Shown piece after piece: positions 1 to 64,000 of a stretch of DNA of 64,000 nucleotides. Position 1 is the first letter of the stretch, and every line of letters begins with the position of its first letter. Made by a program: the position numbers and the translations under genes. This DNA comes from Astropecten irregularis (lineage: Eukaryota; Echinodermata; Asteroidea; Paxillosida; Astropectinidae). The notes below the pieces were generated by a model. It was not told the DNA's origin. It saw nothing but the letters and a program-made list of their open reading frames with translations, and searched no databases. The stretch is from positions 17,405,217 to 17,469,216 of the forward strand of contig OZ020246.1 of NCBI GenBank assembly GCA_963971285.1, given 5' to 3'.

Positions 1-1796
1 GTTAAATGAATGTATACCCTCCTTAACATTTTTAGGTTTTTTTTTTAATTCTTTGTATTTTAACAAAGAGCATCCTGTAATTATCTTTTTATCTTGATTG
101 GTGACAGAAAAAAAAATATATAAAGATATATTTACAATATGTAAGGAAAGAATATATGCATCTTGACATTGAAAATTATATGCATTATGAAGGCTTTCAA
201 ATTAAGTTGAGCTTTCATTTTAAAGCAGCCATAACTATGAGTAGATGGCGTGCATATATATGAAATCATGTAGGATCCATGTTCAGATTTAAACCTGTAC
301 ATGGTACACATCCTGTATAAAATACCCATATCTCACGAGTCCATTCATACACTATTTGTTATAATTTATTCAAACATCAAATCAATTGAATATTTGAATG
401 GTATATATCAAAAGTAGAACAGGGAATCTAACATACAGGACTAAGTGGTGCACATAATACAGCATGTTGCAGTTTTCACTAGTCATTCATTTCTGTGCAA
501 ACCTTATCTAAATACATGTACATGTACTGTATATAAATTAAAGTAAATCTTAAATGTCTTTTCTGATGTTAAATAAAAAGACAAGATTATAGGTACAAAG
601 GTCAACTCTTGTTCATTTTGATCACTGGATTGAATACTTGTCCATCACTATGGAGTCACAATCACATTTACAATACACAGAGGAATGTCCTTCTATTTAC
701 ATATGGTTTTACCATAGAGTAAGGTTACAGAGTAGATTAGGCATAATGGAATATAAAAGATACACCACACTTGGTATTCTCCTCATTTCAATGAGATTGC
801 ACAATACTGTACACGTTATTACACAATGCACTCTAAATATATGGACACAACGCCATTAAGCACTGATATGATTTTCCCCCATTATCTATGTTAATCATCC
901 AGTTGTAATTATGTATGAGAGAGAGAGTGTTGTAAATCACTGGAATGGGTATGTAGTATTAGTGCAGTGTACATTAGTCTCCTATGCGATACAAAATACA
1001 CCCATGCTCACTCAACGAAGTAACACTTTTGTGCATGTAAACTTGTATAGGCCGTACATTAATTTTTATTAGCAATATTGAATCAAGGAAGTATGTCACT
1101 GATTAATTAAACGACCTTCACAACATTAACAATGCGTGATGTGCAGTTCCCTGGATTTTAATTACTTTCGTGTATAGAAATGAATCCTGGACAAGTTCAT
1201 GAAGTGAAGATATTGAAAAAACATAACCATGAAGGTAAAGGCTTCCAACAACTTGAACAGAATCATTTAGGCAAGTTTGATAGCAGTTAAAAGGAAAATG
1301 TATGGTCCGTTTCCCTCAACGAACAAATGAATTCAAATCGTCAAAGGTCTTACAAAACACGTACAATTGTACATAGTTACGTAGGCTCCCAGGCCTATAC
1401 ATACATTTTATTTTAAGTCTCCTTTGAAAGTAAAAAGAAAATGAAAAGTTTGAAGGTGACAAATTGTCTGCGGTTTTCGTCCGTGAATGCGTGGAAGCAA
1501 ACCACAATGCATACAAACTTCTGGAAACTAACGCATCCGGTATGGGCGGTTTTATTTTCACAGGCTTTTGGCCATTATTAGCCTTTTGTACAAAGTACGC
1601 AATCGACTGTCGAAAAGTGGCTACGTAAATGCGACAATTGTTCCAGCATGCACACGTGTAGTTCATGTGACATATTGCTTTCCATGAAGCAGCTTATTGT
1701 GATTTACTATAATTAATAGTTGCGAATGCAACGTATTATGCTTGAGACCAACCGTCACGAATAATGAAAATTATATACACTTCGGAATGTCCCTTC
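1..1796. other. AT-rich non-coding DNA, no gene seen
   Basis: Only short open frames without recognisable protein character or paired splice sites are present on either strand. There is a short GA run near 918-928. Nothing here can be assigned to a gene; it may be the distal 3' flank of an upstream gene or intergenic DNA. Confidence 0.6.
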
Positions 1797-2046
1797 CTTG
1801 GGCAAATTTCATAGAGCTGCTTAGCACAAAAAATTGCTTTATAGCAAAAAAATAGCTTGCTCAATAAAATAAACCTCCATTGAAAATTCCATTTGATATT
1901 CATGGTCAGCGAACAACAGCCAAAGAACCATTGTAAGTGATACACAAGTCACACGGAAATGTTGATGTTAATCATGTTTTTATTAAGACAGAAATGTCAT
2001 GCCTAGCGATTTGTTGTGCTAAGCAGCTCTATGAAATTGGCCCCTG
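1797..2046. mobile_element. MITE with ~30-bp terminal inverted repeats
   Basis: The left end (1797-1828) reads GGGCAAATTTCATAGAGCTG followed by CTTAGCAC. The right end (2013-2046) is its inverse, GTGCTAAG then CAGCTCTATGAAATT and GGCCCC. The roughly 250-bp element has no coding capacity. A related end ('CATGAAATTGGCCCC') occurs near 32,080 and 36,609, and a related element lies at 17,808-17,961. Together these suggest a multi-copy non-autonomous DNA transposon family. No clear target duplication was found. Confidence 0.7.
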
Positions 2047-3534
2047 AATATTGAATACCTCAGTTGCATCAAGCAGCAGACTAGTGTACACTGTCGAAAA
2101 TCTTCCATAACAATCTTGCTGAAAAAATGTTGGAGATGTGCCAACAAAATGGGTAGCATATCGCAGCAACATCTCGGTAACTAACATTTTGTTGGCCAAT
2201 GTTGTTAACGTATACCTATCTAGTACATGGGCCCAAAGTCGTGTTGTCCACGGTATAATTAATTGCCCTATATTAACTGGGCAACATGTTACCGAACATG
2301 TTACTTGTTGACAGTGTACATCACGTACTCTGCTTCATGGATGAATTCCTCCGTGGTAGCACAACTTCAAAGTGATGAAGTGAAATCGAAAGCGGATTTT
2401 CGTTGTTGCCGCCCTTAGTTTTAGTTTTTCTCCTTTATTAGAAATAATGAAATACATAGCCATTAATAAGTGATCTTTTTTCTAGGCCAGATTATTATTA
2501 TTATTATTATAATTTTTATGAAGCATCGAAAAGAAAGATATCACACTGGAATAATGCATGGTGTGTAATCCTCTACGGTCCGCGGTTACAGACTTGAATA
2601 AGGGTGGAATGTCATCTCTGCGTGTGGGCATTCCTGATGGACGTCACTGTTTTCCCAAGCTTTGGAGATGTAACGAGATGGCGATCGGATCCATGATGAT
2701 ACTGGGATCATGGTTGAAGTGGGTTTGCAGCACTACATGCAGTGTGTATATGCATGGTATATGCATGATACACGAGAAAGCTTGTCATGATGACAGTGAA
2801 ATTTATCCACGAGCAAGTTTTGGCCTCCAGACCATGCAGCGAATCCAGCGATGTCCGACATAACAATGATGGATGCAACACATATGGAGGAAGGAAATAT
2901 AAGGTTAACCCCAAGAGGAAATACATTTGCACAATAATTATGATCGTTGCCAAATTCGTGAATATTCAGAAATGACTGAAAAATGTTGGATTAACTTAAA
3001 TAGTACTTTTTTCTGTTCAGTTCATTTCCACTGTAAAACTATTGCTTATAACCGAAATATCTGCCATCTCTTTGACACGTGACATCATTCTGAACACTAA
3101 AATGCATACAAGCAACACTATTATGACCCTCAAAGAAAAGTGTGATGTTTAGGAATTCGACACGGGTGTTTATGATTGAACATGCTTGCAAGACATGTGT
3201 TTTGATTGCGACTAAGCCAAGAAACATTTTTTATGTTTTACATTCCGGACATCGAGGGTGATGGGTGGACCCCCCCCCCCCCCCAGGTTTTTACTTGTTA
3301 TATATATAGGCCTATATGTATAATATAAAAATGATTTTGTGCACAAACGCAAGTATGGGACCCCCCTCCCCCAGGTCTGAGGACGTGTCAGCTAGCTGCT
3401 TTCACGGCTCTTTTCACTTTCAGAGCCATTCCATATTTTACTCACAAAAGAGATAATTGATATTATAAGCCTATAAAAATGCCTATTTTCACATCACTAA
3501 CCGCATAACCTATTAGGCCTATACTTTTTGTCTC
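2047..3534. other. Non-coding DNA with simple repeats
   Basis: No convincing exon. It contains an imperfect inverted repeat around ACATTTTGTTGG (about 2,140-2,200), an (ATT)n tract near 2,491-2,510, a poly-C run near 3,271-3,285 and a second C-rich stretch at 3,361-3,373. Confidence 0.5.
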
Positions 3535-3897
3535 TTTAAAGGTTAATTGTATCATACTTTGGTAAGAGACCAAAACAGAAATGTTCACAGATTTACATAT
3601 AACTTTCAGGGTATGAAGATGATGCTGGTAGAAACCTACCGCTAACATATTTCCGCCTGAAATGGTGTATTTATCCATAAATATTAATAAAACAACGACC
3701 GAAAATCTTTTTGATCTTTTAAAAAAAAAAGAGAAAAGACTTAAGAAAAACTGTGGCCGTTTTCACTGTTTTCTTAGAACTTTGGCACCGTATGGGACTG
3801 AAATTTTCACAGAATACTTTTACTGTATCTTCCTTGATATTTATGCCCACGAATCTGTATTTCTTTGACAAAAACCAAAGTATGATACTACCTTTAA
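3535..3897. mobile_element. TTAA-bounded MITE, copy 1
   Basis: Terminal inverted repeats: the left end (3535-3564) reads TTTAAAGGTT then ATCATACTTTGGT. The right end (3874-3897) reads ACCAAAGTATGATACTACCT then TTAA. Both ends sit in TTAA, the target site typical of piggyBac-type transposons. A second copy lies at 31,416-31,726 with the same ends and internal similarity (for example AATGTTCACA and GTGTATTTATCC). Partial copies are visible near 26,715-26,790 and 40,080-40,120. The piggyBac affiliation is inference from TTAA alone. Confidence 0.72.
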
Positions 3898-5100
3898 GCC
3901 TTGGGGAACACTGAGAAACTGGAATGCCATTTTTAGTTTTTCTTTACTATAGTGCATCCAAGATGCCTCGATTTTTTTTAACACTCTATTATGGTTCAAT
4001 TTTATTGAGGTGCCTCATGATAATTTTTTATGACAATTTTATGGTTCAATTTTATAAAAATGTAAGCTTATAATTATTTTTTATGCCTATGCTGAAAATC
4101 AAAGCAGGAAGTGATCCTAAAAGCAACCAACAGGAAGTTTTCCCTATTGATTTTAATTTCCTCGCCAGGCAATTAGTATGTTCTCACCGGAAAAAAAAAC
4201 ATGATCACTGTGTTCCCGATTAACGGTGGCGTACGCGTACGTAATTATGAGGGGATGTCCCATCTGGATTTCGCTCAGGGACTCATCCATTATGTGCAGT
4301 GGAATATTCCATGGAATATTTTCAGCACGTACAGAAAAATACGGACGTTATTGTTATAGGAGTACGCAATAGTAATATAACAATGTAAAGGACATTCAGT
4401 CGCAGTAACATGTAGTAGGCCCTATATGGAATTATGGAGTTTCATTTGGGGCTTATAACTTAATTCAGGAGGTCAAGGAAGGAAGAGGTATCCAAAACTG
4501 AAACATTTTCGTTTAAGTGAAGAATAAGGGGCGTGCATAATTATTAATTGCAATTTGCAAATTACAATACGCGGATATTTAAGGATATCTGACTTTGAGT
4601 ATCGATAACGGTGCATTTTCGCTGCCGTCAGCGCCCCGATGATGCTGAATTTTGGGTGAATACTTTTTATTATTTTGTAAAACTAAAATAAGTGAAAGCG
4701 TCGGCGACAACGATATTACTATAAGTAAAGCTAGCTTTCGTTCAATTATTATCATCACCACCGGCTCCGATCCCCCCAAAAAGTCGGCATTTCGTGCGTA
4801 CCCCGTACCGGGTACGTACTTTAATTATGGACGGCCCCTATAACACTCCATGCCCCACTGCACTGCATGCACTTCATGCGATCCTCCGCGCCGCAGTGTG
4901 TCATCAGTCACTTCAGGTGTCAGCTCAACTACTTGAAAAATAACATTTAGTGAACTGTATTTTGTTTTGTTTTTCCTCCAGGTCTATACGTACTCTGGCA
5001 ATGCATCTGAAGCGACTTACAAAAATAATAACCGGATCGGCGTTATTATATCGCAGACTGAAAACATTACGTCAGTTACTATTTTTAAAACGAGCCGACG
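3898..5100. other. Upstream flank of the NFAT5-like gene
   Basis: No gene recognised. The sequence becomes richer in CpG and ACGT words toward 4,600-5,100 (for example GGCGTACGCGTACGTAA near 4,227), consistent with approach to a promoter. No exon could be joined to the first coding exon from here. Confidence 0.45.
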
Positions 5101-5410
5101 TACGTCAATAGCACGTGACATTTCATTTTCCCCAGTGATGAGACGTCAATGCAAATTACATGCAAATATTTTCCCGTCATCCAATGACGTTCGTGGAAAA
5201 TGACGTATGGCAGACGCGTGCCTCCACCGCGCCCTCGTGCGAGCCAATGAAATTGTGTGTCCTTGCATGTTTATGTGTCATTTCTTGTTGCCGCGCCGAC
5301 GAAGTTAGACGTGTTTCAGACTGCTGCGTGCCTGGTGATATTTTCGCTTCCGAAGTTGCGTCAACTTGACATTAAATTTGTGCATAGTTTGAAGCAAACA
5401 TTCAATTACT
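5101..5410 (+). promoter_or_regulatory. Probable promoter/5'UTR of the NFAT5-like gene
   Basis: Immediately upstream of the first coding exon lies a cluster of known transcription-factor words. There are two perfect POU octamers ATGCAAAT (5149-5156 and 5160-5167), an E-box CACGTG (5112-5117) and several CRE-like TGACGT/ACGTCA words (5104, 5144, 5185, 5201). Two CCAAT words (5181 and about 5236) and a GGAAA core abutting TGACGT (5194-5207) complete it. The motifs are seen directly; that this is the active promoter is inferred from position and CpG content. No convincing TATA box was found. Confidence 0.5.
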
Positions 5411-5492
5411 ATGCCGATGCTTTCTCTGGAATCTCTAGGGTTGGACATCTCACGATTAGGAGACCTAAATTCCCTCGAAAACAGTTCTAAAG
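5411..5492 (+). CDS. NFAT5: NFAT5-like gene, coding exon 1 (N-terminus)
   Basis: The exon begins [18 protein letters not shown] and ends at AAAG|GTGCGT in phase 1. It joins in frame to 6038 and then 7180, which is the reason for choosing this start over the in-frame ATG at 7188. The MP start followed by an SL/LD-rich stretch resembles the N-terminus of vertebrate NFAT5. The exact 5' end of the transcript is not visible. Confidence 0.65.
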
Positions 5493-8400
5493 GTGCGTGC
5501 TAAATTTACGGTTCTCTGTCAAATCTATTCAAGCTTTCTGAAGTTGTCTAAATTTCTTACGTAAAACTGCCATCGTTTTTTTGGCATGGTAAGTCGGGTG
5601 TAAGTAGATAGTATTAAAGCTTATATAGAAAAATGGTAATATCGGTGTGTGAAGACATCTCGAAGGAATGAAATGCCCCGATATAGCGGAAAAATATAAC
5701 TCTAATTATGATCAGGACAAAGAAACTACTGAGGAATTTGTTGAAAGGAATTTCCTGCACGCGGGACAAAAATGGCGCCGGAAAATTGCGAATGGGCGTG
5801 GCCTATCTATTCATTTACTATGCTAATTAGGTTTTTCAGGCATTGACCAATCAGGATCGAGAATTCTTCCTAGGGTGGCTTGCTTGTTGACATTTCACAT
5901 CTTTCATTGTGCGCTTAATGAAGGGGGCCTGGGAAATGATTGACACTTGGCAGTATGTGAATGGTGGGTGGGCAATAACTGAATTTATTATGCAAGTGTG
6001 ATCTATCCTTAATAAATTTGTTTTTTTTCTTGTGCAGGCTTCTCATTTTCATTGGAGAACAGCCACCATCTGAACATAACTACTGAGAATGAAGACTTTT
6101 CATCAATCAGGAAAGGTTAGTGTTAATTCTATCAAATCTAGCATTTAGGCCTATTTATGAAGTTTTGTGTTGGAACTAACTTAGGCCCCCTAATAGTATT
6201 ATTAAATAAATAGTAATATTTTACTTTTAAATATAAAAGTTGTTTTTACTAGGTATTGTTAATTGTTGTTTCTTTTGAGGATTTCCTACTGTTGCAGCTT
6301 ACATATAAAATGTAAATGTAAAGTGTTAATTTCTTTCTTCTAATTATAATAATTTGTGTCAGACCCTGCTAACTCCAAGTATTTTATCATAATTTGGATT
6401 GGATTTTATTGTATTTTGCTAAGAAAATAGGCCTAGTATGAATTACCTTGAGTTTGCAATGATAAAATTCCAAGAGCTAAACTCCATGTTTGTGCCCCGA
6501 GTTGAAATAAATGTTGATGCATGTACTGCATGAAACCATGACAAGTTATAGAATTTCCACTCTATGTCAATCGCAAATATATGACAAGACTGAAAACTTA
6601 CAGATTTTGAGTAGGCCTCAAACAACTAACAAGAATTCACAGTTCAATAGTTTCAAAGGTATATTTGAAAACTCTGAATATTTTGGAAAACACTTACAAT
6701 GGTCACTTACTTATTGCAAGCTTTCACATTTCTTTGGAAGGAGGTGGTTTACAAATGACTGATCCCTAGCCTTGACCAACGCCAATTCACATTGAATCTG
6801 CATGTTCATGTTAAATGCATTAGTTAGTGTGACATATATCTTGTATTGATTTTGCTAATAAACTATTATGAGTTAATAATGAACCTGTGACTTTATTGAG
6901 TGTTGAGTTTAATATACAAATGGAATGGTGGTGGTTTATTTGTTCTTTTTTTTCAATGGATTGAAAAAGAAGGGCCATCAGTTATGAGAAATTGTATTTT
7001 GTGCTAAAATGTGGCCAGGACCAAAATTTATGAAGAATATTAAGTCACCAACCTTTGCATTTGTATTGTGTGTGTGTGGTGGTTTTCACCCTAGAAGGTA
7101 GCCTGATGGAGATCTAGGAATTTAAAGGTCCCGACTTGATAGTATCTGCCTTTATATCTGAATTTTGTGAAATATCCAGATCTTACAATGAACGAGGCTA
7201 CTACAGACCTATCCTCTGTGAAGTCAGAAACAGCAAACTTGGCTCAATGTCAAGAATTTAACCCGTTCTTGTCAAACGACAAGGTAAGTGACAGCTTGGC
7301 TTTGCTAATGGCAAGCCAGATGGCACAGGAATGCGAGTCTGATGCAGTTGGCACCCCAGAAGCAAGTTTCTGTGCAGCCTCCTCTCCGATGTCCACGGCT
7401 TGTTCAACTGCACCTTCAAGCCCTTTCAGCATGGACAGTGGTGTCAGCCAAGCCTCGTCACCCATTGATGGCTCAGACCACCTTGGGTTTGATGAGGACA
7501 CTATCAGCTCCCTAGCGTCACTTTTAGAGGATGACGTAAATAACAACGATCCTGGCTTTTGGGAAGAGGAGCCTAAAGCTAAAGTACAACGGAATTCCAT
7601 CACACAGTTGTCACCTGGTTCTGTGGCCCAGGTGCCAAGGAGTCCACCAGAGGGCTTCGACTTTGGACTTGCAGTGTCCGATACCAGTTTCATGTGTTCA
7701 AACTTCAGCCTCGACACACAGTTGTCACCTGGTTCTGTGGCCCAGGTGCCAAGGAGTCCACCAAAGGGCTTCGACTTTGGACTTGCAGTGTCCGATACCA
7801 GTTTCATGTGTTCAAACTTCAGCCTCGAAGGTGCTTCAACAGATAAAGGGATTTCGTCTGTACCAGTCTCAACCAGGTACAGTTAGATGTCCATCCTCGG
7901 GACCATTCATTCTCTGCAAAGATTCACATGTGACACAGTAAGGTACAATCTCACATGTGGATCTTTGTTCTAATGTTAATAACAGTTTTCTCTCCCATCC
8001 AGGACAAATTTTTAGTGTCAATTTCATCTCCACTTACACTTGAGATCAAACTTTCCTTTTTAAACAGCGTTAAGCAGTCCAGCCATCGCAAGACATCCAA
8101 GTCAAAACCTCCAAGCTTGAACCTTCCCTTCCCGAGCAGTGATGGCTGTGCAGAATTGTCTATACTTGTTCAGCCAGAAAAGCACCACAGAGCCAGATAT
8201 CTCACTGAAGGTAGCCGTGGCAGTGTCAAAGATGAAACACAACAAGCTTTTCCCACCTTAAAAGTAAGTTGAACTTCACATCTGACACGGTTAAAAATGT
8301 CAAAACAAAACTGAGCTGTTCAAAAGTAAGAAAACATGAACATCCTTTGCTAACAATTCAATGTTCTTTTTCTCATTAGCTTGATGGTGTGCCTGAAGGC

Positions 8401-11400
8401 GTGACGTTACATGTCTTTGTTGCATCAGACCAAGGCAAGATCAAACCACATGGTTACTACCAGGCCTGCAAAGTGACTGGAAGAAATACCACACCGTGCA
8501 AAGAGATTGACATTGATGGAACTACAGTCATTGAGATCCCTTGGGAATGTGCTGGCAAAATGGAGATGAGGTAAGTTAAAAAAAAAAAAAAAAAAAATCA
8601 TTTGAATTTAATATGCATTTTTATGCATGGTGACCGCAGCAGTTACTTTCAAACATAATCAAACTGAATTGTTGTCTTTATTTGGTTATCTTTCAGTGTC
8701 GATTGTGTTGGTATCCTGAAACTCCGGAATGCCGATGTTGAACAGAGAATAGGTCTTGCAAGATCAAAGAGGAAAAGTACTACTGTGCGTCTCGTATTCA
8801 GAGTCTTCATCAAAAAGTCAGATGGTTCTGTTACCACCCTGCAGCAAATTTCGTCACCCATCTGTTGCAGTAAGTTTCTCAAGCAACTGTGGTACCATCT
8901 CTTGTCCGTTTGTTTCCCTACCTGTGGAGACTTTAAAAAATGAAAACTGTTTACATGATTGTGTACTAAATAGATGTGCTTTCTTACACAGCCCAGCCAC
9001 TTGGTCACCCAGAGATTGTCAAGAAGAGCCTAACTTCCTGCTCGGTGAAGGGAGGGGAAGAGCTGTTCATCATTGGCAAGAACTTCATTGCTAAGCACAC
9101 CAAGGTGAAGCTTCAGGAACTGTGCCCTCTGGGGAAGGTCATCTGGGAAGGCAACTGTGAAATCGACAGAGCTTTGTTTCACAATGTAAGTTATATTTGT
9201 TTCAAGTTGGTCAAAAGTGTTGTGAATACGTAATATTCTGTGTATGCCTTAAACATTGTTTGCATTTGAATGACTGTATTTTCTGGTTGTTTTTGTCTTT
9301 GTAGACCCACATTGTGTGTAAGATACCTGCTTACAAATCTGTAGATATTGATAGGCCCAAAGAGGTCTATCTGGTAGTCACGAGTGGTCCTAGCAAGTCT
9401 AGTGAGCTATATGCTCACCCTATTAACTACAAGCCTGTCATTGGTAAGTACCAGGACCTTTGTTGACTTTGGTTGCAGTGTTTTGTAGTGGTCGTATCAG
9501 AAACTTTCGCTTGTGTCATGTTGATTCAGTCTTGGCCATGCATCTCCGGTGTTAACAAACAGTTGCTCATTTCTTTATAACTACGAAAGTGAAACTATTT
9601 TCAATAAATGTGTTCCAGACAAAATGTCATTGCTCTTAAAAAATTTCTTTACAAATATTCTTGATTTGGACAAGTAAATTAACCATTCGTTGTTCACAAG
9701 CCTTGCAGATAAGGAATGATTAAAGAAATGATATTTGAGTGAAAAAGAAATCCAAACGTTTGAAGGAAAGACAATTGCCAGGGAGATGCATGGGACACAA
9801 TAAGTGGAATTTTCTTGGATTTGCAAGATGCATGGTGCAAAGCCATTGCAATTCCAGCATTTATAAATGGAGGTGTTTTTAAGGCTACTAAACATTTAGT
9901 AGTTTCTTTTTGGATATTTATGGTTTGTTTGGCACCTTTGAGCTGTCACAACCTATGACTAAATGTCATTTTTCTAATTGTAAATTGTAAAACAATCACA
10001 ATTGTACACAGTATGTCTGAAATCTGAACTGAGCAACCAAAAGGCATTGCAAAAGTCACCTCCATTGTTATTACAAACAGAAAATAAATGTTGGATTTGG
10101 AAGGTATGCATTTTTATTTAAATTACCATGAAGCAACAAAAGCGGGATAGTTGATAAAACTGCAAGAAAGAAAAGACGGCATTGATAGTTGTCACCTTCA
10201 TAATGAGATGTGAAATTGCTGCACAAACAAAAATCTTTTGAACAAACTCAGTTGGAACACATTTAAATCATACGTACAAATTCATTGTATGCTTATATCT
10301 ATATTTTATCTTGTTTCTAAAAACATTACTTAAGATATTCGCAAAGTGCAGTTTTGAAAACACTGCTTTGTTGTGCATGGTACAGTTTTAACTTGTAAAT
10401 CCAATACGGCCGTATTTTGATTGCTAAACATTGAAGTGTTATGCATCAACTGTAACTCTACCTTGACATCAGTTTTCAAATATATTTTGAGTTCAAAATC
10501 AGGGAAACCATTTGTGGAAAAATATCTGACCAAAAGAATGTCAAAATTGAAAATAGTTTGAGATTAAACAGTTGATGTATGACTCTTGTCTGTTTTGTTT
10601 TTACATATTGCTTGAGGTGATCAATGTTAAACTTGCTTGGAACAAAATCTACGGAGCAGTGCATCAATTCTATTTGCATAAATTTGTTGAATTTTGATTA
10701 TTTGGAAGATGACGAAAAAGCGAAATAAAAAAATTAAACAAAGTGCAATAATTTTGAATGATGAGGTGGAACTGGTGGCATTTTTGGCCCCATTGAAACA
10801 TGACAGCAAATTCTGTGTTTAACATTGATCATCATGTGGGGGAGAGATCAAGTAAGATGAAAAATGCTTTGCAAACTAGAGCAATTGATTTGAGGAAAGG
10901 ATAACCAGAAAACAATTTTTATATCTATCTGTATGAAATATATAATCCCAAAATGAGAAAAAAGAAGAATTTACAAGTTGTGCGATGGAAAATATAACAT
11001 TTCAGGAGAGAAAATCCGGAGAGATTTGTGAACATAATTGCTTACAGCTAGCTTTGAAGCTCAAATGAAATATGGACAATGAGTGAAGACATATCTGAAA
11101 TAACAAATGAATCATTTATCTGCAAAGCATATTTCATATTGTTAATTGCCCAAAGCTTTTCCCATGTAGTTGTCCTGGGGTTGGGTACACTGTGAATAGG
11201 GGGTGGGTTTTTATTCATCAACTGAACTCTGCTCTTCCCTTCAGATTTGTTTGCCCTCGCGGCTTAAAGCACTCATTGTGCTGTGCTTCACATAGCACTT
11301 GGCTGCGGCGTTAACTAGCTGTTAACGTTCATCCAGGCCCACAGTTGGATCACGGCTCAACAGTACAGTACAGTCAAATATCTTTGGTTATTCTTACTGA

Positions 11401-14400
11401 AACCTATGCTTGGAGTTGCTGACAAAAGCAAAAGAAAAACATTAGCGCTGGTGGTAGTTACTGAACATTTGTCCCATGTTTTTTTTTTTAACATAACAAA
11501 TAAGTGCAATAATCACTACCTGTTTTTATGTTCATGACTGCATTGGTGTGTTGAAACATCAGCACTATATTTTTGTTTTGCTTTGCTATCCAAACATAGG
11601 TTGATGTATTGAAATACTATTCGAACTACTTTTGAAAAATGGCTTGAAGTAGTTTCAAATTCAAAAGAGTACTTTCAAAAAGACTCAAAATGGATATTGG
11701 ATGTTAAAACAAACAAGGAGTTTTCACGTTTATCAAGTCTACATCACATGTATTGTCCTGAAGATGATTATTAAAAAAAGAAAAAGAAACAAAAAAGAAA
11801 CAAACATTTCTAAGGTATGAAGCTTGTCCAGATAATTGGTAAGCTTATTATATCATTGACTGAGTTACAATGCTAAAAAACAATCAATAGATGTTTTGTG
11901 CAATGTTAACTTGTGGGGCTTTTAGGAGCAGAGATTTAACTTAATATTAATGCGAAAGATTTGTTCAAATTTCAGACGCTGTGAGATGCCTGATCTTCAT
12001 AATTACCCAGTTTAATTCCAACAGGTTCTTTACTTTCCCGGCACGAATGCAGCATCCATCCTCTCTTTATTTTCCTCTTGACTGTGACAAGAAACCAAAA
12101 CAAAATCCAAAACTGAGATGAGAAAAAAACAAAGTCTTGAAAGTTCGTACTTCATGTACAACATTTAAAAAAAGAAATACTTACAGTGAAATTTCTTCAT
12201 CATTTTCTTGGTTGGAAAACATTTTCCTTAAACACGAACTGTTTGTATATCAAATTATGAGGCAAACTTTGGTGTATTTTCTTAATGGTGATAGTTTTAA
12301 AGTGGAAGTAGATTTTTAGTAACGTTGTTAAGTACAAGTTTGACTCATAATTTGAATTAGTTCGTGCAACCTGCATCATCCACAGGCTTCTTTTTGTAAG
12401 TGTGAATTATCACTGTGAACAGAAATTTTTGGCCCTGTATTTCACAAAGTATCCCTTTATCCCTGTGGACTATAGGGTGTTGATTTTTTATTGAAACTGG
12501 CCATTTTATAAAAACAAAATTGACAATGTTACTTTAAAATATAACATATTGTGCATGCAGTTGGTGCAACATATGCCTGTGGCAGATGCGGGTTCACCAT
12601 TTCCCAGGGTGGTTAAAAAAAAAAAATGAAAAGAAAACTTAAGGTGTCTGGATTGTTTTTCAGCATTGAGGCCGTGTTTGGTTTTGTTTTGGAAATTTGA
12701 CATGACAGCCAACCTCTTTATTTCCTTCTTGAAGAAAAACCGAGCATTATTTCCTTGCTAATTCTGGATATTCCCACCTTTTCCAACAGAAACTAAGCGA
12801 GAGCCAGAGTGTATGCCTGTACATTCACCGTTGAGTAATGCAGCAGGTATGTGTTGTTCATTTGTCTACAGACATTAAAGGTCAACTACATTGTGTTCTG
12901 GCCAATAATGAAAATATATGCCCCACATGAAGCGCACAAGTCTGATGCTAATGATACTTTAAGCTATAGCATGACATACGACAATGGTGAGACCATGTCT
13001 TCCAAGACCACATTCACTTTTGACTTGATCATTTCGCCAAGTTTACATACCCTCGCCCAACTCTTTATCTATTTCATGCAATTTTTAGTTGAAAGAGCCT
13101 GAATGGTATCCTTTTTTTTTGGAGGTTTCAAAAACCTGTCTTGTCTTAACTGTTGCTATGAAATAGCCTAGTGGTTAACAATTTGCTGTTCTGACAGATG
13201 AGTTTGACCATGCTCTGTGATATTTGTCATTAAATGTGACCTTTGAATATACATTTACTTTGAGCAGTTGCCAGCCTACTCGAAACCAAGGACTCAACTA
13301 TGTCTGCCTTGATGATGCATCCCTCGCAACAAAACAGTGTACCCCCAACATCCTCTGGTAGAAGTGATGCGAAAACCAGCTTTGCAGACACCCTCAAAGC
13401 AGCTGCTCAACTTGAACTGAAGAGCCCAGGTCTCCTTGCCAAGTTAGCCCTCAATGAGCCCAACACGTCAAATTTGCTAGGTAAGCTATGAACACAATTT
13501 CCTATAAACTCTCTTCACTGGGGTTTTTTCTTTTTAGTTCTTGTTTTCCCCCATTTTCCTCTTTGTGTACAAAACTAATGGTGCATTAATCCAATCATGT
13601 TTTTCTAGAGTTGATAATGGAATCAAGCAACACTCCATCTATGGTTGAGGAACAGACAGTGTTTAAAGAGCTTATCGAGTTAGGCATTGTTGACGTTAAG
13701 GCGACTAATAATGAAGAGGAGGTGGGCATGAAGAACTTTGAGCCAATTGGGGTGGTTTTGGGAGATACCAATGATGCGTTGCCGATTGGTGATGTTGACT
13801 ATCTACTTCACTGGTGGAAGAACGAAGCTCACCCGAATGGGAGTGTTGAAACTGCGACCTTGGAAGATGGTATGATACAATAATAAGGTTATCAAATGAT
13901 GTTGATGTGAAGACTTGAGCAACATCATTTCATAATGACTCGTATTATTTCCTCTGTGAATTGACTATTTAACTAATCTCCCATATGTTTACAGTGGTAA
14001 TGAACTGCTCAAAAAGTATTCCTTCTAACCATTTTGGCCTGTATACTCACTCACTAATTTTATCTTTTCTCTTTTTGATTGAAGGAGGAGCATAAAGTAA
14101 ACATTGTTCAGATCAACCAACTTTGTACACTAACTCTTTTGCACTTAGAAAAGGGGTCAATTCAAGTTGACTGCCTTTTTTAAAAGGCTGGTTACAAAAA
14201 TTAAATTATTGTTTCCTTTGGCAGGACGTACGAAAATATTCAAGTTAATAGCCCTGTGGGAACAAATCAAACTTAAGAGCAGTACAAATTTACATCCTGC
14301 ACCTGATATGGATATTGATTTGTTCCGTTCCAGTGTACTTGTGTAGCAGTAGATTAAAACAAAACCGTGGTTTCTTGATTGTCAGCAATTTGTGCAGGAT

Positions 14401-15131
14401 TAAATACTGCCTGTGCATTTATAACTCTTCCACAATTGAACTTTGACCAAATACACTGACTTGAACAATTTCATGTGCAAAGCAACAGTAATTTGTCAGA
14501 CTTAAGACACTGTTTCTACTTATGCTTAACATGATTCAAACATGGTTGCTGCAAATGCATTGTATTGTTTACAATGGTTGAGAATGGCCATAAAAGGCAT
14601 CAGACTATTCCATATTTTAACGTTTGCACCAATTCATATTGCATTACAGGTCAATGGTTCATTTTGTTGAGAAATAACAATTATATAGCAATGGAATTGG
14701 GTCTGAAACATGAACCATGAGAAGAAAAGAACTCAAACTGACTACGGATGTCGAATTTTCTAATCTTTATTAATCTTTTTAATGTAGTTCTTGTGTACGT
14801 GTGTGCTGCAGTCATGGGGCTTTCCTGTATCCTATCATATCCAACTAACATAGGCAATTAATGACATTTCTTTTTCCCACTAACCATCCCTTTCTCCAGG
14901 ACCAGAGAAGTTGAGATGAACATTTAGTGTTGTTTGATAAACATGAATCTATTATCATTATTTTTCTGTGATATAAACTAATTTATCTTTTGGATTTCTA
15001 ATATTCTCTCTCTAGGTAGCGAGGGGGTTTATTGTGTCGCCTTAGTGCTGGTCATGAGTATTCATTATGAAACTATAACATTGATGTTTTTCTTAATTTG
15101 TTCCACAGTTTCATCGGTTCTTTTGCTGTAG
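5411..15131 (+). CDS. NFAT5: NFAT5-like (TonEBP-type) Rel-homology transcription factor, multi-exon
   Basis: This encodes a nuclear DNA-binding factor of the NFAT/Rel superfamily; vertebrate NFAT5 is the osmotic-stress member. Coding exons joined here: 5411-5492, 6038-6115, 7180-7876, 8068-8263, 8380-8570, 8697-8869, 8992-9185, 9305-9443, 12790-12846, 13268-13480 and 13609-13869, with a possible last exon 15109-15131. All junctions are GT-AG and all phases agree, giving about 765 residues. The Rel-homology region lies at about residues 315-583. It carries the DNA-recognition loop RARYLTEG (residues 327-334), [33 protein letters not shown] and [17 protein letters not shown]. The loop has the NFAT5 form rather than the RAHYETEG of calcineurin-regulated NFATs. 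The N-terminus is Ser/Pro-rich. The C-terminal part is short compared with the long Gln-rich tail of vertebrate NFAT5. If exon 13609 is not spliced, translation stops at 13,881-13,883. Confidence 0.9.
6038..6115 (+). CDS. NFAT5: NFAT5-like gene, coding exon 2
   Basis: A strong acceptor (TTTTTTTTCTTGTGCAG) precedes it and the donor GAAAG|GTTAGT follows. Phase 1 in, phase 1 out. It adds the residues [20 protein letters not shown] and SSIRK before exon 3. The frame is open only when spliced to exon 1. Confidence 0.65.
7180..7876 (+). CDS. NFAT5: NFAT5-like gene, large regulatory exon 3 with internal duplication
   Basis: The acceptor ATATCCAG is at 7172-7179 and the donor CCAG|GTACAG at 7877. 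The exon encodes a Ser/Pro/Asp-rich, probably disordered regulatory segment with several SP dipeptides ([20 protein letters not shown] and [13 protein letters not shown]). A 114-bp unit is repeated in tandem at 7601-7714 and 7715-7828 with one visible base difference (GAG to AAG, E to K). It adds 38 residues in frame. An internal ATG at 7188 could serve as an alternative start. Confidence 0.85.
8068..8263 (+). CDS. NFAT5: NFAT5-like gene, exon 4: start of Rel-homology region
   Basis: The acceptor CTTTCCTTTTTAAACAG matches the phase-2 donor of exon 3. An upstream AG at 8001-8002 would give a stop with that donor and is rejected. The exon encodes a basic stretch ([12 protein letters not shown]), then [20 protein letters not shown] and SRGSVKD. 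The recognition loop RARYLTEG, at 8189-8212, contacts DNA bases in NFAT proteins. Confidence 0.88.
8380..8570 (+). CDS. NFAT5: NFAT5-like gene, exon 5 (RHR-N)
   Basis: The acceptor is TTCTTTTTCTCATTAG and the donor GATGAG|GTAAGT. It encodes [20 protein letters not shown] and [20 protein letters not shown], a near-match to the vertebrate NFAT5 Rel N-terminal domain. Phase 0 in, phase 2 out. Confidence 0.93.
8697..8869 (+). CDS. NFAT5: NFAT5-like gene, exon 6 (RHR-N end)
   Basis: The acceptor is TTGGTTATCTTTCAG and the donor TTGCA|GTAAGT. It encodes [20 protein letters not shown], then the basic KRKST and [12 protein letters not shown], the end of the Rel N-terminal immunoglobulin-like domain. 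Confidence 0.93.
8992..9185 (+). CDS. NFAT5: NFAT5-like gene, exon 7 (RHR-C/IPT)
   Basis: Joined to exon 6 it reads [20 protein letters not shown] then [12 protein letters not shown], the opening strands of the IPT dimerisation domain. It ends ALFHN| at a GTAAGT donor. In NFAT5 this domain mediates dimerisation around DNA; that role is from family knowledge. Confidence 0.93.
9305..9443 (+). CDS. NFAT5: NFAT5-like gene, exon 8 (IPT end)
   Basis: It starts after GTCTTTGTAG and encodes [20 protein letters not shown], then [20 protein letters not shown], completing the IPT fold. The donor is ATTG|GTAAGT in phase 1. The next intron (9444-12789) is 3.3 kb with nothing else recognised in it. Confidence 0.9.
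12790..12846 (+). CDS. NFAT5: NFAT5-like gene, small exon 9
   Basis: A 57-bp exon between CTTTTCCAACAG and GCAG|GTATGT, encoding [19 protein letters not shown]. Phase 1 in and out, so it could be skipped without changing the frame. Confidence 0.75.
13268..13480 (+). CDS. NFAT5: NFAT5-like gene, exon 10
   Basis: The acceptor is TTTGAGCAG and the donor CTAG|GTAAGC. It encodes [39 protein letters not shown] and a likely helix [20 protein letters not shown]. Phase 1 in and out. No known domain was recognised. Confidence 0.78.
13609..13883 (+). CDS. NFAT5: NFAT5-like gene, exon 11 (C-terminal, acidic)
   Basis: The acceptor is GTTTTTCTAG. It encodes an acidic segment with [20 protein letters not shown] and [15 protein letters not shown], which could be an activation region (inference). 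It either ends at the in-frame TAA (13,881-13,883) or is spliced at GATG|GTATGA (13,870). Phase-compatible downstream exons at 14,085, 14,900 and 15,109 each add only a few residues before a stop. Confidence 0.78.
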
Positions 15132-17105
15132 TTTGTGAGATGGCAACCGTATCATTGAGCTGATGTCAAAGCACTGGAGAAGTAGAAGCTGTAAATATTG
15201 TACATATTTATTGTTAAAGACAAGGCAATCACATTGCCTTTCTATATGTTATCACCAACGCATGTATATTTAATTTTGTATTGTCTGTTTTGTAAATACA
15301 CTTCTTGCTAAGCAGAACCTTGACTTTGTACATACACGTTAAGTTAATTATCATTGTTGACTGGAGATTAATGGTCCAGAGTACATCTTTGAAACAACAC
15401 TGGTTTTTAAACTGTCAGAGATCACTTATAACTCATAAATTGAAACTTACATTTCTGGGGGTGCTTGAATATGTGTACATATCCTGAATATGAAGTTTCT
15501 ATTTCATAACTTGTTTGTACTGTTACATCAACACTTTGGGAAAACACAAACCAACAAACCAAACATTAATTGATTCAAGTACAAATACTGCAATATCGGT
15601 GTGTTAAACTCAAACTGAGCAGCTGTGGTAGAATTAGTGAATGCATTATCGTTAACTGTGCTTATTAATGTGTCGCCAAAAGTACTCGGTTATAAGAATA
15701 TGGCAGAGTAATGGAGGTTTTATCTGTTAACCTTTTATTTCAAAATACTTAAAGATCCCTGCTCCAGAAAAGATCAACTGTCTTTTAAAATTGCAAGGAA
15801 TGTAGCATCGATACTGCATCTTTGTATACACTACATTAAAATAGATTGCACGGACCCCGTTTGCAAATATGTGATAAAGTTTCTGTATTGAGAAACACTT
15901 CAGATTTTGTTCATAGATCTGTACTCTCAACCAGGAATGTGGATGTAGGATGCTGCACTATGAACATATTAAGGTGCGACATCTTGGTTCATGTGAAGAG
16001 TGAATGTCATAACACATGAAAAGATGGCATCAACATTTAAATTGGTAGGAGCTTTTCCCACATTTAATACCAGTAGTTTATATCTTATTAGACATTTTAA
16101 ATTTGACCAAACCTTCCGTCTTGTTTCTTGCCAAGGTAAAGCCTTTGTAAATTCATTGATGTGCATGTCATTTAATAGACAGTACAATGTACTGTCATCA
16201 AAACAAGCAATGTTGTACATGTATATCCACCTAAAATCAGCATATACAATACCAGACTGGCTGAAGACTTAATTATTTTGTATTTCATTTTGTTTTTTTA
16301 CAAGGCTATTTTTGCAAAAAGGTGCAAAATTTAGACACATTAATTAATTGATCTAAGGACTCTTCAGTACTGAGGCGAGGAATTTTCATAAGTACTGACA
16401 AGAAAAGAAAAGCAATCCGTCCCTTAATAAAGTGTATTTACCATGTACAGGGTTAGAACTTACATATAAGGCAATGTTCGTAAACCCACCCCAAGCCCTT
16501 TGCAAATTTTGTTTGCTAGACAAAGTTAAGTTCGGGCATTGTTTTTGGCGGATTGAGGAAAGTGGCTTAGGTTCAGATTGATATGTGAAAGCTATGACAC
16601 CACATGTTATGGGAACTGTGGAAGTGAGTGTGATTTATTCTAGCTTGGATATTGAAATTATCAATTTTCCAAATCACAATATATGTAGTTGAACAGAACA
16701 TACAATATCGTTACGCATGTACATGTATGTGTACAATTGCACATGTGAGTGTGGTGTACGATAGATTTTGAAGAATGATTTTCTCTGTCCTCATGATACC
16801 CACTGCCTTCTGATAAAGACTTGCTTGAAGTCCAAAGAATTATCTGTAGGTTATAGCCAATATTAAATTCACAACCAAAAAGTTTGTTTTCAGTTGTTTT
16901 GTAAAGGATAATTTATACACAGACATACAATACATAAAATAGTCATAACATTGTGTAAACGTCATTGCAGTTAACATTGAATAAAGAATGAAAACATTCA
17001 AGAGTAACCAGAAAATTGAGTTAAAGATTGTTATGTTGTTGCTTTACAGTGTTCATACTGATGGTGTTCAGAAGCAATATTTATATTGTTTTGTAATAAT
17101 GAAAT
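15132..17105 (+). other. Probable 3'UTR of the NFAT5-like gene
   Basis: AT-rich, no open frame of note. Poly(A) signals AATAAA occur at 16,426-16,431 and about 17,102. Pumilio-type elements TGTAAATA (15,190-15,197), TGTACATA (15,199-15,206) and TGTAAATA (15,291-15,298) lie just after the last candidate stop. The real cleavage site is not determinable from sequence alone. Confidence 0.5.
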
Positions 17106-17336
17106 AAATTTTAACTTGACTACATGTATCAATATAAGTAATAAACTGCTCATCATCCAAAATGATACTGAAATTTATAACATGCTTGGTAAGGAGGGCC
17201 TTTGAAGTTCGAACAAAGATCCTGCTAGGATTGAAAAGCCCTCATATCTCCAAACATTGACTACATGTACATGTACATTCAAATCTGCATTCACAAAAAC
17301 TGGATGATTGTTAAATAGACGTTTAATTGTGGGATA

Positions 17337-17731
17337 GGTCTGACGATTACAAGTCAACTTGCCCCCTGTCCGACTCGGCTTCCAACTTGCCTCCTAGCAG
17401 ACTCGCCCCCTGGCCAACTCCCCCTCCCCCCAATTTATTCAGAAATGAGATGCAAAATGTGAAGATATTATGCATCATAATTAATGCCCAAATTTAAAAC
17501 AAATAGGTAACAAAATAAGTAAAGAAAAATAGTCCCAAAACCATCGTCATAATGACAAAAACACAAAAGTGGGTCAGGGGGTGAGTCTGCCATGAGGCGA
17601 GTGGGTAAGGGGCAAGACGGGGAGGAGGCGAGTTGGGGAGGGGGTGAGTTGGTAAGGGGCGAGTCGGTAAGGGACGAGTCGGTAAAAGGAGAGTTGGCTA
17701 GGAGGCGAGTTGACCTGTTACCGGTCTGACG
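17337..17731. mobile_element. Foldback MITE flanked by 10-bp direct repeat
   Basis: The direct repeat GGTCTGACGA occurs at 17,337-17,346 and 17,722-17,731. Inside it, the left end (TACAAGTCAACTTGCC) and right end (GGCGAGTTGACCTGTTA) are inverted copies. Next to both ends are degenerate copies of a short GGCGAGTTGG-type unit, inverted relative to each other. Target duplications of 9-10 bp and long subterminal repeats are features of Mutator-like (MULE) elements; this assignment is inference. Confidence 0.72.
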
Positions 17732-17807
17732 ACTTGGAAATGTGGCAATTAAATTGTTCAGGATGACTTGAGTGTATTAATTATATCCATGGTGCCAACT
17801 ATCAATC

Positions 17808-17961
17808 CAGGGCTGGATTTCACAAAGCACTAAGATTAATCTTAAAGATGAGTTTTTCAGTATCACCATTGTGATTTGTATTGTGACATCACATGTTGCT
17901 TAGCAATTAAGATGAATTAACACTTCAGATCAATCTTAGTGCTTCGTGAAATCGGCCCCTG
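17808..17961. mobile_element. Short MITE with ~30-bp inverted repeats
   Basis: The left end reads CAGGGCTGGATTTCACAAAG then CACTAAGATTAATCTT. The right end is the inverse (GATCAATCTTAGTGCTTCGT then GAAATCGGCCCCTG). About 154 bp long, non-coding. Confidence 0.78.
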
Positions 17962-18576
17962 TTCTAAGTAAAAGGTTTGCCATGCAACAAAAAAGCACTG
18001 AGCGGATGTATAGTATTAAAACGGCCAAGCAAAAGTGGAATTCCACTTAAAACAATGCAACGATGCCCATGACTTGATGCTACACTTGGAACTTATTTCG
18101 CTACTACCATTTGAGGCCCAAAGCAAAATGAAGGGATTGGGATGAGCCACATGACGAAGCCAAAGAAAGGCTCTATCTTCGCCATGTATTTCAAGCCCTT
18201 CATTTCATTTTAATAGGACATCGACACTGAATGGTGCTGGTAATGAAATGTCAACCCTTGCCTTGGTCAATAGAGGGCGCTTTCACTGAAGGTGGTCTGG
18301 TTACTCAATCGTATGCTTTCATAAAGGCGAACGATATTTCACGAATGGGCCGGGTACGTATGATAAACAAGTAACGTTAAATGAGTTAGTGTGAGTAGTT
18401 CGCTGAATAAACGTCAGCCTTTCTTCCAATTTCTTGCCTTGGTTTGGTGATTGATCGTCTACAAACACAATACTATTACTAGGATTAGAGCTGCTAGCTT
18501 CTATCATGGGTAAGATTTGTGATTGAATTTGAAAACGTAAAAGTAGTATCGTCCGGGCATGAGTTTCCAATAGGCC

Positions 18577-18734
18577 TAAGCCTTATCGCAAATAGTACTT
18601 TAGGCCTACCGTCTGGTTGATTTTGGACAATGGTGGAAAGGCACCATGGGAAGGAAAAAGGGGCATATTTTGTCCCTTTTCCCTTCCCACAGTGCCTTTT
18701 GAAATCAACCAGGCGGTATTTGCGATAAGGCTTA
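18577..18734. mobile_element. Palindromic MITE / long hairpin
   Basis: AAGCCTTATCGCAAATA (left) and TATTTGCGATAAGGCTTA (right) form the outer stem. Inside, GGTGGAAAGGCACCATGGGA pairs imperfectly with the CCCTTCCCACAGTGCCTTTT arm, and GTCTGGTTGATTTT with GAAATCAACCAGGC. Almost the whole 158 bp folds on itself. Confidence 0.75.
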
Positions 18735-18861
18735 TGGATGATAGGCCTAGGCCTAATAATAGTTAAATAATAGGCCCTACATGTATGTTTTCGGTAACGA
18801 AATTTGATTCCCGTTTACCGCGATACCGTGTGTGATAATTCGTGATCAGTATCCCTGAAGT

Positions 18862-18966
18862 GATGACTACACTCACCACATCTCCGACACGGTTACCTTC
18901 TCAAACCTGGACCTTGCTGAACTGGATTCCACGTAGGCGTACTACGTACCGGTCAGAGAGAGGACA
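18862..18966 (+). pseudogene. Broken exon of the WxGYxDxESGI-domain gene
   Basis: This frame encodes DDYTHHISDTVTFSNLDLAE then LDST, a stop (TAG 18,934-18,936), and AYYVPVRERT. The pattern 'TFSNLDL...YYVTVRA' is the end of the same kind of extracellular domain found complete at 20,281-21,816. The stop lies between its last two strands, so this copy is either broken or spliced around the stop. Confidence 0.45.
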
Positions 18967-19950
18967 TAGCTCTAGTTTATCAAAGGCCGAGGTGACATCG
19001 ACAGGAAATAATGTAGGGATGTTACAAAATTTTTAGATATCATAGATATGCCCTGCAATGTATATCATCTGAAAGAGCATGAGAATACCTTTCATTTGAT
19101 ACCTCACTCACTTCCATACCATTAGTTTGAAGGAAGTTACATCCATTTTCATGATCCAAAATTTGCATATTTGGTCCCTATGGTTTTGCATTACATTGAA
19201 AAAAAAGTTGTGATCGAGGACTGGAGGAGGGCTAATTTTGTACAATTATGTCAATAAATATCTTTGGGATTAAAATAAACGCATGAAATCTTTTCCAACA
19301 TTAGATTGAAGTATTCTGGTTCAAATACATGATTTAAATTGATATTAATTATCCAAGATAATAATCAGATTAATTATAATTCTAGTGGTTAATTACATAA
19401 ATTCAATATGGGCAGGGGCACCAATATGCAACAACAACGCGCAGCATCTTGACATTCCTGGTCAAAAAAATCACATTTCTGATCGTCAGATTCCACCCAA
19501 ATTTCACCACAAGGTAGTTGAAATGTCACTCTATCAGTATGTATACCTTTCAAAATGGTATGAACATCCAATCCATGAATAGGAGAGGGTTGAATGTGAC
19601 CCAATAATTCAAGTTGATCGCACGATCGCAAGGAGCTACGGATCCCATTTTTTTTTTTCACAGGAATTAAGAATGAGCCTCCAACTACACGATATCGATG
19701 AAGTAGGAAAAAATCCCCCCCCGGCAACCATTCAAAATGCCACATTTGTAGGGCAATCCCCCAGTAGGGCTACAAGCCCGCGCAAGCACAGTGGACATTT
19801 CTGGCCTACTCACAGTGCATGGATTGTAACGTACCTAAATAATGTTGGAGTGGACAGCACCGTCCGTAGTTGGTAGGCCTAAGTTGGTATTTATTTCCTG
19901 ATGAAAGTAGTTTAACTCAAATGATTGTTATTGAAAACTGAAATCCACAG

Positions 19951-20130
19951 AATCAGGTACTGAGGTGAGGTAGGGACTGAAAACCCGGTCCGCAGAGGTG
20001 AAAGGCGAGGAAAGAATTACTTCGCTAACCTGATTCTCAAATCATGTGTTGGCTCAGGTGGGATTCGAACCAACGACCTCCTGCTTACTAGTGCAGATGC
20101 CATATCGCTAGGCCACCGAGCTAGCTAGAG
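19951..20130 (-). mobile_element. tRNA-derived SINE-like element
   Basis: Read on the minus strand, 20,122 to 20,051 resembles a tRNA: AGCTCGGTGGCCTAGCGATA at the 5' side and GGTTCGAATCCCACC (Pol III B-box, GGTTCGAATCC). The anticodon-arm stem encloses an eight-base loop, so this is not a functional tRNA. The non-tRNA part (19,951-20,036) is bounded by AATCAGGT/ACCTGATT. It lies between putative exons of the second gene. Confidence 0.6.
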
Positions 20131-20280
20131 AGGGGGAGTTACAGACTATCAGTCTTTCAAATGATGTATTGGACTCTAATATGTGATATGCCTATAGTGG
20201 TGAGTCTGTATAATGAAACATTGAAGAAGAGATCTGTTTGCAGACTAGACATGAATCAGTATAGTGCTCTTATTTCTCAG

Positions 20281-20384
20281 GTATGAAAGAAGCAAGACAA
20301 TGTAACTCTTCAACGAGTTACTTTTCAATGGATATCACTCCTCCTATTGAAGGAAGGCTGCGAGCTGGTCCATTCTATGACATG
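20281..20384 (+). CDS. WxGYxDxESGI gene exon (TPP segment)
   Basis: Between TCTTATTTCTCAG and GACATG|GTGAGT. Encodes MKEARQCNSSTSYFSMD then ITPPIEGRLRAGPFYDM, the opening of the domain. Phase 0 out. Confidence 0.6.
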
Positions 20385-23300
20385 GTGAGTATCTTTAATC
20401 AAGATTATGTCATTTTATCAAGTATTGATCAATTGCATTATACACATCTCAAAGACAGTATGCTTTACAGCTGTGTATGGTGGGCATTTTGCAGGCTAGT
20501 TCAGTCAGGCTTATGTAGGGCAAGGTGAAGTGTTTGACCACCAGGGCAACATGGGGTTTGTCGCCAGAAATGCTGAACTACCTCATAGCAGAATTCCTTA
20601 AGGGAATCAGCCAAGTAGGTAAGGGATTGTGAAATCTTGGACCATATGCAGGGTCAAAAGCTAAGGTCAGGGATTGTGAAATCTTGGACCATATATGCAG
20701 GGTTCAGGTACAAGTTGCATTCACTTTTGTCGCAGCTTTGTTCATGCAACGTGGGCCCTTAATTTCTACTGGAACAAATTTTCAAGTACTAAAATAAATG
20801 CTATGAGCTGTGGCCAGGAGCATATTTGCAGACGTTGTTGGGTGACTTATATTGTGTGTTTGAGTATAATCCTTGTTCAAATGATGTCTCCCATAACACT
20901 ATTCTTCATTTCTGGTCAATCTTTCCTCACTTTGGTCCACCAGTCCACCTCAAGCACCTTCTTGTTTTTTCTTACAGCCTGTAACATACACCGACAGCCT
21001 AGACTCTATTCCGGTCGCCTGGGAAGGCTACAAGGATGATGAAAGTGGCATTAAAGCATTATATCTCCGTCTAGTAGGAGCACTGTCATGTGACATTGGC
21101 TTGTCAATGCGAACCGTCCAAGATTGGCTGGTACTCGGCCCGGATATAACGGAATTCACACTTGTGGATTTGGACTTGGTGGTAAGTTGATCAACAAACT
21201 TCCTGCTAGAAATTGATATTTTTGGAGATTCATTATGCCTAATCCAGTGTAAAAATGGAATATTGTACTCACTATTTAGTGACGTTTTAATATTCCATCT
21301 CAGAATCTCAGAGGCTGCGTTCGAGCAGTTACTCCCGGTAACACGAGTATGATGCGCGGGCAATACTCTCCGGTGCTGGAGTATATATTCCCCATATCTA
21401 GAGAGTATACTCTCGGTGACCCAAGTGTCGTACTCCAGCCGGCCGTTCGAGCGCTCAGGAATTATACTCATGTTTACGCGAGTAGCTTGCTCGAACATAG
21501 CCCAATAGTATCAGTCATTCTACAATCCAGATGAATCTGTTTAAAGATTCCTGCAAGAAATGTGTGGGAATCTGTGACCAGTGTGAATCATTCTATCACT
21601 CCGCAGTTTGCACAACTGGATCAGTGGATGCATCTCTTGCATTGAACTGTTTGCTTTTGTATGTCATTTGTCCAGGAAAACAGTCCCTACTTTGTGCAGC
21701 TGTTAGCCATAAACAGCTCTGGGGATAGCATCCAGACAGAGCCAACTGCAGGTTTGGTTGTTGATGGATTAAACTTCAAGATGGACGTCACAGATACTGG
21801 AGACACCAAGTCCATGGTAACAATGAAATGAATCTATAGGGAGCTTGCACAGCCGCCGGGGTCACTGGCCTGTTGCTACGCAACGCCTTCTGGAGGACAA
21901 GCAGTTCTGGAAGTTAGCTGGTCCCACACTACACATACGTCCGCTCTGCGCGCTTTATAGAAACGCATACCAATTCACCCATATGTGTACTGGCTGTATA
22001 TCGCACTGTGTGTTTACGTTCGCTATGGCTCCAGTCAAGCTCCAATGAGTTCGGACAAATGGCCTTCTCTGCTTGTCCTCCAGAACACACAAACTTTGAC
22101 CTTTTGAACTCTTGTGCAAGCTCCCTATTGTGTAATCACTGTGTCTGTACCTTAAACATTGCTGGTGCATTTGCGTAGTCAGTGGGGGGGAGTGGCAAAC
22201 TGCCCCCTGGAGGTCTAAAATGGGGAGGGAGGAGCAAAATGACGCGACATGACAAAAGGGAAGGAAGGGGAGAAAAGAGGTACAGTAAGGGGAAGGGGAG
22301 AGAAAGGGGCGGAGAGGGAAGAAAATAGGCATGATACTGACGTTTTACCCCTGAACTGACAATGCTGACTACGTGCCTGTGCTGATGGTAAAGGAGAACA
22401 TAACGTATGTGAAGAATGATTATTGTCATTGTTCTTCGTTTGTTCACATAACATTATACTCGGACGACAATCAATCAAATCAATTGGGAGCCATTGTGTG
22501 AAATTCCTGCCACAGCCAAAGACTGTTTTTATTCAGCTTAAGATCAATGTACCGGATACCAATAAAAGGGCAAACCGGGTACTCTAACTACATGACAAAG
22601 TGATGGAAATGCCCAAAACATGGATCAGCCACAAGTACATGACCCACATAGGAAGAACTCCAGTGGGAGACTTTGGAGAACCGTTCTTCAAGTCAACAGC
22701 GCACGCGCACACACGCGCAATACAATGCGCGCATGCTCACAATTGCGCAAGCATGGTTTGCGCGTGCGCTGTTGACTCAAGACCAACTCTCCAAAAGTCT
22801 CCCGTTGGATGGAAGTTTACTTTATTTGCATATTCTTATTTGCATACCTCCCAATACCCAGCTTCATACCAAATAAGGTCATGCACCACTCAGTGTGTTT
22901 GCATATCCCAGCACTATGCCCAGGGATGTGAATATATACAATGTAACAATTCCATGTAATAATTGTAACCTTGGCCCAGATTATTTTAAATCATTGCATG
23001 CTGGCTGAAACAAGGTCAGGGGCACTATATACATAGGCCTATAAAATGCCATATCTCTGTGTATAAGGCATTTTATCATGTCAACATGATAAACGGAATA
23101 AATCACTACATTCATTATGATTGTCATTCTCACCAATCTTATCCTTACCTGACAGGTACGATCCTGCACCTGCCAAACCCAGTAGGCCCTCCATGTTCAC
23201 TGAGAGACATCCCGTTCACTCACCCACAATGGAGTAAGCTTGAAGTCAAAGGAATCTGGAATGTGAAAAGAGATGACTGGGAACTACATTACCAGGACCC

Positions 23301-26295
23301 TCAGGTAGTAGACACAAAGTGTATTTAGGAATGTTCTTTTTCAAGGATATCTAAGTCTATTCAAGATGAGGGCTATTCATGTGGTAGAACTAGTCCCCAA
23401 AACTGAAGCAAGTCAAATGATGTCTGAAGATCATTCTGTACTTCGCAAGCCATGCAGTAATCTTGTCCAAAACATTATTTATGCGCAAGCCCCTCCAAAT
23501 AATTACCAACCCACACTCAAACAAAGTGGAACATTCCACCGACCTACGAAAAATAACGTCTTGTTGGTTTGCTCTGGTTTCACGTGACAAAGACTGAGCG
23601 TGACCTCTGTGGGTAAAAATTGCATATTCATTGGGGTCAACAACGGGGTGCAATGAGCTGTTTTGGTCAGCGTCCAATCCACGAACGTGGTATGGCGTGA
23701 TAACACTGCATATCACGTAAGGTCGTTTGAAACTCAGCAGCAACCGATTATGAAACAGATAGCTCCATGGTCATTACCCAAGACATATACTTCGATCAAC
23801 CGCCATGCGGCACAACAAGATTTCGAGAAATTCTAGGACATGAATAAGCCATATTTTTTTAGTTATCCTTGGCTTTGTTATTCATTATTTATTGTGTATT
23901 TCGTGTGTACAGTACTTTTGTATGTTGCCAAAATAAATGAATGAATGAAGGGAGGGATGAAATAATTTCACTGAATTATGATACCATGGAGTCTGTTCCT
24001 GGGCTCCAAGAAGACACGGAATGCTTTCGAGGGGTACGGTTAGAAAATTGATTCCAGTCCCAATTAAGTTGTCTAAGAGCCTTGCTGTTCTCGAAAACTC
24101 TCGAATCCCAACTTAATTTTGTGTTGCAAAATCCAATTCCTCCAAATTCAATACGATCAGCAGCCATATGGTACGATATGTACATGTACGGCACATGTAA
24201 TTTACATGTACTGTACATTTTATAGGCCTACATTGCATATATGCGTACTGCATACGTATGTGACGTCCTTGTGGTACTAGACTTCATTCCCATGCACATT
24301 TTCAAAATATATTAATGCAAATAAGGCTACCTAATGATGCGCCGACTACGCGGGGGGTTATTGCCCGGACTTTTCCAGGCAGTTTGGATTAAATGGACAA
24401 GACGGTATTATAGGCTTGTGTGTGTGGTATAGACGCTAGTTCGGGTCGTTTGTTGTGTTGACACGTACACGTACGTGCAATCTGTTGGCCAAGTACCACG
24501 ACGTAATACCGTCTTGAACAAGACTAGCCATACAGATGTGACAGAAGTTCAAACTTACCCTGGCCTTGAATTTCCAATGCCTATTTAATTCTTTTGGGAG
24601 GTATCAATTTCACTGAAGCAATGACCAGAGGCATTAAGGCAGTGCCCTGGGGCAACAAGGCAATAATCAGGTACACCAAGGCAATGACCAGGGGCACCAA
24701 GGCAATAACCAGGGGCACCAAGGCAATGACCAGGGGCACCAAGGCAATAACCAGAGGCAACAAGGCAATGACCAGGGGCAACAAGGTAATGACCAGAGGT
24801 ACCAAGGCAATGACCAGGGGTAATAAGGCAATGACCAGAGGTAATAAGGCAATGACCAGGGGCACCAAGGCAATGACCAGATGCACCAAGGCAATGATAA
24901 GGGGGCACCAAGGCAATGTTTAGAGGTACTAAGGCAATGTCCAGAGGTACTAAGGCAATGACCAGGGGCAACAAGGCAGTCACCAGGGGCATTAAAACAT
25001 TGACAAGGGGCTCTGAGGCAATCATTATTTTTTTATGCCACCCTTCTTTTACTTTTTCCCAAGCTTGATCAATTTCAAAGATTTTTTCTCAAGTGACGTG
25101 CAAAAAACGTATGGCTCATTCCCATAATACAGGTGTTTGCATTTGATTAGAGTATGAATCTGAAGATGGAACGAGACACCAGAGGGCCACGGATGCTGTC
25201 TGGAGCTTACGTCACTAACGCACAGATTGTCAGGAGTTCAGAATATGAGGCAAGTATATCCTCTGATTTGGCAGATTTTGTAGTCATTCTCTTTTCCAGT
25301 CTGGGATTTCTCATTCATTCTCCATCAGCAGGCACAACGTATTTTGATTGCTCACCTTCTTTCATTCTAGTTTGATTTGCAAGCCGCTGCCCCTGATCTT
25401 CACAGTGTGACCAGTATTTTATTTTGGGATGGTCCAGATGGAGTCGTCGGTGAATATGACTTTGGTGGATCTGAGGAGGAGCAGTGAGGAATAGGCCTAT
25501 GTCAGTGTTGCTTCGTTGTACCTTTCAATTAGGTAAGTAATAGTATAAATATTTGTGTTTCATTTAAGAGATTTTCTGTCACAAAAAATTAAATTTACAA
25601 AAAGATAAAAGTGTCGGTTTTTTTTATGAAGTACAATTTTTTTATCTAGTGCCTCTGGCTGCCCTGCCATGATTCAAGTGACAAGCAGATTTTTTTCTGA
25701 AGAATTTAAAGTTAATATTCTGTCAGTATTTTATGTAGATCATGATAAGGTTAAGACACCTGTTATTGTGTCATTGAGAGTAAATGTATGATACAGGGAA
25801 GTTGGATTAATTACCTGCTGTAAATTTTATGCTGAGGTTGTAAATTTTAATTCGTGTAAACCATTGTCTTAATCATTGCAGTCGGCATGCCCACTTTGTG
25901 ATTGCCAAGATTACATTGGTGTACTTGCTGATTCAGTAGAGGGAAATACAACATTCCCAAGCCCAATCAGTCAAGCACTCACTACTGGAGAGGATCAACT
26001 ATTGATGACTACAGCTGCTAGTAGGTCGTGGACTATCCAGAAACCTGATGAAGATGGAGATGGCATTTCTGATGAGGACAGTGGGAGATGGATCCAACAG
26101 CGAGCTTGTGGCTTCCAGTTCTATGCGAGTGAGTTGATGTCTGTTCAGTTATCTCCACGTATTCAGCTTTATAAAAACACACAGTCACTGATTCCTCTGC
26201 ACCTGTTCTATAGGTGACAGTAAGCATTTGTATCATTCATTTCCTTACAGGTGGTAATTCATCTCAAGCTGTGTTGTGGTGCCGTAGTAATCAAG
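20281..26295 (+). CDS. Fragmentary multi-exon gene: extracellular protein with WxGYxDxESGI domain
   Basis: Exons supported by splice sites: 20281-20384, 20978-21181, 21676-21816, 23156-23304, 25151-25249, 25371-25487, 25882-26128 and 26251-26295. The first three join in phase 0 to make one domain: SMDITPPIEGRLRAGPFYDM, then VAWEGYKDDESGI, then ENSPYFVQLLAINSSGDS. This layout (D-TPP-x-G near the start, W-x-G-Y/F-x-D-x-ESG, final YFVQLLAINxSG) recalls repeated extracellular domains in large invertebrate deuterostome proteins. Later exons give ILFWDGPDGVVGEYDFGG, then PLCDCQDYIG, DEDGDGISDEDSG and RACGFQFYASGNSSQAVLWC. No signal peptide or start exon was found. Exon 21816 to 23156 does not match in phase, and exon 25371 runs into a TGA (25,485-25,487). 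It may be a decaying gene or lack unrecognised exons. Function unknown. Confidence 0.5.
20978..21181 (+). CDS. WxGYxDxESGI gene exon (domain core)
   Basis: Between TTTTTTCTTACAG and TTGGTG|GTAAGT, exactly 68 codons, phase 0 at both ends. It carries PVTYTDSLDSIPVAWEGYKD and DESGIKALYLRLVGALS, the diagnostic core. Confidence 0.68.
21312..21506. mobile_element. MITE in intron
   Basis: The left end GGCTGCGTTCGAGCA and right end TGCTCGAACATAGCC are inverted. The interior is rich in GAGTAT/ATACTC words, including GAGAGTATACTCTC. About 195 bp, non-coding, in the intron after the domain-core exon. Confidence 0.6.
21676..21816 (+). CDS. WxGYxDxESGI gene exon (domain end)
   Basis: Between TTTGTCCAG and TCCATG|GTAACA, 47 codons, phase 0. 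Encodes ENSPYFVQLLAINSSGDSIQ, TEPTAGLVVDG and a linker into the next domain (MDVTDTGDTKSM). Confidence 0.62.
21836..22128. mobile_element. MITE with AT-AGGGAGCTTGCAC ends
   Basis: ATAGGGAGCTTGCAC (left) and GTGCAAGCTCCCTAT (right) are perfect inverted copies. GGAGGACAAGCAG (about 21,892) and CTGCTTGTCCTCC (about 22,070) form a second, subterminal pair. About 293 bp, non-coding. Confidence 0.72.
22663..22804. mobile_element. CpG-rich palindromic MITE, copy 1
   Basis: GGGAGACTTTGGAGA (left) and TCTCCAAAAGTCTCCC (right) are inverted. TCAAGTCAACAGCGCACGCG is inverted as CGCGTGCGCTGTTGACTCAA. The same family recurs at 29,115-29,240, with GGGAGACTT ends and the AAGTCAACAGCGCA/TGTTGACTT inner repeat. 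Confidence 0.75.
23156..23304 (+). CDS. WxGYxDxESGI gene, possible exon
   Basis: Between CCTTACCTGACAG and CCTCAG|GTAGTA. Encodes TILHLPNPVGPPCSLRDIPF then THPQWSKLEVKGIWN. The composition looks coding. Its incoming phase (1) does not match the outgoing phase (0) of exon 21676-21816, so a small exon is missing or this belongs elsewhere. Confidence 0.4.
24398..24516. mobile_element. Mini-element with 13-bp inverted ends
   Basis: CAAGACGGTATTA (24,398-24,410) and TAATACCGTCTTG (24,504-24,516) are perfect inverted copies 119 bp apart end to end; the interior contains CACGTACACGTACGTG. Probably a very short MITE. Confidence 0.55.
24604..25026. repeat. 21-bp minisatellite (~19 units)
   Basis: The unit is approximately AAGGCAATGACCAGGGGCAC plus one base, with variants (GGCAAC, GGTACC, GGTAAT, ATGTCC). 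Because 21 is a multiple of three, several frames on both strands stay open across it (for example TKAMTRG repeats on plus). A unit with one extra base near 24,901 breaks the frame. It is intronic and I do not consider it coding. Confidence 0.85.
25151..25249 (+). CDS. WxGYxDxESGI gene exon with GC donor
   Basis: The acceptor is GATTAG; the donor reads TATGAG|GCAAGT, a textbook GC-AG 5' splice site. 33 codons: MNLKMERDTRGPRMLSGAYV then TNAQIVRSSEYE. Phase 0 at both ends; it joins to 25,371. Confidence 0.45.
25371..25487 (+). CDS. WxGYxDxESGI gene exon (WDGPDG segment), ends in stop
   Basis: After CTTTCATTCTAG. Encodes FDLQAAAPDLHSVTSILFWD then GPDGVVGEYDFGGSEEEQ and TGA (25,485-25,487). A GTGAGG donor at 25,484 would avoid the stop, but its phase does not match the next exon. 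Either a true C-terminus or a break. Confidence 0.45.
   Translation, partial: FDLQAAAPDLHSVTSILFWDGPDGVVGEYDFGGSEEEQ
25882..26128 (+). CDS. WxGYxDxESGI gene exon (Cys-rich, acidic)
   Basis: After AATCATTGCAG; donor TATGCGA|GTGAGT, phase 1. Encodes SACPLCDCQDYIGVLADSVE, a linker, then EDGDGISDEDSG (an Asp-rich loop like calcium-binding sequences) and RWIQQRACGFQFYA. The longest open exon of this gene. Confidence 0.55.
26251..26295 (+). CDS. WxGYxDxESGI gene, small exon
   Basis: 45 bp between CCTTACAG and CAAG|GTGGGT. Joined in phase 1 to the previous exon it gives SGNSSQAVLWCRSNQ. The phase fit and the Cys/Trp-rich sequence support it. Confidence 0.5.
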
Positions 26296-27345
26296 GTGGG
26301 TGACATTCCTACATGTGACCTGCTGCAAGGGAGCACTTTCAAAAAAGAAGGGAAATTACTGGCGCGGATAGGCATTGTGGGAATAGAGGGCTCACTCCAG
26401 TTGATCAATAGCCTATTATCTATTAACAGAGAAATATTAAAAAGAGATATATGCAGATAGATGTTATTTGGGGAAGTATTCACTAGTAGACTACTGGGTG
26501 GAGGATTCAGAAAGTCAGTTGGAACATAGAGAGGATGTGAAGATCTCAGAGTAATTGTCAAGGTGCTTAGGTATCGTGAAGCACCATTTTCGTTGTATGT
26601 TTTTATAAAGGATTTGTACTCGTTTTTCTTGTCATTGGGACAATCTTTTAACTGACATCCATTTTTGTAAAGAGGGTCAAATTGAATTAAAAGTACAGGA
26701 TTGGTAAGATAGGCCTACCCAAACAGAAATGTTCACAGATTTACGTATAACTTTCTGGATATAAAGATGGTGATGATAGAAACATTTGATTTCTTTTAAA
26801 GCCATTATTCCCCTGTATTAACTTACTTTTTAAAAAGTAAGTGAATACAGGGGAAAAATGGCTTTAAAAGAAATCAATAAGTTATCAGGGTTTTGTACAA
26901 GGTCAACAGTATCATTAAGTGTATCGATGATAGAAACACTCTGTTAGAATATTTTTGTCTGGAATGGTATGCCGGTATTTTAAATTACCGTAGTACCACA
27001 AAGACCAAAAGCAGTTTTGATCTCTTTATGTTTTATAATGAAAATTGAGTCGGGTTTTCGCTATTTTATCGTGACTCAGATGTCCGATTGAGCTCAAATT
27101 TTTATTTCATGCACATGCTGGATCAGACAAAGTGTGAGTGCAGGTGGTGCAGCTGTTCTGTGACCTTTACCAATCATGTATTATACCTTTAAGCTCCATT
27201 GTCTCTGAGTTCTTGTTCTTTGAGATCATCAGCATATATTCCAATGATTTACTGTTTTTCAGGTGGATGGAATTTCATGATTCATCTTTTTAAGAACTTT
27301 CATGTTTTCATTTAATATATCCACAGATACACCCATTGGTCAGGC
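26280..27345 (+). repeat. Diverged tandem duplication, copy 1
   Basis: This segment resembles 27,815-28,600. Shared blocks include GGTGGGTGACATT, AGGCATTGTGGGAATAGAGG then GCTCACTCCAGTTGATCAA, CAGAAAGTCAGTTGGAACAT, and the acceptor-like TTTACTGTTTTTCAGGTGGA followed by ACAGATACACC. Copy 1 carries an extra insertion (about 26,700-27,180). The copied block includes a possible exon at 27,263 (GGWNFMIHLFKNF), which in copy 2 has a stop (GGTGGATAG). Confidence 0.7.
26788..26875. repeat. 88-bp near-perfect palindrome
   Basis: GATTTCTTTTAAAGCCAT to the left and ATGGCTTTAAAAGAAATC to the right. The arms continue through CCCCTGTATT/AATACAGGGG and ACTTACTTTTT/AAAAAGTAAGT with virtually no loop. It could extrude as a cruciform. 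It sits inside the insertion that distinguishes copy 1 of the tandem duplication. Confidence 0.85.
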
Positions 27346-27814
27346 ATCGCTGCTACACATGACAATAAAGCTTGCGTTCCTCCTAGCAGTCGCAACATCA
27401 TGCCAAGGGAGTGAGCTTCTAACGTTAACTATTGCAGAGGGGGGACATTTGCTTGGAACCCAGCAGTTGGGTTTCATGACTAAGAACCAGTCCTCATTTG
27501 ACCCGCCAGACATCTTCGTGCCCAGATCAGATCCCAATCTGGGGTCCCTTCGGACAAACTCTTGTGCCCACTCAGGGCCCTCAAATGGTACCCATCACGG
27601 ACAAAACAACTCAGAGGGACTACACGACAACTGTTCGTAATAACAACTCGTCCCCATAGCCCAGGGGCATGCTGAAAGTCACCTTCCACATTCTCCTCAT
27701 GCTACCTGAAGGCTGTGCAGCAGTCAGAGGGCATCTGAACAGGACTGTGCTGACGGCAGCAAACTCCAGAGGTCTAACACCTAAAGGGATCCTCCCTGAA
27801 TACCGTCCAGCATC

Positions 27815-28600
27815 ATCAGTTAAGGTGGGTGACATTGCTTCCTGTGACCAATGCTCTTAGGCTTGTGTATTATCGGCTTTTCCCACCTTCGCACAACGGT
27901 GCTACTCTGCATATGTAGATGTTATTTGGGTTAGATGAACGCAGTAGACTTATCCCCCACAGTAGTGTGGGTCTAGGCTACTAGTGAATATTTACCCAAA
28001 TAATACTCCCGCCCACCTAGTCTCCCCACATTAAGGCTCCTGCAAGAGATCGCTTTCGAAAAAGAAGGGAGATTACGTGCGCGGCACCGCTAGGCATTGT
28101 GGGAATAGAGGGCTCACTCCAGTTGATCAAACCTAGCCTATTATCTAACGACACTAGGGGAATATGCATATGTAGATGTTTTTTTTTGGTAAGTATTCTC
28201 TACCCACTTGACCCACGCTACTGTGGGGAAGATTCAGAAAGTCAGTTGGAACATAGAAAGGATGTGAAGATCTCAGAGTCTGTCAAGGTGCTTAGGTATC
28301 GTGAAGCACCATGATGTGATTGTGGAATAAAGAAGATTTTCAGAGTATGTTTTTAGACAAGATTTGGACGCAGTTTTCTTGTGATGAGGGCAATCTCATC
28401 ACTGTCATCCATATATATAAAAAGGTTCAAATCAAATCAAGCTCTAATGTCACTGAGGCCTTGCTCTTTGAGGTGTGGCTATCAGGATCAATTACAATGA
28501 TTTACTGTTTTTCAGGTGGATAGAATTTCATGATTCATCCTTAACAAATTGAATGCTTTCAATTAACACCACAGATACACCAACAAAAATTGACAGATTG
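27815..28600 (+). repeat. Diverged tandem duplication, copy 2
   Basis: The counterpart of 26,280-27,345 with many substitutions and indels. The exon-like start GGTGGATAG carries a stop, so this copy looks non-functional. Confidence 0.68.
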
Positions 28601-28799
28601 GCCTGTACCCTGATTGAATCCAACAATCTCTAGTGAAGTCTGACTATTGGAGTCTGACGGAAGCAACACAACCCCAAAGCCTTCAATTCTTTCTGTATCT
28701 TGTGGGAGTTTGCATGGGGTGTGATGTTATGATAATTTCCGTAATACATATTTCTGATAATGCTTTGATAATTGCTTCTAATACTTTGTATCAGTGTTG

Positions 28800-29092
28800 T
28801 AGTACCCGTATTCGTACTCGTACTTGTACTTTAGTACTCGTACTCACAAGAAAAAAAGCCCTGTACACATACTCGTACTTAATTAACATGTACGTGTATG
28901 TGTAAATTAAAGAACTTTGCTTTTAACACTTTTTTTTTTAACTTACAGGAAAGTACTCATACTCATACTCGTACTCATGGAAAAGTACTCCTACTCCTAC
29001 TCGTACTCACAAGAAAAAAAAGCCCTGTACTCGTACTCATACTCATGACAAAATACTCATACTCGTACTCATCAAAAAGTACTCTACTACAA
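28800..29092. repeat. TACTCG/TACTCA hexamer microsatellite, two blocks
   Basis: Degenerate TACTCG and TACTCA units run at 28,801-28,881 and 28,951-29,088. Both blocks contain ACAAGAAAAAA then GCCCTGTAC, so a compound unit was itself duplicated. About 70 bp of unrelated sequence lies between them. Confidence 0.75.
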
Positions 29093-29114
29093 CACTGCTT
29101 TGTATTGCATGCAC

Positions 29115-29240
29115 AATGGGAGACTTGAGAATCGGTCTTCAAGTCAACAGCGCATGCAATTGTGAGTATTCGCGCATATGCTCACAATTGCGTGCGCGTG
29201 CGATGTTGACTTGAAGACTGATTCTCAAAAGTCTCCCATT
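29115..29240. mobile_element. CpG-rich palindromic MITE, copy 2
   Basis: The ends AATGGGAGACTT and AAGTCTCCCATT are inverted. The inner TTCAAGTCAACAGCGCATGC pairs with GTGCGATGTTGACTTGAA. Same family as 22,663-22,804. Confidence 0.8.
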
Positions 29241-29262
29241 ACTTTTAAGTCTTTCATTAGCA

Positions 29263-29475
29263 TTGTTTCTGCCGTATTTTCCCTCTAGACCAAACCTATG
29301 CTCAAGTTCTAATCCTTTTGGACTGACTTTTCCACGTACCCACAATCAAGCTGGTGACAGAATATTCACAGTCTCTGTAGCAAAGGAGTGGAACAATCTG
29401 CCCTCTTACATTCGAAGTGCAGTATCATTGGATCAATTTAAGAAAAAACTCAAATCCTACCTGTTCCACCAGTAA
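29263..29475 (+). pseudogene. Non-LTR retrotransposon (LINE) C-terminal remnant
   Basis: It encodes RPNLCSSSNPFGLTFPRTHN then QAGDRIFTVSVAKEWNNLPS and IRSAVSLDQFKKKLKSYLF. The pattern 'R-T..AGDR.F.VS.A..WN.LP..IR.A.SL..FK..LK.YLF' is the well-known tail after the reverse transcriptase of many animal LINEs. Only this tail remains; upstream is a MITE. Confidence 0.8.
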
Positions 29476-31415
29476 TAATGATACAGATTTATTTGTGTGT
29501 ATTTAGTTTATGTAATATTATATGTATTTAATTTTCATTTGTAAGAGCTGTGATTTAGTTTACTTAAAAGAGCGTTTTAAATGCTGGTTATTATTGTTAT
29601 TATTAGTAGTATTATTAGTATGTGTGACTTTTTGCTTTGATGCTGTACAATAAACGGTCTGGGAAGAAGTAACATCAATCTCTCACAACAAAAGTACTGT
29701 TGTTATTTCTTGTAGAATAACAAGATAACCAGATGATTTTCATTAAAATATTTTGTTTTCAAATGATGTTTTCATGGTGAAAAACATACATATAAACAAA
29801 TGTCTGTTGTCTGTGCATTTATGCATGATTGGTTGAACAGTGTTTCTCTCAGGTTGTTTATATAAAAAATGTGTCCTAAGAAAAGGTTTGAATATTTATC
29901 CTGCTCCATGCAGGCATGACATGTTTTTTGTTACTCTTTTCTTATCTTCAAATTTAAGTATTAATGTTGTTAAATTCAAAACACTTTAAAAATGACGAAC
30001 CATTGCCCTTAATGAGTTTGTTGTTTTGATATGGTAAAAACAGTCAATGTATGATAAATTAATATGTTTAATGGGGAGCTTCTATTCTACCTTTTTGTTG
30101 ATGTTTAAATGTCTTAGTTTTAAATTATCGTGTGCAATGAATGGATCTGTCATACACACATTTCATATACTTTTGGCACTGTACCTATTGTGCTTTTTAG
30201 TGCTTGATAAGCATATTTACTTTCTTTTGAAAGAAAAGAATTGAGAAGACTGACATTTCAAATTTAAGATTTGTTTTCACATCTGTTGGGAAAGATGTGC
30301 TGAATCTACTGATTTGATCATAAATAATGATTGAAAAAATACATTGGCACTGAAACTATTCTTTATGCTATATTTATATCCCCAAACAAAAATTACAAAT
30401 TGCAAGACAATAAAACAGATTACATTGAGAGGGAAAATCCACATTAAACACTGCCTTCTATTATTGTTGTATGTTGATTTATTAAATTTCATGCAAGTCA
30501 TGGGCATAACACGTATGCTTAGGTTTGGCACAGTAACTGTTGTTATACATGTATTTGGGTACCTTCTGTTACAGGTTTTGGTAGCTACTATGTTTTCCTA
30601 TGTGGGTGCATCTTGGTATATTCCATGGTTCCTATTTTATTTGTCATATCCAGAAGGAGGAAAATAAATTGCCAAATTTCAAATCCAACAGATAAAAGTG
30701 TGATAAGAAAAACATCAAATTTACATAGCCTGAAAGATCAACGTTAAGATTTTCTGATAACTTTATGAGCAAGATGAAGTACATGTAATAGGCCTATAGT
30801 TACAATGTACTTTGATATAAAAGGGTATCTGACAATAGAAGAGTGAATAATTCCATTGAATACTGATTTAAAAATGAAGCAAATAACTGGTTGTTACATT
30901 TGCACTACTTACTAACACAATACCCCTATAGGCCTATTCATGATTCATTTTTTATGATGGGAATAAATGAATGTCTATTCCATACACATTTGGTTAAGCA
31001 CAACAAGTAAAGTTGATGTTTGGCTTGAAAAATGTCATTTCAATTTTGAAGACCGTGTTCCTGTTTTTATGGAATTGCCCTTTTGATTTTGAGTAGCCAA
31101 ACAAGCTATTATTGTTGATCTTCCTTAACATGCAAGATACCCTCAATACTGTATCAATACTGTATTTGACTTTGTTCCTCAGATTCTCATCTCTCTGTAT
31201 TTGCTCTCGCATAATTATTATGACAACAGTAAGATTGATGTTGTTTGGGTAAGGCAAAAAATGTAATTGATATAGAATTATGAAAAAGGACATAAAAAGA
31301 CATGCAATTATGGTAAACCAAATGTCAATAAAAACACAACAATTCTACAAGAACTTGAATGACTCATGGCTAATGCTGTTTCCTCGTTAAAAATCGAGTG
31401 AAGTGATTGAGTGAC
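29476..31415. other. Non-coding AT-rich DNA
   Basis: No exon, RNA gene or clear repeat was recognised apart from short A/T runs and a (TTA)-rich patch near 29,590-29,620. It may include the 3' tail of the LINE remnant. Confidence 0.5.
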
Positions 31416-31726
31416 TTAAAGGTAGTATCATACTTTGGTATTAAAAGGAACCAAAACATTAATGTTCACATGTTCACGGTAGAAACATACCGTTAACATT
31501 TTTCCACCTGATCGAAATTGATCGGTGTATTTATCCAGAAATTAGTAGAACAACGACCGAAAAAAGAAAAGACGATACTGTGGCCGTTTTTCACTGTTTT
31601 CTTAAAAGGTGGGCAACGTATGGGACTGATATTTTTTACAGATGACTGTTACTTTATCTGTCTTGGTATTTTTGCCCATGAATCTGTATTTCTTTGATAA
31701 AAAGCAAAGTATGATACTACCTTTAA
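31416..31726. mobile_element. TTAA-bounded MITE, copy 2
   Basis: The left end reads TTAAAGGTAGTATCATACTT then TGGT. The right end reads GCAAAGTATGATACTACCTT then TAA. Both are flanked by TTAA (31,416-31,419 and 31,723-31,726). Internal blocks match the copy at 3,535-3,897. Confidence 0.78.
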
Positions 31727-32520
31727 CATGTACATGTATAATAATACATACGAGGGGCTCGAATATGTTTGCATTGCTTCTGCTACCATGCACCAGGTTT
31801 TCCTTCGTTATAGTTACATTAAAATATCATGGAAGATACAGGAACAGTCACCTGTGAAAATTTATGTTCAGTCCCATACGGTGCCCACGTTTTGAGAACA
31901 CAGTGAAAAATGCCCACGTTATTTCTTATGTCTTTTCACCGCTATTTTTAAAAGATCAAAATTGTTTTTGGTCATTGTATTGGTTTTACTCTTGAATATG
32001 AAATTGAATTTTTAATGGTGGTTTGTTTTATTGAGCTGGACATTTTGTGCTAAGCAATTTTGTTGGGCTTAACATCTCCATGAAATTGGCCCCAGTGTTG
32101 TTGTCAAGGCCACCTCTTAGGCTAAGTTCTAAGTTTCAAGAAGTTAGTGTTGATTTGGGAGATTTTTTTAGGGCACGATGGCTACAACATTCATTCTTTG
32201 AAGTTATTTCCCCCAAATGCATCATCAGTCTTTTCAGTCGAAAGTGTCACTTTCCCTCCATAATTTTAACAAAATAGACTTCCTAATTTGATAATTAAAG
32301 AGGCTTGTGTCCCTTATTTCAATTGTAGGGATCGTTTTCAGGATAAAATGTTCACTAAATGTACCAGAAAGTATCTGAAGCCCAACATTATTCTTTCTTG
32401 AGCCCTTGACCTTGAGTGGGCCATGGACCCCACGCCGCTGCTTCACTGGTCGACCTGTCTCAAGTCTAGTTGTCACACCGGTCGACTTGTCTGGCATCCC
32501 TCCATAGAGCTATGCACAGC

Positions 32521-32806
32521 CAGGCGCGGTTCTAGAGCCAAACTTTTTGGGGGTCTTCTTTTTTTTTTTTGGGGGGGGGAGGGGGGTGGGGGCTAGAAGA
32601 CCCAATATTTTGGGTTCTTCTAACACTCGCTTCTGCTATGTCTTATTAGGGGTAAGAAAAAACATGCACATACCCACACGTTTTATTATGTAATTGGAAA
32701 AATCCAGTATTTTCAAGAATTTTTTGTTTTTTCAGTTTTTTTTTTTTTTTTTTTGGGGGGGGGGGGTACAGCCCCCTAGCCTCCCCCCCCCGTAGAACCG
32801 CGCCTG
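32521..32806. mobile_element. hAT-like MITE in duplication copy A
   Basis: The ends CAGGCGCGGTTCTA and TAGAACCGCGCCTG are inverted, flanked by the perfect 8-bp target duplication TGCACAGC (32,513-32,520 and 32,807-32,814). A CAGG start and 8-bp duplication are typical of hAT transposons. The interior is largely poly-T and poly-G with an AGAAGACCCAATATTTTGGG motif; non-coding. Confidence 0.85.
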
Positions 32807-33387
32807 TGCACAGCTAGCCATATGTGCTATTGGGCGCCCCTTTTTATTACTGTGGTTCTCATTTCCGACCGACCCATATTTTGGGCTGCGATCGAAGAAA
32901 AAACCCACATTTTTTGCCGCCGACCCTGTCCAGAATGACATAATATAAATTCAAGAAAAACAAATAAAATTCCAGAATTTCTGGAGACAAATTTTGACAA
33001 TAGGCCTACATTTTTTTCACTTTCTATCACAGAAATAGTAAAAAAAAAAATTATTCAAACGAGTGTACAGTGAATAGAATTAACATTTCTCATAATTTTC
33101 TTGAGGTTTGTATGTATTCAGCCATAAAAACCACCTACAGTGGCAATAATGAGCTAGGCTACATGGAAACGAAAATATTAAATATTAAGGTTATCGATTT
33201 GCTTAATTCCCTAACCAACTCTCCGTTTATGTAATAAGGTGTATTTCGGTTTTGATTTAACGGAAAACTATGAACTTATGGAGTATCATATAAATATTGA
33301 TGCATATTCATCTCTGCGATGGTGCAATTTCAACAGTCAAAGTTACAGGCTGAGGTCAGTGACCATGTCAAAGTTCAATCCTGATGC

Positions 33388-33450
33388 GACGTCAACAGCG
33401 TTCTTCATCGACCAATAGGTCGGGGTTCGGCATCAACTATAAACCCATCT
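33388..33450 (+). promoter_or_regulatory. CCAAT/TATA-like cluster, possible cryptic promoter
   Basis: GCGACGTCAAC (33,387), ACCAATAGG (33,411) and CTATAAAC (TATAAA 33,438-33,443) lie in promoter-like order within the 576-bp segment present only in copy A. No gene follows that I can recognise, so this may be a transposon promoter or chance. Confidence 0.25.
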
Positions 33451-34590
33451 TGCGACCGAGATAAACACTCAAAAACCAGCTATGATACGTATTCAAAGTT
33501 TTTCTTTCACTTAAATTCAATCTTTTCGATATGACTGTATTGTATGAAATTGCATTATGAATTTTATTAGCTCCTGTGGGTATGTCGCATAAATTTTTTT
33601 TTTTTTATTGAAGTCATGTTTGTGAAAAGAGAAAACATATGCATGGTTCAGGTGTAATTGACATTTAGAGTGATTCGCTTTGATAATTTTACTTCTTTAA
33701 AAGGATATGACAAACATTATAGTATTGTCTCCTGATGAGGACTAGAGCAGGCTAGTCGAAACGTTGAGACCTAATTGCGAGAAGGGCGAACGATAAAGAA
33801 GTACGAACGATTATTACATGGTGTTTCGTCAAACCGATCCACATACCATTATAGTATTGTTAATATCTAAATGGTAACCATGTGTAGTTAGTTCATGCTC
33901 ATCTATTTTACATCGATGTTTTGCACCTACAATTAAGGAAAAGCTCATAATGAAACAAATTTAAGGCTAACACAAACTTTTTCTTTCACTTAAATTTAAG
34001 ATATTGATTGTATACTGTGTGCAAATACGATATGTTTTGTAGCTTCTTTGTATTCTGTCTTTGTAAAAAAAATCTATAGGATTGTCGTCCTCTTGTGGAA
34101 TCTAAAGGAATAATTAATATTATGATCATTATTAGTCATTACGCTTGATGTGAAACGAGTCTATCATGTACACTTAGATATTAATGGCAGAGCCTAGAAC
34201 CTTGATTCACTAAGTTGTATGTGCTTAAGTAATACAGAAAATACTTTTGGTAGGTGGTTGGGCTTTTGGTTTATGTGTTGGTTGGTCAATGAGTTAGTCA
34301 TTCAGTTGGTCTGTCATTAGATGGGTCAAAATGGTCAGCCGGCAGGTTCTTCGGGCTCCCTGTCTGTGGATGGTTCATTTGGGTTAGTCGGTCACTCTGT
34401 GGGCCGGATTGTCTGCTGGTTGCTTGGTTTGTTAATTTTTTTATTTAAAATAATGTCGGAGTGGCTTTTGGAAGTTTATGCCGTTTTACTTTAAATAGTG
34501 AGTCCTTAAGTGGGCGATCATGATGTCTTTGTGTTTGCTTAACTATATCACCAATTTATGATAGAGACAATAATTATATTCAGAATAATA

Positions 34591-34971
34591 GTCTGAGAGC
34601 TAGCCACATAAGATTTCACCTAATTTTACCCGAACCCATTAAAGTTGCTTAGGTTGTCCATGTGATTCAGAGGTCAGCCTGGCCCCAGAGGTTGGACCTT
34701 GACCGCTGACCCCCTTGAAAATGCCCCCAGGACAGGTTATTTCAACCCATCGTACCCACTAAACAATATTTGTCAAAACAAAGTAGTATAATAGCACATC
34801 ACACAAAAAAACTGACTAAATATCTGGCTGGGAATGTGAGGTCAGACCACCAGCAAAGTGCCTCCAAGCGCGCCCTGAACTGAATCACATGGACAACCTA
34901 AGCAACTTTAAGGGGTCATGCCTTCTGGGTAAATAAAATGGGTTGAAATCTTATGTGGCTAGCTCTCAGAC
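34591..34971. mobile_element. 381-bp MITE with ~90-bp inverted repeats, copy A
   Basis: The left end GTCTGAGAGCTAGCCACATA then AGATTT and the right end AAATCT then TATGTGGCTAGCTCTCAGAC are inverted. A second inverted stretch inside is TTAAAGTTGCTTAGGTTGTC / GACAACCTAAGCAACTTTAA. Non-coding. Confidence 0.85.
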
Positions 34972-35189
34972 TGTAAGGGATGTCTCAGTCAGAGTTGTCA
35001 CTGCTTGAAAAAAAATTGCCATATTAAATCAACTGAAGTCTCTTAAAAATTCACAATAATTGACAATTTTCAGGAAATAAATATTGCGAACAATGAAATT
35101 AATTAATAGTATATAATGAATAACCTATAGCCTAAAATTATCTCTCTAAAGATTTTGGTTATAAAAGTTTAATTAATTAAAAAAAAGTC

Positions 35190-35420
35190 ATTGAAAAGTG
35201 AACAAAGAAAAATTGACTGGAGCGGGATTCGAACCGGCGACCTCCTGAATACCGTACAGGCGCTCTACCAACTGAGCCATCCAGCCCTATGTTGGTGGTG
35301 ACCCCAATAGTCAACTATCTTTGTTCGTTTGGCAGTCAGAAGCCATGAAACCACGCACACACCGCCAAACCCCAGGGATCGTTTCAATGATACACGCAAC
35401 AATGCTGCAACCTGGGAACG
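35190..35420 (-). mobile_element. tRNA-derived SINE, copy 1
   Basis: The minus-strand tRNA-like part is 35,286-35,215 (72 nt). It has acceptor arms GGCTGGA/TCCAGTC, D-arm GCTCAGTTGGTAGAGC (Pol III A-box region) and GGTTCGAATCCCGC (B-box). The anticodon loop ACGGTAT lacks the universal T33 and the T stem has a mismatch, so it is unlikely to be a working tRNA. The unrelated tail extends to 35,420 on the plus-strand right side. An almost identical copy follows 325 bp later. Confidence 0.68.
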
Positions 35421-35511
35421 GTACATGGGGGATCACTCAAAGAGGATACGGCTTTTTTTAATTATTATATTCGTGAAATAACCACAAGGGAAACTGACTG
35501 AGTTATTTTAA

Positions 35512-35745
35512 GTCATTGAAAAGTGAACAAAGAAAAATTGACTGGAGCGGGATTCGAACCGGCGACCTCCTGAATACCGTACAGGCGCTCTACCAACTGA
35601 GCCATCCAGCCCTATGTTGGTGGTGACCCCAATAGTCAACTATCTTTGTTCGTTTGGCAGTCAGAAGCCATGAAACCACGCACACACCGCCAAACCCCAG
35701 GGATCGTTTCAATGATACACGCAACAATGCTGCAACCTGGGAACG
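35512..35745 (-). mobile_element. tRNA-derived SINE, copy 2
   Basis: Repeats 35,188-35,420 (tRNA-like part 35,611-35,540). It ends at CCTGGGAACG, where it turns into an inverted copy of itself just before the N gap. Confidence 0.68.
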
Positions 35746-35756
35746 TTCCCAGGTTG
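35733..35756. repeat. 24-bp perfect palindrome abutting the gap
   Basis: CAACCTGGGAAC is followed directly by its exact inverse GTTCCCAGGTTG, and then by N. The first SINE copy continues differently after GGGAACG, so here the sequence folds back on itself. Confidence 0.9.
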
Positions 35757-35956
35757 NNNNNNNNNNNNNNNNNNNNNNNNNNNNNNNNNNNNNNNNNNNN
35801 NNNNNNNNNNNNNNNNNNNNNNNNNNNNNNNNNNNNNNNNNNNNNNNNNNNNNNNNNNNNNNNNNNNNNNNNNNNNNNNNNNNNNNNNNNNNNNNNNNNN
35901 NNNNNNNNNNNNNNNNNNNNNNNNNNNNNNNNNNNNNNNNNNNNNNNNNNNNNNNN
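35757..35956. other. Assembly gap (200 N)
   Basis: 200 consecutive N. The round number suggests a placeholder size rather than a measured one. Confidence 0.99.
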
Positions 35957-36258
35957 GACCAAGCTCTCATATGTTGTCGTGCCATCTCTCGGTAAGCTCT
36001 GCAGTACTTGTTGTGCCGGTCCTGCCAGGGATACTGCTAAATACTCTGTTTTCTCATAGTCTTGCCATTTATTGATGCTGGCGCACATCTCAAAATGTCT
36101 CTGGTACGCCGACCATGACGACGTACCAGAATACCGATCTGGTCGCATAATGGGCCGTTCACGTGCAGTATGCGGTGGTCGAACGTCCGGTGTACCGACG
36201 GGATAACCGTACTGCCCTTTTATTCCCAGTGGAGAAACTACTGGTGTGCCCCGGCGCT
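35957..36258 (-). pseudogene. Gypsy-type LTR retrotransposon gag fragment
   Basis: The minus strand encodes GTPVVSPLGIKGQYGYPVGT, RPDRYSGTSSWSAYQRHFEM and EYLAVSLAGPAQQVLQSLP. The pattern 'P..Y.G..SW..Y..HFE.CA..N.W....K..YLAVSL.G.AQ.VL..L' is typical of gag proteins of invertebrate Ty3/gypsy retrotransposons. It is truncated by the gap on one side and by the large duplication at 36,259 on the other. No protease, reverse transcriptase or LTR is visible. Confidence 0.75.
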
Positions 36259-37051
36259 TGTACATGTATAATAATACATACGAGGGGCTCGAATATGTTT
36301 GCATTGCTTCTGCTACCATGCACCAGGTTTTCCTTCGTTATAGTTACATTAAAATATCATGGAAGATACAGGAACAGTCACCTGTGAAAATTTATGTTCA
36401 GTCCCATACGGTGCCCACGTTTTGAGAACACAGTGAAAAATGCCCACGTTATTTCTTATGTCTTTTCACCGCTATTTTTAAAAGATCAAAATTGTTTTTG
36501 GTCATTGTATTGGTTTTACTCTTGAATATGAAATTGAATTTTTAATGGTGGTTTGTTTTATTGAGCTGGACATTTTGTGCTAAGCAATTTTGTTGGGCTT
36601 AACATCTCCATGAAATTGGCCCCAGTGTTGTTGTCAAGGCCACCTCTTAGGCTAAGTTCTAAGTTTCAAGAAGTTAGTGTTGATTTGGGAGATTTTTTTT
36701 AGGGCACGATGGCTACAACATTCATTCTTTGAAGTTATTTCCCCCAAATGCATCATCAGTCTTTTCAGTCGAAAGTGTCACTTTCCCTCCATAATTTTAA
36801 CAAAATAGACTTCCTAATTTGATAATTAAAGAGGCTTGTGTCCCTTATTTCAATTGTAGGGATCGTTTTCAGGATAAAATGTTCACTAAATGTACCAGAA
36901 AGTATCTGAAGCCCAACATTATTCTTTCTTGAGCCCTTGACCTTGAGTGGGCCATGGACCCCACGCCGCTGCTTCACTGGTCGACCTGTCTCAAGTCTAG
37001 TTGTCACACCGGTCGACTTGTCTGGCATCCCTCCATAGAGCTATGCACAGC

Positions 37052-37416
37052 CAGGCGCGGTTCTAGAGCCAAACTTTTTGGGGGTCTTCTTTTTTTTTTT
37101 TTTTTTGGGGGGGGGAGGGGGGTGGGGGCTAGAAGACCCAATATTTTGGGTTCTTCTAACACTCGCTTCTGCTATGTCTTATTAGGGGTAAGAAAAAACA
37201 TGCACATACCCACACGTTTTATTATGTAATTGGAAAAATCCAGTATTTTCAAGAATTTTTTGTTTTTTCAGTTTTTTTTTTTTTTTGGGGGGGGGGGGGG
37301 GGGGCCTAGACAATTATTATTATTATTATTATTATTATTTTGAGGGTGGGGGGGGGGGGAGGGGGGGGGGGGGGTACAGCCCCCTAGCCTCCCCCCCCCC
37401 CGTAGAACCGCGCCTG
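37052..37416. mobile_element. hAT-like MITE in duplication copy B
   Basis: Same element as 32,521-32,806, with the TGCACAGC duplication at 37,044-37,051 and 37,417-37,424. It is about 79 bp longer because of G runs and an ATT microsatellite (about 37,312-37,339). Confidence 0.85.
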
Positions 37417-38524
37417 TGCACAGCTAGCCATATGTGCTATTGGGCGCCCCTTTTTATTACTGTGGTTCTCATTTCCGACCGACCCATATTTTGGGCTGCG
37501 ATCGAAGAAAAAACCCACATTTTTTGCCGCCGACCCTGTCCAGAATGACATAATATAAATTCACGAAAAACAAATAAAATTCCAGAATTTCTGGAGACAA
37601 ATTTTGACAATAGGCCTACATTTTTTTCACTTTCTATCACAGAAATAGTAAAAAAAAAAAATATTCAAACGAGTGTACAGTGAATAGAATTAACATTTCT
37701 CATAATTTTCTTGAGGTTTGTATGTATTCAGCCATAAAAAACCACCTACAGTGGCAATAATGTCTCCTGATGAGGACTAGAGCAGGCTAGTCGAAACGTT
37801 GAGACCTTATTGCGAGAAGTGCGAACGATATAGAAGTATCTATTTTACATCGATGTTTTGCACCTACAATTAAGGAATGGTTCATAATGAAACAAATTTA
37901 AGGCTAACACAAACTTGTTCTTTCACTTAAATTTAAGATATTGATTGTATACTGTGTGCAAATACGATATGTTTTGTAGCTTCTTTGTATTCTGTCTTTG
38001 TAAAAAAATCTATAGGATTGTCGTCCTCTTGTGGAATCTAAAGGAATAATTAATATTATGATCATTATTAGTCATTACGCTTGATGTGAAACGAGTCTAT
38101 CATGTACACTTAGATATTAATGGCAGAGCCTAGAACCTTGATTCACTAAGTTGTATGTGCTTAAGTAATACAGAAAATACTTTTGGTAGGTGGTTGGGCT
38201 TTTGGTTTATGTGTTGATTGGTCAATGAGTTAGTCATTCAGTTGGTCTGTCATTAGATGGGGTCAAAATGGTCAGCCGGCAGGTTCTTCGGGCTCCCTGT
38301 CTGTGGATGGTTCATTTGGGTTAGTCGGTCACTCTGTGGGCCGGATTGTCTGCTGGTTGCTTGGTTTGTTAATTTTTTTATTTAAAATAATGTCGTAGTG
38401 GCTTTTGGAAGTTTATGCCGTTTTACTTTAAATAGTTAGTCCTTAAGTGGGCGATCATGATGTTTTTGTGTTTGCTTAACTATATCACCAATTTATGATA
38501 GAGACAATAATATTCAGAATAATA

Positions 38525-38905
38525 GTCTGAGAGCTAGCCACATAAGATTCCACCTAATTTTACCCGAACCCATTAAAGTTGCTTAGGTTGTCCATGTGAT
38601 TCAGAGGTCAGCCTGGCCCCAGAGGTTGGACCTTGACCGCTGACCCCCTTGAAAATGCCCCCAGGACAGGTTATTTCAACCCATCGTACCCACTAAACAA
38701 TATTTGTCAAAACAAAGTAGTATAATAGCACATCACACACAAAAACTGACTAAATATCTGGCTGGGAATGTGAGGTCAGACCACCAGCAAAGTGCCTCCA
38801 AGCGCGCCCTGAACTGAATCACATGGACAACCTAAGCAACTTTAAGGGGTCATGCCTTCTGGGTAAATAAAATGGGTTGAAATCTTATGTGGCTAGCTCT
38901 CAGAC
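38525..38905. mobile_element. 381-bp MITE, copy B
   Basis: Same ends as 34,591-34,971; part of the large duplication rather than an independent insertion. Confidence 0.85.
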
Positions 38906-39381
38906 TGTAAGGGATGTCTCAGTCAGAGTTGTCACTGCTTGAAAAAAAATTGCCATATTAAATCAACTGAAGTCTCTTAAAAATTCACAATAATTGACAA
39001 TTTTCAGGAAATAAATATTGCGAACAATGAAATTAATTAATAGTATATAATGAATAACCTATAGCCTAAAATTATCTCTCTAAAGATTTTGGTTATAAAA
39101 GTTTAATTAATTAAAAAAAAGTAATATACAAAATGCAGAGACAACACTTGCTACATAAGGCCGCTCTGATTTGCATTCTGGTCAATTTAATTAAGATTGA
39201 GGTGATCACCACATGGATTGTCACGATATGCTTAATATATGATTAATTGTTGAATACATTAATTTATTGTATGTGTCAAGGGATGATACGGAATGATTAA
39301 AAGGTCAAACCAGCTGCTCAGTCTGATATCTGACAAAGTTTTTATTTCTTAGGTTCCGTGTGTCTCCGGCATTATTTAAAT

Positions 39382-39980
39382 TCATGTAAATCGTTTTACG
39401 CAGTTTTTTTCAGTGTCCCACACGGAGGAGTAGTATTCCAATCTGGGATTTGTATATACATATAGTTGCCTTGACCAATTTTGGCGACAGCTGTACAGGT
39501 TTCTAAGTAGGAGACCGCGCGAAAACTGTTGGCTTTGGGTTGCGGTTTTATCTACGTGATCTGCGCAGTTGAATTTATTGTTGAATTCGACGCCAAGATA
39601 GGTGTGGTTTGCAACAGAGTTTAAGTTATTCCCATTCACATTGTATTGAGTATGGAGGATTGGAGGGGCTGATCCGTTTGTGAGTGGTGTGCATCACGTG
39701 GCATTTGTCGATGTTGAACTTCATCTGACATTTAGACTCCCAGCTACATGTTGAACTTCATCTGACATTTAGAATCCCAGCTTCACTTGAAGTGTATCGA
39801 TATCATTTTGCAGTGTCGTTCTGTCGGTTAGGTCTTTAACCTTTACGATATATAATGCAGTCGTCAGCGAAAAGACGTACTTCACGGGATTCAATTCCCC
39901 GAGGGAGATCACTTATATCAAGTATGAACAGTAATTATGGGGCCAAGACGGTGACCTGTGGGACACCCGTGTCACGAGCT
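39382..39980 (-). pseudogene. Degenerate LINE reverse-transcriptase fragment
   Basis: The minus strand at 39,639-39,382 encodes MNGNNLNSVANHTYLGVEFN, NKFNCADHVDKTA and NPRLEYYSSVWD. This is the 'YLGV.....W..H...........L.RNL........Y....RP.LEY.S.VWDP' region after the reverse-transcriptase core in animal LINEs. Upstream (39,980 to 39,640) other frames show 'MKFNIDKCHVMH' and 'DLTDRTTLQNDIDTLQ'. Several frameshifts and stops, including a small internal repeat of GTTGAACTTCATCTGACATT (39,712/39,752), show it is dead. Confidence 0.75.
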
Positions 39981-40590
39981 CAGGTGACACCGGCCTAGTA
40001 ATACAAAAAGCAGAAGTATTTTTTAATTTAAAATGTGGGTTTTCGAGATATATTTTTAAAAATGCCTATGAATTTATTTCCATTTCTTTGACAAAAACCA
40101 AAGTGATAATTATTACCTTTAAACGTTTTTGTCGTTGCCTTTGTATCATGTTTAAAAATCAGTTATGTATGTACAAAAAAAGGAAGGGGGAGAAAGCTCA
40201 AAGTGACCATCCAAGTTTTTGAGACTCCGAGATATTTATCTCGAAAAGACGTCTGTCTGAGATATCGCACCTCGGAAACACGTCTTTCCGTGAAGGGAAA
40301 TTGGCGTTCTTTATGCACTCGTTGGTTTGAATGCGTCAATATACATCTACTTCAAGCCTGGATAATAATCTATCTGCTGATGAAATAAATTAAATTTCAA
40401 AATCCGCTTTGCAGAACTGTCAAACGCCGAGGCTGTAGTTGCATTTTGGAGGTATCAATAATTATGTTTAGTCTGGTGATGTTGTTGTCCTTGCAACAGT
40501 AATATTGTCTACATAACACATATCCTTCTGGGGGACAATCTTGAAAGAATCAGACATGAACTTATTTCTTTACAGTGGGACAAATCCCCC
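39981..40590. other. Non-coding, with a partial TTAA-MITE end
   Basis: ACAAAAACCAAAGTGATAAT then TATTACCTTTAA near 40,091-40,122 resembles the right end of the TTAA-bounded MITE family. No gene recognised. Confidence 0.45.
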
Positions 40591-40760
40591 TAATAGCGCT
40601 CCGCACTTGCGCATAGCACCGGATCTCAGACGAACATTGCAACCATGCAAACGTGCGTGTGGGTGCACGTGCATGTACACTACGTGTGTGAGACAATGTT
40701 AGTCTGACCATGGTCTGACATCCGGCGATTTTGTGACGTCATTAGTGCGGAGCGCTATTA
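40591..40760. mobile_element. 170-bp MITE
   Basis: The ends TAATAGCGCTCCGCACT and AGTGCGGAGCGCTATTA are perfect inverted copies (17 bp). The interior carries CGGATCTCAGAC/GTCTGACATCCG as a second pair. Non-coding. Confidence 0.85.
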
Positions 40761-41689
40761 TCCGTTGCGCGGACGATTTGCGGCACGTACAATAAAAGGA
40801 ATTTGCATTGTTGACAACATTAGGAGATACGTGTAATAACAATGAGCATTATTATAGTCACTGTCTGTATAAATTTCCTTATTTACAATTCCTTCCGCAA
40901 GCACTGCCGACGAGAGAGAGAATCATTCCCTTGGTCGTATATGCGCTATTCACGGTGGTCAGTCGGGTGGAAATTCACGACGTGTTTAAAATGGTTGCAA
41001 TTGACTAACTTGATATGCGGTAAGTAGTACACAGTCATGTAATATAAGGTTGCATAGTTGTTGGTTAATGATGTATAGGTCTCGCCCTTTTTTCTGACTT
41101 GGGTAACAAGATATGGGATGCTGACCGGCAATAGGCCCTACCTCCAACGCAGGCTAAGAACACACCTACTCGCCTTCGTTGCATTTGACTATACTTTAGT
41201 TTGGCTGTGGCCGCCGTATCGTACCGGATGGCGAACCGCTCTGAATTGAAATAACTGCAATGTCTGGTTGGCTGTGTGTAGGGGGAGTTACTATACGGAA
41301 GCTGGATACATGCGAGTCTTTGGCAGCGATGAATCCTGGTTGAGGTTGTGACATTGGACTCCCCACTGTCGAGACCCGAGTCCAATCGAGCGCCGGTATT
41401 CCCCATTAAGGTAAGGGTTACTTTAAAGGATAAAGACAATAAAAACAACTTTTTGTAAAGAGACGTAGGCCTACCTAAACATACCTTTACATGGTGTCAC
41501 CTACATTATGAGTAAGGTTAAATTTGTGGAAAGAGGGCAGGGCTTTGATTTTTGAGGGAAATTATGGAATAAAGACGGTAACGAAGATGCCATTTTTGTT
41601 CGGATGCACGGATAGATGGCCGAAGACGAGAATAACAGCCTACTAATAGCCTAGTTTCTGCTCAAAATGTGACGTTGAAAAATGTGTTT
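40761..41689. other. Non-coding DNA between MITE and satellite
   Basis: Somewhat GC-richer than the surroundings at 41,130-41,410. Short open frames on both strands show no family resemblance. No gene assigned. Confidence 0.4.
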
Positions 41690-42441
41690 GTAAACCTGAA
41701 ATGGGCCCACTTAGTGTAGTATGTGATGATTTATAGATCATGCGGCATTATTCTCTGTGTATTATGAATATGGCAGCGCGCTGTCAAGTCGTACAATCTC
41801 ATCACGATCTTTTCAGTCTACCTTTAGATTTCTAGGGCAAAATGAGCAAAATTCCAATTACACGAGTCTTTTTATTTTCAGTCTAGATCAGACATCATGT
41901 GTATTTAAACCTGAAATTCCAACACGTAGTGAAATATGAGATAATTTATATATCATGATGCATCGTTCTCTTACACGCGCTGTCAAATCCTATATTTTGA
42001 ACACGATCTTTGCAATCTGCCTGCTAGTTTCTAGGGGGCAACCTGAGGAAAATTCCAATTACACGAGTCTTTTTTTTTTCAGTGTAGATCGATCTGAATT
42101 TCTGAACCTGAAGTCGCCCTGCATAGCGAAATCCGTAATGATTTATATATCACGCAAAACGGTTCTACACTGTATGTGTATTGGCAGCGCGCGGTCAAAT
42201 TCTATATTTTTTAACACGATCTTTGAAATCTGCCTGCTCATTTCTGTGGCAAACTCAGGAAAAACAAAATTACACATGTCTTTTTATTTTCAGTCTAGAT
42301 CATAGATCTGAATTTTTGAAACTGTAGTCGCCCTGCTTAGCGAAATCTGTAATGATTTATATATCATGTGATGACGTTCTACACTGTATGTGTATCATAT
42401 ATGACAGCGCGCTGTCGAATCCTATATTTTGAGCACGATCT
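41690..42441 (+). repeat. Satellite array edge: diverged monomers
   Basis: Three to four monomers recognisable by AACCTGAA...CTTAG..., the 'TTTTTATTTTCAG' block and GGCAGCGCGC. They carry many differences and indels from the internal consensus (for example GGGCAACCTGAGGAAAATTC). Divergence falls steadily toward 42,442, as usual at satellite borders. Confidence 0.85.
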
Positions 42442-44876
42442 TTGGAATCTGCCTGCTCATTTCTGGGGCAAACTCAGGAAAAACAAAATTACACGTGTCA
42501 TTTTATTTTCAGTGTAGATCATATATCTGAATTTTTGAACCTGAAGTCGCCCTGCTTAGCGAAATCTGCAATGTTTTATAAATCACGTTATGACGTGCTA
42601 CACTGTATGTGTATTATAATAATTATGGCAGCACGCAGTCTAATCCTATATTTTGAACCCGATCTTTGAAAACTGCCTGCTCATTTCTGAGGGGAAATCC
42701 AGGAAAAACAAAATTACACGTGTCTTTTTATTTTCAGTGTAGATCATATATCTGAATTTTTGAACCTGAAGTCGCCCTGCTTAGCGAAATCTGCAATGTT
42801 TTATAAATCACGTTATGACGTGCTACACTGTATGTGTATTATAATATGGCAGCACCCAGTCTAATCCTATATTTTGAACCCGATCTTTGAAAATTGCCTG
42901 CTCATTTCTGGGGAAAATTCAGGAAAAACAAAATTACACGTGTCTTTTTATTTTCAGTGTAGATCATATATCTGAATTTTTGAACCTGAAGTCGCCCTGC
43001 TTAGCGAAATCTGCATTGTTTTATAAATCACGTTATGACGTGCTACACTGTATGTGTATTATAATATGGCAGCACGCAGTCTAATCCTATATTTTGAACC
43101 CGATCTTTGAAAACTGCCTGCTCATTTCTGGGGAAAATTCAGGAAACACAAAATTACACGTGTCTTTTTATTTTCAGTGTAGATCATATATCTGAATTTT
43201 TGAACCTGAAGTCGCCCTGCTTAGCGAAATCTGTAATGTTTTATAAATCACGTTATCACGTGCTAAACTGTTTTATAAATCACGTTATGACGTGCTACAC
43301 TGTATGTGTATTATAATATGGCAGCACGCAGTCTCATCCTATATTTTGAACCCGATCTTTGAAAATTGCCTGCTCATTTCTGGGGGAAATTCAGGAAAAA
43401 CAAAATTACACGTGTCTTTTTATTTTCAGTGTAGATCATATATCTGAATTTTTGAACCTGAAGTCGCCCTGCTTAGCGAAATCTGCATTGTTTTATAAAT
43501 CACGTTATGACGTGCTACACTGTATGTGTATTATAATATGGCAGCACGCAGTCTAATCCTATATTTTGAACCCGATCTTTGAAAACTGCCTGCTCATTTT
43601 TGGGGAAAATTCAGGAAAAACAAAATTACACGTGTCTTTTTATTTTCAGTGTAGATCATATATCTGAATTTTTTAACCTGAAGTCGCCCTGCTTAGCGAA
43701 ATCTGCAATGTTTTATAATTCACGTTATGACGTGCTACACTGTATGTGTATTATAATATGGCAGCACGCAGTCTAATCCTATATTTTGAACCCGATCTTT
43801 GAAAACTGCCTGCTCATTTCTGGGGAAAATTCAGGAAAAACAAAATTACACGTGTCTTTTTATTTTCAGTGTAGATCATATGTCTGAATTTTTGAACCTG
43901 AAGTCGCCCTGCTTAGCGAAATCTGCAATGTTTTATAAATCAAGTTATGACGTGCTACACTGTATGTGTATTATAATAATTATCGCAGCACGCAGTCTAA
44001 TCCAATATTTTAAATCCGATCTTTGAAAACTCCCTGCTCATTTCTGGGGAAAATTCATGAAAAACAAAATTACACGTGTCTTTTTATTTTCAGTGTAGAT
44101 CATATATCTGAATTTTTGAACCTGAAGTCGCCCTGCTTAGCGAAATCTGCAATGTTTTATAAATCACGTTATGACGTGCTACACCGTATGTGTATTATAA
44201 TATGGCAGCACGCAGTCTTATCCTATATTTTGAACCCGATCTTTGAAAACTGCCTGCTCATTTCTGGGGAAAATTCAGGAAAAACTAAATTACACGTGTC
44301 TTTTTATTTTCAGTGTAGATCATATATCTGAATTTTTTAACCTGAAGTCGCCCTGCTTAGCGAAATCTGCAATGTTTTATAATTCACGTTATGACGTGCT
44401 ACACTTTATGTGTATTATAATATGGCAGCACGCAGTCTAATCCTATATTTTGAACCCGATCTTTGAAAACTGCCTGCTCATTTCTGGGGAAAATTCAGGA
44501 AAAACAAAATTACACGTGTCTTTTTATTTTCAGTGTAGATCATATATCTGAATTTTTGAACATGAAGTCGCCCTGCTTAGCGAAATCTGCAATGTTTTAT
44601 AAATCACGTTATGACTTGCTACACTGTATGTGTATTATAATATGGCAGCACGCAGTCTAATCCTATATTTTGAACCCGATCTTTGAAAACTGCCTGCTCA
44701 TTTCTGGGGAAAATTCAGGAAAAACAAAATTACACGTGTCTTTTTATTTTTGAACCTGAAGTCGCCCTGCTTAGCGAAATCTGCAATGTTTTATAAATCA
44801 CGTTATGACGTGCTACACTATAGATGTATTGTAATATGGCAGCACGGAGTCTAATCCTATATTTTGAGCACGATCT
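42442..44876 (+). repeat. Higher-order unit 1 (2,435 bp, 11 monomers)
   Basis: Monomer lengths in order: 224, 221, 220, 252, 220, 220, 224, 220, 220, 220, 194. The same order and the same private variants recur from 47,784, and with one insertion from 44,877. Confidence 0.88.
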
Positions 44877-47783
44877 TTGGAATCTGCCTGCTCATTTCTG
44901 GGGCAAACTCAGGAAAAACAAAATTACACGTGTCATTTTATTTTCAGTGTAGATCATATATCTGAATTTTTGAACCTGAAGTCGCCCTGCTTAGCGAAAT
45001 CTGCAATGTTTTATAAATCACGTTATGACGTGCTACACTGTATGTGTATTATAATAATTATGGCAGCACGCAGTCTAATCCTATATTTTGAACCCGATCT
45101 TTGAAAACTGCCTGCTCATTTCTGAGGGGAAATCCAGGAAAAACAAAATTACACGTGTCTTTTTATTTTCAGTGTAGATCATATATCTGAATTTTTGAAC
45201 CTGAAGTCGCCCTGCTTAGCGAAATCTGCAATGTTTTATAAATCACGTTATGACGTGCTACACTGTATGTGTATTATAATATGGCAGCACCCAGTCTAAT
45301 CCTATATTTTGAACCCGATCTTTGAAAATTGCCTGCTCATTTCTGGGGAAAATTCAGGAAAAACAAAATTACACGTGTCTTTTTATTTTCAGTGTAGATC
45401 ATATATCTGAATTTTTGAACCTGAAGTCGCCCTGCTTAGCGAAATCTGCATTGTTTTATAAATCACGTTATGACGTGCTACACTGTATGTGTATTATAAT
45501 ATGGCAGCACGCAGTCTAATCCTATATTTTGAACCCGATCTTTGAAAACTGCCTGCTCATTTCTGGGGAAAATTCAGGAAACACAAAATTACACGTGTCT
45601 TTTTATTTTCAGTGTAGATCATATATCTGAATTTTTGAACCTGAAGTCGCCCTGCTTAGCGAAATCTGTAATGTTTTATAAATCACGTTATCACGTGCTA
45701 AACTGTTTTATAAATCACGTTATGACGTGCTACACTGTATGTGTATTATAATATGGCAGCACGCAGTCTAATCCTATATTTTGAACCCGATCTTTGAAAA
45801 TTGCCTGCTCATTTCTGGGGGAAATTCAGGAAAAACAAAATTACACGTGTCTTTTTATTTTCAGTGTAGATCATATATCTGAATTTTTGAACCTGAAGTC
45901 GCCCTGCTTAGCGAAATCTGCATTGTTTTATAAATCACGTTATGACGTGCTACACTGTATGTGTATTATAATATGGCAGCACGCAGTCTAATCCTATATT
46001 TTGAACCCGATCTTTGAAAACTGCCTGCTCATTTCTGGGGAAAATTCAGGAAACACAAAATTACACGTGTCTTTTTATTTTCAGTGTAGATCATATATCT
46101 GAATTTTTGAACCTGAAGTCGCCCTGCTTAGCGAAATCTGTAATGTTTTATAAATCACGTTATCACGTGCTAAACTGTTTTATAAATCACGTTATGACGT
46201 GCTACACTGTATGTGTATTATAATATGGCAGCACGCAGTCTCATCCTATATTTTGAACCCGATCTTTGAAAATTGCCTGCTCATTTCTGGGGGAAATTCA
46301 GGAAAAACAAAATTACACGTGTCTTTTTATTTTCAGTGTAGATCATATATCTGAATTTTTGAACCTGAAGTCGCCCTGCTTAGCGAAATCTGCATTGTTT
46401 TATAAATCACGTTATGACGTGCTACACTGTATGTGTATTATAATATGGCAGCACGCAGTCTAATCCTATATTTTGAACCCGATCTTTGAAAACTGCCTGC
46501 TCATTTTTGGGGAAAATTCAGGAAAAACAAAATTACACGTGTCTTTTTATTTTCAGTGTAGATCATATATCTGAATTTTTTAACCTGAAGTCGCCCTGCT
46601 TAGCGAAATCTGCAATGTTTTATAATTCACGTTATGACGTGCTACACTGTATGTGTATTATAATATGGCAGCACGCAGTCTAATCCTATATTTTGAACCC
46701 GATCTTTGAAAACTGCCTGCTCATTTCTGGGGAAAATTCAGGAAAAACAAAATTACACGTGTCTTTTTATTTTCAGTGTAGATCATATGTCTGAATTTTT
46801 GAACCTGAAGTCGCCCTGCTTAGCGAAATCTGCAATGTTTTATAAATCAAGTTATGACGTGCTACACTGTATGTGTATTATAATAATTATCGCAGCACGC
46901 AGTCTAATCCAATATTTTAAATCCGATCTTTGAAAACTCCCTGCTCATTTCTGGGGAAAATTCATGAAAAACAAAATTACACGTGTCTTTTTATTTTCAG
47001 TGTAGATCATATATCTGAATTTTTGAACCTGAAGTCGCCCTGCTTAGCGAAATCTGCAATGTTTTATAAATCACGTTATGACGTGCTACACCGTATGTGT
47101 ATTATAATATGGCAGCACGCAGTCTTATCCTATATTTTGAACCCGATCTTTGAAAACTGCCTGCTCATTTCTGGGGAAAATTCAGGAAAAACAAAATTAC
47201 ACGTGTCTTTTTATTTTCAGTGTAGATCATATATCTGAATTTTTTAACCTGAAGTCGCCCTGCTTAGCGAAATCTGCAATGTTTTATAATTCACGTTATG
47301 ACGTGCTACACTTTATGTGTATTATAATATGGCAGCACGCAGTCTAATCCTATATTTTGAACCCGATCTTTGAAAACTGCCTGCTCATTTCTGGGGAAAA
47401 TTCAGGAAAAACAAAATTACACGTGTCTTTTTATTTTCAGTGTAGATCATATATCTGAATTTTTGAACATGAAGTCGCCCTGCTTAGCGAAATCTGCAAT
47501 GTTTTATAAATCACGTTATGACTTGCTACACTGTATGTGTATTATAATATGGCAGCACGCAGTCTAATCCTATATTTTGAACCCGATCTTTGAAAACTGC
47601 CTGCTCATTTCTGGGGAAAATTCAGGAAAAACAAAATTACACGTGTCTTTTTATTTTTGAACCTGAAGTCGCCCTGCTTAGCGAAATCTGCAATGTTTTA
47701 TAAATCACGTTATGACGTGCTACACTATAGATGTATTGTAATATGGCAGCACGGAGTCTAATCCTATATTTTGAGCACGATCT
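44877..47783 (+). repeat. Higher-order unit 2 (2,907 bp, 13 monomers)
   Basis: As unit 1, but the 252+220 bp pair (45,542-46,013) is repeated at 46,014-46,485, adding exactly 472 bp. Confidence 0.88.
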
Positions 47784-50218
47784 TTGGAATCTGCCTGCTC
47801 ATTTCTGGGGCAAACTCAGGAAAAACAAAATTACACGTGTCATTTTATTTTCAGTGTAGATCATATATCTGAATTTTTGAACCTGAAGTCGCCCTGCTTA
47901 GCGAAATCTGCAATGTTTTATAAATCACGTTATGACGTGCTACACTGTATGTGTATTATAATAATTATGGCAGCACGCAGTCTAATCCTATATTTTGAAC
48001 CCGATCTTTGAAAACTGCCTGCTCATTTCTGAGGGGAAATCCAGGAAAAACAAAATTACACGTGTCTTTTTATTTTCAGTGAAGATCATATATCTGAATT
48101 TTTGAACCTGAAGTCGCCCTGCTTAGCGAAATCTGCAATGTTTTATAAATCACGTTATGACGTGCTACACTGTATGTGTATTATAATATGGCAGCACCCA
48201 GTCTAATCCTATATTTTGAACCCGATCTTTGAAAATTGCCTGCTCATTTCTGGGGAAAATTCAGGAAAAACAAAATTACACGTGTCTTTTTATTTTCAGT
48301 GTAGATCATATATCTGAATTTTTGAACCTGAAGTCGCCCTGCTTAGCGAAATCTGCATTGTTTTATAAATCACGTTATGACGTGCTACACTGTATGTGTA
48401 TTATAATATGGCAGCACGCAGTCTAATCCTATATTTTGAACCCGATCTTTGAAAACTGCCTGCTCATTTCTGGGGAAAATTCAGGAAACACAAAATTACA
48501 CGTGTCTTTTTATTTTCAGTGTAGATCATATATCTGAATTTTTGAACCTGAAGTCGCCCTGCTTAGCGAAATCTGTAATGTTTTATAAATCACGTTATCA
48601 CGTGCTAAACTGTTTTATAAATCACGTTATGACGTGCTACACTGTATGTGTATTATAATATGGCAGCACGCAGTCTAATCCTATATTTTGAACCCGATCT
48701 TTGAAAATTGCCTGCTCATTTCTGGGGGAAATTCAGGAAAAACAAAATTACACGTGTCTTTTTATTTTCAGTGTAGATCATATATCTGAATTTTTGAACC
48801 TGAAGTCGCCCTGCTTAGCGAAATCTGCATTGTTTTATAAATCACGTTATGACGTGCTACACTGTATGTGTATTATAATATGGCAGCACGCAGTCTAATC
48901 CTATATTTTGAACCCGATCTTTGAAAACTGCCTGCTCATTTTTGGGGAAAATTCAGGAAAAACAAAATTACACGTGTCTTTTTATTTTCAGTGTAGATCA
49001 TATATCTGAATTTTTTAACCTGAAGTCGCCCTGCTTAGCGAAATCTGCAATGTTTTATAATTCACGTTATGACGTGCTACACTGTATGTGTATTATAATA
49101 TGGCAGCACGCAGTCTAATCCTATATTTTGAACCCGATCTTTGAAAACTGCCTGCTCATTTCTGGGGAAAATTCAGGAAAAACAAAATTACACGTGTCTT
49201 TTTATTTTCAGTGTAGATCATATGTCTGAATTTTTGAACCTGAAGTCGCCCTGCTTAGCGAAATCTGCAATGTTTTATAAATCAAGTTATGACGTGCTAC
49301 ACTGTATGTGTATTATAATAATTATCGCAGCACGCAGTCTAATCCAATATTTTAAATCCGATCTTTGAAAACTCCCTGCTCATTTCTGGGGAAAATTCAG
49401 GAAAAACAAAATTACACGTGTCTTTTTATTTTCAGTGTAGATCATATATCTGAATTTTTGAACCTGAAGTCGCCCTGCTTAGCGAAATCTGCAATGTTTT
49501 ATAAATCACGTTATGACGTGCTACACCGTATGTGTATTATAATATGGCAGCACGCAGTCTTATCCTATATTTTGAACCCGATCTTTGAAAACTGCCTGCT
49601 CATTTCTGGGGAAAATTCAGGAAAAACAAAATTACACGTGTCTTTTTATTTTCAGTGTAGATCATATATCTGAATTTTTTAACCTGAAGTCGCCCTGCTT
49701 AGCGAAATCTGCAATGTTTTATAATTCACGTTATGACGTGCTACACTTTATGTGTATTATAATATGGCAGCACGCAGTCTAATCCTATATTTTGAACCCG
49801 ATCTTTGAAAACTGCCTGCTCATTTCTGGGGAAAATTCAGGAAAAACAAAATTACACGTGTCTTTTTATTTTCAGTGTAGATCATATATCTGAATTTTTG
49901 AACATGAAGTCGCCCTGCTTAGCGAAATCTGCAATGTTTTATAAATCACGTTATGACTTGCTACACTGTATGTGTATTATAATATGGCAGCACGCAGTCT
50001 AATCCTATATTTTGAACCCGATCTTTGAAAACTGCCTGCTCATTTCTGGGGAAAATTCAGGAAAAACAAAATTACACGTGTCTTTTTATTTTTGAACCTG
50101 AAGTCGCCCTGCTTAGCGAAATCTGCAATGTTTTATAAATCACGTTATGACGTGCTACACTATAGATGTATTGTAATATGGCAGCACGGAGTCTAATCCT
50201 ATATTTTGAACCCGATCT
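47784..50218 (+). repeat. Higher-order unit 3 (2,435 bp, 11 monomers)
   Basis: Same length and monomer order as unit 1, with only scattered single-base differences (for example GTGAAGATC near 48,080). Confidence 0.88.
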
Positions 50219-51323
50219 TTGAAAACTGCCTGCTCATTTCTGGGGAAAATTTAGGAAAAACAAAATTACACGTGTCTTTTTATTTTCAGTGTAGATCATA
50301 TATCTGAATTTTTGAACCTCAAGTCGCCCTGCTTAGCGAAATCTGTAATGTTTTATAAATCACGTTATGACGTGCTACAATGTATGTGTATTATAATATG
50401 GCAACACGCAGTCTAATCCTATATTTTGAACCCGATCTTTGAAAACTGCCTGCTCATTTCTGGGGAAAATTCAGGAAAAACAAAATTACACGTGTCTTTT
50501 TATTTTCAGTGTAGATCATATGTCTGAATTTTTGAACCTCAAGTCGCCCTGCTTAGCGAAATCTGCAATGTTTTATAAATCACGTTATGACGTGCTACAC
50601 TGTATGTGTATTATAATATGGCAGCACGCAGTCTAATCCTATATTTTGAACCCGATCTTTGAAAACTGCCTGCTCATTTCTGGGGAAAATTCAGGAAACA
50701 CAAAATTACACGTGTCTTTTTATTTTCAGTGTAGATCATATATCTGAATTTTTGAACCTGAAGTCGCCCTGCTTAGCGAAATCTGCAATGTTTTATAAAT
50801 CAAGTTATGACGTGCTACACTGTATGTGTATTATAATAATTATCGCAGCACGCAGTCTAATCCTATATTTTGAACCCGATCTTTGAAAACCGCCTGCTCA
50901 TTTCTGAGGGGAAATTCAGGAAAAAATAAATTACACGTGTCTTTTTATTTTCAGTGTAGATCATATATCTGAATTTTTGAACCTGAAGTCGCCCTGCTTA
51001 GCGAAATCTGCAATGTTTTATAAATCAAGTTATGACGTGCTACACTGTATGTGTATTATAATATGGCAGGACGCAGTCTAATCCTATATTTTGAACCCGA
51101 TCTTTGAAAATTGCCTGCTCATTTCTGGGGAAAATTCAGGAAAAACAAAATTACACGTGTCTTTTTATTTTCAGTGTAGATCATATATCTGAATTTTTGA
51201 ACCTGAAGTCGCCCTGCTTAGCGAAATCTGCATTGTTTTATAAATCACGTTATGACGTGCTACACTGTATGTGTATTATAATATGGCAGCACGCAGTCTA
51301 ATCCTATATTTTGAACCCGATCT

Positions 51324-53918
51324 TTGAAAACTGCCTGCTCATTTCTGGGGAAAATTCAGGAAACACAAAATTACACGTGTCTTTTTATTTTCAGTGTAGA
51401 TCATATATCTGAATTTTTGAACCTGAAGTCGCCCTGCTTAGCGAAATCTGCAATGTTTTATAAATCAAGTTATGACGTGCTACACTGTATGTGTATTATA
51501 ATAATTATCGCAGCACGCAGTCTAATCCAATATTTTAAATCCGATCTTTGAAAACTCCCTGCTCATTTCTGGGGAAAATTCATGAAAAACAAAATTACAC
51601 GTGTCTTTTATTTTCAGTGTAGATCATATATCTGAATTTTTGAACCTGAAGTCGCCCTGCTTAGCGAAATCTGCAATGTTTTATAAATCACGTTATGACG
51701 TGCTACACCGTATGTGTATTATAATATGGCAGCACGCAGTCTTATCCTATATTTTGAACCCGATCTTTGAAAACTGCCTGCTCATTTCTGGGGAAAATTC
51801 AGGAAAAACAAAATTACACGTGTCTTTTTATTTTCAGTGTAGATCATATATCTGAATTTTTTAACCTGAAGTCGCCCTGCTTAGCGAAATCTGCAATGTT
51901 TTATAATTCACGTTATGACGTGCTACACTTTATGTGTATTATAATATGGCAGCACGCAGTCTAATCCTATATTTTGAACCCGATCTTTGAAAACTGCCTG
52001 CTCATTTCTGGGGAAAATTCAGGAAAAACAAAATTACACGTGTCTTTTTATTTTCAGTGTAGATCATATGTCTGAATTTTTGAACCTCAAGTCGCCCTGC
52101 TTAGCGAAAACTGTCATGTTTTATAAATCACGTTATGACGTGCTACACTGTATGTGTATTATAATATGGCAGCACGCAGTCTAATCCTATATTTTGAACC
52201 CGATCTTTGAAAACTGCCTGCTCATTTCTGGGGAAAATTCAGGAAAAACAAAATTACACGTGTCTTTTTATTTTCAGTGTAGATCATATATCTGAATTTT
52301 TGAACATGAAGTCGCCCTGCTTAGCGAAATCTGCAATGTTTTATAAATCACGTTATGACTTGCTACACTGTATGTGTATTATAATATGGCAGCACGCAGT
52401 CTAATCCTATATTTTGAACCCGATCTTTGAAAACTGCCTGCTCATTTCTGGGGAAAATTCAGGAAAAACAAAATTACACGTGTCTTTTTATTTTTGAACC
52501 TGAAGTCGCCCTGCTTAGCGAAATCTGCAATGTTTTATAAATCACGTTATGACGTGCTACACTATAGATGTATTGTAATATGGCAGCACGGAGTCTAATC
52601 CTATATTTTGAACCCGATCTTTGAAAACTGCCTGCTCATTTCTGGGGAAAATTCAGGAAAAACAAAATTACACGTGTCTTTTTATTTTCAGTGTAGATCA
52701 TATATCTGAATTTTTGAACCTGAAGTCGCCCTGCTTAGCGAAATCTGCAATGTTTTATAAATCAAGTTATGACGTGCTACACTGTATGTGTATTATAATA
52801 ATTATCGCAGCACGCAGTCTAATCCAATATTTTAAATCCGATCTTTGAAAACTCCCTGCTCATTTCTGGGGAAAATTCAGGAAAAACAAAATTACACGTG
52901 TCTTTTTATTTTCAGTGTAGATCATATATCTGAATTTTTGAACCTGAAGTCGCCCTGCTTAGCGAAATCTGCAATGTTTTATAAATCACGTTATGACGTG
53001 CTACACCGTATGTGTATTATAATATGGCAGCACGCAGTCTTATCCTATATTTTGAACCCGATCTTTGAAAACTGCCTGCTCATTTCTGGGGAAAATTCAG
53101 GAAAAACAAAATTACACGTGTCTTTTTATTTTCAGTGTAGATCATATATCTGAATTTTTTAACCTGAAGTCGCCCTGCTTAGCGAAATCTGCAATGTTTT
53201 ATAATTCACGTTATGACGTGCTACACTTTATGTGTATTATAATATGGCAGCACGCAGTCTAATCCTATATTTTGAACCCGATCTTTGAAAACTGCCTGCT
53301 CATTTCTGGGGAAAATTCAGGAAAAACAAAATTACACGTGTCTTTTTATTTTCAGTGTAGATCATATGTCTGAATTTTTGAACCTCAAGTCGCCCTGCTT
53401 AGCGAAAACTGTCATGTTTTATAAATCACGTTATGACGTGCTACACTGTATGTGTATTATAATATGGCAGCACGCAGTCTAATCCTATATTTTGAACCCG
53501 ATCTTTGAAAACTGCCTGCTCATTTCTGGGGAAAATTCAGGAAAAACAAAATTACACGTGTCTTTTTATTTTCAGTGTAGATCATATATCTGAATTTTTG
53601 AACATGAAGTCGCCCTGCTTAGCGAAATCTGCAATGTTTTATAAATCACGTTATGACTTGCTACACTGTATGTGTATTATAATATGGCAGCACGCAGTCT
53701 AATCCTATATTTTGAACCCGATCTTTGAAAACTGCCTGCTCATTTCTGGGGAAAATTCAGGAAAAACAAAATTACACGTGTCTTTTTATTTTTGAACCTG
53801 AAGTCGCCCTGCTTAGCGAAATCTGCAATGTTTTATAAATCACGTTATGACGTGCTACACTATAGATGTATTGTAATATGGCAGCACGGAGTCTAATCCT
53901 ATATTTTGAACCCGATCT
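51324..53918 (+). repeat. Two 6-monomer units (1,297 and 1,298 bp)
   Basis: 51,324-52,620 and 52,621-53,918 share the order 224, 220, 220, 220, 220, 194 and the same variants (for example GAAAACTGTCATG and GAACATGAAG). The 1-bp difference is a missing T in the poly-T at about 51,605. Confidence 0.85.
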
Positions 53919-54578
53919 TTGAAAACTGCCTGCTCATTTCTGGGGAAAATTCAGGAAAAACAAAATTACACGTGTCTTTTTATTTTCAGTGTAGATCATA
54001 TATCTGAATTTTTGAACCTCAAGTCGCCCTGCTTAGCGAAATCTGTAATGTTTTATAAATCACGTTATGACGTGCTACAATGTATGTGTATTATAATATG
54101 GCAACACGCAGTCTAATCCTATATTTTGAACCCGATCTTTGAAAACTGCCTGCTCATTTCTGGGGAAAATGCAGGAAAAACTAAATTACACGTGTCTTTT
54201 TATTTTCAGTGTAGATCATATATCTGAATTTTTGAACCTCAAGTCGCCCTGCTTAGCGAAATCTGTAATGTTTTATAAATCACGTTATGACGTGCTAAAA
54301 TGTATGTGTATTATAATATGGCAACACGCAGTCTAATCCTATATTTTGAACCCGATCTTTGAAAACTGCCTGCTCATTTCTGGGGAAAATTCAGGAAAAA
54401 CAAAATTACACGTGTCTTTTTATTTTCAGTGTAGATCGTATATCTGAATTTTTGAACCTCAAGTCGCCCTGCTTAGCGAAATCTGCAATGTTTTATAAAT
54501 CACGTTATGACGTGCTACACTGTATGTGTATTATAATATGGCAGCACGCAGTCTAATCCTATATTTTGAACCCGATCT

Positions 54579-55458
54579 TTGAAAACCGCCTGCTCATTTC
54601 TGGGGAAAATTCAGGAAAAACAAAATTACACGTGTCTTTTAATTTTCAGTGTAGATCATATATCTGAATTTTTGAACCTGAAGTCTCCCTACTTAGCGAA
54701 ATCTGCAATGTTTTATGAATCACGTTATGACGTGCTACACTGTATGTGTATTATAATATGGCAGCACGCAGTCTAATCCTATATTTTGAACCCGATCTTT
54801 GAAAACTGCCTGCTCATTTCTGGGGAAAATTCAGGAAAAACAAAATTACACGTGTCTTTTTATTTTCAGTGTAGATCATATGTCTGAATTTTTGAACCTC
54901 AAGCCGCCCTGCTTTGCGAAAACTGTCATGTTTTATAAATCACGTTATGACGTGCTACACTGTATGTGTATTATAATATGGCAGCACGCAGTCTAATCCT
55001 ATATTTTGAACCCGATCTTTGAAAATTGCCTGCTCATTTCTGGGGGAAATTCAGGAAAAACAAAATTACACGTGTCTTTTAATTTTCAGTGTAGATCATA
55101 TATCTGAATTTTTGAACCTGAAGTCTCCCTACTTAGCGAAATCTGCAATGTTTTATGAATCACGTTATGACGTGCTACACTGTATGTGTATTATAATATG
55201 GCAGCACGCAGTCTAATCCTATATTTTGAACCCGATCTTTGAAAACTGCCTGCTCATTTCTGGGGAAAATTCAGGAAAAACAAAATTACACGTGTCTTTT
55301 TATTTTCAGTGTAGATCATATGTCTGAATTTTTGAACCTCAAGCCGCCCTGCTTTGCGAAAACTGTCATGTTTTATAAATCACGTTATGACGTGCTACAC
55401 TGTATGTGTATTATAATATGGCAGCACGCAGTCTAATCCTATATTTTGAACCCGATCT
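54579..55458 (+). repeat. Duplicated 440-bp dimer
   Basis: 54,579-55,018 and 55,019-55,458 share rare variants in the same positions: TCTCCCTACTTAGCG in the first monomer, AAGCCGCCCTGCTTTGCG in the second. Local dimer amplification. Confidence 0.8.
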
Positions 55459-58400
55459 TTGAAAATTGCCTGCTCATTTCTGGGGGAAATTCAGGAAAAA
55501 CAAAATTACACGTGTCTTTTTATTTTCAGTGTAGATCATATATCTGAATTGTTGAACCTGAAGTCGCCCTGCTTAGCGAAATCTGCATTGTTTTATAAAT
55601 CACGTTATGACGTGCTACACTGTATGTGTATTATAATATGGCAGCACGCAGTCTAATCCTATATTTTGAACCCGATCTTTGAAAACTGCCTGCTCATTTC
55701 TGGGGAAAATTCAGGAAAAACAAAATTACACGTGTCTTTTAATTTTCAGTGTAGATCATATATCTGAATTTGTGAACCTCAAGTCGCCCTGCTTAGCGAA
55801 ATCTGTAATGTTTTATAAAACACGTTATGACGTGCTACACTGTATGTGTATTATAATATGGCAGCACGCAGTCTAATCCTATATTTTGAACCCGATCTTT
55901 GAAAACTGCCTGCTCATTTCTGGGGAAAATTCAGGAAAAACAAAATTACACGTGTCTTTTTATTTTCAGTGTAGATCATATGTCTGAATTTTTGAACCTC
56001 AAGTCGCCCTGCTTAGCGAAAACTGTCATGTTTTATAAATCACGTTATGACGTGCTACACTGTATGTGTATTATAATATGGCAGCACGCAGTCTAATCCT
56101 ATATTTTGAACCCGATCTTTGAAAACTGCCTGCTCATTTCTGGGGAAAATTCAGGAAAAACAAAATTACACGTGTCTTTTTATTTTCAGTGTAGATCATA
56201 TATCTGAATTTTTGAACATGAAGTCGCCCTGCTTAGCGAAATCTGCAATGTTTTATAAATCACGTTATGACGTGCTACACTGTATGTGTATTATAATATG
56301 GCAGCACGCAGTCTAATCCTATATTTTGAACCCGATCTTTGAAAACTGCCTGCTCATTTCTGGGGAAAATTCAGGAAAAACAAAATTACACGTGTCTTTT
56401 TATTTTTGAACCTGAAGTCGCCCTGCTTAGCGAAATCTGCAATGTTTTATAAATCACGTTATGACGTGCTACACTATAGATGTATTGTAATATGGCAGCA
56501 CGCAGTCTAATCCTATATTTTGAACCCGATCTTTGAAAACTGCCTGCTCATTTCTGGGGAAAATTCAGGAAAAACAAAATTACACGTGTCTTTTTATTTT
56601 CAGTGTAGATCATATTTCTGAATTTTTGAACCTCAAGTCGCCCTGCATAGCGAAATCCGTAATGATTTATATATCACGCAAAACGGTTCTACACTGTATG
56701 TGTATTGGCAGCGCGCGGTCAAATTCTATATTTTTTAACACGATCTTTGAAATCTGCCTGCTCATTTCTGTGGCAAACTCAGGAAAAACAAAATTACACA
56801 TGTCTTTTTATTTTCAGTCTAGATCATAGATCTGAATTTTTGAAACTGTAGTCGCCCTGCTTAGCGAAATCTGTAATGATTTATATATCATGTGATGACG
56901 TTCTACACTGTATGTGTATCATATATGACAGCGCGCTGTCGAATCCTATATTTTGAGCACGATCTTTGGAATCTGCCTGCTCATTTCTGGGGCAAACTCA
57001 GGAAAAACAAAATTACACGTGTCATTTTATTTTCAGTGTAGATCATATATCTGAATTTTTGAACCTGAAGTCGCCCTGCTTAGCGAAATCTGCAATGTTT
57101 TATAAATCACGTTATGACGTGCTACACTGTATGTGTATTATAATAATTATGGCAGCACGCAGTCTAATCCTATATTTTGAACCCGATCTTTGAAAACTGC
57201 CTGCTCATTTCTGAGGGGAAATCCAGGAAAAACAAAATTACACGTGTCTTTTTATTTTCAGTGTAGATCATATATCTGAATTTTTGAACCTGAAGTCGCC
57301 CTGCTTAGCGAAATCTGCAATGTTTTATAAATCACGTTATGACGTGCTACACTGTATGTGTATTATAATATGGCAGCACCCAGTCTAATCCTATATTTTG
57401 AACCCGATCTTTGAAAATTGCCTGCTCATTTCTGGGGAAAATTCAGGAAAAACAAAATTACACGTGTCTTTTTATTTTCAGTGTAGATCATATATCTGAA
57501 GTTTTGAACCTGAAGTCGCCCTGCTTAGCGAAATCTGCATTGTTTTATAAATCACGTTATGACGTGCTACACTGTATGTGTATTATAATATGGCAGCACG
57601 CAGTCTAATCCTATATTTTGAACCCGATCTTTGAAAACTGCCTGCTCATTTCTGGGGAAAATTCAGGAAACACAAAATTACACGTGTCTTTTTATTTTCA
57701 GTGTAGATCATATATCTGAATTTTTGAACCTGAAGTCGCCCTGCTTAGCGAAATCTGCAATGTTTTATGAATCAAGTTATGACGTGCTACACTGTATGTG
57801 TATTATAATAATTATCGCAGCACGCAGTCTAATCCAATATTTTAAATCCGATCTTTGAAAACTCCCTGCTCATTTCTGGGGAAAATTCAGGAAAAACAAA
57901 ATTACACGTGTCTTTTTATTTTCAGTGTAGATCATATATCTGAATTTTTGAACCTGAAGTCGCCCTGCTTAGCGAAATCTGCAATGTTTTATAAATCACG
58001 TTATGACGTGCTACACCGTATGTGTATTATAATATGGCAGCACGCAGTCTTATCCTATATTTTGAACCCGATCTTTGAAAACTGCCTGCTCATTTCTGGG
58101 GAAAATTCAGGAAAAACAAAATTACACGTGTCTTTTTATTTTCAGTGTAGATCATATATCTGGATTTTTGAACCTGAAGTCGCCGTGCTTAGCGAAATCT
58201 GTAATGTTTTATAAATCACGTTATGACGTGCTAAACTGTTTTAAAAATCACGTTATGACGTGCTACACTGTATGTGTATTATAATATGGCAGCACGCAGT
58301 CTAATCCTATATTTTGAACCCGATCTTTGAAAATTGCCTGCTCATTTCTGGGGGAAATTCAGGAAAAACAAAATTACACGTGTCTTTTTATTTTCAGTGT

Positions 58401-58766
58401 AGATCATATATCTGAATTTTTGAACCTGAAGTCGCCCTGCTTAGCGAAATCTGCATTGTTTTATAAATCACGTTATGACGTGCTACACTGTATGTGTATT
58501 ATAATATGGCAGCACGCAGTCTAATCCTATATTTTGAACCCGATCTTTGAAAACTGCCTGCTCATTTTTGGGGGAAATTCAGGAAAAACAAAATTACACG
58601 TGTCTTTTTATTTTCAGTGTAGATCATATATCTGAATTTTTTAACCTGAAGTCGCCCTGCTTAGCGAAATCTGCAATGTTTTAGAATTCACGTTATGACG
58701 TGCTACACTGTATGTGTATTATAATATGGCAGCACGCAGTCTAATCCTATATTTTGAACCCGATCT

Positions 58767-61700
58767 TTGAAAACTGCCTGCTCATTTCTGGGGAAAATTC
58801 AGGAAAAACAAAATTACACGTGTCATTTTATTTTCAGTGTAGATCATATATCTGAATTTTTGAACCTGAAGTCGCCCTGCTTAGCGAAATCTGCAATGTT
58901 TTATAAATCACGTTATGACGTGCTACACTGTATGTGTATTATAATAATTATGGCAGCACGCAGTCTAATCCTATATTTTGAACCCGATCTTTGAAAACTG
59001 CCTGCTCATTTCTGAGGGGAAATCCAGGAAAAACAAAATTACACGTGTCTTTTTATTTTCAGTGTAGATCATATATCTGAATTTTTGAACCTGAAGTCGC
59101 CCTGCTTAGCGAAATCTGCAATGTTTTATAAATCACGTTATGACGTGCTACACTGTATGTGTATTATAATATGGCAGCACCCAGTCTAATCCTATATTTT
59201 GAACCCGATCTTTGAAAATTGCCTGCTCATTTCTGGGGAAAATTCAGGAAAAACAAAATTACACGTGTCTTTTTATTTTCAGTGTAGATCATATATCTGA
59301 ATTTTTGAACCTGAAGTCGCCCTGCTTAGCGAAATCTGCATTGTTTTATAAATCACGTTATGACGTGCTACACTGTATGTGTATTATAATATGGCAGCAC
59401 GCAGTCTAATCCTATATTTTGAACCCGATCTTTGAAAACTGCCTGCTCATTTCTGGGGAAAATTCAGGAAACACAAAATTACACGTGTCTTTTTATTTTC
59501 AGTGTAGATCATATATCTGAATTTTTGAACCTGAAGTCGCCCTGCTTAGCGAAATCTGCAATGTTTTATGAATCAAGTTATGACGTGCTACACCGTATGT
59601 GTATTATAATATGGCAGCACGCAGTCTTATCCTATATTTTGAACCCGATCTTTGAAAACTGCCTGCTCATTTCTGGGGAAAATTCAGGAAAAACAAAATT
59701 ACACGTGTCTTTTTATTTTCAGTGTAGATCATATATCTGAATTTTTGAACCTGAAGTCGCCGTGCTTAGCGAAATCTGTAATGTTTTATAAATCACGTTA
59801 TGACGTGCTAAACTGTTTTATAAATCACGTTATGACGTGCTACACTGTATGTGTATTATAATATGGCAGCACGCAGTCTAATCCTATATTTTGAACCCGA
59901 TCTTTGAAAATTGCCTGCTCATTTCTGGGGGAAATTCAGGAAAAACAAAATTACACGTGTCTTTTTATTTTCAGTGTAGATCATATATCTGAATTTTTGA
60001 ACCTGAAGTCGCCCTGCTTAGCGAAATCTGCATTGTTTTATAAATCACGTTATGACGTGCTACACTGTATGTGTATTATAATATGGCAGCACGCAGTCTA
60101 ATCCTATATTTTGAACCCGATCTTTGAAAACTGCCTGCTCATTTTTGGGGGAAATTCAGGAAAAACAAAATTACACGTGTCTTTTTATTTTCAGTGTAGA
60201 TCATATATCTGAAATTTTTAACCTGAAGTCGCCCTGCTTAGCGAAATCTGCAATGTTTTAGAATTCACGTTATGACGTGCTACACTGTATGTGTATTATA
60301 ATATGGCAGCACGCAGTCTAATCCTATATTTTGAACCCGATCTTTGAAAACTGCCTGCTCATTTCTGGGGAAAATTCAGGAAAAACAAAATTACACGTGT
60401 CATTTTATTTTCAGTGTAGATCATATATCTGAATTTTTGAACCTGAAGTCGCCCTGCTTAGCGAAATCTGCAATGTTTTATAAATCACGTTATGACGTGC
60501 TACACTGTATGTGTATTATAATAATTATGGCAGCACGCAGTCTAATCCTATATTTTGAACCCGATCTTTGAAAACTGCCTGCTCATTTCTGAGGGGAAAT
60601 CCAGGAAAAACAAAATTACACGTGTCTTTTTATTTTCAGTGTAGATCATATATCTGAATTTTTGAACCTGAAGTCGCCCTGCTTAGCGAAATCTGCAATG
60701 TTTTATAAATCACGTTATGACGTGCTACACTGTATGTGTATTATAATATGGCAGCACCCAGTCTAATCCTATATTTTGAACCCGATCTTTGAAAATTGCC
60801 TGCTCATTTCTGGGGAAAATTCAGGAAAAACAAAATTACACGTGTCTTTTTATTTTCAGTGTAGATCATATATCTGAATTTTTGAACCTGAAGTCGCCCT
60901 GCTTAGCGAAATCTGCATTGTTTTATAAATCACGTTATGACGTGCTACACTGTATGTGTATTATAATATGGCAGCACGCAGTCTAATCCTATATTTTGAA
61001 CCCGATCTTTGAAAACTGCCTGCTCATTTCTGGGGAAAATTCAGGAAACACAAAATTACACGTGTCTTTTTATTTTCAGTGTAGATCATATATCTGAATT
61101 TTTGAACCTGAAGTCGCCCTGCTTAGCGAAATCTGCAATGTTTTATGAATCAAGTTATGACGTGCTACACCGTATGTGTATTATAATATGGCAGCACGCA
61201 GTCTTATCCTATATTTTGAACCCGATCTTTGAAAACTGCCTGCTCATTTCTGGGGAAAATTCAGGAAAAACAAAATTACACGTGTCTTTTTATTTTCAGT
61301 GTAGATCATATATCTGAATTTTTGAACCTGAAGTCGCCGTGCTTAGCGAAATCTGTAATGTTTTATAAATCACGTTATGACGTGCTAAACTGTTTTATAA
61401 ATCACGTTATGACGTGCTACACTGTATGTGTATTATAATATGGCAGCACGCAGTCTAATCCTATATTTTGAACCCGATCTTTGAAAATTGCCTGCTCATT
61501 TCTGGGGGAAATTCAGGAAAAACAAAATTACACGTGTCTTTTTATTTTCAGTGTAGATCATATATCTGAATTTTTGAAGCTGAAGTCGCGCTGCTTAGCG
61601 AAATCTGCATTGTTTTATAAATCACGTTATGACGTGCTACACTGTATGTGTATTATAATATGGCAGCACGCAGTCTAATCCTATATTTTGAACCCGATCT

Positions 61701-61920
61701 TTGAAAACTGCCTGCTCATTTTTGGGGAAAATTCAGGAAAAACAAAATTACACGTGTCTTTTTATTTTCAGTGTAGATCATATATCTGAATTTTTTAACC
61801 TGAAGTCGCCCTGCTTAGCGAAATCTGCAATGTTTTAGAATTCACGTTATGACGTGCTACACTGTATGTGTATTATAATATGGCAGCACGCAGTCTAATC
61901 CTATATTTTGAACCCGATCT
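58767..61920 (+). repeat. Two 7-monomer units (1,577 bp each)
   Basis: 58,767-60,343 and 60,344-61,920 share monomer order 224, 221, 220, 220, 252, 220, 220, including one chimeric monomer. Confidence 0.85.
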
Positions 61921-64000
61921 TTGAAAACTGCCTGCTCATTTCTGGGGAAAATTCAGGAAAAACAAAATTACACGTGTCTTTTTATTTTCAGTGTAGATCA
62001 TATGTCTGAATTTTTGAACCTGAAGTCGCCCTGCTTAGCGAAATCTGCAATGTTTTATAAATCACGTTATGACGTGCTAGACTGTATGTGTATTATAATA
62101 TGGCAGCACGCAGTCTAATCCTATATTTTGAACCCGATCTTTGAAAACTGCCTGCTCATTTTTGGGGAAAATTCAGGAAAAACAAAATTACACGTGTCTT
62201 TTTATTTTCAGTGTAGATCATATATCTGAATTTTTTAACCTGAAGTCGCCCTGCTTAGCGAAATCTGCAATGTTTTAGAATTCACGTTATGACGTGCTAC
62301 ACTGTATGTGTATTATAATATGGCAGCACGCAGTCTAATCCTATATTTTGAACCCGATCTTTGAAAACTGCCTGCTCATTTCTGGGGAAAATTCAGGAAA
62401 AACAAAATTACACGTGTCATTTTATTTTCAGTGTAGATCATATATCTGAATTTTTGAACCTGAAGTCGCCCCGCTTAGCGAAATCTGCAATGTTTTATAA
62501 ATCACGTTATGACGTGCTACACTGTATGTGTATTATAATATGGCAGCACGCAGTCTAATCCTATATTTTGAACCCGATCTTTGAAAACTGCCTGCTCATT
62601 TCTTGGGAAAATTCAGGAAACACAAAATTACACGTGTCTTTTTATTGTCAGTGTAGATCATATATCTGAATTTTTGAACCTGAAGTCGCCCTGCTTAGCG
62701 AAATCTGCAATGTTTTATGAATCAAGTTATGACGTGCTACACTGTATGTGTATTATAATAATTATCGCAGCACGCAGTCTAATCCAATATTTTAAATCCG
62801 ATCTTTGAAAACTCCCTGCTCATTTCTGGGGAAAATTCAGGAAAAACAAAATTACACGTGTCTTTTTATTTTCAGTGTAGATCATATATCTGAATTTTTG
62901 AACCTGAAGTCGCCCTGCTTAGCGAAATCTGCAATGTTTTATAAATCACGTTATGACGTGCTACACCGTATGTGTATTATAATATGGCAGCACGCAGTCT
63001 TATCCTATATTTTGAACCCGATCTTTGAAAACTGCCTGCTCATTTCTGGGGAAAATTCAGGAAAAACAAAATTACACGTGTCTTTTTATTTTCAGTGTAG
63101 ATCATATATCTGGATTTTTGAACCTGAAGTCGCCGTGCTTAGCGAAATCTGTAATGTTTTATAAATCACGTTATGACGTGCTAAACTGTTTTATAAATCA
63201 CGTTATGACGTGCTACACTGTATGTGTATTATAATATGGCAGCACGCAGTCTAATCCTATATTTTGAACCCGATCTTTGAAAATTGCCTGCTCATTTCTG
63301 GGGGAAATTCAGGAAAAACAAAATTACACGTGTCTTTTTATTTTCAGTGTAGATCATATATCTGAATTTTTGAACCTGAAGTCGCCCTGCTTAGCGAAAT
63401 CTGCATTGTTTTATAAATCACGTTATGACGTGCTACACTGTATGTGTATTATAATATGGCAGCACGCAGTCTAATCCTATATTTTGAACCCGATCTTTGA
63501 AAACTGCCTGCTCATTTTTGGGGAAAATTCAGGAAAAACAAAATTACACGTGTCTTTTTATTTTCAGTGTAGATCATATATCTGAATTTTTTAACCTGAA
63601 GTCGCCCTGCTTAGCGAAATCTGCAATGTTTTATAAATCACGTTATGACGTGCTAGACTGTATGTGTATTATAATATGGCAGCACGCAGTCTAATCCTAT
63701 ATTTTGAACCCGATCTTTGAAAACTGCCTGCTCATTTTTGGGGAAAATTCAGGAAAAACAAAATTACACGTGTCTTTTTATTTTCAGTGTAGATCATATA
63801 TCTGAATTTTTTCACCTGAAGTCGCCCTGCTTAGCGAAATCTGCAATGTTTTAGAATTCACGTTATGACGTGCTACACTGTATGTGTATTATAATATGGC
63901 AGCACGCAGTCTAATCCTATATTTTGAACCCGATCTTTGAAAACTGCCTGCTCATTTCTGGGGAAAATTCAGGAAAAACAAAATTACACGTGTCATTTAA

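Follow-up and report, generated by a model that had tools for sequence, protein, structure and literature searches.

A 220-bp satellite array of the sea star Astropecten irregularis has local higher-order repeats and a degenerate left edge related to a dispersed unit

Results

A 220-bp satellite on chromosome 3

The window analysed here is a 64,000-bp stretch of Astropecten irregularis DNA, C9:17,405,217-17,469,216 on chromosome 3 (chr3), taken from an assembly of 475.7 Mb in 168 contigs; the portion of the genome report available (PMC11480709) gives 475.80 Mb, 22 chromosomes, 186 scaffolds and a mitochondrial genome of 16.34 kb. The probable echinoderm of the preliminary description is therefore a sea star. 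Contigs correspond to chromosomes as follows: C1 is chr1, C8 chr2, C9 chr3, C10 chr4, C11 chr5, C12 chr6, C15 chr8, C18 chr11, C22 chr15, C25 chr18 and C27 chr19, and C19 is taken to be chr12 from its order only.

From left to right, the window holds likely exons of a Rel-homology gene (8,668-9,230, ~33 kb from the array), a non-satellite left flank (38,979-41,700, + strand), three degenerate edge monomers of 205, 203 and 220 bp (41,774-42,401, +) and the 220-bp satellite (42,402-64,000, +), which continues to C9:17,493,974. The exons were recognized with Pfam (RHD_dimer, E 1.7e-12; RHD_DNA_bind, E 5e-05, the latter under its curated cutoff). A 4.5-kb offset match at 31.7-39.0 kb was considered as a pair of LTRs and rejected; it is instead a several-kb duplication on both sides of an assembly gap.

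The array spans ~47 kb without N, from ~41,774 to offset 88,758, which is 24.8 kb beyond the window. A start at 42,442, as first described, did not stand, since degenerate monomers begin at ~41,774 and mature ones at ~42,402, and the array runs on past the end of the window. We segmented 209 monomers, all in one orientation (~46 kb; one 434-bp interval was divided by hand), of which 97 start inside the window. The proposed monomer length of 220 bp was confirmed: the match fraction is 0.735 at offset 220, and 160 of the 209 monomers are exactly 220 bp, with the others of 252 bp (12), 224 bp (11), 225 bp (9), 194 bp (6) or other lengths (11). The median difference between monomers is 7 changes in 220 (96.8% identity). 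Hence, the array is satellite DNA: head-to-tail tandem repeats of one monomer, at high copy and in long arrays.

Higher-order repeats form local patches

We compared the array with itself, ungapped, and found pairs of higher-order repeats (HORs) that are 99.5-100% identical. The leftmost patch (42,572-50,088, +) combines a 2,435-bp (11-mer) and a 2,907-bp (13-mer) HOR, with self-match offsets of 2,435, 2,907 and 5,342 bp at 99.8-99.9%. Its 11-mer, already recognized in the preliminary description, matches at +2,435 over 45,704-47,774 (99.81%) and over 42,418-43,599 (99.92%), and the 13-mer block, absent from that description, covers 42,797-46,034 at 99.88%; the offset of 5,342 bp (99.84%) is also additional and equals 2,435 + 2,907. 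The 1,298-bp unit (6-mer) was likewise recovered, as two copies at 51,606-54,019 (+) that are identical over 1,116 bp (51,606-52,721, 100%). The 1,577-bp unit (7-mer) forms a patch at 57,896-64,000 (+) that carries the 32-bp duplication tag B, has offsets of 1,577/1,576 bp at 99.5-99.6% identity and extends past the window; the match over 57,896-60,502 is 99.58% identical, and the 7-mer pattern comes again at offset 1,576 from 61,842 and from 64,000. The 4,950-bp offset match was also found (57,541-58,683, 99.65%), and more patches lie to the right of the window, with offsets of 1,100, 1,540, 3,300 and 3,341 bp. The left edge of the array itself recurs internally: 42,111-43,233 is copied at 56,635-57,757 (+; offset 14,524 bp, 99.91% over 1,123 bp), and this copy sits just before the 1,577-bp patch. 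The 440-bp dimer did not hold up as a unit, as lag 2 gives only 10 monomer pairs with at most 2 changes in the 209-monomer array and ABAB order is a trace over ~54,489-55,369 only, about four monomers.

Counting as a block any run of at least 4 monomers with at most 2 differences each at a lag of at most 60, we found 18 blocks, relative to a mean of 0.034 and a maximum of 2 in 500 shuffles of the monomer order. Of the monomer pairs at lag 6-20, 2.5-2.7% are identical (0 differences); the share is 0.2% at lag 81-120, and none of the 3,916 pairs at lag 121-208 is identical. The nearest relative of a monomer lies at a median lag of 11 monomers, compared with 32.8 in 300 permutations (minimum 24). 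The mean monomer difference is nearly independent of lag (7.35-7.95). With units 99.5-100% alike against a monomer median of 96.8%, and with 18 blocks, the array contains HORs, which occur locally, as patches holding a few neighbouring copies, and do not amount to one unit repeated throughout. Hence, several higher-order periods do coexist side by side, as had been described, but they do not order the array as a whole.

Three indel tags are confined to this array

The HORs are marked by indels. Tag A, a 32-bp duplication in the 252-bp monomers (43,237-48,645, +), occurs in four copies, from 43,237, 45,672, 46,144 and 48,579, and its junction has 4 exact matches assembly-wide, every one in this array. 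The 26-bp deletion of the 194-bp monomers (44,593-56,443, +) has six copies, and its junction has 6 exact matches in the assembly, again all in this array, as are the 7 exact matches of tag B. The three HOR-marking tags thus have 17 of 17 exact copies at C9:17.448-17.477 Mb and 0 in reversed controls, in exact searches that would miss copies with a point change at the junction. Hence, the tagged HORs arose and spread in place. By eye, ATTTT is common to both ends of the 26-bp deletion.

A fourth tag, a 5-bp insertion in the 225-bp monomers near the edge, has 8 copies here and 1 on chr8; hence, not every variant is private to the array. Another chr3 array, from 14.414 Mb, has a core spacing of mostly 219 bp, also of 207, 213, 215 and 221 bp, and at 14.493-14.499 Mb nine consecutive core matches are exactly 652 bp apart, which is trimer-like judged from spacing alone. 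Hence, the other chr3 array sampled has periods of its own.

The left edge is graded and shared between chromosomes

The first five monomers of the array are 72.4, 86.0, 89.9, 95.0 and 99.1% identical to the mature consensus and 85.1, 84.5, 83.1, 79.7 and 79.3% identical to the consensus of a dispersed unit described below (the borders of the first two were placed by hand). The three degenerate edge monomers are therefore candidates for a transition from dispersed unit to mature satellite.

This edge is not unique to the window. We fetched nine other edge loci on chr3, chr4, chr6 and chr8, taken among the best matches outside the window and not as a random sample, and 9 of 9 have the degenerate monomers together with some of the non-satellite left flank, in pieces 79-96% identical whose length varies between sites. 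At L053 (chr6), the whole 3 kb compared matches at 92.4%, and at L061 (chr6), the flank is followed by the same degenerate monomers at 84%. Among the matches listed, the flank (query 5980-8701 of window:33000-41700) has pieces 84-95% identical on C9, C10, C12, C15 and C19, and of the 164 matches to the 861-bp left edge, those listed are all on C9, C10, C12 and C15. Hence, all or part of the flank has been duplicated together with array edges on chr3, chr4, chr6 and chr8, and it is found on C19 (inferred to be chr12) as well.

On its right, the array ends in a different repeat. Of the many other sites listed for this repeat, one was read, on chr8; there it abuts non-satellite DNA, so the idea of a conserved right boundary was dropped. 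A Pfam search of ten ORFs found no transposase or transposon domain; it gave a weak match to DUF5352, under its cutoff, at 39.4-39.7 kb.

Related units occur singly on other chromosomes

Searching with the lone C8 match, we obtained 71 matches, which include eight loci outside C9, C10, C12, C15 and C19. We fetched seven of the eight, including the C8 query locus and leaving out the C20 locus; these are best-scoring loci, not a random sample. Six of the seven are non-tandem loci within non-satellite sequence, on chr2 (twice), chr5, chr11, chr15 and chr19; L063 carries two spaced units, L065 roughly one and a quarter, and each of the others a single unit. The seventh, on chr18, is tandem satellite of an older type across all 801 bases fetched; with it, the notion that the satellite is on five chromosomes only was dropped.

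Three of the dispersed loci (L060, L063 and L066) have non-satellite flank in common, including an imperfect inverted repeat of ~270 bp. The shared flank is ~480 bp between L060 and L063 and ~260 bp with L066, whose fetched piece begins there. The seven units at the six non-tandem loci give a 227-bp consensus that shares 79.4% identity with the mature monomer. A small tree, built without the two outermost edge monomers, separates the dispersed units from a group made up of the mature, chr18 and edge monomers (support 1.000). Monomer-like sequence thus lies in non-tandem dispersed repeats with shared flank, which suggests seeding of the satellite by a dispersed repeat.

The satellite is abundant and spread over several chromosomes

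The exact 24-bp core of the monomer has 13,354 forward and 2,237 reverse matches in the assembly (15,591 in all; reversed control, 0), which at 220 bp each makes 3.4 Mb, or 0.7% of the assembly; in this array, the exact core is present at 170 of 211 core sites. A 32-bp core with at most 3 mismatches has 28,040 + 15,926 = 43,966 matches (control, 0), with 203 sites in this array and one or two per fetched dispersed locus. Since this loose core also matches the dispersed loci, its total counts them together with the arrays, and the corresponding ~9.7 Mb (2%) is an upper value.

Satellite matches range over 14.41-18.20 Mb of chr3, 7.85-21.06 Mb of chr4, 9.87-17.51 Mb of chr6 and 4.67-17.11 Mb of chr8, ranges that come from the best-scoring candidates, are no full map and omit lone matches further out. 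On C1-C8, the exact 24-mer is absent among the matches listed (100 places, apparently in contig order), and the zero-mismatch 32-mer occurs once among the matches listed, in a dispersed unit at C8:10,662,796 (chr2). The 32-mer matches listed omit zero-mismatch places at C9:14.440-14.441 Mb; hence, absence from chr1 is only suggested.

The neighbourhood of the array

The satellite core was not found in ~42 kb to the left or 175 kb to the right of the array, and elsewhere on chr3 the satellite is found at 18.19 Mb and from 14.41 Mb. We scanned the doubled monomer consensus on both strands with the CENP-B box consensus and found no match within 2 changes. The DNA of one monomer (43,489-43,708) folds as a single strand better than most of its shuffles (z -2.45; only 3 of 200 shuffles folded equally well or better), with a CACGT/ACGTG hairpin, a modest effect that favours a centromeric reading, as short dyads have been proposed as centromere marks (PMC13081366, in the part available). 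A centromeric reading of this array is nevertheless not supported, with flanks free of the core, likely gene exons nearby, no CENP-B box and no core listed on chr1.

Discussion

We think it probable that this array records the birth of a satellite from a dispersed unit, the copying of a shared edge and the local growth of private HORs. The monomer would descend from a ~0.2-kb unit, single copies of which still lie within dispersed repeats on other chromosomes. A unit of this kind would have turned tandem, with the degenerate first monomers still marking the left edge of the array, and this edge, with some of its flank, may then have been copied between chromosomes by segmental duplication or ectopic exchange, in large repeat-rich mid-chromosome domains. 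Within the array, unequal exchange, break-induced replication or slippage could have duplicated blocks of ~6-15 monomers and so produced short-lived local HORs; as their blocks multiplied, the three indels would have reached 17 copies, and exact matches to them were found in no other array.

The edge gradient is likely a fossil of this birth. Growth of the array out of the dispersed unit is the simplest reading of its direction, although a gradient alone does not polarise time, and the dispersed units could be escapees from arrays instead of ancestors.

A further, tentative idea is that the left edge and flank act as a portable seed, consisting of dispersed unit, intermediate monomers and mature monomers, that was copied to many mid-chromosome sites, with each array then growing rightwards alone and acquiring private HORs and a monomer length of its own. 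On this view, arrays would form by repeated outgrowth from one copied edge, not by exchange between mature arrays.

Several other explanations must be weighed against satellite birth and local growth. That one edge and its flank recur at many sites, in either orientation and in pieces 79-96% identical, would also be expected if flank and satellite were one mobile module, that is, a transposon with internal tandem repeats. We consider such cargo unlikely, as the ten ORFs searched gave no transposase domain, the flank is only on C9, C10, C12, C15 and C19 among the matches listed, the shared length differs by site, and the right end is a different repeat that abuts non-satellite DNA at the one other site read (chr8). 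It is quite unlikely that the 220-bp family carries CENP-A chromatin, with the HORs as a homogenized functional core. Its abundance (15,591 exact 24-bp cores), the mid-chromosome position of arrays on several chromosomes (the chr3 array starts at 14.414 of 28.81 Mb) and the folding of monomer 43,489-43,708 (z -2.45), given the short dyads proposed as marks (PMC13081366, in the part available), speak for such a centromere. These points are outweighed by the lack of any exact 24-mer on chr1 or chr2 (77 Mb) among the matches listed, by flanks of at least 42 and 175 kb that are free of the core and hold likely gene exons, by a satellite spread over up to ~13 Mb of one chromosome and by the consensus, which has no CENP-B box within 2 changes. 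Hence, the array looks like ordinary satellite birth and growth, not like a centromere. Its role is most likely heterochromatic and mostly passive, and a wider heterochromatic domain around it is plausible; none of the tests made here points to a selected role for the order of the HORs, and no such role is needed.

Mis-assembled reads or haplotypic duplication might account for the HOR copies. Phasing of the assembly is incomplete, 87 haplotypic duplications were corrected by its curators (PMC11480709, in the portion available), residual haplotypic duplication is probable at the gap 6 kb left of the array, and distant copies such as the one at the 14,524-bp offset exceed the mean read. An artefact is nonetheless very improbable, for there is no N from 35,957 to 200 kb past the window, the HOR copies differ by substitutions and indel tags, and the mean HiFi read of ~9.9 kb (22.66 Gb / 2.30 million; same portion of PMC11480709) is longer than adjacent HOR pairs (up to ~6.1 kb). 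A plain monomeric satellite with chance HOR-like matches, to which the flat mean difference across lags (7.35-7.95) would correspond, is refuted, as 18 blocks were counted where 500 shuffles gave at most 2.

That multi-level order is unusual away from primates, as the preliminary description had it for a probable echinoderm, is not supported, as beetles, mouse, swine, bovids, horse, dog, elephant and insects have it, according to the parts of PMC5615363 available. The same parts describe human alpha satellite as monomers grouped into multi-monomer units repeated near-identically, as in the sea star. The sea-star array differs in having few adjacent copies in patches, several periods within 47 kb and three tested markers private to one array; with no unit running across the whole array and no CENP-B box found in the consensus, it is not a chromosome-specific HOR array of the alpha-satellite type. 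Human alpha satellite has degenerate monomers at the array edge, a further likeness to the sea-star array.

The rye pSc200/pSc250 subtelomeric repeats (PMC4857426, in part) resemble the sea-star satellite in their many arrays, heterogeneous monomer organization and spread with adjacent repeats. They are plant subtelomeric repeats, whereas the sea-star arrays lie mid-chromosome, and the degenerate edge that they have in common is related to a dispersed unit. Beetle satellites are also invertebrate, HOR-organized and found over large chromosome regions (parts of PMC13081366 and PMC5615363); yet the major satellite of Tribolium madens makes up 33% of the genome and has macro-dyads (PMC13081366, in part), compared with at most ~2% and one orientation in the array for the sea star. 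Satellites seeded by transposable or dispersed elements (PMC5615363, in part) are similar in their lone monomer copies, with the outermost monomer of the sea-star array closest to such copies, and differ in that the sea-star dispersed unit carries no recognized transposon family assignment.

In the open-access literature searched, we found no paper on this sea-star satellite family, on sea-star HORs or on sea-star centromere satellites. Hence, the 220-bp satellite is a new family, in a form of organization already known outside primates. Its private indels are lineage tags for local HOR formation, and the change from a dispersed repeat into a satellite seems to be preserved in its edge. With the HiFi reads already available and the genomes of relatives, the origin of satellites and the onset of HORs thereby become testable in a single species.

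Sequences flanking the satellite array

We found a module of ~5 kb on either side of the 220-bp satellite array, with both copies in the same orientation (window positions 27,018-32,434, and positions 17,495,884-17,501,914 of C9, i.e. chromosome 3) and with pieces that are 86-95% identical. Part of this module was also searched elsewhere, and further matches were found on C9, C10, C12, C15 and C19 (chromosomes 3, 4, 6, 8 and, as inferred from order, 12).

Left of the array, a 200-N assembly gap (window 35,757-35,956) lies within a region (window 31,729-39,000) in which several kb are duplicated on both sides of the gap at 98.7-99% identity; one pair joins 31,729-32,766 to 36,259-37,302 and the other joins 33,901-35,066 to 37,838-39,000. 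This looks like two haplotypes joined at the gap rather than a true duplication.

At window 35,185-35,745, directly adjoining the gap, a pair of tRNA-Thr (GGT) genes is arranged in a tandem unit of ~325 bp. Further copies of this unit, at ~98-99% identity and frequently in short tandem clusters, were found on many chromosomes (C1, C8, C10, C20, C22, C27, C29 and others).

Other features of the window

Rel-homology domains are encoded on the forward strand at 8,668-9,230, within the region 7,143-9,230. The open frame immediately upstream had no Pfam match and holds a 114-bp (38-codon) tandem duplication with copies 99% alike (7,601-7,828); we infer that this frame and the domains are parts of one gene. 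Farther along, a 21-bp tandem repeat of 17.8 copies (24,618-24,991) has several frames open on both strands.

Dispersed satellite-related units

At three loci on other chromosomes that share a non-satellite flank (L060, L063 and L066), the ~0.2-kb dispersed unit related to the satellite is adjoined by an imperfect inverted repeat of ~270 bp. At L060, a 44-bp direct repeat, whose copies lie 824 bp apart, hints at a composite element of ~0.82 kb.
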